DNA from: Smithella sp. SCADC
GTDB lineage: Bacteria; Desulfobacterota; Syntrophia; Syntrophales; Smithellaceae
DNA: 32,584 nt
NCBI GenBank assembly: GCA_000747625.2
Contig: JQDQ01000073.1
Location: 1-32,584 of the forward strand
Direction of reading: 5' to 3'
The translations under genes and the position numbers were made by a program. How positions within the stretch are numbered: the stretch's first letter is position 1; each line of letters opens with the position of its first letter. Shown here one piece after another: positions 1 through 32,584 of the stretch. The notes beneath the pieces are model-generated. The model was not told the DNA's origin and made no database searches. It saw only the letters and a program-made list of their open reading frames with translations.

Positions 1-1219
1 CAGAGCGATCCAGAATGAAAGCTGGCGCTCCCTGCACGGCGCAGGCGGCATTTATGCCGGCCCATAGACCCTGCGCCGCCGCTTCTTCATAACCCGATGT
101 GCCGTTGATCTGTCCGGCCAGATACAGGCCGTTAACCAGTTTTGTCTCCAGGGTAGGTTTGAGTTGCGTGGGCTGAACAAAATCATATTCAATGGCGTAA
201 GCCGGACGCATGATTTGCGCCTGTTCCAATCCTCTGACACTGCGCACAATCTTGTATTGCAATTCCAGCGGGAGGCAGTTGCCCAAGCCCTTGGCGTAAA
301 TTTCCTGCGTATCCAGTCCTTCATGCTCCAGCACCACCGGATGGCTTTCACGCTCACTGAAACGCATAACCTTATCTTCCAGCGATGGACAGTAGCGGGC
401 GCTAACTCCTTTAATGATGCCGGAATACAGAGGCGAGTGCTGAATATTTTCCCGAATTACGCGATGTGTTTCAGCGGATGTTGCAGAAAAATAAGAAGGC
501 AGGCGCTCCGTACGCAGCGCTTTCGTTGTAAAGGAAAATGGCTGAGGATCAGGGTCGCTGTCCTGACGCTCGAGTCTGGAAAAATCAATGGAAGAGGCGC
601 ACAAGCGCGGAGGAGTTCCTGTTTTCATTCTGCCAATATCAAAACAAAGCCCTTGGAGATTTTTAGCCAGCCCAATGGAAGCCAGTTCTCCGGCCCGTCC
701 CGACGGGATTTGTGATGCACCGACATACACTAGGCCATTTAAGAAAGTTCCAGTGGTGATAACAACTTTTTTCGCTCCGTAAAAATGTTCGCTCTGATCC
801 AGTACTCCTATTACTGTGCCGTTTTCAATGACTAAGCTCTCAATCATGGCCTGTCGGATATAAAGATTGGGCTGGTTCTCGACCACTGTTTTCATGGTCA
901 GACGGTAGAGTTGTTTGTCACACTGCATGCGGGACGAATGAACAGCCGGACCTTTGGAAGCATTAAGCATGCGAAAATGCACGGCGGTTTTGTCGGTGAC
1001 TTTACCCATCTCGCCGCCGAGCGCGTCAATCTCTTTGACGAGTTGACCTTTGGCTAGTCCCCCGATTGCCGGGTTGCAGGACATCAGCGCAATCGAATCC
1101 AAATTGATATTGAATAACATTGTCCGGCATCCCATGCGCGCACAAGCCAGGGCTGCTTCGCAACCTGCATGCCCGCCGCCGATTACCGCAACATCATAGT
1201 TGTCTGTTAAATTTTCCAT
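1..1219 (-). CDS. mnmG: MnmG (GidA), tRNA uridine-5-carboxymethylaminomethyl modification enzyme, 5' part
   Basis: This is the N-terminal 406 residues of MnmG, running off the left edge and therefore missing from the ORF track. MnmG is an FAD-dependent enzyme that works with MnmE on the wobble uridine of certain tRNAs. Reading the minus strand from the ATG at 1219 gives [20 protein letters not shown], with the FAD-binding [10 protein letters not shown] loop close to the start. The family motifs [46 protein letters not shown] and [13 protein letters not shown] follow in order without a stop. The family is usually about 620-630 residues, so roughly two thirds is present. It is divergent from the radical SAM gene, and the two share a very short start region. 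The identification is secure; only the missing C-terminus cannot be judged. Confidence 0.96.
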
Positions 1220-1309
1220 GCTTCATCCGATTACTTGCGCTTGCATAAAATCAATGTTAAAAGTTTTTACGGCATAGACCGTAAAAAAACAACAAAAAAA
1301 GAGGCGGCT

Positions 1310-2278
1310 TTGGGTAAACCTGATTTTTGGAAAAATTCTAAGCGGTACTACGACCTGAAAAGCTACTGGCGAAATCTGTTCGGCTGTAATATCCATAAAC
1401 TACAGATTGACGCAGGCTTTACCTGTCCTAACCGAGACGGGGACGTGGCTGCAGGCGGTTGTATTTACTGCGATAGCAGGGGTTCGAAGCTGCGCCAAAA
1501 GGGTGAACTGCCATCTGTTACCGAACAAATCGCTTCCGGTAAAAAATATTACAAACCTCATGCTTCAAAATTTATCGCCTATTTCCAAACATTTACAAAT
1601 ACTTACGCATCCGTGGAAAAATTGCGGGCAATCTACGATGAAGCTCTGAAGCAGGAAGACATCATCGGCCTTTCCATCGGCACAAGACCGGATTGCCTTG
1701 GCCCCGATGTTATCGAATTATTAAGCGGCTACGCGAAAAAATATCACATCTGGGTTGAACTGGGCTTGCAATCTGTTCACGACAAGACTCTGCAGTTCAT
1801 CAACCGGGGACATAATTTTCAGCAATTCCTGGACGCAGTGAATGCTTTGGCTGGAAGCGGCTTAAACATTTGTGTCCATATTATCATTGGCTTACCGGGA
1901 GAAAACGACAAAGATGTGCTAACCACAGCCAAAACTCTTGCGTCACTTCCAATCAACGGCATAAAAATTCACTCTCTACTGGCTTTGGAAGGAACCGTTT
2001 TAGGTGAGATGTATAAAAAAGGTACGGTAAGTATGATAACCAAGAAACAATATGTTTCTTTAACCGCCGATGTTCTGGAGGTATTGCCGCCGGAAATGGT
2101 CATCCAGCGCCTGACTGCCGACGGTTACCGCGATATTTTTCTTGCACCGGACTGGGCAATGAATAAATTAGACGTGTTGAATTCGATAAATAAAGAATTG
2201 GAGAGACGGGATTCTTATCAGGGGGAAAATTATGAACAAAAATCAACACACGTCACTCAGGTAGAAAAATCCTCCTAA
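1310..2278 (+). CDS. YhcC-type radical SAM protein (TIGR01212 family)
   Basis: Elp3-like radical SAM protein of the YhcC family, whose exact substrate is not established. The cluster-binding motif CPNRDGDVAAGGCIYC has the C-x9-C-x2-C spacing typical of this family, unlike the usual CxxxCxxC. Further marks are SIGTRPDCL, WVELGLQSVHD and HIIIGLPGE, and the family opening RYYDLKSYWRNLFGC. The ORF track starts at TTG 1235, but that start has no ribosome-binding site. I prefer TTG 1310, which has GAGG five bases upstream and gives about 322 residues, close to family size; 1235 would add 25 lysine-rich residues. It is divergent from mnmG. A strong hairpin lies just after the stop and may terminate it. 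Confidence 0.88.
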   Translation: MGKPDFWKNSKRYYDLKSYWRNLFGCNIHKLQIDAGFTCPNRDGDVAAGGCIYCDSRGSKLRQKGELPSVTEQIASGKKYYKPHASKFIAYFQTFTNTYASVEKLRAIYDEALKQEDIIGLSIGTRPDCLGPDVIELLSGYAKKYHIWVELGLQSVHDKTLQFINRGHNFQQFLDAVNALAGSGLNICVHIIIGLPGENDKDVLTTAKTLASLPINGIKIHSLLALEGTVLGEMYKKGTVSMITKKQYVSLTADVLEVLPPEMVIQRLTADGYRDIFLAPDWAMNKLDVLNSINKELERRDSYQGENYEQKSTHVTQVEKSS

Positions 2279-2295
2279 TAACATCTTTTTTGTCA

Positions 2296-2325
2296 CTTCG
2301 AATCCCGATTTATCGGGATTCGAAG
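2296..2325. terminator. Perfect 14-bp hairpin after the radical SAM gene
   Basis: CTTCGAATCCCGAT is followed by two bases and then its exact reverse complement ATCGGGATTCGAAG, 18 bases after the stop codon. Only a short TCTTT tract follows, so it could be a weak intrinsic terminator, a bidirectional terminator or just the first unit of the repeat cluster that continues to about 2405. Confidence 0.5.
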
Positions 2326-2329
2326 TCTT

Positions 2330-2365
2330 TAAAAATAAGATGTCTCGCTATGCTCGACATGACAA
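2330..2365. repeat. Interspersed repeat, half of the AAGATTTCTC...CGAAATGACA palindrome family
   Basis: AATAAGATGTCTCGCTATGC and the following TCGACATGACA match the right arm of the palindrome at 30102-30178 (AATAAGATTTCTCCCTTCGG then TCGAAATGACA). This copy lacks a complete opposite arm of the same sequence. Repeats of the form GTCATTTCGA...GAAATCTT are widespread short palindromic elements in bacterial genomes. Confidence 0.6.
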
Positions 2366-2371
2366 ATAAAA

Positions 2372-2405
2372 GGAACTGGATTACCCGGTCAAGCCGGGTA
2401 ATGAC
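2372..2405. repeat. Interspersed hairpin repeat (ATTACCCGG...CCGGGTAAT)
   Basis: The stem ATTACCCGG/CCGGGTAAT encloses a short loop and is flanked by ACTGG on one side and GACA on the other. The reverse complement closely matches the unit at 32497-32530 (GTCATTGCCCGG...CCGGGCAATCCAGT), so the window carries two oppositely oriented members of one family. It resembles the short intergenic hairpin repeats common in deltaproteobacterial genomes. Confidence 0.65.
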
Positions 2406-2772
2406 AAATTTGGTGCTATTGGTCTTTTTTATCAGATTGATATATAAAGGAAAAAAATTAGCTGTAATTTGAGCATAAAAATTGCTAAGTGAAGGGTTAA
2501 GGCTGTTTTGCCGGAATGTTTACAAAAAACAAGGGGAATCAATTAAAAATAGAGGAACTCCGCTTATCACCGGAATTATTGAGAATTAATTCCCGCTATA
2601 CTGGCGGGGGAGGGATGGCGAAAATTCTCCTTATTTTGATTGTTGTGCTTCCATAACATTTGACCTGATGCAATACGGTATTTACTTCACATCCGATCAG
2701 ATGCCACAGGTGGATACAATCTTTAATCGTATTGGTATTAAAAGACCAGAAAGTTAATTTTTACTTAGATTT

Positions 2773-3405
2773 ATGATAGCAATAATTAATTATAACGCCG
2801 GAAACATAACGAGCGTGGCACGGGCTCTGCAAAATATCGGGCAGGATTTTGTCATAACGGACGATACAACAAAGCTCGAAACTGCGTCTCATGTAATTTT
2901 TCCGGGTGTTGGCGCGGCCGGTGAAGCAATGGCTTATCTGCGCGAAAAAAAGCTCGATGCCTGGCTGAAAAAATATATTAAAACCGGCCAGCCGCTTTTG
3001 GGCATTTGTCTGGGTACGCAGATTATTCTGGATTATTCCGAAGAAAATAAAACCGAATGTATCGGCCTTGTTGCCGGTTCCACAAAACGCTTTCCCGACA
3101 ATCTGACTTCCGCTGGTCAGGTATTAAAGATTCCGCACATGGGCTGGAACAGCGTTAAGTTGCAACGCAGTCATCCGGTCTTTAAAAATGTTTCGCCGGA
3201 TGCCGAATTTTATTTTGTGCATTCCTATTATCCGGCACCGTCTGACGATGCAGCCTTTTTAGGAACAACCGATTATGGCATGATATTCTGTTCGGTTCTG
3301 GTCAAAGATAATCTTGTGGCCATGCAGTTTCATCCGGAAAAAAGCGGTCGCCCCGGGTTACAGATTTTAAGAAATTTCTGCGCTTGGAGGGGAAATGCTA
3401 AGTAA
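2773..3405 (+). CDS. hisH: Imidazole glycerol phosphate synthase, glutaminase subunit HisH
   Basis: HisH is a class I glutamine amidotransferase that feeds ammonia to HisF in histidine biosynthesis. The start [19 protein letters not shown] is typical. The oxyanion/cofactor region [10 protein letters not shown], the nucleophile in LGICLGTQ and the His-Glu pair in QFHPEKSG complete the catalytic triad. At 210 residues it has normal length. The start ATG has no obvious Shine-Dalgarno sequence. The gene overlaps hisF by 11 bases, so the two subunits are almost certainly co-translated. No other his genes are in the window. Stand-alone HisHF pairs sometimes serve other pathways, but nothing here departs from the histidine enzyme. 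Confidence 0.94.
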
Positions 3406-4174
3406 GAGAATTATCCCCTGCCTCGACGTGCGTGACGGCCAGCTCACCAAGGGCATCAAATTCAAAGGTAATGTGGACATCGGTGATCCGGTGGAAGCCG
3501 CGCGGGAATATTACGAACAGGGCGCTGATGAAATTGTTTTCTACGATATCACGGCATCGTCAGACAAACGCGACATCATGATTGATGTGGTACGGCGCGT
3601 GGCGGAAACGATTTTTATTCCTTTTTCCGTGGGCGGCGGTATCCGCAATCTGGAAGATATGCGGCGTGTGATTCTGGCCGGAGCGGAAAAAGTCAGCGTT
3701 AATTCCGCCGCGGTGGATGATCCGAAAATAATTTCTCAGGGAGCAAAAACTTTCGGCAGCCAGTGCATCGTGCTGGGTATGGATGTAAAAAAAGTGGAAG
3801 TATCCGGTAAAACTCCATCAGGCTATGAAATAGTAATTCATGGCGGCAGAATATTTACCGGCATTGATGCCTTATGGTGGGCAAAAGAAGCTGAAAAGCT
3901 CGGCGCCGGTGAAATTTGCCTTAATTCCATTGATGCCGATGGTATGCAGACAGGGTATGAGCTGAATTTGACAAAATTGGTTTCCGAAAATGTACGTATT
4001 CCGGTTATTGCCTCAGGCGGTGCGGGAAAGCCCGAACATTTGGCTCAGGTATTGACGGAAGGAAAGGCCGATGCGGCCTTGATTGCTTCCATGGTGCATT
4101 ATCGTACGTATACAATCACTGAAATCAAACACTATTTAAACGAAAAACAAATAAAAACGAGAATGCTGTGGTAG
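3395..4174 (+). CDS. hisF: Imidazole glycerol phosphate synthase, cyclase subunit HisF
   Basis: HisF is a (beta/alpha)8 barrel that uses ammonia from HisH to make imidazole glycerol phosphate and AICAR. The first catalytic Asp is in [16 protein letters not shown], and the second is in VLGMDVKK. The phosphate-binding loops FSVGGGIR and VIASGGAGK, and the DADGMQTGY segment, are in their expected order. At 259 residues it has normal length. It starts inside the end of hisH, preceded by GGAGG. It is followed by a 76-base gap to pdxS. Confidence 0.95.
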
Positions 4175-4250
4175 TTTGATAATTATTTTCACTAGGAAAC
4201 ACCGATGTGAAGTATTATAATATGTTTACTAAGTCAGGAGGCTAATTAAA

Positions 4251-5132
4251 GTGGATGCAAAAAGGTATGAATTAAATGTCCAACTGGCGCAAATGCTCAA
4301 AGGCGGCGTCATTATGGATGTAACCAATGTTGAACAGGCAAAAATCGCGGAAGAAGCGGGAGCCGTGGCGGTCATGGCTCTGGAACGTGTGCCGGCAGAT
4401 ATTCGCAAAGACGGCGGAGTGGCCAGGATGTCCGATCCTTCAATGATTGCCGCAATTAAAAAAGCCGTATCAATTCCGGTTATGGCGAAAGCCCGAATCG
4501 GTCATTTTGTGGAAGCGCAAATTCTGGAAGCTTTACGTATTGATTATATTGATGAAAGCGAAGTTTTAACTCCGGCTGATGAAGAATGCCATATTGATAA
4601 AACAAAATTCTCGATTCCTTTCGTCTGCGGCGCGCGCAATTTAGGCGAAGCCTTGCGCCGGATTGCCGAAGGCGCGGCAATGATCCGCACCAAAGGCGAG
4701 GCGGGAACGGGAAATGTTGTGGAAGCTGTCCGCCATATGAGAACAATGAATCGTGAAATTCGACAACTGGCTCAGATGCCTGTAGAGGAAGTCACCGGTT
4801 TTGCTAAAGCGAATGGTCTTCCTTATGAATTAGCTTTAATAGTCAAGGAGTTAGGACGTTTGCCGGTGGTTAATTTCGCGGCAGGCGGTATTGCCACTCC
4901 CGCCGATGCGGCCTTGATGATGCAGTTGGGTTGTGACGGTGTTTTTGTCGGCTCCGGCATTTTTAAATCAGCCGACCCGGCCAAACGAGCACGGGCTATC
5001 GTCAAGGCAACTGCTTATTTCAATGATCCTCAAAAGGTTCTGGAAGCTTCTATGGATCTCGGAGAAGCCATGCCCGGTCTGGAAATTTCTCAAATTCCAC
5101 CCGAACAAATCCTGGCAGGACGCGGCTGGTAA
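4251..5132 (+). CDS. pdxS: Pyridoxal 5'-phosphate synthase lyase subunit PdxS
   Basis: PdxS forms the barrel dodecamer that condenses ribose 5-phosphate, glyceraldehyde 3-phosphate and ammonia into PLP in the DXP-independent pathway. The hallmark segments [40 protein letters not shown] and [16 protein letters not shown] are present. The second active-site lysine is in [10 protein letters not shown]. Length (293 residues) is normal. The start is GTG 4251, with AGGAGG nearby upstream. A TATAAT at 4216-4221 may be the -10 element of its own promoter, although no good -35 is visible. pdxT follows after 6 bases. Confidence 0.96.
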
Positions 5133-5138
5133 TTTGCT

Positions 5139-5813
5139 ATGACTCTCCATTTAGTAAGCAACAAGCCATCTATAATCGGCATTCTGGATTTGCAGGGCGG
5201 AGTGCATGAGCATCTGGAACACCTGAAGAGGCTAGGTGTCGCTTATAAACGAGTTAAGCAGGCGGAAGATTTTGCCGATCTGGCCGGATTGATTATTCCC
5301 GGCGGCGAAAGTTCCTGCTTGTCTAGATTACTTAATATTTTTGAAATCAAGAATGTCTTGCTTGGGGCTCATCAACGTGGAATGAAAATCTGGGGTACGT
5401 GCGCAGGCGCGATCCTGCTGGCAAGCAAAGTCGTTGGTGAAAATTCCTGCCTTGATTTGATCAATATTACTATCAAACGCAACAGCTTCGGCAGTCAACT
5501 CGATAGTTTCGTCAGCGAAGCTTTGATTCCAGCTGTTGCTCCTGAGCCCATACCTCTTACTTTCATTCGCGCGCCTAAAATCATTGATGTGAATTCTGAT
5601 GTTAATATTCTTTTGAAAATTGACGATTATGTTGCGGCAGCGGAAAATGAATCCATATTGGTTACTGTCTTTCATCCGGAGTTAACCGGATGTCTTGCCT
5701 TTCATCGCTATTTCGCCTTGAAATGCGGCTTGAAAACAACCGGCAATAATTATGATTATATAGATCCGCTTTGGAAAAACTGGAGTTGGACAAAACATGC
5801 CGGCATAATTTAA
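5139..5813 (+). CDS. pdxT: Pyridoxal 5'-phosphate synthase glutaminase subunit PdxT
   Basis: PdxT supplies ammonia to PdxS. The opening IGILDLQGGVHEHLEHLKRLG, the oxyanion segment IIPGGESS, the nucleophile in WGTCAGAILLA and the His-Glu pair in VFHPELTGC are clear. The segment KRNSFGSQLDSF is also family-specific. At 224 residues it is about 25-30 residues longer than most PdxT proteins. The excess is a C-terminal tail (NNYDYIDPLWKNWSWTK) plus a few N-terminal residues. The tail overlaps the reading frame of the next gene. Confidence 0.94.
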   Translation: MTLHLVSNKPSIIGILDLQGGVHEHLEHLKRLGVAYKRVKQAEDFADLAGLIIPGGESSCLSRLLNIFEIKNVLLGAHQRGMKIWGTCAGAILLASKVVGENSCLDLINITIKRNSFGSQLDSFVSEALIPAVAPEPIPLTFIRAPKIIDVNSDVNILLKIDDYVAAAENESILVTVFHPELTGCLAFHRYFALKCGLKTTGNNYDYIDPLWKNWSWTKHAGII

Positions 5814-6598
5814 AAATAATTAAAGGAAATTTCATTCTCATCAAAATCAAAAATATTGAAGAAATTTTTTTTGCCGTCAGCCGTTACTGGGGAAGCTTAA
5901 ACTCATCGTTAAAGCGTATTGAACCAATCTATGCAATGCACACGGGCGTTGCTATTTCCGATATCAACTGGGTCTGGAATGAAAAGCCTTTAAAAAAAGA
6001 CGACGCACAAGCTATTACCCAAATAAAAGAATATTACAAAAATTTAAATCTTCGTTTCTGGTGGTGGGTATATCCCCGTGGACAATCGCCTGAAACCGCA
6101 AGAATGCTACAAGACGCGGGATTGCGTTTAATTGCAAAAGTCCCCTGTATGGCCGCGGATTTGAACAATTCATTATCCGACGCAAAGTTTTCTGAAAATA
6201 TATCAGTCATCGAAGTAAAGGATAAAAGCGACTTGTTTTTTTGGAAAGATGTTTCTTTCCATGGTTTTGAAATGCCTCAACGCGCCAGAGAACAGTATGA
6301 CACTTTTGTTGCTTCCTTTAATCTTGGCGGGCAATCTCCCCAAAGACTTTTTCTAGCCTGTTTAGATGGAAAGCCCGTAGCTACCTCCCTGCTTTTCACT
6401 CACGGAAAGTCGGCGGGCATCTACTACGTTTCTACTCTTCCGGATTATAGAAACAAAGGATGCGGTCTGAGCATCACACAAGCAGCGATGCAGGCGGGAT
6501 TTAAAGATATAATTCTACAGGCAACACCATCGGGGGAAAAGGTTTACACCCGGGCAGGCTTTAAAGAATACTGCCGCGCGGAAATTTATAAACTTTAA
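5771..6598 (+). CDS. GNAT-fold acetyltransferase-like protein
   Basis: A 275-residue protein whose C-terminal third looks like a GNAT acetyltransferase: PVATSLLFTHGKSAGIYYVS, then TLPDYRNKGCGLSITQAAMQ (the RxxGxG-like acetyl-CoA loop), and TPSGEKVYTRAGFKEY at the end. The N-terminal half (EEIFFAVSRYWG, RFWWWVYPRG) is a second degenerate GNAT-like or unrelated half, an arrangement common in two-lobed GNATs. The start is uncertain. TTG 5771 overlaps pdxT by 43 bases in another frame, and an AAAGGA at about 5822 precedes only an ATT codon. Substrate unknown; the link with pdxST is only positional. Confidence 0.72.
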   Translation: MEKLELDKTCRHNLKIIKGNFILIKIKNIEEIFFAVSRYWGSLNSSLKRIEPIYAMHTGVAISDINWVWNEKPLKKDDAQAITQIKEYYKNLNLRFWWWVYPRGQSPETARMLQDAGLRLIAKVPCMAADLNNSLSDAKFSENISVIEVKDKSDLFFWKDVSFHGFEMPQRAREQYDTFVASFNLGGQSPQRLFLACLDGKPVATSLLFTHGKSAGIYYVSTLPDYRNKGCGLSITQAAMQAGFKDIILQATPSGEKVYTRAGFKEYCRAEIYKL

Positions 6599-6772
6599 TG
6601 TCAGCTTAAAGCTATCCTGAACCATCTTAGAATTTATAACCTCCATCATCAATTTAGACATTACAAAATTGTCCCTTATCTATTTTTAAACGACTTCTTT
6701 GTTGCGCTTTATTGATTCTCCTCAAGAAGCATCTTCACAGAATAATCAATATAATTAGCACATTATACATGT

Positions 6773-6788
6773 TGGCATTTATCTTGCC
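6773..6788 (+). promoter_or_regulatory. Sigma-54 (-24/-12) promoter of amtB1
   Basis: TGGCAT-TTATC-TTGCC matches the sigma-54 consensus TGGCAC-N5-TTGCW, with the invariant GG and GC correctly spaced. It lies 44 bases before the amtB1 start. It is strongly consistent with nitrogen control of amtB-glnK. I found no TGT-N10-ACA NifA site in the upstream 170 bases, so the activator could be NifA or an NtrC-type protein. Confidence 0.8.
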
Positions 6789-6831
6789 ATAATCAAAGTT
6801 GAAAGAAAACTTTTTGAAGGAGATATTGATA

Positions 6832-8064
6832 ATGAATTCGGGAGATACAGCGTGGGTTTTGATGTCCAGCGCTCTGGTCTTATTAATGACCATACCGGGA
6901 TTGGCATTTTTCTATGGAGGATTGGTTCGACGCAAGAACGTTCTGTCCATTCTGATGCAGTGCTTTATTATCGTTTGTGTCATTTCTCTGCAGTGGATGT
7001 TGATCGGTTATTCTTTGGCGTTCGGTCCTGATTTCCATGGCATCATCGGTAAACTGGATTGGATAGGACTTGCAGGAGTAGGAGCAACACCGAATCCCGA
7101 TTACGCCAAGACTATTCCTCATTCTGTCTTTATGATTTTTCAGGCGATGTTTGCTATTATCACACCAGCCTTGATTATCGGCGCTTACGCGGAGCGGGTA
7201 AAGTTTTCCGCATTTCTGGTTTTCACCTTATTGTGGACAACATTTGTCTATGATCCGCTGGCGCATTGGGTCTGGGGTGTGGGTGGTTGGATGAGGACAC
7301 TGGGCGCACTGGATTTCGCGGGTGGAATAGTTGTGCATGTGAGCTCGGGAATTTCGGCTCTGGTGCTGGCTCTATTGCTGGGCAAGAGAGTTGGTTATAA
7401 TCACCGGCCGATTCGTCCTCACAACTTGCCTTTTACAGTTTTAGGCGCGGCTCTTTTGTGGTTCGGCTGGTTTGGATTTAACGCGGGTAGCGCACTGGCT
7501 GCCGACGGTCTGGCCGCCAACGCATTTATCACTACGCATATTGCTACCGCGGCTGCCGGTCTTACCTGGACGTTGGTGGAATGGTGGCACAATGGAAGCC
7601 CGACAATCCTGGGTGCTGCAACCGGAGCTGTGGCCGGATTGGTTGCCGTTACTCCCGCCTGCGGTTTTGTCAATCCGATGAATGCCATGTTTATCGGCAT
7701 GATCGTCGCGGTGATTTGCTATCTCGCGGTGGCGATAATTAAAGGCAAACTTGGCTATGACGACTCTCTGGATGCTTTCGGCGTGCATGGTGTGGGAGGA
7801 GCTGTCGGCACAATAGCCACAGGGTTTTTCGCGGAAAAAGCCATTAATGCCGCGGGAACAGACGGCCTGCTTTTCGGCAACGCGCATCAGCTTTATGTTC
7901 AATCTTTATCGCTTTTGGTTGCGGTTTCTTTCGCTGTAATTATGACCTTCATCATCTTCAAGATAGTGGATGCGATTATAGGCATGAGGGTTGAAGAGAA
8001 AAATGAAATCGTCGGCCTGGATTTAACGCAACAAAGCGAAGCCGCTTACACCGTGATCGAATAG
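6832..8064 (+). CDS. amtB: Ammonium transporter AmtB (copy 1)
   Basis: Inner-membrane ammonium channel of 410 residues with about eleven hydrophobic segments. AFFYGGLVRRKNVLS, HWVWGVGGWM, the first pore His in GGIVVHVSSG and the second in DAFGVHGVGG are as expected. WFGWFGFNAGSAL and the C-terminal hinge GMRVEEKNEIVGLDLTQQSE, the GlnK-docking tail, are also present. I chose ATG 6832 because AAGGAG lies nine bases upstream; the ORF-track start at 6799 would add 11 residues. Unlike copy 2 it has no secretory leader. It is followed by glnK1 after 12 bases, the classical amtB-glnK pair. Confidence 0.96.
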   Translation: MNSGDTAWVLMSSALVLLMTIPGLAFFYGGLVRRKNVLSILMQCFIIVCVISLQWMLIGYSLAFGPDFHGIIGKLDWIGLAGVGATPNPDYAKTIPHSVFMIFQAMFAIITPALIIGAYAERVKFSAFLVFTLLWTTFVYDPLAHWVWGVGGWMRTLGALDFAGGIVVHVSSGISALVLALLLGKRVGYNHRPIRPHNLPFTVLGAALLWFGWFGFNAGSALAADGLAANAFITTHIATAAAGLTWTLVEWWHNGSPTILGAATGAVAGLVAVTPACGFVNPMNAMFIGMIVAVICYLAVAIIKGKLGYDDSLDAFGVHGVGGAVGTIATGFFAEKAINAAGTDGLLFGNAHQLYVQSLSLLVAVSFAVIMTFIIFKIVDAIIGMRVEEKNEIVGLDLTQQSEAAYTVIE

Positions 8065-8076
8065 GAGGAATAAATC

Positions 8077-8418
8077 ATGAAACTAGTAATTGCCATTATT
8101 CAGCCGCATAAACTGGAGGCGGTGAAAAGAGAGCTGGAGGCCGTGAATGTAAATTTGATGACTGTCAGCAATGTTCTGGGACAGGGCAGACAAAAGGGGC
8201 TGACGGAAATTTATCGTGGAGCAAAAGAAGCCGGTGGCCTGCTCAATAAAGTCAGACTCGATATTGCCATCAATCAAGACTTTGTTGAGTCAACTATTAA
8301 AGCTATCACAAAAGGCGCTCATACCGGTGATGTCGGCGACGGTAAAATATTTGTTGTTGATCTTGCCGAATGCGTGCGCATCAGCAGCGCTGAGCGTGGC
8401 GAAAAAGCCATCGGATGA
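8077..8418 (+). CDS. glnK: PII signalling protein GlnK (copy 1), lacks Tyr51
   Basis: PII trimer protein of 113 residues that should block AmtB1 when nitrogen is plentiful. MKLVIAIIQPHKLEAVKREL, GQGRQKGLTEIYRGA and [20 protein letters not shown] carry the ATP/2-oxoglutarate-binding elements, including Gln39 and the GDGKIF loop. Counting from Met1, Tyr46 is present but position 51, the Tyr uridylylated in enteric PII, is Glu (YRGAKEAGG). Classical GlnD regulation is therefore unlikely. GAGG inside the last codons serves the decayed ORF that follows. Confidence 0.95.
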   Translation: MKLVIAIIQPHKLEAVKRELEAVNVNLMTVSNVLGQGRQKGLTEIYRGAKEAGGLLNKVRLDIAINQDFVESTIKAITKGAHTGDVGDGKIFVVDLAECVRISSAERGEKAIG

Positions 8419-8427
8419 GGTCATCTT

Positions 8428-8490
8428 ATGGATAATGATAAATTAAATGCTTCAGAAAATAAATTGCAGCGGTTTTTTTATGTAAGGGGT
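8428..8490 (+). pseudogene. Decayed remnant of a small NifA-type HTH gene
   Basis: The first 20 codons (MDNDKLNASENKLQRFFYVR) align without gaps to the start of the intact 73-residue HTH protein at 25331 (MDSNTLNSREKVLERCVYDC). The two have the same position, 9 bases after a glnK stop, with the same TGAGGT-atctt-ATG start context. Downstream of this point the similarity disappears. The remaining 95 codons of the listed ORF (to 8775) look like random AT-rich translation and contain no helix-turn-helix. I read this as a lost sibling of the 25331 gene, its DNA-binding part deleted or mutated beyond recognition. Confidence 0.6.
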
Positions 8491-8970
8491 TTGAAATATT
8501 TCCACTACACACTGTATAGTTTAAAGAGTTTATCGCAGCAAACGAAAGAAATTTTACGTACGTTAAGCCTCTTCTGGTGCCGGATAAAATCTACAGAGTG
8601 TATCCACACTAAGATTCTAAACGACTTTCCGGAGACTATCCTCACATTTTTGGGACAGCCAAACCTTGCCTGGTGTCATTATACGCTTTCGCCTGCCTGC
8701 GCATCAACGAAATACGGCATTCAAAAAACAAAAATTACTGACACTGGAATTAATAATAAAAAATTTTGTATTTAGTCACCGGTTACTTTATGTACTACAA
8801 TTCTGTACGGTTTTTCAATTATTCATAACGAAACAGTTCTTTAATCAGTGATGGTTCATAGGCTTTTATCATGATTACATCTTTAATTTTCATATCTTAT
8901 AATAGCAATCATCAATGGCATGAATATTGATGTTATGAAATATTTATAGTAATATGCGGCATAAGATTGA
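8491..8970. other. Gap before nifA, no gene recognised
   Basis: About 480 AT-rich bases. The open frame continuing from the remnant at 8428 has no recognisable protein character. A perfect small inverted repeat AGTGT-ATCC-ACACT occurs near 8600. A GTAC-TACAATTCT-GTAC repeat lies near 8790 and could be an operator. A poor -24/-12-like site near nifA is listed separately. Confidence 0.5.
8916..8931 (+). promoter_or_regulatory. Weak sigma-54-like site upstream of nifA
   Basis: TGGCAT-GAATA-TTGAT has the -24 box and spacing of a sigma-54 promoter, but GA instead of the invariant GC at -12. The putative nifH promoter shows the same deviation. It is 40-55 bases upstream of the nifA start. In AT-rich DNA this may be chance. 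Confidence 0.25.
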
Positions 8971-8985
8971 ATGGAGCATTTCGTT

Positions 8986-10542
8986 ATGACGTCTGACAAT
9001 GAAAGTGACAGGGTATCGCGGGAAATAAACGAGCTTTCCCTGCTTTTTGAGATAAGCAAGAAATTGAGCGAAAGCCTTGACCTTAAGGCGGCCCTGAAGT
9101 TTGTCCTGAAGAGTATGGCTGAAAACACGGAAATGCCCCGCGGCGCCCTGACGATATTGAACCGCAGCAGCGGGGAAATTATCATTGAAGAAGCCTATGG
9201 ACTTCTGCCTGAGGAACAGGCCAAAGGGAAATACCTTATAGGTGAAGGCATTACCGGCAAGGTGATTGATACGGGCGAGACAATCATTGTGCCCAGTATT
9301 TTCGATAGCCCCTTGTTTCTGGACAGGACCGGATCCAGAGAAAAATTAAATAAACGTGATATTGCGTTTATCTGTGTCCCTATAAAAATAGGCAATGAAG
9401 TAATCGGGACCATCTCTGTTGATCGTCTTGTGACCGGAGGCACATCCTTTAAAGAAGATGTCCGGCTGCTCACGATCATTGCTTCCACAATATCGCAGGC
9501 TGTTCGTCTGCGTCAATTGGCCCAGGAAGAACTCGACAAGATCAAAGAAGAAAACATCCGTCTGCATGATGAACTGAAGATTCGGTACGGTCCCAAAACC
9601 ATCATCGGCACGTCAAATATCATGCAGAACATCTATGGGTTGATTGAAACGGTCTGCCGCACAAATGCCACGGTTTTGATCCTGGGTGAAAGCGGCGTCG
9701 GCAAGGAACGCGTTGCCCATGCGATCCATTACAATTCGAGTTATGCCAGCGGTCCTTACATCATCGTCAACTGTGCGGCGCTGCCGGAGTCCCTGATCGA
9801 AAGCGAGCTTTTCGGGCATGAAAAGGGCGCTTTCACCGGAGCCACCGGGTTTCGCAAGGGACGTTTTGAACTCGCTAACAACGGCACCATCTTTCTTGAC
9901 GAAATAGGCGACATCCCTCCAGCCGTTCAGACAAAATTACTGCGCGTTCTTCAAGAGAGGATGTTCGAGCGCATCGGCGGCAATATGAGCATAAAGGTGA
10001 ACATCCGGATTATCGCCGCAACAAACAGGGATCTGGAGGCGCTCATACGGGAAGGAAAGTTCAGGGAAGATCTCTATTACAGGCTGAACATCTTCCCCAT
10101 TGTTGTTCCGCCCCTGCGGGAGCGAAGGCCGGACATCATCCTGCTGGCCAATTATTTCATCGAGAAATACGCCCGGGAACTGGACAAGAAGATAGTGAGT
10201 ATCTCCGTCCCGGCAACAGACATGCTCATGCACTATCATTGGCCGGGAAATGTCCGGGAGCTGGAAAACTGTATCGAACGGGCCGTCATTCTCTGTACAG
10301 ACGGCGTCATCAAAACCTATCATCTGCCGCCGAATCTGCAGAAGAGCGAGAACTCTCCCCTCATCGAATCGAAAGGCACCTTGCCGGATATGTTGATCTC
10401 CCTGGAAAAAGAGATGATTGCCAGCGCCTTGAAACGCTGCCGCGGTAACGTGGCCAAAGCAGCACGAATCCTGGGATTGACAGAAAGAATCATGGGTCTC
10501 CGAGTGGCAAAATTCGGGATCGATCCGAAGAAAATGAAATAG
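8986..10542 (+). CDS. nifA: NifA-type sigma-54-dependent activator (GAF, AAA+, HTH)
   Basis: Enhancer-binding activator of the nif genes. Domain order: an N-terminal GAF domain (about residues 25-180), a linker helix (EELDKIKEENIRLHDELK), a sigma-54 AAA+ domain and a C-terminal Fis-type HTH. The AAA+ domain has Walker A GESGVGKE, the sigma-54 contact loop GAFTGA, Walker B IFLDEIGD and WPGNVRELEN. The HTH is RGNVAKAARILGLTERIMGL. The ORF track starts at ATG 8971. I prefer the in-frame ATG 8986, which has GGAG nine bases upstream; 8971 has none. The Cys-x4-Cys linker motif of oxygen-sensitive NifAs is absent. No nifL is present, so the GAF domain or a PII protein probably provides nitrogen control. 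Nitrogenase genes follow directly, which supports the NifA call. Confidence 0.93.
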   Translation: MTSDNESDRVSREINELSLLFEISKKLSESLDLKAALKFVLKSMAENTEMPRGALTILNRSSGEIIIEEAYGLLPEEQAKGKYLIGEGITGKVIDTGETIIVPSIFDSPLFLDRTGSREKLNKRDIAFICVPIKIGNEVIGTISVDRLVTGGTSFKEDVRLLTIIASTISQAVRLRQLAQEELDKIKEENIRLHDELKIRYGPKTIIGTSNIMQNIYGLIETVCRTNATVLILGESGVGKERVAHAIHYNSSYASGPYIIVNCAALPESLIESELFGHEKGAFTGATGFRKGRFELANNGTIFLDEIGDIPPAVQTKLLRVLQERMFERIGGNMSIKVNIRIIAATNRDLEALIREGKFREDLYYRLNIFPIVVPPLRERRPDIILLANYFIEKYARELDKKIVSISVPATDMLMHYHWPGNVRELENCIERAVILCTDGVIKTYHLPPNLQKSENSPLIESKGTLPDMLISLEKEMIASALKRCRGNVAKAARILGLTERIMGLRVAKFGIDPKKMK

Positions 10543-10681
10543 TTTTTCCTGAGAAATTCTACTCGTGACACTTCCTACAATTCCGAAGGATAATTTTAAA
10601 ATTACTACCGCTGCGTCGTTTTTTCCTTTGTCTTTACAAGTCTTACAAAACTTCAATTCAGAAAAAATTATTTCTTATGTT

Positions 10682-10692
10682 GTGATTATCAC
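10682..10692. promoter_or_regulatory. Palindrome upstream of the nifH promoter
   Basis: GTGATTATCAC is a perfect 11-base palindrome about 50 bases upstream of the -24 box, within TGTTGTGATTATCACGGCACA. It is one base short of a TGT-N10-ACA NifA site (TGT-TGTGATTATC-ACG). It may be the activator site or a binding site for another regulator. Identity not established. Confidence 0.35.
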
Positions 10693-10740
10693 GGCACATT
10701 AAGAATGGTGACATCTGGAAAATAAACGTTCTTCATGTTC

Positions 10741-11625
<885 letters not shown>

Positions 11626-11647
11626 CAGGATGAAGGAGGGAAATAAG

Positions 11648-12001
11648 ATGTTGATGATCAAAGCCATTATACGGCCGGAAAAAGTAGATGTTGTTTTGGA
11701 ACAGCTCATGTCGGAAGGATTTCCGTCAGTGACCAAGATGAATGTTTCGGGGCGAGGCAAGCAAAGAGGAATCAAGATCGGTGACATCACTTATGATGAA
11801 TTACCAAAAGAACTCTTAATGCTGGTCGTTCCCGATGCGGATAAGGAACTGGTGATCAATCTAATCATGAGCGCCGCGAAGTCCGGCACACAGGGGGCAT
11901 TTGGCGACGGCAAGATCTTTGTTTCCCAGGTGGAAGAAGTTTACACGGTCAGCTCCGGAATCAAGGAAACCAATACCGGAACCGAGGAGGTTAAATCATG
12001 A
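11648..12001 (+). CDS. nifI1: Nitrogenase-regulating PII-like protein NifI1
   Basis: NifI1 acts with NifI2 to inhibit NifDK when ammonium appears and releases it when 2-oxoglutarate is high. This is known from methanogens. MLMIKAIIRPEKVDVVLEQL and the C-terminal GDGKIFVSQVEEVYTV are PII-like, and the T-loop GRGKQRGIKIGDITYDELPK is the short NifI1 form without Tyr51. I chose ATG 11648, eight bases after GGAGG, over the longer ORF start at 11603. The stop overlaps the nifI2 start (ATGA), so translation is coupled. Confidence 0.95.
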   Translation: MLMIKAIIRPEKVDVVLEQLMSEGFPSVTKMNVSGRGKQRGIKIGDITYDELPKELLMLVVPDADKELVINLIMSAAKSGTQGAFGDGKIFVSQVEEVYTVSSGIKETNTGTEEVKS

Positions 12002-12378
12002 AAGAGGTCATGGCCGTAATCCGCATGAATAAAATTAATCAGACGAAAAAGGCGCTGATTGCCGCCGGCATTTCTTCCATGCACGCCCGTGATTGTATGG
12101 GGCGCGGCAAGGGGCTGGTGGATATTCAACTGCTGAAGGGAGCGGAACTTGGGTACGAAGAAGCCATCTCTCAACTGGGAAATTCGCAAAGGCTGATCCC
12201 GAAAAGAATGATTTCCGTCGTTGTGCCGGACGCTCTTACGGATAAGACCGTCTCGGTCATCATTGCCGCGAACCAGACGGGGAAATCCGGCGACGGCAAG
12301 ATATTTGTAATGCCTGTACTGGATGCCGTTCGCGTCCGGACGGGTGAGTCGGGAAACGACGCACTCGATGAAGCATAA
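11998..12378 (+). CDS. nifI2: Nitrogenase-regulating PII-like protein NifI2
   Basis: Partner of NifI1, 126 residues. MKEVMAVIRMNKINQTKKAL is the diagnostic NifI2 opening. The T-loop is longer and different from GlnB (GRGKGLVDIQLLKGAELGYE), and the C-terminus GKSGDGKIFVMPVLDAVRVRTGE has the PII nucleotide loop. Translation is coupled to nifI1 through an ATGA overlap. Its location between nifH and nifD is the usual one for post-translational switch-off of nitrogenase in anaerobic diazotrophs. Confidence 0.95.
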   Translation: MKEVMAVIRMNKINQTKKALIAAGISSMHARDCMGRGKGLVDIQLLKGAELGYEEAISQLGNSQRLIPKRMISVVVPDALTDKTVSVIIAANQTGKSGDGKIFVMPVLDAVRVRTGESGNDALDEA

Positions 12379-12391
12379 GAAGGAGATAGAC

Positions 12392-14044
12392 ATGCCGACA
12401 AAAAATAATACAGCAGTGGATGAAGCAGCCTTGGCTAATGAAGTCAAAGAACTCATTCTCAAGAAATATCCGGCAAAGGAGGCTCGCAAGCGGGCCAAGC
12501 AAATTATAGTGAACAAGGTTGAAGGTGATCAGGTTCCGGAAATTATGGCTAATACGCGCACGATTCCGGGAATCCTCACCATGCGGGGTTGCGCCTACGC
12601 CGGTTGCAAGGGCGTTGTCCTGGGGCCGACGCGCGACATTTTGCAGATTACTCACGGGCCGATCGGTTGCGGATTTTACACTTGGGGAACCAGGCGGAAC
12701 CAGACAATGCCCAAAACACCGGAGAGCGCCAATTTCATGACCTATGCCATGTCCACGGATATGCAGGAAGAAGAAATCATCTTCGGCGGAGAAAAGAAAC
12801 TCAAGAAAGCCATTGAAGAAGCAATTGATTTATTCCATCCCAAAGCCATCAGCATTTTTTCCACCTGCCCGGTAGGGCTTATCGGCGATGATGTCCATGC
12901 CGTCGCCCGCGAGATGGAAGAAAAGTATCCGGAGGTCAACATTTTCGGTTTCAGTTGCGAGGGATATAAAGGTGTCAGCCAGTCGGCAGGCCACCATATC
13001 GCCAACAACAAACTCTTTACCGATGTGGTCGGACAGAGCGAAATGCAAAAAGAAGGAAAGTACCGGTTCAATATTCTCGGTGAATACAACATCGGGGGAG
13101 ACGCCTTTGAGATCGAACGAATTATTGATCTCTGCGGCATGACCCGGCATTCCACTTTCAGCGGCAACTCGGAATATGACGAATTTGCCAGCGCCCATAC
13201 AGTTGATTTGAACGTCGTCATGTGCCACCGCTCCATTAACTATCTGGCCGAGATGATGGAAAAAAAGTACGGAATTCCCTGGTTTAAGATCAGTTTTATC
13301 GGCGCGGGAGCTACCGCGAAGTCGCTGCGCAAAATTGCGGCCTACTTCGGCGCTCCCGAGCTAATGGAGAGAGTTGAAAAAGTCATTGCCGAAGAAATTT
13401 ATCATGTGGAAGCAGTGCGTCAGGAAGTCCGTGCGCGCTGTGAAGGTAAAACAGCCATGCTCTTTGTCGGCGGCTCCAGGGCGCACCACTATCAGGAGCT
13501 GTTTACCGAGATCGGCATGAAGACCTTATCAGCAGGGTATGAATTTGCTCACCGCGACGACTATGAAGGGCGCAAGGTGATCCCTAATATCGTTGTGGAC
13601 GCCGATTCACGCAATATTGAAGAATTGACGGTGGAGGCCGATCCGGCACGGTACCGGCCCCGCAAAACGGAGGAAGAATTGGCGCAATTAACTAAACGAG
13701 AAGGCATCGGTTTTAACGATTATGTGGGCATGATGTCCGAAATGAAGAAAGGCGATCTGATCATCGACGACCTAAATCATCATGAAGCAGAGGTTCTGAT
13801 GGAAAAATATAAACCGGATATTTTTTGCGCCGGCGTCAAGGAAAAGTATGTGATCCAAAAAGGAGGAATACCGCTCAAACAACTGCACAGTTACGACTAC
13901 AGCGGTCCCTACGCCGGATTCCGCGGCGCGATCAACTTTTACCGGGAGATCGACCGGATGGTTAATTCCAACGTCTTTCGCTTCATTAAAGCTCCCTGGC
14001 AGAAGAACCCGGAGCTGACGGGAAGCTACGCCTGCAACAGGTAA
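12392..14044 (+). CDS. nifD: Nitrogenase molybdenum-iron protein alpha chain NifD
   Basis: Alpha subunit carrying FeMo-cofactor, 550 residues from ATG 12392, which has AAGGAGA just upstream. The ORF-track start at 12323 lies inside nifI2 and is rejected. P-cluster cysteines are in GCAYAGCKG (Cys67), THGPIGCGFY (Cys93) and FSTCPVGLIGDD. The FeMo-cofactor Cys is in VVMCHRSINY (about residue 278) and the His in QLHSYDYSGPY (about 499). The GHHIAN segment that gives the homologue of Av His195 is present. Residues about 405-460 (EELTVEADPARYRPRKTEEE and onward) form the insertion seen in clostridial and other anaerobe NifD proteins. All metal ligands are present, so an active Mo-nitrogenase is expected. 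Confidence 0.98.
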   Translation: MPTKNNTAVDEAALANEVKELILKKYPAKEARKRAKQIIVNKVEGDQVPEIMANTRTIPGILTMRGCAYAGCKGVVLGPTRDILQITHGPIGCGFYTWGTRRNQTMPKTPESANFMTYAMSTDMQEEEIIFGGEKKLKKAIEEAIDLFHPKAISIFSTCPVGLIGDDVHAVAREMEEKYPEVNIFGFSCEGYKGVSQSAGHHIANNKLFTDVVGQSEMQKEGKYRFNILGEYNIGGDAFEIERIIDLCGMTRHSTFSGNSEYDEFASAHTVDLNVVMCHRSINYLAEMMEKKYGIPWFKISFIGAGATAKSLRKIAAYFGAPELMERVEKVIAEEIYHVEAVRQEVRARCEGKTAMLFVGGSRAHHYQELFTEIGMKTLSAGYEFAHRDDYEGRKVIPNIVVDADSRNIEELTVEADPARYRPRKTEEELAQLTKREGIGFNDYVGMMSEMKKGDLIIDDLNHHEAEVLMEKYKPDIFCAGVKEKYVIQKGGIPLKQLHSYDYSGPYAGFRGAINFYREIDRMVNSNVFRFIKAPWQKNPELTGSYACNR

Positions 14045-14069
14045 AATGAACAATTAAAGGAGAAACATC

Positions 14070-15446
14070 ATGCTACTTCGACATACACCCGAGACATTAG
14101 CCGACCGATCTGCCCTGACGGTCAATCCGGCCAAGACTTGTCAGCCCGTGGGAGCCATGTACGCAGCGCTGGGCATTCATAATTGTCTGCCGCACAGCCA
14201 CGGGGCTCAGGGCTGCTGCGCCTATCATCGGAGCGCGCTGACCAGACATTATAAAGACCCGATTATGGCTACGACCAGTTCCTTTACGGAAGGGGCGTCC
14301 GTTTTCGGCGGACAGGCCAACCTGCTGGAGGCAATTAATAATATTTTTACGATTTACGGCCCTGATATTGTAGCCGTTCATACGACTTGTCTGTCCGAAG
14401 TCATCGGTGACGACCTCGGACAGATTATCAACAAGGCTCTGGCGGATGGAAAGATTCCCAAAGGCAAACGGGTTATCCACACCAACACTCCGAGCTTTAA
14501 GGGATCGCATGTGACTGGTTTTGCCAACATGACCCAGAGCATGGTCCATTATCTTGCCGAAAACACAGGAAAGGGGACAGGGCAGATCAATATTATTCCC
14601 GGATTTGTCGAGCCGTCGGATATGGCCGAGATAAAAAGAATCTCATCCCTGATGGGAGTAAAAAGTATCCTTTTCCCCGATACATCTGAGGTCGTTAACG
14701 GCCCTCTGGACGGACGTTTTCACATGTATCCCAAAGGCGGTGCAACGGTAGACCAGATCCGGAGCGCCGGAGACAGCGCTTTCACCGTCTCCCTGGGCAG
14801 CAATGCATCTCTGCCGGCGGCAAAGCTTTTGGATACGAAATGCGGCATCCGCTTCAAGGATATGGAATTACCGATCGGCATTTCGGCAACGGATGCCTTT
14901 GTTGATGCGCTCAGGAAAGCTGCCGGCGTGAGTGTCCCCGACAGTATTATGGTGGAACGCGGACAAGTCGTTGACGTTTTGACGGACAATCATCAGTATT
15001 TTTACGGGAAAAAGGTTGCCCTTGTCGGAGATCCCGATCAATTAGTTTCGCTGACGCAGTTTCTCACCGATATGGATATGAAGATTCTTTATGTGGTGAC
15101 CGGGACTCCGGCAGGAGCAAAATTCGAGGAAAGCATTCGTGGCTTTACCGGACCTGACACGATTATCAAGCATGGCCTGGGAGCTGATTTGTTTTATTTT
15201 CACCAGTTGGTGAAAAACAACAGGCCGGATCTGATATTTGGCAACACTTATGCCAAATATATAGCCCGCGATGAAGATATTCCCCTCATCCGGATCGGCT
15301 TCCCGATTTATGACCGGGTCGGCCACCAGTATTTTCCGGTAGTGGGTTATCGCGGCGCTATGCGTATGATGGAAAAGATTCTGAATGCTTTGCTGGACCG
15401 CCAGGACCGCGATGCACCGGAACAAAATTTTGAATTGATCATGTAA
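14070..15446 (+). CDS. nifK: Nitrogenase molybdenum-iron protein beta chain NifK
   Basis: Beta subunit, 458 residues. P-cluster ligands are Cys24 in KTCQPVGAMYA, Cys49 in GAQGCCAYHR and the Cys in HTTCLSEVIGDD. Also typical are NTPSFKGSHVTGF, PGFVEPSDM, GNTYAKYIA and IRIGFPIYDRVGHQ. It lacks the roughly 50-residue N-terminal extension of Azotobacter-type NifK, like the short clostridial form. That fits the insertion-bearing NifD and the nifI genes. It starts at ATG 14070 after AAAGGAGAA. Confidence 0.98.
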   Translation: MLLRHTPETLADRSALTVNPAKTCQPVGAMYAALGIHNCLPHSHGAQGCCAYHRSALTRHYKDPIMATTSSFTEGASVFGGQANLLEAINNIFTIYGPDIVAVHTTCLSEVIGDDLGQIINKALADGKIPKGKRVIHTNTPSFKGSHVTGFANMTQSMVHYLAENTGKGTGQINIIPGFVEPSDMAEIKRISSLMGVKSILFPDTSEVVNGPLDGRFHMYPKGGATVDQIRSAGDSAFTVSLGSNASLPAAKLLDTKCGIRFKDMELPIGISATDAFVDALRKAAGVSVPDSIMVERGQVVDVLTDNHQYFYGKKVALVGDPDQLVSLTQFLTDMDMKILYVVTGTPAGAKFEESIRGFTGPDTIIKHGLGADLFYFHQLVKNNRPDLIFGNTYAKYIARDEDIPLIRIGFPIYDRVGHQYFPVVGYRGAMRMMEKILNALLDRQDRDAPEQNFELIM

Positions 15447-15457
15447 AGGAAAGAACG

Positions 15458-16858
15458 ATGATTGAGATTCTCGACGCTAGAAAAGATCAGATTTTTGAAA
15501 AAGGCGCGCAAGATACCTTCGAGATGACTTGCGAAAAGGTCAGCGTCGCCGGTTCGGTAAGCCAGCGGGCCTGCGTTTTCTGCGGGTCTAGAGTTGTTCT
15601 CTATCCGATCGCCGACGCTCTGCATTTGATCCACGGCCCGGTAGGCTGCGCCGCTTATACCTGGGACATCCGGGGATCACTATCCTCGGGACCGGAACTG
15701 CACCGGTTGAGTTTCTCCACCGATTTGCGCGAAAACGAGGTCATCTACGGCGGCGAGAAAAAACTTTATGCGGCGTTAACGGAACTCATCGAAACGTATA
15801 AACCGAAGGCAGCTTTTGTTTATGCCACTTGTATTATCGGCCTTATCGGCGACGATATTCAGGCTGTCTGTAAGAAAGTGGCCGCCGAGCAGGGGATTGA
15901 CGTAATTCCGGTTCACTCCGAAGGCTTCCGGGGAACAAAAAAAGACGGTTATAAAGCGGCCTGTGAGGCTTTATATCGTTTGATCGGACAGGACGACAAA
16001 GCGGTTGTGTCACAGCACAGCATCAATATTCTCGGGGATTTCAATCTGGCCGGAGAAACCTGGATCATCAAGGAATACTACAAAAGGATGGGTGTGGAAG
16101 TAGTATCGTGCATGACCGGCGACGGCAGGATTGATGAAATCCGGCGGGCGCATAAGGCGTCCATGAATGTCGTACAATGCTCCGGCTCAATGACGTATCT
16201 TGCCCAAATGATGCGGGAGACATTTGGCATACCCTTCGAACGTGTTTCCTATTTCGGCATTGAGGACACGGCTGAAGCCTTATATACAGTCGCCTGGCAC
16301 TTCCACGACGCGGCCATTTTGCAAAACACGGAGGAATTGGTGCGCGAAGAAGTAAACCGCATTTATCCCGAAGTGGAAAAATACCGGCAGGAGTTGACCG
16401 GAAGAAAGGCCGCCATTTATGTGGGCGGATCGTTTAAGGCTTTTTCGCTGGTCAAAGCTCTGCGCCATCTGGGGATTGCGACTGCTATTGTCGGCTCTCA
16501 GACCGGCAACAAGGAAGACTACGAATATCTGGAAGAGATCTGCGACCCCGGAACCATTATCGTTGATGATACGAATCCGCTGGAACTCTCCCGCTTCATG
16601 GCTGAGAAGAACGTGGATTTGCTCATCGGCGGCGTGAAAGAACGTCCCATTGCCTATAAAATGGGGGTTGCCTTTTGCGACCACAACCACGAACGCAAAG
16701 AGGCGCTGGCCGGGTTTGCGGGGATGATCAACTTTTGCCGGGAAGTTTATGCGTCGGTGACAAGCCCGGTGTGGCAATTCTCACCGGCTAAGAATCTGCG
16801 GACAAGAAAGGAGGGAACGGAAGATGCAAGCGAATTTTGTCAAGCTGCCCACAGTTAA
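15458..16858 (+). CDS. nifE: FeMo-cofactor scaffold protein NifE
   Basis: NifE forms the NifEN scaffold on which the NifB product matures into FeMo-cofactor; it is a NifD paralogue. RACVFCGSRVVLYPIADA, HGPVGCAAYTWDIRGS, ATCIIGLIGDD, LGDFNLAGE and VQCSGSMTYLAQMM are characteristic, and the cluster cysteines are kept. The C-terminus reads through the ribosome-binding site of nifN, giving a 35-base overlap. 466 residues, normal length. It is in the operon 11 bases after nifK. Confidence 0.97.
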   Translation: MIEILDARKDQIFEKGAQDTFEMTCEKVSVAGSVSQRACVFCGSRVVLYPIADALHLIHGPVGCAAYTWDIRGSLSSGPELHRLSFSTDLRENEVIYGGEKKLYAALTELIETYKPKAAFVYATCIIGLIGDDIQAVCKKVAAEQGIDVIPVHSEGFRGTKKDGYKAACEALYRLIGQDDKAVVSQHSINILGDFNLAGETWIIKEYYKRMGVEVVSCMTGDGRIDEIRRAHKASMNVVQCSGSMTYLAQMMRETFGIPFERVSYFGIEDTAEALYTVAWHFHDAAILQNTEELVREEVNRIYPEVEKYRQELTGRKAAIYVGGSFKAFSLVKALRHLGIATAIVGSQTGNKEDYEYLEEICDPGTIIVDDTNPLELSRFMAEKNVDLLIGGVKERPIAYKMGVAFCDHNHERKEALAGFAGMINFCREVYASVTSPVWQFSPAKNLRTRKEGTEDASEFCQAAHS

Positions 16859-18209
16859 AAAAACCGGGCCGGCCTTTGTTTCCACACGCAACGCGTGCAA
16901 ACTTTGCGCGCCTTTGGGTGCAAGTCTTGTTTTCCGCGGTATCGAAGGTTGTGTTCCCCTTATTCACGGTTCGCAAGGTTGCGCAACTTATATCCGCCGT
17001 TACGTCATCAGTCATTTCAAGGAGCCGATAGATATTGCTTCTTCCAATTTCAGCGAAGCAACGGCCATCTTCGGCGGCGCGGCTAATTTAAAAATTGCTT
17101 TGGATAATCTGATTCGCCAATATAAGCCTTCCGCCATCGGCATTGCCTCTACCTGTCTTTCGGAAACCATCGGCGATGATGTCCAGGGTTATCTCGAAGA
17201 ATACCGGAAAGTCCATGTGGGTGTAGATATCCCGGCCCTGATTTATGCCTCGACCCCCAGTTACCGGGGAACGCATATGGATGGTTATCATGAAGCAGTC
17301 AAAGCAACAGTTGTTGCCCTGGCCTGCGGCGGTCCACGCAGCAACAGTTTAAATATCGTTCCCGGATTTTTGTCGGCGGCGGACTTGCGCCATCTTCAGG
17401 AGATTATAGCTGACTTTCAGTTGCCGTGCACCATGCTGCCCGATTATTCGGAAACACTCGACGGCGAATCCTGGTCCGATTACCAGAAACTCTCTCCCGG
17501 CGGAACGCCGGTATCAGCGATCCGTGCCATGGGATGTGCTGCGGCAACCATTGAGTTGGGCCGCTCTCTGGCCGGGGAAGAAACAGCTGCTTCCTGTCTA
17601 ACAGAGGCCTTTGGCGTGAAGAGGGTGACGCTGGGAATTCCCATCGGCATCCGGGAGACGGATCTGTTTTTCAGCGCAGTCCAGGAAATAGCAGGCTGCG
17701 AGCTGCCGCAAAAGTATGCCAAGCAAAGAGGAAGATTGGTGGATGCTTATATCGATGGACACAAAACCATCTCCGGGAAGCGCGCCGTGATCTACGGGGA
17801 AGCAGATTTTGTCGCCTCCATGGCCTCCTTCCTGGATGAAATCGGCATTGTGCCGTCGCTTTGCGCCACGGGCGCCCCGACCAAAAAGTTTCAGGAAATC
17901 GTTTCCTCCTTATTGTCCGCGGGACACAAGGATATCATCATCCGGGAAGATGCTGATTTTGAAGACATGCTCGATATTTGCAGCAAGATCGGTGTGGATA
18001 TTATTATCGGCAACTCCAAAGGCTATTATTTGGCCAAAAATTTGAACCTTCCGCTCGTGCGCGCCGGTTTTCCGGTTCATGACCGCATTGGCGGACAACG
18101 CATTTTACATGTGGGATACGAGGGAACGCAGCAGCTTTTCGATCGGATCGTGAATGCTCTGATAGAGTATAAACAAATTAACTCGCCGGTCGGTTACAGT
18201 TATATATAG
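16824..18209 (+). CDS. nifN: FeMo-cofactor scaffold protein NifN
   Basis: Partner of NifE and paralogue of NifK, 461 residues. TRNACKLCAPLGASLVFRGI, HGSQGCATYIRRYVISHFKEP, STCLSETIGDD, STPSYRGTHMDGY, PGFLSAADLRHL and VRAGFPVHDRIGGQR appear in the expected order. It begins within the last codons of nifE, with AAGGAGG nine bases before the ATG, so NifE and NifN are likely made in balanced amounts. nifB follows after 10 bases. Confidence 0.97.
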   Translation: MQANFVKLPTVKKTGPAFVSTRNACKLCAPLGASLVFRGIEGCVPLIHGSQGCATYIRRYVISHFKEPIDIASSNFSEATAIFGGAANLKIALDNLIRQYKPSAIGIASTCLSETIGDDVQGYLEEYRKVHVGVDIPALIYASTPSYRGTHMDGYHEAVKATVVALACGGPRSNSLNIVPGFLSAADLRHLQEIIADFQLPCTMLPDYSETLDGESWSDYQKLSPGGTPVSAIRAMGCAAATIELGRSLAGEETAASCLTEAFGVKRVTLGIPIGIRETDLFFSAVQEIAGCELPQKYAKQRGRLVDAYIDGHKTISGKRAVIYGEADFVASMASFLDEIGIVPSLCATGAPTKKFQEIVSSLLSAGHKDIIIREDADFEDMLDICSKIGVDIIIGNSKGYYLAKNLNLPLVRAGFPVHDRIGGQRILHVGYEGTQQLFDRIVNALIEYKQINSPVGYSYI

Positions 18210-18219
18210 GAGAGAAAAA

Positions 18220-19479
18220 ATGGATACAAATAATCATCCCTGTTTCAGCGAAGGCGCCAGACACCGCACCGGACGGATTCATCTGCCCGTGGCGCCGAAT
18301 TGCAATATGCAGTGCAACTACTGTAATCGGGACTTTGAATGCTTGAACGAATCCCGGCCCGGCGTGTCGAGCGCCATCCTGCTGCCCAGGCAGGCGGCGG
18401 ATTATCTCGACGAGGTTCTGGACAGGATCAAAAATATAGCCGTGGTGGGAATAGCAGGTCCCGGCGATCCCTTCGCCAATCCGGCCCAGACCTTGGAGAC
18501 ACTTGGGCTGGTCAGGGAAAGACATCCGGAAATAATGCTGTGCGTGGCGACCAATGGTTTGGCGCTTGCCGGCTACGTGGATGAACTGGCGGATCTCCAA
18601 GTCAGCCATGTCACCGTAACGGTCAATGCGATTGACCCGGCAATTGCCCAAAAAATATACGCCTGGGCCAGATTGCCCGGCCATGTCTATCGGGGCGCCG
18701 ATGCCGCTGGGATAATAATCGAAAATCAGCAAAAAGCGATACGGCTGCTCAAGGCAAAAGGCCTTACCGTTAAGATCAATACGGTGGTTATTCCCGGAAT
18801 AAACGATCATCATGTTGTGGAAATTGCAAAAACCATGAAGGAGTTGAAAGCGGATATTTTCAACGCCATCCCCATGTATCATGTGGCCGGCACTCCCTTT
18901 GCGGGTATTGCCCCGCTGCCGGAGGACAAGATCGCCACACTTCGCAAAGCAGCGGGCTCCTACCTTCCCCAAATGAACCATTGCAGCCGCTGCCGCGCCG
19001 ATGCGGCAGGCCTGATCGGTGAAAAACAAAATCAGGAGATCGTGGATCTTCTGAAGAAGGCTTCCTTGCCCGGAAAAGACAAAGCCAGACCATATGTAGC
19101 CGTAGCCAGCATGGAGGGCATCTTTGTGAATCAGCACTTAGGTGAATCCGCAGGCCTCTGGATATACGGTTTGGAAAACGGGAAAGCCGTTCTGCAAGAG
19201 CGCCGGAACACACCGGCTGCAGGCGGAGGCCAGGAACGCTGGGAAGCAATGGCCCTTCTGCTTCAAGACTGCAATACAATTCTCGCCAGCGGTATCGGTC
19301 CCAGCCCTCTGGCCATTCTTGAACAAAGAGGCTTTCAAATCTTGGTTATGGACGGTCTGGCCAAAGAGGGAGTGGAAGCAATCCTTACGGGAAAAGCTAT
19401 CCCCAAAATACTTCTGCGTACGGCAGGTCATTGCGGCATTGGCAAGCAATGCAGCGGGAATGGCATGGGGTGCGGATAA
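18220..19479 (+). CDS. nifB: NifB radical SAM enzyme with C-terminal NifX-like domain
   Basis: NifB makes the NifB-cofactor, the carbide-containing iron-sulfur core of FeMo-cofactor. The radical SAM motif is CNMQCNYC (Cys28, 32, 35), preceded by GRIHLPVAPN and followed by NRDFEC. GIAGPGDPFANP, TVTVNAID, KINTVVIPGIND and MYHVAGTPFAG follow. The two further cluster cysteines are in HCSRCRADAAGLIGE. From about residue 290 a dinitrogenase iron-molybdenum cofactor (NifX/NafY) domain is fused (VAVASMEGIFVNQHLGES). The end is cysteine- and glycine-rich (HCGIGKQCSGNGMGCG). No separate nifX gene exists in the window, so the fused domain probably takes that role. Length 419 residues, typical of the two-domain form. 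Confidence 0.97.
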   Translation: MDTNNHPCFSEGARHRTGRIHLPVAPNCNMQCNYCNRDFECLNESRPGVSSAILLPRQAADYLDEVLDRIKNIAVVGIAGPGDPFANPAQTLETLGLVRERHPEIMLCVATNGLALAGYVDELADLQVSHVTVTVNAIDPAIAQKIYAWARLPGHVYRGADAAGIIIENQQKAIRLLKAKGLTVKINTVVIPGINDHHVVEIAKTMKELKADIFNAIPMYHVAGTPFAGIAPLPEDKIATLRKAAGSYLPQMNHCSRCRADAAGLIGEKQNQEIVDLLKKASLPGKDKARPYVAVASMEGIFVNQHLGESAGLWIYGLENGKAVLQERRNTPAAGGGQERWEAMALLLQDCNTILASGIGPSPLAILEQRGFQILVMDGLAKEGVEAILTGKAIPKILLRTAGHCGIGKQCSGNGMGCG

Positions 19480-19489
19480 TCAGAAATAA

Positions 19490-19717
19490 AAAGACTCCCT
19501 GCAGTTGCTTCAGTACATGGAACGGGAGCTTTCCGACCGGGGTTTGACGGATGTCATCGTTTCGAGCACCGGTTGCCTTAAAGTTTGCGACCGGGGACCG
19601 GCCATGGTGATCTACCCGGAAAACTGGTGGTACGGTAAGGTCGAGAATGAATCAGTGATTGACGAAATCATCGATGCCCTGGAAGACGGCAAAACGGCGG
19701 AAAAATATATCTTATAG
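19490..19717 (+). pseudogene. N-terminally truncated [2Fe-2S] ferredoxin of the nif-associated type
   Basis: The open part reads KDSLQLLQYMERELSDRGLT, then SSTGCLKVCDRGPAMVIYPE and NWWYGKVENESVIDEIIDAL. This matches the thioredoxin-fold [2Fe-2S] ferredoxins often found next to nifB. From family knowledge the intact protein starts about 25-30 residues earlier with a segment supplying two of the four cluster cysteines. Here a stop (TAA at 19487-19489) and the nifB end directly precede the conserved core, so only GCLKVC remains. The ORF-track start TTG 19505 has no good ribosome-binding site. Without the first two cysteines it cannot bind a normal cluster. Probably a deletion relic rather than a working electron donor. 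Confidence 0.7.
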
Positions 19718-19987
19718 AAAGATGAATGCAGAGTTGTTTCCGCACTTGATTTCATGAACAGGCGGAAGCTGAGGGAAGACGTTAAACGGTTAAGGGATGA
19801 AATGACTTTCCCGGTTATTTACGTTACCCATGACATTCAAGAGGCATTCTCTCTGGCCAGCGAAATATTGCCTGTTGCCGGGGGGAAAATCGATAAAGGC
19901 TGGTTGCAAAGATCCATTTCTTCCGCGCCATCAACCGGCGCACCTGCCAAAGCGGCGCGTGCGACACGGCTGGCGCTGGCTTTATAA
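19718..19987 (+). pseudogene. C-terminal fragment of an ABC transporter ATPase, probably ModC
   Basis: In the same frame as the ferredoxin relic and directly after its stop, the sequence reads DECRVVSALDFMNRRKLRED and then FPVIYVTHDIQEAFSLASEI. This is the Walker B/D-loop (SALD) and H-loop (THD) of an ABC ATPase. The Walker A and signature motif are absent, so the protein cannot work. The end (WLQRSISSAPSTGAPAKAAR) looks frameshifted. ModC, the molybdate importer ATPase, is the likeliest source because mod genes often neighbour nif genes and the segment is ModC-like, but other importers of the family are possible. Confidence 0.65.
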
Positions 19988-20004
19988 TTTTATGGGTTAA
20001 AACT

Positions 20005-20481
20005 ATGAAGAATATTCGCATCAGGAAAGGAGACCCCGGAGATATCGAGGCGATGGTAACTTTTCTTCATCATCTTTTTGCCCTGGAAGAAGACTTTGCC
20101 ATCGATGCTGATAAAAATAGGGCAGGCCTGCAACTGCTGCTTGCGGACCAGCGTGTCAGGACAATTTTTGTTGCCGAAGCGGCGGGCATGGTTTTGGGCA
20201 TGGTTACAGCCCAGATCGTCGTCTCGACATCCAGCGGCGGATACTCGATTTTACTGGAAGACATGTATGTCGATGCCGGATTCCGGCGGAAGGGCATCGG
20301 AACAAAGCTTTTGGCACAGGTGCTTGTCTGGGGTTCCGCGCAGGGAGCGGGTCGCGTTCAACTCGTTGCCGACGTCACGAATATCGGGGCATTGATGTTT
20401 TACCGGCAGGCAGGCCTGCTGACGAGCCGGATGACCGCGCTCTACGGAACCCTGGACGCCATCAACAAAAAAATAACATGA
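20005..20481 (+). CDS. GNAT family N-acetyltransferase
   Basis: 158-residue single-domain GNAT. The opening IRIRKGDPGDIEAMVTFLHH is standard. ILLEDMYVDAGFRRKGIGTK contains the acetyl-CoA pyrophosphate-binding RRKGIG loop, and NIGALMFYRQAGL is the C-terminal motif B region. Substrate unknown. The stop overlaps the start of the homocitrate-synthase-like gene (ATGA), so it is translated with it as part of the nif operon tail. Similar GNATs appear near nif genes in some anaerobes, but I cannot assign a nitrogen-fixation role. Confidence 0.85.
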   Translation: MKNIRIRKGDPGDIEAMVTFLHHLFALEEDFAIDADKNRAGLQLLLADQRVRTIFVAEAAGMVLGMVTAQIVVSTSSGGYSILLEDMYVDAGFRRKGIGTKLLAQVLVWGSAQGAGRVQLVADVTNIGALMFYRQAGLLTSRMTALYGTLDAINKKIT

Positions 20482-21668
20482 TCCGTATGGAAAGAGCTAT
20501 GCAGGGGAAAAGAATTTTCATATATGATACGACCTTGCGGGAGGGAGAACAATCCCCCGGCGCCGGCATGATGCCTGACGAAAAGCTTCGCCTGGCGCGG
20601 CAACTGGAGATACTGGGTGTGGACATTATTGAAGCGGGATTTCCTGTCTCCTCCGCGGGAGAATTCATCGCCGTTCGTCAGATAGCCCGGAAAATCAGGG
20701 GCTGTCAGATCGCCGCCATGACCAGAGCAAGAATCACCGACATCAACAGGACATGGGAAGCCATCCGGGAAGCGGCAGATCCCCGCATCCATATTATTCT
20801 TCCTGCTTCCGATATTCTGCTTCAATATCAGTTAAAAAAAAGCCGGCAGGAAATAATGGAAATAACAAAAATGTCCGTAGCCCATGCCCGAACCTATACG
20901 GACGACATCGAGTTTTCGCCCATGGATGCGACAAGAACGGATAAGGATTTTCTGTGCAGGCTTCTGGAGGCGGCCATCGATGCGGGCGCAAAGACCGTTA
21001 ATATTGCCGATACGGTGGGTTATGCCATTCCTACTGAATTCGGCGAGTTGATCCGCTACGTATCAGCCAACGTCAAAAATATCGGAGATCATATCCTTTC
21101 CGTCCATTGTCACGACGACCTGGGCCTCGCTGTGGCCAATACACTGGCCGCCGTGGAACAGGGCGTAAGCCAGGTGAAATGCACCATCAACGGCATCGGT
21201 GAACGGGCAGGCAACGCCGCGCTGGAAGAAGTGGTCATGACCTTAAAGACAAGAAACGATCGCTTCGGTGTGCGGATGAGAATCAAAACGGAGCAGATAT
21301 ACAAGACATCTCAACTTCTGACGGAGATCACCGGGATTCCCGTTCAGCCCAACAAGGCTATAGTGGGCGCCAATGCTTTTGCCCATGAAGCGGGTATCCA
21401 TCAGGATGGATTACTCAAAGATACGCGAACCTATGAAATCATGACACCCCAATCCGCAGGCGCTCCGGAAAACCGGTTTATCTTGGGCAAGCATTCCGGC
21501 CGTCATGCTATCCGGAGTTATATTGAAAAAACTGGTTACATCGTTAACGAAAGCCAACTGGATGACATTACGACCCGGTTCAAGGGAATGGCTGATCACT
21601 GTAAAAATATATCTGATGCAGAGCTGGACGCCATTGTAAAAAAAGTAGTCACATTATGCTCATCGTGA
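20478..21668 (+). CDS. nifV: Homocitrate synthase-like protein (NifV position, LeuA-like, no regulatory domain)
   Basis: DRE-TIM metallolyase that condenses acetyl-CoA with a 2-oxo acid. In this context the product is most likely homocitrate, the organic ligand of FeMo-cofactor. Visible marks: [41 protein letters not shown], the metal-binding [13 protein letters not shown] and [28 protein letters not shown] and [10 protein letters not shown] follow. The body looks more like 2-isopropylmalate synthase than Azotobacter NifV, but the protein ends at 396 residues, just where the LeuA allosteric domain would begin. LREGEQ (Glu rather than the usual LeuA Asp) and [12 protein letters not shown] resemble homocitrate synthases. 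ATG 20478 overlaps the GNAT stop; Met8 at 20499 is an alternative start. Isopropylmalate or citramalate synthase cannot be excluded. Confidence 0.78.
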
Positions 21669-21678
21669 CGGCTCTAAA

Positions 21679-23124
21679 ATGATAAAATCTATAAAGCTAT
21701 TTGTTCCTTCTTTATTCGCAATCTTTACCATTTTCTTGACTTGCCCGGATATTTGTTGCGCCGCAGCGATTAATTGCACATCCGCCGCTATCGGTTCTTT
21801 ACTGCCGCTCTGGACAGCGCTTCCCTTCGTTGGCATTTTGCTATCCATAGCGCTCATGCCGCTTTTCGCCCCCCATTTCTGGTCTAGTCATTTTTCCAAA
21901 ATTTCCGCTTTCTGGGCGCTGGTTTTTGTTGTGCCGTTTTTGTATTTTTTTCGTGAAGTTGCCCTTCATGAAATAGCCCATATTATCCTCATTGATTTCA
22001 TCCCCTTTATTTTGCTGCTTGGGGCTTTATTTACCGTTGCGGGGGGTATTTATGTAAAAGGGTCTTTGAAAGGAACCCCTGCCGTCAATAGCGTTATTCT
22101 TCTTATCGGAACAATTTTCGCATCCATTGTCGGCACAACCGGGGCATCAATGCTTTTGATCCGTCCGATCCTGCGTTCCAACAATTGGCGCGTATATAAG
22201 GCACATACAGTAGTTTTCTTTATTTTTCTTGTCGGCAATATTGGTGGATCTTTAACACCATTGGGTGATCCGCCTTTATTTTTGGGATTTCTGCATGGGG
22301 TGCCGTTTTTCTGGACAATGCATCTTTTACCGGCAATGGCTTTTGCAAGCATCGTTTTGCTGATAATCTATTTTGTCCTGGATTCTTACTATTTTAGCAA
22401 GGAAAGCAAAATCGCCGTAACTGATCGCGAACCCGAACCTTTCAAACTTGAAGGATCTTGTAATTTTATTTTTCTTGCCGGTATCATTGGCGCGGTGTTG
22501 TTCAGCGGGAACGTCAAATTGGGTGAGATCAATTTATTCGGCGTCCATCAGACGATAGAGAATTTAATTAAAGACGCTATCTTGATTTTGATGGGCATAC
22601 TGTCTCTTGTTTTGACCAGGCCGGAGGTGCGCAAAGGCAATGAGTTCAGTTGGGCGCCAATAAAGGAGGTATCCTGTCTTTTTGCCGGCATTTTTGTGAC
22701 AATCATCCCTGCGCTGGCGATACTCAAAGCCGGTGAACAAGGCGCTCTGGCATTTCTAATCAAATCAGTTAATACACCGGCGCACTATTTCTGGGCATCA
22801 GGGTCGCTTTCGAGTTTTCTGGACAACGCTCCTACTTATCTGACATTTTTCAACAGCGCACTCGGGAAATTTTATCCGGGCATGCCGGAAGCTGATGCCG
22901 TAGCGAGACTTATTGTGGAGAAAATTCCGTATCTTGCCGCCATATCCGCAGGCGCTGTGTTCATGGGCGCCAATAGCTATATCGGCAACGCGCCGAACTT
23001 TATGGTCAAATCCATCGCCGAAGAAGCCGGGGTAGTCATGCCCAGCTTCTTCGGCTACATGTTTAAATACTCTCTTCCTGTTTTGGTTGTCTTGTTTCTT
23101 ATTATGACGTTTGTTTTTTTCTAG
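21679..23124 (+). CDS. NhaD/ArsB-superfamily membrane transporter (putative Na+/H+ antiporter)
   Basis: 481-residue polytopic inner-membrane protein with an N-terminal signal-like segment and about twelve hydrophobic stretches. The repeated elements VGTTGASMLLIRPIL, GNIGGSLTPLGDPPLFLGFL, SSFLDNAPTYLTFFN and MGANSYIGNAPNFMVKSIAE are the half-repeat signatures of the ion transporter (IT) superfamily subset annotated as sodium:proton antiporters. Substrate is not determined by sequence alone; citrate or another anion is possible. It starts 10 bases after the nifV-like stop with no clear ribosome-binding site. Co-transcription with nif genes is plausible, but a functional link is not shown. Confidence 0.82.
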   Translation: MIKSIKLFVPSLFAIFTIFLTCPDICCAAAINCTSAAIGSLLPLWTALPFVGILLSIALMPLFAPHFWSSHFSKISAFWALVFVVPFLYFFREVALHEIAHIILIDFIPFILLLGALFTVAGGIYVKGSLKGTPAVNSVILLIGTIFASIVGTTGASMLLIRPILRSNNWRVYKAHTVVFFIFLVGNIGGSLTPLGDPPLFLGFLHGVPFFWTMHLLPAMAFASIVLLIIYFVLDSYYFSKESKIAVTDREPEPFKLEGSCNFIFLAGIIGAVLFSGNVKLGEINLFGVHQTIENLIKDAILILMGILSLVLTRPEVRKGNEFSWAPIKEVSCLFAGIFVTIIPALAILKAGEQGALAFLIKSVNTPAHYFWASGSLSSFLDNAPTYLTFFNSALGKFYPGMPEADAVARLIVEKIPYLAAISAGAVFMGANSYIGNAPNFMVKSIAEEAGVVMPSFFGYMFKYSLPVLVVLFLIMTFVFF

Positions 23125-23431
23125 AGTGGAAGATGTGTGGTGGTCCCTGTCTTTGATGATTGCCGTCGAAGCATCGATATTCCTACATATCTGAAGGTTA
23201 AGACTTTATATTTGAACTATTTTGTCATTTATTTATCTGTTTTTATCATCCCCTGAGAACCGTAATTCAATTATTTTACTTTTCATCATAATCACTTACG
23301 ACCTTTTACCGGGCCAAATCCAGACAATGGCACGAAGTATGCCTTATCAAAAGACAATGATATTTAAGTTCGAGAAGGCCTTCCCGGATCAAAATATTTA
23401 CAGGTAAAATCTATTCTATTGGAGGTGTGCA
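23125..23431. other. Intergenic region before amtB2
   Basis: 307 AT-rich bases with no gene. The listed ORF at 23222-23407 has no protein-like character. The only clear signal is the -24/-12 promoter at 23328-23343. No TGT-N10-ACA site was found upstream of it by eye. Confidence 0.6.
23328..23343 (+). promoter_or_regulatory. Sigma-54 (-24/-12) promoter of the amtB2 operon
   Basis: TGGCAC-GAAGT-ATGCC has a perfect -24 box and the invariant GC at -12 with correct spacing. It lies 88 bases before the amtB2 start. Together with the amtB1 site it puts both ammonium-transporter units under apparent sigma-54 control. Confidence 0.75.
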
Positions 23432-24934
23432 ATGAAAAAATTAAGTAGCATATTCTTTATTCTGATCGGATTGCTTCTGATCGCAAGCATGCCGGTCTTG
23501 GCGGAGGAAGCTGTTCAGGGCCAGCCGGCGGCGACAGCCGTCACAACAGCAGCTCCGGTCGCTCCGGCGGTGGCAGCCGTCCCAACAGCCGCGCCGGAGA
23601 AAAGTGTTGTGCAGCAGGCACTGGATACAGTCAAAAACCTGCAAGTCGGTATTGATACCACATGGGTTCTCATCACCGCTTTTCTGGTCTTTTTTATGAA
23701 CCTGGGTTTTGCCATGGTGGAATCAGGATTATGCCGGGCAAAAAACACGGTGAACATTCTGGCGAAGAATTTCATTGTCTTTGCCATTGCCTCTGCGGCC
23801 TTTTGGGTGATCGGGTGGGGATTAATGTTTGGAAATGGCAACCCTTTCGTTGGGCTTGAAGGACTTCTGTTCGCCAGCGGCGCCGACAACAGTCCCGCCA
23901 TCGGCGACGCATACAAGGGCGTCTATGCCGCGATCAACTGGACCGGCGTGCCAATGTGGGCGAAATTTTTCTTCCAGCTCGTCTTCGCCGGAACTGCGGC
24001 AACCATTGTGTCGGGTGCCGTTGCGGAACGCATCAAATTTGTTTCATTCATCGTCTTTTCTTTCTTCCTGGTGGGTATATTGTATCCTATAACCGGTCAC
24101 TGGATCTGGGGTGGCGGATTCCTTGTTTCCCTTGGTATGTTTGACTTTGCCGGCTCCACAGTTGTTCATTCCGTCGGCGGCTGGGCAGCGCTTGCAGGCG
24201 TGTTGATGCTGGGAGCTCGCTACGGTAAGTATCGCGCAGACGGATCTGTCAGGCCGATCTTCGGTCATAATATGTCAACGGCCACCCTCGGGGCATTTGT
24301 CCTCTGGTTCGGCTGGTTCGGATTCAATCCTGGTTCCACGATGGGTGTGGGTGACGGTAGTGCCATTGCTCATATCGCAGTGACCACTAACACCGCCGCT
24401 GCCATGGCGATCCTCAGTTCGACGGTCGTCTCCTGGTTGATTCAGAAAAAGCCGGATCTCTCCATGATCCTCAATGGCGCTCTGGCAGGTCTTGTGGCCA
24501 TTACGGCCCCCTGTGCTTTTGTCAGTGTCGGATCATCTGCGATAATCGGCCTGATTGCCGGAGTGCTTGTAGTTCTGGCGGTCATGATGTTCGACAGACT
24601 TAAAATCGACGATCCCGTTGGCGCTCTTTCGGTTCACTTGGTCAATGGGATCTGGGGAACTTTGGCGGTCGGTCTTTTCGCCGTGGACAAAATCACTGGA
24701 ACTGCCACTGGAAATGGCCTTTTCTCCGGCGGCGGTTTCAAGCTTCTCGGCGCACAGGCTACCGGTGTCGTGGCCGTTGGCGCCTTTACATTAATCGCGT
24801 CGTTGGTGATCTGGTACATCATTAAACTGGCATTGGGTATGAGGGTGTCGCGGGAGGAAGAAATCGCAGGCTTGGATCTCGGCGAACACGGTTCTAAGGC
24901 TTATCCTGATTTCCAGGGATTCCTGACGAAATAA
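23432..24934 (+). CDS. amtB: Ammonium transporter AmtB (copy 2) with secretory leader
   Basis: 500-residue Amt protein. It opens with a signal peptide (KKLSSIFFILIGLLLIASMP, cleavage probably after VLA) and an Ala/Pro-rich linker, which copy 1 lacks; such leaders are known in other Amt proteins. The channel part has DTTWVLITAFLVFFMNLGFA, HWIWGGGFL, the pore His in GSTVVHSVGG and the second in GALSVHLVNGIWG, WFGWFGFNPGST and the GlnK-binding tail GMRVSREEEIAGLDLGEHG. It begins after TTGGAGG. glnK2 follows after 45 bases. It heads a four-gene unit: amtB2, glnK2, a small HTH gene and a beta-barrel gene. Confidence 0.95.
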   Translation: MKKLSSIFFILIGLLLIASMPVLAEEAVQGQPAATAVTTAAPVAPAVAAVPTAAPEKSVVQQALDTVKNLQVGIDTTWVLITAFLVFFMNLGFAMVESGLCRAKNTVNILAKNFIVFAIASAAFWVIGWGLMFGNGNPFVGLEGLLFASGADNSPAIGDAYKGVYAAINWTGVPMWAKFFFQLVFAGTAATIVSGAVAERIKFVSFIVFSFFLVGILYPITGHWIWGGGFLVSLGMFDFAGSTVVHSVGGWAALAGVLMLGARYGKYRADGSVRPIFGHNMSTATLGAFVLWFGWFGFNPGSTMGVGDGSAIAHIAVTTNTAAAMAILSSTVVSWLIQKKPDLSMILNGALAGLVAITAPCAFVSVGSSAIIGLIAGVLVVLAVMMFDRLKIDDPVGALSVHLVNGIWGTLAVGLFAVDKITGTATGNGLFSGGGFKLLGAQATGVVAVGAFTLIASLVIWYIIKLALGMRVSREEEIAGLDLGEHGSKAYPDFQGFLTK

Positions 24935-24979
24935 GAACCATCGTCGTCAAGACCCAATTTCTAAAAAAGGAGAATGATT

Positions 24980-25321
24980 ATGAAACTTATTATAGCAATA
25001 GTACAACCGGAGAAACTGACAGATGTCAAGCAGGCGCTTTCCGAAGCGAAGGTGGGGAAAATGACCGTGTCCAATGTTATCGGCTGCGGGTCTCAAGGTG
25101 GATACACAGAATCATATCGAGGGGCATTTACCGACGTCAACCTTTTGGACAAGGTCCGCTTCGAAATTGTCGTGAACGACAATTTCGTCAAACCAACCGT
25201 GGACGCCATTATCAAAGGTGCCCGATCTGGAAAAATCGGAGATGGCAAAATCTTTGTTGTGCCCCTTGAGGAGTGCATTCGGGTGCGCACGGGCGAAACA
25301 GGGAACATTGCCGTTGGCTGA
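24980..25321 (+). CDS. glnK: PII signalling protein GlnK (copy 2), lacks Tyr51
   Basis: 113-residue PII protein, the presumed gate of AmtB2. [40 protein letters not shown] and [23 protein letters not shown] show the fold and nucleotide site. The T-loop is odd: Arg38 and Lys40 of the enteric protein are Ser and Gly, and position 51 is Thr, so Tyr uridylylation is excluded at that place. Of two in-frame ATGs I chose 24980, since AGGAG is seven bases away; 24974 would be too close to it. The end overlaps the GAGG start signal of the next gene. Confidence 0.94.
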
Positions 25322-25330
25322 GGTTATCTT

Positions 25331-25552
25331 ATGGATAGCAATACATTAAATAGCAGAGAGAAGGTGCTGGAACGTTGCGTTTATGACTGCGAAAAAACAG
25401 TCATCCGGCATGCATTGACTAGGACAAGAGGCAATCAAGCAGCAGCAGCCAGAATTTTAGGAACTACAAAACGCATTCTGGCATACAAGGTCCATAAATA
25501 CGGGATTGATTGTGAAGAATTCAAACATGGATGGAGTGTAAAGGAGAATTAA
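25331..25552 (+). CDS. Stand-alone NifA-type helix-turn-helix protein
   Basis: A 73-residue protein consisting almost only of a Fis/NifA-type DNA-binding domain: CEKTVIRHALTRTRGNQAAA then RILGTTKRILAYKVHKYGID. Hand alignment with the C-terminus of the NifA in this window (LEKEMIASALKRCRGN... to GIDPKKMK) gives 25 identities over 46 positions without gaps. There is no AAA+ or sensor domain, so it cannot activate sigma-54. It could repress, compete with NifA at its sites, or act as a Fis-like architectural factor. GAGG inside the glnK2 stop region precedes the ATG by seven bases, so it is translated with glnK2. A decayed homologue sits at the equivalent place after glnK1. I know no named family member; the function is inferred. 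Confidence 0.85.
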   Translation: MDSNTLNSREKVLERCVYDCEKTVIRHALTRTRGNQAAAARILGTTKRILAYKVHKYGIDCEEFKHGWSVKEN

Positions 25553-25557
25553 ATACT

Positions 25558-26451
25558 ATGAAAGACTATATGAAGAAAATGATTACCGCAGTTTTGCTTT
25601 TATTGATTATTGCCACATTGCCCGTAACTATTTGGGCAGAAGAACAGAAGCCCGCCGTGCCGGAACAAAAAACTGTTGAGCAAAAGCAAGAAGAGGATAA
25701 AGTAACCGGCGAGGTCGCCGCAAGTATTCTCAGCGCTTATATTTGGCGCGGTCAGGAACTGAGTCGCGACAGCGTGGTGATCCAACCCTCCGCAACGGTG
25801 AGCTATCGGGGATTTACGGCCAACATCTGGGGCAATCTGGACACCGATCCCTACTCGGTTACGGACGGAGAATATTCATCCAACTATACGGAAACGGATG
25901 TGACCTTATCCTACACCCATAAATTCGGCATAGTTTCCGCCGGCGCCGGCTACATCTATTATGGTCTGGCGGCGGCAACTCCGGGCGGGCAGGATCTGCT
26001 GGATTCACAGGAAATATTTGTGACTTTGGGATTGGATACGATTTTAGCGCCGGCATTGACCGTTTACAAGGAAGTCGATCATTATCGTCAGTGGTATGCG
26101 ACACTGGGTGTATCCCATACCTTTCCCCTGCATGAAAAAGTCGGTCTGAAACTGGCGGCAACCGCAAGTTATCTGTTGTCTACCGATGAAACAACCTATC
26201 CCGAATTTGACGGTGATTCTCTGGCAACAACCGATAAGTTTAATAATTTGCACGATGGCTTGATTTCCGCTTCTCTGCCGATTGCCGTAACCGGTCATTT
26301 GACGATTACACCGACGGTAACCTATGTCTTCCCGCTGTCCGACGATGCGAAGTATGAGATGAGAGCGCGCGGTCTGCAGGGTGCGGCCAATCCATCCGAC
26401 AAAGATAGTGATTATATCTATGGCGGATTGACTTTAAGTTACACTTTCTAA
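25558..26451 (+). CDS. Putative outer-membrane beta-barrel protein of the amtB2 operon
   Basis: 297-residue secreted protein. A signal peptide (KKMITAVLLLLIIATLPVTI, cleavage near WAEE) is followed by a charged Glu/Gln/Lys-rich linker (EEQKPAVPEQKTVEQKQEED). Then come alternating beta-strand patterns such as LSAYIWRGQELSRDSVVIQP, YRGFTANIWGN, SAGAGYIYYG and LKLAATASYLL. The final strand YGGLTLSYTF ends in aromatic Phe, the outer-membrane insertion signal. It resembles barrel families of unknown function (TorF/Gcw_chp-like) but I cannot place it. ATG 25558 follows GGAG; Met at 25570 is possible. Being last in the amtB2 operon, it may be a nitrogen-regulated porin or surface protein; no substrate can be assigned. 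Confidence 0.75.
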   Translation: MKDYMKKMITAVLLLLIIATLPVTIWAEEQKPAVPEQKTVEQKQEEDKVTGEVAASILSAYIWRGQELSRDSVVIQPSATVSYRGFTANIWGNLDTDPYSVTDGEYSSNYTETDVTLSYTHKFGIVSAGAGYIYYGLAAATPGGQDLLDSQEIFVTLGLDTILAPALTVYKEVDHYRQWYATLGVSHTFPLHEKVGLKLAATASYLLSTDETTYPEFDGDSLATTDKFNNLHDGLISASLPIAVTGHLTITPTVTYVFPLSDDAKYEMRARGLQGAANPSDKDSDYIYGGLTLSYTF

Positions 26452-26452
26452 A

Positions 26453-26509
26453 GTAGGGCGGTGTGTTTGGGAAAGGGAAATGACCTGAAGGTCACACGGC
26501 GTGCCCTAC
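26453..26509. repeat. Nested inverted repeat after the beta-barrel gene
   Basis: GTAGGGC pairs with GCCCTAC at the ends, GTGTG with CACAC further in, and TGACCT-GA-AGGTCA forms a tight inner hairpin. It resembles the short mobile palindromic repeats of this kind of genome and begins right after the stop codon. It could also act as a transcription stop or mRNA 3' stabiliser. Confidence 0.55.
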
Positions 26510-26552
26510 ATAATTGTAGAGGCTGTTCCCTGAACAGTCCGAAATTTTTAAA

Positions 26553-26584
26553 CCACCGGGATGGCGTGGAAAACCTCCCGGTGG
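26553..26584 (+). terminator. Terminator-like hairpin (CCACCGGGA/TCCCGGTGG)
   Basis: A perfect 9-bp GC-rich stem with a 14-base loop is followed by ATTTTA. It is about 100 bases after the amtB2 operon stop and is the best candidate for its terminator, although the T tract is short. Confidence 0.55.
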
Positions 26585-26591
26585 ATTTTAG

Positions 26592-26673
26592 TGAGTCTCA
26601 AGTTTCAGAAGCAAAGTGCGTAACCTGATGATCATCTACGACTGAAACCTTTTGGACGAATCAATGAGACTCA
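26592..26673. other. Structured intergenic element with two coaxial stems
   Basis: The outer stem TGAGTCTCA/TGAGACTCA (9 bp) encloses an inner stem GTTTCAG/CTGAAAC (7 bp), with one unpaired base on the left and a 16-base bulge on the right (CTTTTGGACGAATCAA). The apical 33-base loop holds the palindrome GATGATCATC. It may be a small RNA, an attenuator or a decayed repeat. No known riboswitch class was recognised. Confidence 0.35.
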
Positions 26674-26780
26674 AATAATGCAAACACAATACCGTAATAT
26701 AGGTTAGTCAAATTAATCCCCGGAGCGAAGCGGAATTATTCCGCGCAAGCTGTGGATAGTTAGACACAGGGCTCTATTGG

Positions 26781-26844
26781 TGACGGTTCTAATTCCTTTG
26801 TTACCCTCCTTTCTTAGGTGATTAGAACCGTCATCTTCTTTTTT
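26781..26844 (+). terminator. 13-bp inverted repeat followed by a T-rich tract
   Basis: TGACGGTTCTAAT pairs perfectly with ATTAGAACCGTCA across a 27-base loop and is followed by TCTTCTTTTTTCT. It could be an intrinsic terminator, possibly the end of a small transcript, or an element in the ptsP leader, which starts 81 bases later. The loop contains ACCCTCCTTTCTTAGG, which resembles the anti-Shine-Dalgarno end of 16S rRNA. Confidence 0.5.
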
Positions 26845-26924
26845 CTCCTATTTATTTGCATCTATTAACAGTAAATCATATAATGAATCTTAATGGGTGA
26901 AATAATACAGGAGCAGGTACAATT

Positions 26925-29183
26925 ATGGACCATTTGAATTTACTGCTGAACATCGGCCAACTGGACTGGGTATTTAAAGGCAGTTCCAGCATTGAGAAAT
27001 TACTCGACAATATTGTAGTCATGGTGGCCCGGCATATGCGGGCGGATGTCTGTTCCATTTACATTTACGATGACACCAAGGGCGAGTTGGTCCTGCGGGC
27101 AAACACCGGTTTCGATCCCTCGGTCATCGGCAAAATAAAGCTCAGGCGCGGCGAAGGCATTGCCGGAACGGTCTTTGAAAAAAACGCGCCGGTCTGCGTC
27201 GCCGACGGTTTTACTCATCCCAACTTCCGCTATTTTAAGGGAACCGGAGAAGAACGCTATAAATCATTTCTGTCCGTGCCGATTATCAGCGGCGCTGTTC
27301 CCGTGGGAGTAATCATGCTGCAGCGGCAGCAAAACAACCGCTTTGAAGATAGCGATATCAAGGCGCTGCAAATAGTATCCTCCCAGCTTGCTACAGTGCT
27401 CGACAATATTAAGATTATAATTTCTTTACAGGGGGCTGCGCCGGGAGAGAGTATGCGCGGGAAGAAGGAACAGCTCGACGGTATGTTCCTTAAAGGCAAA
27501 GCGGCTTCGCGTGGCTATGCCTATGCGAAAACAACACTGGCGACCGGCGCGGAACGGTTCCACGATATGGCAGGTCAGACTTTCGGGAAAAAATACAGTC
27601 TGGCCGATCTGCAGAAAGCACTTAAAAAAACGGAAAAAGAATTGGCGGCATTGCAGAAGGCGGTGGACAACAAGCTCAGCGATGCCGCCTCCATGATATT
27701 TACCTCGCATCTGCTTATCTTGAAAGACAAGAGTTTTCTTGCGGCAATGACTTTGTCGGTGCAGAAAGGAAAAAACGCGCCCGAGGCAGTGATCGCCGCC
27801 GGGCAAAAATACATCACCCTGTTTTCGGCAAGTTCAGATCCTTACATAAGAGAGAAGGTGCACGATATCGAGGATCTGGTAACGCGGGTGATCAGGAATC
27901 TGGCCAGGAAAGAGGCGAAGTTGCCGCCAGTGCGCAACCGGATAGTGGTTGCAACCGACCTGTATCCTTCCGATCTGCTGAAACTTTCCTCGGAAGAAGT
28001 GAAGGGCATCGTGCTTATGAGCGGAGGGGTTACCTCGCATGTTTCCATCCTTGCCCGCTCCCTCCAGATACCAATGGTTATCGTTAATGATCCGGTCATG
28101 AATAATATTTCTGACGGTGACCGCATTCTTATCGATGCCGAGATCGGGAACGTTTTCATCAATCCGGGCAAAGATATAGTGCAGGAATTCAAAGATCGTA
28201 TCGACGAACAGACGACGGCGAGCGCGCCGCCCGCCATGAAGGCGATCACCGAGACAAAAGACGGGGTGCGCATCAAGCTGATGGCGAACGTCAATTTGCT
28301 GAAAGACCTGGAGGTGCTTAGGCAAATGTCCTGTGACGGGATAGGGCTTTACCGTTCCGAGTTTCCGTTCATTATCCGCAAGAATTTTCCCACCGAGGAA
28401 GAGCAGTATTTTATTTACCGGAAACTCGCGGAGGGCGCGCCTTCCAAAGACGTCACATTTCGCACTCTCGATATCGGTGGCGACAAAATTCCCGCCTACT
28501 GGGAGCCGGTGAATAAGGGAAACTCCTTTCTTGGTCTGCGGTCTATCAGGTTTTCATTGAAGTATAAAGATATCTTCACCCAGCAGATCAGAGCTATTCT
28601 GCGCGCCGGTGCAAATTGCGATCTGAAAATAATGTTTCCCATGATTTTTTCTCTGGAAGAGTTCTTGCAGGCAAGAGGCATCGTAATGGAGTGTGTTGAT
28701 GACCTCAAACAAGGAGAAAGCGTTTTCAACGGCCAACCGAAAATCGGAATGATGGTTGAGGTTCCCGCGGTAATAGAGATCATCGAGGAATTCGCGCGAG
28801 TCGTCGATTTCTTTTCCATAGGAACCAACGATCTGGTGCAGTACATGCTGGCCGTTGACCGTACAAACGAAGAAGTAGCCGAGTATTATATTCCCCATCA
28901 CCCGGCGGTCCTGCGGGCGATAAAACGGGTTACCGAAGCGGCGAAGTCCTACAGCAAAGAAGTATCCGTCTGCGGTGACATGGTCAATAATGCCCATTAT
29001 CTGCAATTCCTTATCGGGTGCGGCATAAGGACCTTGAGTATGAACCCCATATACCTGGCCGAAAACCAGAAAATAATCGGTGGAATCGATGTGGCAAACG
29101 CCGAGGCGATGACGCTGAAGCTGCTGGCAACGGGTGATATCAGCCGTATCGAAAATGAATTGTTTGTGAAACTCCAATTCTGA
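26925..29183 (+). CDS. ptsP: EI-Ntr: GAF-domain phosphoenolpyruvate-protein phosphotransferase (PtsP)
   Basis: First enzyme of the nitrogen phosphotransferase chain; it autophosphorylates with PEP and passes phosphate to an HPr/NPr-type protein. Domain order: GAF (about residues 18-160, ADVCSIYIYDD, GEGIAGTVFEKNAPVCVADG), an EI N-terminal helical domain from about 185 (LKGKAASRGYAYAK), and the swivelling His domain. The last has the phosphorylated His at about residue 372 in SGGVTSHVSILAR. The PEP-binding barrel follows (IGLYRSEFPF, TLDIGGDKIP, FFSIGTNDLVQYMLAVDR), with the catalytic Cys in VCGDM at about residue 683. All key residues are present, and 752 residues is normal for this type. In many bacteria the GAF domain of EI-Ntr senses glutamine. 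The gene stands alone after a gap; ptsN and ptsO are not in the window. Confidence 0.93.
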   Translation: MDHLNLLLNIGQLDWVFKGSSSIEKLLDNIVVMVARHMRADVCSIYIYDDTKGELVLRANTGFDPSVIGKIKLRRGEGIAGTVFEKNAPVCVADGFTHPNFRYFKGTGEERYKSFLSVPIISGAVPVGVIMLQRQQNNRFEDSDIKALQIVSSQLATVLDNIKIIISLQGAAPGESMRGKKEQLDGMFLKGKAASRGYAYAKTTLATGAERFHDMAGQTFGKKYSLADLQKALKKTEKELAALQKAVDNKLSDAASMIFTSHLLILKDKSFLAAMTLSVQKGKNAPEAVIAAGQKYITLFSASSDPYIREKVHDIEDLVTRVIRNLARKEAKLPPVRNRIVVATDLYPSDLLKLSSEEVKGIVLMSGGVTSHVSILARSLQIPMVIVNDPVMNNISDGDRILIDAEIGNVFINPGKDIVQEFKDRIDEQTTASAPPAMKAITETKDGVRIKLMANVNLLKDLEVLRQMSCDGIGLYRSEFPFIIRKNFPTEEEQYFIYRKLAEGAPSKDVTFRTLDIGGDKIPAYWEPVNKGNSFLGLRSIRFSLKYKDIFTQQIRAILRAGANCDLKIMFPMIFSLEEFLQARGIVMECVDDLKQGESVFNGQPKIGMMVEVPAVIEIIEEFARVVDFFSIGTNDLVQYMLAVDRTNEEVAEYYIPHHPAVLRAIKRVTEAAKSYSKEVSVCGDMVNNAHYLQFLIGCGIRTLSMNPIYLAENQKIIGGIDVANAEAMTLKLLATGDISRIENELFVKLQF

Positions 29184-29194
29184 AAGCGAAGCGT

Positions 29195-29272
29195 ATCGGA
29201 ATTGGTAAGTTGAACAATCCCGCGAAGCGGAGGGTATAATACCCGCAGCTCGCTTTGAGGTTTATACCCGTG
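29195..29272. repeat. Short intergenic repeat (GGGTATAATACCC region)
   Basis: Between ptsP and the next gene, CCCGCGAAGCGGAGGGTATAATACCC and GCTCGCTTTGAGGTTTATACCC form overlapping inverted repeats, including the palindrome GGGTATAATACCC. A similar GGAGCGAAGCGGAATTATTCC string occurs at about 26730. It looks like a member of a genome-wide short repeat family. Confidence 0.4.
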
Positions 29273-29313
29273 ATTTCTTCTTAAAAAAATTAATGGACGG
29301 AAAAAAGGATTAT

Positions 29314-30009
29314 ATGCGGGCTCACTATTTACAACACGTTGAGTTTGAAGGGTTGGGCAGCATTGAACCCTGGCTGGAAGCGGACGGGTACGAAATAACC
29401 AATACCAGATTATTTGAATCAGCAAAGTTCCCGAATCTAAAAAAGATAGATCTGCTCGTGGTCATGGGCGGTCCGATGAGTGTAAATGATGAAGATGATT
29501 TCCCCTGGCTTGTTTCTGAAAAACAGTTCATTCGTGAAGCCATTAATTCAGGAAAGCCCGTCCTGGGTATTTGTCTTGGCGCGCAGCTTATTGCCAGCGC
29601 CGCGGGCGCCAAAGTTTATAGCAATCCCGTGAAGGAGATCGGTTGGTTTCCCATATACGGGATTTCATCGCAAGACGTTTCCATTTTTAGTTTCCCGCCA
29701 TCAGTGAAAGTGTTCCATTGGCACGGTGAAACCTTTGACTTGCCGTCAGGAGCAATCCGCCTCGCGAAAAGCGACGGATGTGAAAATCAGGCCTTTCAAA
29801 TCGGCAAGCCGGTTATCGGTTTGCAGTTTCACCTGGAAACCACACCAAAAGCGGCTCGGGAAATTGTTTCCCATTGCCGCGACGAACTGGTTCCATCGAA
29901 ATATATACAGACAGAGGAAGAAATCCTGTCAGCCAAGCCGGAGAGATATAAATCAATAAATCAACTGATGGGTAGCATCCTGTCTTTCCTGCTGCGAAAA
30001 GATGGCTGA
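29314..30009 (+). CDS. Type 1 glutamine amidotransferase (GMP-synthase-like)
   Basis: 231-residue stand-alone class I amidotransferase. MRAHYLQHVEFEGLGSIEPW is the typical opening, so I chose ATG 29314 (AAAGGA just upstream) over 29293. VVMGGPMSVND is the oxyanion strand, the nucleophile is in LGICLGAQLIASAAGA, and the His-Glu pair is in GLQFHLETT. HWHGETFDLP is another family mark. Such proteins hydrolyse glutamine or gamma-glutamyl compounds; the acceptor is unknown. Its location after EI-Ntr and near ammonium genes may be coincidental. Confidence 0.87.
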   Translation: MRAHYLQHVEFEGLGSIEPWLEADGYEITNTRLFESAKFPNLKKIDLLVVMGGPMSVNDEDDFPWLVSEKQFIREAINSGKPVLGICLGAQLIASAAGAKVYSNPVKEIGWFPIYGISSQDVSIFSFPPSVKVFHWHGETFDLPSGAIRLAKSDGCENQAFQIGKPVIGLQFHLETTPKAAREIVSHCRDELVPSKYIQTEEEILSAKPERYKSINQLMGSILSFLLRKDG

Positions 30010-30015
30010 CGGAAC

Positions 30016-30077
30016 CGGGTATTTAACGGCAGCTCCCGCATTGAGAAATTGTTCGACAATATCGAAGTCATGGTAGT
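30016..30077 (+). pseudogene. Fragment of a second ptsP-type GAF gene
   Basis: CCGGGTATTTAACGGCAGCT and the bases up to GTCATGGTAG match ptsP positions 26966-27026 closely, with about one base in six different. It encodes VFNGSSRIEKLFDNIEVMVV against VFKGSSSIEKLLDNIVVMVA in ptsP. It starts right after the amidotransferase stop and has no upstream start codon, so it is non-coding debris of a duplication or recombination. A short further match (GGCATATGC) resumes at 30209, as if the palindromic repeat had inserted in it. Confidence 0.7.
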
Positions 30078-30101
30078 GCTTGATTTCAATATTAACCGTG
30101 T

Positions 30102-30178
30102 CATTTCGAAGGAACGAAGTGACTGAGAAATCTTTATAATCATTGAATAAGATTTCTCCCTTCGGTCGAAATGACATA
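30102..30178. repeat. Palindromic MITE-like repeat (GTCATTTCGA...TCGAAATGAC)
   Basis: GTGTCATTTCGAAGGAACGA with CTGAGAAATCTT on the left pairs with AAGATTTCTC and CCTTCGGTCGAAATGACAT on the right. The arms are about 30 bases around an 18-base centre. It is a complete member of the family whose half occurs at 2330-2365. Flanking GTAGT copies (30073-30077 and 30202-30206) could be a target duplication. Confidence 0.7.
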
Positions 30179-30434
30179 TCGGTAACTTTTGCAAGTATGC
30201 AGTAGTCAGGCATATGCATATTTTCTGTATATTGTTTTTCTCCTTTTCCCGATTTACACAACATTTCTACCAGTAACAATCAAAAAACTGCTGAACTCTA
30301 ACTTAACATGTGGTACAAATCTTAAAGACAGATTAAAGGCGTCCCGGACTTTTTAAGGAAGAAGACACAAAAAGCAACCTTCAACGCATTCTGCCAACGG
30401 TATTAATTATTATGGAAAATCAGGGAACAGCATA

Positions 30435-30665
30435 CTATTTATTATTCTTCCTCGGCCTTGCGCCTTTTCTTGGAACTAAAATCCTCTCTAGCTTACTCTC
30501 CAGCCGCTTAATAAAATGAATATTCCCCAATGGCCTGCCCGTCTGCTCATGCCGATGGATTAATAATTCATCTTCTTCACAAAAGAAGGTGTCCTGCCGA
30601 CGATTGCCTCGCTGGGTGACATGATGAGGATACTTTGCTGCGACTACTCTTGCTATACGGCCCAT
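30435..30665 (-). pseudogene. Internally deleted REP-associated (RAYT/IS200-like) transposase
   Basis: The N-terminus MGRIARVVAAKYPHHVTQRGNR is the standard RAYT opening. After EDELL it jumps directly to RTGRPLG-type C-terminal sequence (HEQTGRPLGNIHFIKRLESK, then KGARPRK). The middle portion, which holds the HUH metal site and the catalytic tyrosine, is missing; intact proteins of this kind are about 200 residues or more and this one has 76. The frame is preserved across the deletion. It cannot transpose. AGTGTCCCCAGATTTTGTCC at about 30716 is a sequence commonly seen flanking such transposases. Confidence 0.75.
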
Positions 30666-30776
30666 GTTTATTGTCTATGACTATCATCACTGCTTGTCAA
30701 GAAAATACTAGTATAGTGTCCCCAGATTTTGTCCTTTCTGGTCTTAGGTCTGCTTTTCCCCTCAATGTTAATGTTC

Positions 30777-30804
30777 TTGACAAAAGAATATTATAGAATA
30801 TAAT
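30777..30804 (+). promoter_or_regulatory. Sigma-70 promoter of the toxin-antitoxin pair
   Basis: TTGACA and TATAAT, both perfect consensus boxes, are separated by 16 bases and lie 28 bases before the antitoxin start. It is the clearest housekeeping promoter in the window and fits autoregulated toxin-antitoxin expression. Confidence 0.8.
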
Positions 30805-30831
30805 GTATTCAAAATAACGAGAAGGTGAACT

Positions 30832-31077
30832 ATGCCAAGAGTTGTAACATTACGATTGAATGATGATGTCTATCATCTGTTTGATAGCTATGCAAAAGAT
30901 GACAATCGAACTTTGTCCAATTTTATAGAAACGGCCGCGAGAAGATATATCGAACAGAATATTGAGTATGCCGATGAATATGAAATGGATGAAATAAAAA
31001 ACAATACTAAGCTGAATGATAGCATCAAACGAGGTGTTAAAGACGCGAAGAACAAAAAAGGACGATTCGTTGCCTGA
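30832..31077 (+). CDS. RHH-type antitoxin (RelB/CopG-like)
   Basis: 81-residue protein with a ribbon-helix-helix start (MPRVVTLRLNDDVYHLFDSY, then DDNRTLSNFIETAARRYIEQ). A charged C-terminal tail (DEIKNNTKLNDSIKRGVKDA) would wrap the toxin. GAGAAGGTG precedes the ATG. It overlaps the toxin start by 8 bases, as usual for such pairs, and its promoter is probably repressed by the antitoxin-toxin complex. Family name within RHH antitoxins is uncertain. Confidence 0.87.
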   Translation: MPRVVTLRLNDDVYHLFDSYAKDDNRTLSNFIETAARRYIEQNIEYADEYEMDEIKNNTKLNDSIKRGVKDAKNKKGRFVA

Positions 31078-31345
31078 CTATAAAATATTTGAAACGAACG
31101 AATTTATCAATTGTCTTGAATCTTTGCCGAGAAAAGATAAGAGCAAGATTGAAAAAAAGTTGACGCATTTTGTTTACCCGCAATTAAAAAAAGAACCGCA
31201 TTACGGTATCAATATAAAAAAACTGCACGGATACAATCCTGGTACCTGGCGATATCGAATAGGAAACTACAGGATATTTTATATCATCGAAAAACAAATC
31301 ATTAATATAATCTCTATTGATCACAGAAAAGACGCATACAAATAA
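31070..31345 (+). CDS. RelE/ParE-superfamily toxin
   Basis: 91-residue toxin: PDYKIFETNEFINCLESLPR, KKLHGYNPGTWRYRIGNYRI and FYIIEKQIINIISIDHRKDAY are the RelE fold pattern, with the conserved basic WRYRIGNYRIFY strand and a final HRKDAY. mRNA cleavage on the ribosome is the usual activity of RelE relatives; ParE-type gyrase poisoning is the alternative. The ORF-track start at 31016 lies deep in the antitoxin. TTG 31070, with AAAGGA upstream, gives the expected size and overlap. Confidence 0.85.
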   Translation: MPDYKIFETNEFINCLESLPRKDKSKIEKKLTHFVYPQLKKEPHYGINIKKLHGYNPGTWRYRIGNYRIFYIIEKQIINIISIDHRKDAYK

Positions 31346-31461
31346 AAAGAGCGCTTTGCAACACTTCTCTGCTCATCATTTTAACGAAGAGACTGTGTCT
31401 ACGTAGTTGTATGTCAATGCGAGAAGTGCCCTTTAGGGCCTATCAGCTTCATTCGCGTTTT

Positions 31462-32368
31462 TTATTTCCAGGGCAATTCGGCCAGCCACTGCCAGGCCGT
31501 TGCAATCAATATTTTATTTTCTCCGTTAGGAATCACGCGGAATCCCTTTCCATCCAAGATCAATTGGACGGCCGGGATTCGCAATTTATTTTGAAATGCC
31601 GTCAGTGGCTTAGCCGGTTGCGTATCGGATAATTTGGCTTCAATCAGCAACAACGGTATACCGTCTTTAACTATAAGAAAATCTACTTCCCTTTTTTCCT
31701 TATCCTTAATAAAGTGCAGTGAAAAATCACCGAGCCCCAGATCGTTCCATGACGTTACCGCCCTCAATAATTCACAAGCCACCATGTTTTCAAATTTTGC
31801 CCCGTCATCTTTGACCCGGGCATAGTCAAAAAGATAGTATTTTCTTTCCTTCTGGATAGCCCGCGCAATTTTGGTTGTCCAGGTCGGAATGCTGAATGTC
31901 AGATAAAAGCGCTCAAGAATATCCAACCAGCTTCTTATTGTGTTGTAGGAAACTTTCATATTTTCCGCGAGCGAGGTCACGGAAAGCGGACTGCCTATTT
32001 TGGAAGGTAAAAGGGTGTAAAGCGTTTCAATTTCCTGCACCGCTTTAATATCCGTCAGATCGCGAATATCTTCACGGACAAGCTGTCGCGCATAAATGTT
32101 TGACCAGCGGCGATAAGATGTCTCTCTGCCGGATCAGAGGCGTCGATGCATCTTTTCGAACAACATTCGTAAAGAAATTCTTGTTCTCAAAGAACGATTC
32201 CCGGTGATCACCGATATCCCAATTCCAGTAGAGATGATTTGTAAATGATTCGGCGATAAGTTTGGATAGCGTCGTTTTGCCCGATTGACGGGAACCTGCC
32301 AGAAAAATCATTGATTTTTCCCTGGATAGTTCCCGCCAGACATTCCTGTATGGCGTTCGTTTTTCCAT
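31462..32368 (-). pseudogene. Broken AAA ATPase with DUF4143 C-terminus
   Basis: The start MEKRTPYRNVWRELSREKSM and Walker A AGSRQSGKTTL are at 32368 downwards. The C-terminal part SYNTIRSWLDILERFYLTFS, YYLFDYARVKDD, GAKFENMVACELLRAV and REVDFLIVKDG is a DUF4143 nuclease-like domain in another frame. The junction near 32100-32160 also encodes RRWSNIYARQLVREDIRDLT, normal family sequence upstream of the ATG listed at 32040. About 100 residues with Walker B and the arginine finger are missing between the halves, and at least one frameshift is present. Non-functional as an ATPase. Confidence 0.82.
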
Positions 32369-32388
32369 ATGGCTATTATTCAGTTAAT

Positions 32389-32414
32389 TGAAAAATAGTC
32401 AAGACTATTTTTCA
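32389..32414. terminator. Perfect 12-bp palindrome TGAAAAATAGTC/GACTATTTTTCA
   Basis: A perfect inverted repeat with a two-base loop lies 20 bases upstream of the broken ATPase gene (minus strand). It could be an operator for that gene or a bidirectional terminator. Confidence 0.45.
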
Positions 32415-32496
32415 GTGGGCGGAATAAAAAGCGAGCGCTCCTGCCAAAGGGATTATTAAAATTCAGGGCTAATTGCCGAGAGAAATAATAAGCAAA

Positions 32497-32530
32497 TGTC
32501 ATTGCCCGGCTGCGACCGGGCAATCCAGTA
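32497..32530. repeat. Interspersed hairpin repeat (ATTGCCCGG...CCGGGCAAT)
   Basis: TGTCATTGCCCGG-ctgcga-CCGGGCAATCCAGT is the second copy of the hairpin family seen in reverse at 2372-2405, sharing the flanks GTCATT and AATCCAGT and differing by compensating G/A-C/T changes in the stem. The compensating changes suggest that the fold is what is kept. Confidence 0.65.
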
Positions 32531-32584
32531 TTTCTCCATTTAATTAAATATGCTGTTCCAGTATTTTCGATAGTAATGTCAATC

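Follow-up and report, generated by a model that had tools for sequence, protein, structure and literature searches.

Likely loss by deletion of one of two small helix-turn-helix genes in the amtB-glnK operons of Smithella sp. SCADC

The contig of Smithella sp. SCADC analyzed here (the window, 32,584 nucleotides) carries two PII genes, glnK1 (8077..8418, plus strand; PF00543) and glnK2 (24980..25321, plus strand; PF00543, E 3.7e-29). Behind glnK2 lies HTH2, an intact gene for a 73-aa protein with a Fis-type helix-turn-helix (HTH), here called a mini-HTH (25331..25552, plus strand). The original prediction held that the first 20 codons after glnK1, to position 8490, are a decayed twin of this gene. 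The locus therefore raises the question of whether a second mini-HTH gene, HTH1, once followed glnK1 and, if so, how it was lost.

The sequence following glnK1 is TGAGGTCATCTTATGGATAATGATAAATTAAAT and that following glnK2 is TGAGGTTATCTTATGGATAGCAATACATTAAAT. The start context claimed for both sites can be read in both sequences, as TGAGGT-nATCTT-ATG-GATA. The ribosome-binding site that served the lost HTH1, TGAGGT (8416-8421), includes the glnK1 stop codon (8416-8418). Local DNA alignment of 8407-8448 with 25310-25351 showed 81% identity over 42 bp with a score of 44, compared to a maximum of 32 among 1000 dinucleotide shuffles, so that the match exceeds chance. It stands out because glnK1 and glnK2 themselves hardly align as DNA, sharing only a 25-bp match (score 30). 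The true orthologues match better still, with scores of 63 against the HTH1 of the relative G014 (8407-8471) and 76 against that of G007 (8407-8479). Homology to the intact HTH1 genes after glnK1 in G007, G014 and G009 delimits a plus-strand remnant consisting of the start codon and the first ~8-15 codons (8428..8471, or 8479 against G007). The remnant lies in the same place as these genes, after an orthologous glnK1, and has a homologous 5' end. The HTH core that a functional HTH1 would contain is absent, with no Pfam family found in the open reading frame (ORF) that starts at 8428 (8428-8775). From 8451 onward the window also matches the terminator found downstream of HTH1 in relatives, and ~8480-8501 matches the terminator only. 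By these alignments, the part assignable cleanly to HTH1 is about 8 codons, or up to ~17 when the shared repeat is counted; the predicted homology was upheld, but its proposed 20-codon extent was not.

We searched 60 genomes of relatives with the mini-HTH and GlnK1 as queries, and an intact mini-HTH gene of 65-74 codons was found directly behind the glnK1 orthologue in many of them: G007, G008, G014, G009, G004, G015 and G001 within the genus, and G024, G027, G030 and G039 beyond it. The GlnK1 of G007 is the closest to that of the window (90% identical). In G014 and G009, a mini-HTH gene follows both PII genes. Intact HTH1 genes at this site, together with the two copies in G014 and G009, indicate that one copy has been lost in the window, as had been proposed. 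TGAGGT-n-ATG is the general start context among the relatives, its ribosome-binding site sharing bases with the stop codon of glnK; it is therefore a signal for translational coupling and not peculiar to the two window sites.

What the relatives carry downstream of HTH1 points to the manner of the loss. What comes after the intact HTH1 in both G014 and G009 is the end of a lost Gcw_chp gene, Gcw1 (its last ~12 codons, ...YGG..L.YTF-stop), and after that a terminator hairpin (folding energy -27.2 kcal/mol, z -5.6 in G009; -18.9 kcal/mol, z -2.9 in G014). The window keeps just one arm of this hairpin: positions 8451..8501 on the plus strand correspond to the 3' arm and tail, with 95% identity over 43 nt to G014 and 88% over 51 nt to G009. 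Since the HTH1 part and the terminator part overlap in the window as an imperfect repeat, a deletion between the 5' end of HTH1 and the terminator arm is the simplest account. We estimate a probability of roughly 90% that 8428-8501 is a deletion scar. The site would ancestrally have held a four-gene unit, amtB1-glnK1-HTH1-Gcw1, from which Gcw1 would have been lost except for its last codons and the terminator, a state retained in G014 and G009. The lineage of the window would then have lost the rest of HTH1 through a deletion running from an imperfect repeat within that gene (roughly AAATAxATTGCAGCG) to the 3' arm of the terminator, with HTH2 kept intact behind glnK2. The order of these steps is read from the comparison of relatives, and the part played by the repeat is one that we infer; as a deletion, the scar is unremarkable. 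That the mini-HTH was dispensable at one of two loci suggests that the copies are probably partly redundant.

The original description of a decayed gene implied that HTH1 was pseudogenized gradually by point mutation, diverging past codon 20. A recognizable 5' end with intact start codon and ribosome-binding site would fit such a history, but the sequence beyond ~8480 is not diverged HTH but a terminator tail conserved at 88-95%, and the remaining stretch aligned with HTH DNA scores 19, a value reached in 213 of 500 shuffles and hence nothing above chance. We consider gradual decay extremely unlikely; in our reading, HTH1 was lost through a deletion whose joined ends lie in HTH1 and in the terminator left behind by the fourth gene. 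A collapse or misjoining of similar repeats, with the real genome retaining an intact HTH1, must also be weighed, given that the junction lies inside an imperfect repeat and that the metagenome assembly is a draft of 244 contigs with an estimated contamination of 8%. Such an artifact is very unlikely: both sides of the junction are collinear with G009 (glnK1, HTH1, terminator, nifA region), the junction is followed by a 106-bp stretch not found in the relatives (8502-8607), and genome-wide searches found no second HTH1 copy on other contigs.

The ORF at 8428-8775 stays open for 115 codons behind a good ribosome-binding site and might be read as a new functional small protein in which the start of HTH1 is fused to downstream sequence. 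It has no Pfam family, however, none of the relatives examined carries it, and its 3' half (8608-8775) aligns to non-coding DNA upstream of nifA in G009 with indels of 1 and 2 bases that break the frame, which argues against coding. We regard this ORF as not a gene, and a functional fusion as almost certainly the wrong reading. The non-coding region upstream of nifA is annotated at 8608..8976 (no strand assigned), with 88% identity to G009 extending over 8608-8999 and a weak sigma54-like site at 8916. Among 40 relatives compared, no convincing match was found to the unplaced 106 bp (8502..8607, no strand assigned). G009 and G014 carry a cyclase-like gene (344-351 aa; PF00211 in G014) exactly at this site; the G009 gene, located between the terminator and the nifA region, is absent from the window.

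The idea that amtB, glnK and the mini-HTH gene form an ancestral cassette was supported by their recurrence among relatives, but the unit has four genes rather than the three proposed, with a porin-like Gcw_chp gene last. In the window this gene is Gcw2 (25558..26451, plus strand), assigned as an outer-membrane/porin-like protein from its position after the mini-HTH in most relatives and from a match to Gcw_chp (PF09694; 22.0 bits, E 0.00018) that falls just under the curated cut-off of 24 bits. The arrangement amtB-glnK-HTH-Gcw recurs in other families of Syntrophales (f10, f14), and in G024 and G039 the mini-HTH follows glnK with no adjoining Gcw. Family f6 has the mini-HTH flanked by a GAF-AAA-HTH activator on one side and an archaeal-type glutamate synthase on the other. 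The predicted link to Amt and PII survives for PII and nitrogen assimilation but not as a strict link to Amt, since the second copy in G014 and G009 lies behind a PII gene that is preceded by a permease-PII fusion. The G014 locus (L062:5486-7369) and the matching G009 region encode a 627-aa amino-acid-permease-PII fusion, followed by a separate PII gene, the mini-HTH and Gcw. At two further loci, L077 (G014:C188) and L076 (G009:C203), a sigma54-activator-like gene precedes the mini-HTH, followed by Gcw in G014, with no glnK present.

G007, which has no nif island at this locus, shows the gene order pdxS-pdxT-GNAT-amtB1-glnK1-HTH-Gcw-GATase. Both flanks are shared by the window, which carries nifA..nifV-amtB2-glnK2-HTH2 between them. 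Because these flanks are contiguous in G007, the mini-HTH copies bracket the nif island (8608-25309, with amtB2-glnK2-HTH2) as direct repeats, and gain or loss of the island by recombination between them is possible. The mini-HTH gene tree does not tell whether the window HTH2 groups with the HTH1 or the HTH2 copies.

Members of the mini-HTH family were found in Syntrophaceae/Smithella metagenome-assembled genomes. In a sample of 395 genomes from the phylum, short free-standing members occurred only in the order Syntrophales, and elsewhere the domain formed the C-termini of long activators. One 130-codon hit outside the order (G529) was rejected as a free-standing mini-HTH, being part of an activator that lies at the end of a contig. 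We found no report of the mini-HTH or of the amtB-glnK-HTH cassette in the open literature; the study of the Desulfovibrio sigma54 regulome (PMC4641369) was covered by term search.

The protein encoded by HTH2 matches HTH_8 (PF02954) over residues 19-57 with 36.6 bits (E 3.8e-9), above the curated cut-off of 22 bits. Its AlphaFold (AF2) model is confident and compact (mean pLDDT 86), and the closest folds are the DNA-binding domain of sigma54 activators and Fis; the Foldseek E-values are weak (best 0.08), as the small size of the domain would lead one to expect. The predicted fold superposes on the sigma54-activator DNA-binding domain 2m8g with an rmsd of 0.6 over 46 columns. The mini-HTH shares the HTH_8 fold family, but the domain constitutes the entire protein of about 65-75 aa instead of the end of an activator. 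Gammaproteobacterial Fis is likewise a free-standing HTH_8 protein, compared to which the mini-HTH is shorter, is located in a PII operon and falls far below the Fis equivalog cut-off (NF001659; 23.5 bits against 99). Fis was reportedly proposed by Morett and Bork in 1998 to derive from the DNA-binding domain of NtrC-type proteins, which would be a parallel case. Values of dN/dS were 0.05-0.27 in 11 of 12 computable pairs, with one exception at 0.57, and 0.15-0.27 for the window HTH2 against relatives; such low values between close pairs indicate that the mini-HTH is mostly under purifying selection. In several Syntrophales families, the ammonium-transport/PII operons thus include a tiny DNA-binding protein that is stably retained under selection.

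The recognition helix of most mini-HTH members, TT[KR]R[IV][LI]xY[KR], equals the TTKR[IV][IVM]QY[KR] of GAF-AAA-HTH sigma54 activators of ~508-577 codons. Within this genome, the HTH_8 protein with a nearly identical helix is the activator on contig C177 (GTTKRIIQYK vs. GTTKRILAYK). Activators of the C177 type share a nitrogen-assimilation neighborhood with the mini-HTH in several genomes; unlike it, they possess a GAF sensor and an ATPase that contacts sigma54. NifA, which is encoded nearby in the window, was rejected as the parent: its HTH is 56% identical to the mini-HTH over 45 aa and overall identity is similar, but its recognition helix is LTERIMGLR. Against the NifA equivalog (TIGR01817; GAF, AAA, HTH), the mini-HTH reached 23.5 bits, compared to a cut-off of 528.85.

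Upstream of amtB1 (ammonium transporter; 6832..8064, plus strand; PF00909, E 7.7e-131), we identified a predicted sigma54 -24/-12 promoter of amtB1-glnK1, TTGGCATTTATCTTGCC (6772..6788, plus strand), of the form TTGGCAY-N5-TTGC. Each of the 13 amtB1 upstream regions in the comparison contains this pattern. Further 5' lies the palindrome ACAAAATTGT (6663..6672, no strand assigned), a candidate enhancer (UAS) on the grounds of its spacing and of the enrichment of ACAAWWTTGT, 36 copies of which occur in the loci examined where 2.25 are expected. The palindrome precedes the -24 element by 79-80 bp in most relatives and by ~92 bp in other families; in the window the distance is 110 bp, a spacing 30 bp longer. 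With a flexible gap of 58-88 bp, the combined enhancer-promoter pattern was matched 31 times, in 28 of 154 Syntrophales genomes, and the reversed-pattern control gave no match. Nearly all of the 30 matched loci that were fetched lie immediately 5' of amtB, Gcw or Gcw-amtB. In this genome the palindrome also occurs just 5' of the activator gene (L154:4638), and other genomes have it just 5' of genes for an archaeal-type glutamate synthase. We conclude that ACAAWWTTGT is likely a nitrogen-assimilation enhancer of Syntrophales amtB and Gcw operons. Its occurrence in genomes with no cassette mini-HTH (e.g., G013, G018 and G025) fits the activator as the main binder, yet lends no support to binding by the mini-HTH. 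No such sigma54 promoter precedes the window amtB2, a point against the braking role considered below. No NifA site (TGT-N10-ACA) was found upstream of the window amtB1, nifA or nifH. A sigma54-like site, TGGCACGACTCTTGA, lies at 10741 upstream of nifH, with no classical NifA site close by.

How might the intact gene work? The mini-HTH could function as a stand-alone copy of the C177 activator's DNA-binding domain. From the shared recognition helix, the enhancer motif and the position in the operon, all of which can be read directly, we infer that the activator would bind the ACAAWWTTGT enhancers and that the mini-HTH would compete for the same sites, being unable to activate sigma54 because it has no ATPase. 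Since it is made from an operon under enhancer control, with its translation coupled to that of glnK, its competition would brake amtB-glnK expression by negative feedback. We advance this operon-encoded brake tentatively, at somewhat less than even odds. The broader notion of a Syntrophales-specific regulator family, in which a PII-coupled copy of the activator domain in the amtB-glnK operon reads the activator's enhancer and sets or brakes the sigma54 promoter, is a working proposal of similarly limited confidence. The mini-HTH and the enhancer-promoter module offer a specific, testable proposal for the tuning of ammonium uptake in syntrophic bacteria.

Somewhat less probable than the brake is a role that helps the sigma54 promoter, either as an architectural or helper protein similar to Fis or through mixed dimers with the activator. 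The fold matches Fis as well as activator DNA-binding domains, and conservation of the long helix preceding the HTH extends to members whose recognition helix is altered; the score far short of the Fis equivalog cut-off argues against it. Regulation of the downstream Gcw specifically, with the mini-HTH found behind glnK only through travelling with Gcw, would agree with the mini-HTH-Gcw pair lacking glnK in G014:C188 and with the presence of the same enhancer and promoter at Gcw operons that have no HTH. This is improbable, as the mini-HTH follows glnK with no adjoining Gcw in two genomes. Competition for DNA by the mini-HTH may still not be its sole role: most members show the activator-type helix TTKR[IV]xxY[KR], but not those of G004, G015 and G001, in which the gene is kept despite a changed helix, and these proteins are constrained but perhaps no longer DNA-binding. 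At the loci concerned (L066 in G004, L067 in G015 and L068 in G001), TTKR has been lost and the helices read IKESFLADK, INERALADK and IKESSLKEK, with a dN/dS of 0.16 between G004 and G015.

Follow-up and report, generated by a model that had tools for sequence, protein, structure and literature searches.

The amtB2-glnK2 operon of Smithella sp. SCADC encodes a 73-residue protein that we read as a paralogue, confined to DNA binding, of the activator of nitrogen assimilation in these bacteria, one that would compete for the sites of that activator and so act as a feedback damper; we give this reading a probability of about 0.5. The protein is a member of a family of small proteins of the DNA-binding type that Syntrophales-type bacteria encode in operons for ammonium uptake and for glutamate/glutamine synthesis. 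The DNA analyzed (the window) was a stretch of 32,584 nucleotides, contig JQDQ01000073.1. The gene, its neighbors and two other loci of the window are as follows.

23432..24934, + strand: amtB2, ammonium transporter
24974..25321, + strand: glnK2, P-II protein, immediately upstream of the HTH gene
25320..25323, + strand: GAGG ribosome-binding site of the HTH gene, overlapping the glnK2 stop codon
25331..25552, + strand: stand-alone HTH_8 protein gene, ATG start, 73 residues
25558..26451, + strand: torF-like outer-membrane protein gene, 3' of the HTH gene, with a weak Pfam Gcw_chp match
8428..8472, + strand: remnant (5' end) of another copy of the HTH gene, directly after glnK1, MDNDKLNASENKLQR..
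8971..10542, + strand: gene of a NifA-like GAF-AAA+-HTH activator with a GAFTGA motif, TIGR01817 score 517.6 bits, just below the cut-off of 528.85

The four genes amtB2-glnK2-HTH-torF form a tight unit. Only 9 bp lie between the glnK2 stop codon and the ATG of the HTH gene, and with the GAGG overlapping that stop codon the translational coupling to glnK2 proposed in an earlier, sequence-only reading is plausible. The ribosome-binding site of the torF-like gene (AGGAG, 25542-25546) is in turn located inside the end of the HTH gene. The torF-like product, also termed a porin, matched Pfam Gcw_chp below its cut-off (E 2e-4), and torF is the commonest gene to follow amt-linked HTH genes.

Residues 19-57 of the 73-residue protein matched Pfam HTH_8 (E 3.8e-9, 36.6 bits against a cut-off of 22), and profile searches detected neither a second Pfam family above its cut-off nor an AAA+ domain. 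The open reading frame and its description as a stand-alone Fis/EBP-type helix-turn-helix without an AAA+ domain were thus confirmed, and the reported 25 identities in 46 positions with the NifA of the window proved exact (ungapped comparison, residues 20-65). The Fis equivalog model gave 23.5 bits against a cut-off of 99 and the NifA model TIGR01817 gave 23.5 bits against 528.85; having an HTH but no GAF or AAA+ domain, the protein is assigned to neither. Orthologues at 60-75% identity are present in many genomes and pN/pS was 0.06-0.37 over 13 orthologue pairs, mostly 0.1-0.25; hence the reading frame is more than a chance one, and it is under purifying selection. That selection in the main refutes the notion of a functionless, decaying fragment of an EBP gene. 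Such a fragment would account for the scattered presence of the family and for the truncated copy after glnK1, but start context and operon position are conserved and some genomes carry several intact copies, so that we consider decay highly improbable.

An AlphaFold2 model built on a 22-row alignment, which replaced a weak single-sequence model, had block-mean pLDDT values of 92-98 over residues 11-60. The modelled protein consists of a long helix (residues 5-31) followed by the HTH helices (36-43 and 47-57), and its top PDB matches were the EBP DNA-binding domain 2m8g and Fis. In the model the long helix preceding the HTH appears suited to dimer formation.

To place the gene in its family we collected 41 stand-alone relatives from a whole-genome collection of the order, the loci being picked by sequence similarity rather than by context. 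Thirty-one lie directly after glnK, six directly before glutamate synthase-glnA (in five cases next to an upstream gene for the GAF activator) and two after a sigma-54 response regulator; one of the remaining genes is cut by an upstream contig end and the other has no recognized nitrogen neighbor. Repeated adjacency to amtB-glnK, as the sequence-only reading expected, is therefore borne out. Its restriction to nif-bearing genomes is not: amt-linked copies were present in 14 of 60 sampled relatives, and just two of these 14 contain nifD; across the order nifD was found in 9/155 genomes. Copies beside nif genes were seen only in the source genome and in G009. Occurrence without nif genes was named in that reading as evidence against it; the proposed link to NifA and nif is not supported, and the stand-alone HTH genes are tied to nitrogen assimilation, not fixation.

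The nearest activator also points away from NifA. A GAF-AAA+-HTH activator of about 520 residues is encoded by most of the order's sampled genomes and by many in the phylum, the HTH of which was the best full-length match to the 73-residue protein by profile score in both order and phylum. The activator gene is located directly upstream of gltS or of HTH-gltS at a number of loci (L078, L137, L141-L143, L145, L146 and L151). The recognition helix of the 73-residue protein shares 8/13 positions with the GAF activator of its own genome versus 5/13 with the window NifA, and over positions 45-60 the 62 EBP rows matched it at a mean of 11.3/16 positions, nif-linked NifA proteins at 7.3/16. The sequences themselves are GTTKRIIQYK in the GAF activator, GTTKRILAYK in the stand-alone protein and GLTERIMGLR in nif-linked NifA, and the helix is strongly conserved in most family members. 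On a 65-column HTH tree the stand-alone copies fell outside the NifA clade, but the AU test on this tree rejected neither their grouping with NifA (p 0.24) nor a single stand-alone clade. Taken together, we favor descent of the 73-residue protein from the DNA-binding end of the GAF-AAA+-HTH activator, judged from sequence comparison. The HTH gene has apparently split off from that end of a nitrogen activator, and therefore the stand-alone HTH probably adjusts the action of that activator and is not dedicated to the genes of nitrogen fixation.

A gapped-palindrome search of amtB upstream regions gave ACA-N4-TGT in 20/22, where 1.0 was expected. In the form ACA[AT]4TGT the motif was present upstream of 36/43 amtB, 10/11 gltS and 10/13 activator genes, compared with 0/37 for control genes of other kinds and 172/2840 for windows taken at random. 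Its distance to the sigma-54 element, measured start to start, clusters at 77-81 and 107-110 bp, and neighboring operators are spaced 29-31 bp apart in 12/21 cases. The motif is informative by position alone, as WACAAWWTTGT occurs 16 times genome-wide versus 26 times for a reversed-pattern control. The corresponding elements of the window are as follows.

6663..6672, + strand: operator ACAAAATTGT, a perfect copy upstream of amtB1, at 110 bp from the sigma-54 element that follows
6773..6787, + strand: sigma-54 promoter element TGGCATTTATCTTGC of amtB1-glnK1
8797..8806, + strand: operator-like, near-consensus ACAATTCTGT upstream of nifA, 119 bp before the sigma-54-like element
8916..8930, + strand: sigma-54-like element TGGCATGAATATTGA of nifA
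23216-23225, + strand: degenerate operator ACTATTTTGT, the only one upstream of amtB2
23328..23342, + strand: imperfect sigma-54-like element TGGCACGAAGTATGC of amtB2

As the operator is equally present in genomes that lack the stand-alone protein, it marks the activator and not that protein. From its position and the regulon we infer that the GAF activator binds ACA-[AT]4-TGT, through which it very likely drives the sigma-54 promoters of amtB-glnK, gltS-glnA and its own gene. The nifA gene is probably another of its targets through this operator; the site before nifA is conserved in two relatives. The classic NifA site TGT-N10-ACA gave only scattered matches upstream of amtB, nifH and nifA. 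Two further observations concern these regions. An operator-like TACATAATTGT is present at 26507-26517, in the interval that separates torF from the PtsP gene. At 6799-6832, the TTG given as the start of amtB1 is very close to the sigma-54 element, which starts at -26, so translation of amtB1 probably begins at a later ATG.

These data bear on whether the 73-residue protein could instead be an anti-activator that competes specifically with NifA at nif promoters. The 25/46 identity, the nearly equal overall search scores of NifA and the GAF activator in own-genome searches, the adjoining nif genes here and in G009 and the operator-like site before nifA would all be in keeping with this. However, most carriers have no nifD, the NifA recognition helix is the poorer match, and nifH upstream DNA conserved between two genomes contains no ACA[AT]4TGT operator. 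The nif link itself looks secondary. In G014 a pair of glnK-HTH units stands close together and nif is absent, G009 has its nif cluster between two such units, and in the window the remnant after glnK1 retains 15 codons with the start context of the intact copy, the remainder having been replaced by unrelated sequence. Given these three arrangements, the nif cluster probably entered a pre-existing nitrogen-uptake array. The protein resembles the NifA C-terminal domain in identity but differs from it in recognition helix, in operator context and in the lack of nif linkage of the stand-alone genes. We regard competition specific to NifA as distinctly unlikely; an effect on nif would more likely be indirect, via nifA expression.

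Another alternative is an architectural co-activator like Fis, which would bind the same or neighboring sites, bend the DNA and help the activator in a positive feedback. The modelled fold matches Fis, and the regular pairing of sites ahead of sigma-54 promoters, at intervals of 29-31 bp, would suit such a role, but the protein is without a large share of the N-terminal region of Fis (98 residues) and amtB promoters keep the same site geometry in genomes without the HTH protein. We consider this role rather improbable.

Competition with the GAF activator, the reading that we prefer, would proceed as follows. With its near-identical recognition helix the 73-residue protein would recognize the same sites as the activator, and having no ATPase could occupy them without activating sigma-54. 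Nitrogen limitation would turn on the sigma-54/EBP-type operon, the small HTH protein would build up, and the accumulated protein would damp activator-driven transcription. Negative feedback is likely because the protein is encoded in operons of this type. Site occupancy is physically reasonable: for NifA, the DNA-binding domain on its own can bind the enhancer site, and EBP domains with the preceding helix A dimerize (PMC10590331). We infer both operator binding by the 73-residue protein and its competition with the activator. Against a damper in the source window, the sole operator of its amtB2 operon is degenerate and the sigma-54 element there is imperfect. The suggestion of an anti-activator or co-regulator is therefore retained in part: the protein is a detached EBP-type domain without an activation domain and the mechanism is plausible, but specificity for NifA and nif is not upheld.

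One clade (G001, G004 and G015) has diverged recognition helices (KESSLKEK, KESFLADK and NERALADK) while operator and activator are kept; hence site competition is not the whole function there, and these proteins may function by protein contact. Protein contact could be the general mode of action, by mixed dimers with the DNA-binding domain of the activator or by GlnK binding instead of DNA occupancy. The G001/G004/G015 clade retains the N-terminal helix and the cysteines of the family, the HTH gene directly follows glnK, and paralogous EBPs interact in Azotobacter (PMC9542535). The strong conservation of the recognition helix in most members argues against it, and we hold it to be a doubtful explanation for the family.

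The cysteines are C16, C20 and C61, present in 21, 21 and 20, respectively, of 24 lineage-A stand-alone sequences; cysteine was found in 0/62 activator HTHs. On the long N-terminal helix a single turn separates C16 from C20, and C61 is just after the recognition helix. Given their presence here and absence from activator HTHs, redox- or metal-responsive DNA occupancy is conceivable in these anaerobes, and the family could be thiol- or metal-gated DNA-binding anti-activators of the sigma-54 nitrogen regulon, a proposal that we make only tentatively and with low expectation.

Like Fis, the 73-residue protein is small, with a C-terminal HTH_8 and, in the model, the same fold. Unlike Fis, it has 73 rather than 98 residues and is far below the Fis equivalog cut-off, its HTH is closer to those of GAF-type EBPs, and its context is operon-specific and nitrogen-related. 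With the Desulfobacterota GAF-AAA+-HTH activators (G000:C177 type) it shares the GTTKRI recognition helix and the regulon context; it differs in having no GAF or AAA+ domain, and so cannot activate sigma-54, and in the three cysteines of most of its close relatives. The family is of a Fis-like, EBP-derived kind. An NtrC-type domain has been put forward as the ancestor of Fis. If the damper reading is true, sigma-54 nitrogen control in these bacteria has a built-in damper derived from a detached activator DNA-binding domain, an origin comparable to that proposed for Fis. With its constant geometry, the predicted operator provides a directly testable map of a nitrogen-assimilation regulon in largely uncultured syntrophic bacteria.

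A possible counterpart of the GAF activator is Desulfovibrio vulgaris DVU1949, described as a one-component EBP, predicted to be autoregulated, with a nine-operon regulon of nitrogen metabolism and transport (PMC4641369); the passages on that regulon make no mention of a stand-alone partner. In Geobacter sigma-54 is reported to control glnB-glnA, and a sigma-54 promoter is predicted before glutamate synthase (PMC2725144). Open-licence papers, searched for stand-alone EBP domains next to amtB-glnK and for torF with amtB, contained no account of this family or of a stand-alone HTH partner.

Several loci of the relatives have unusual arrangements. In G026 (a 93% complete assembly in which nifD was not detected) a gene encoding a NifA orthologue 87.5% identical to that of the window (L068, 8363-9937) is located beside amtB-glnK-HTH-torF. 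At L014 (5959-6771) an HTH of the 73-residue family is fused to a DUF1828 domain after amtB-glnK, and an amino acid permease with a C-terminal P-II domain is encoded upstream of glnK-HTH in G014 (L009, 3711-5591) and, similarly, in G009 (L066).
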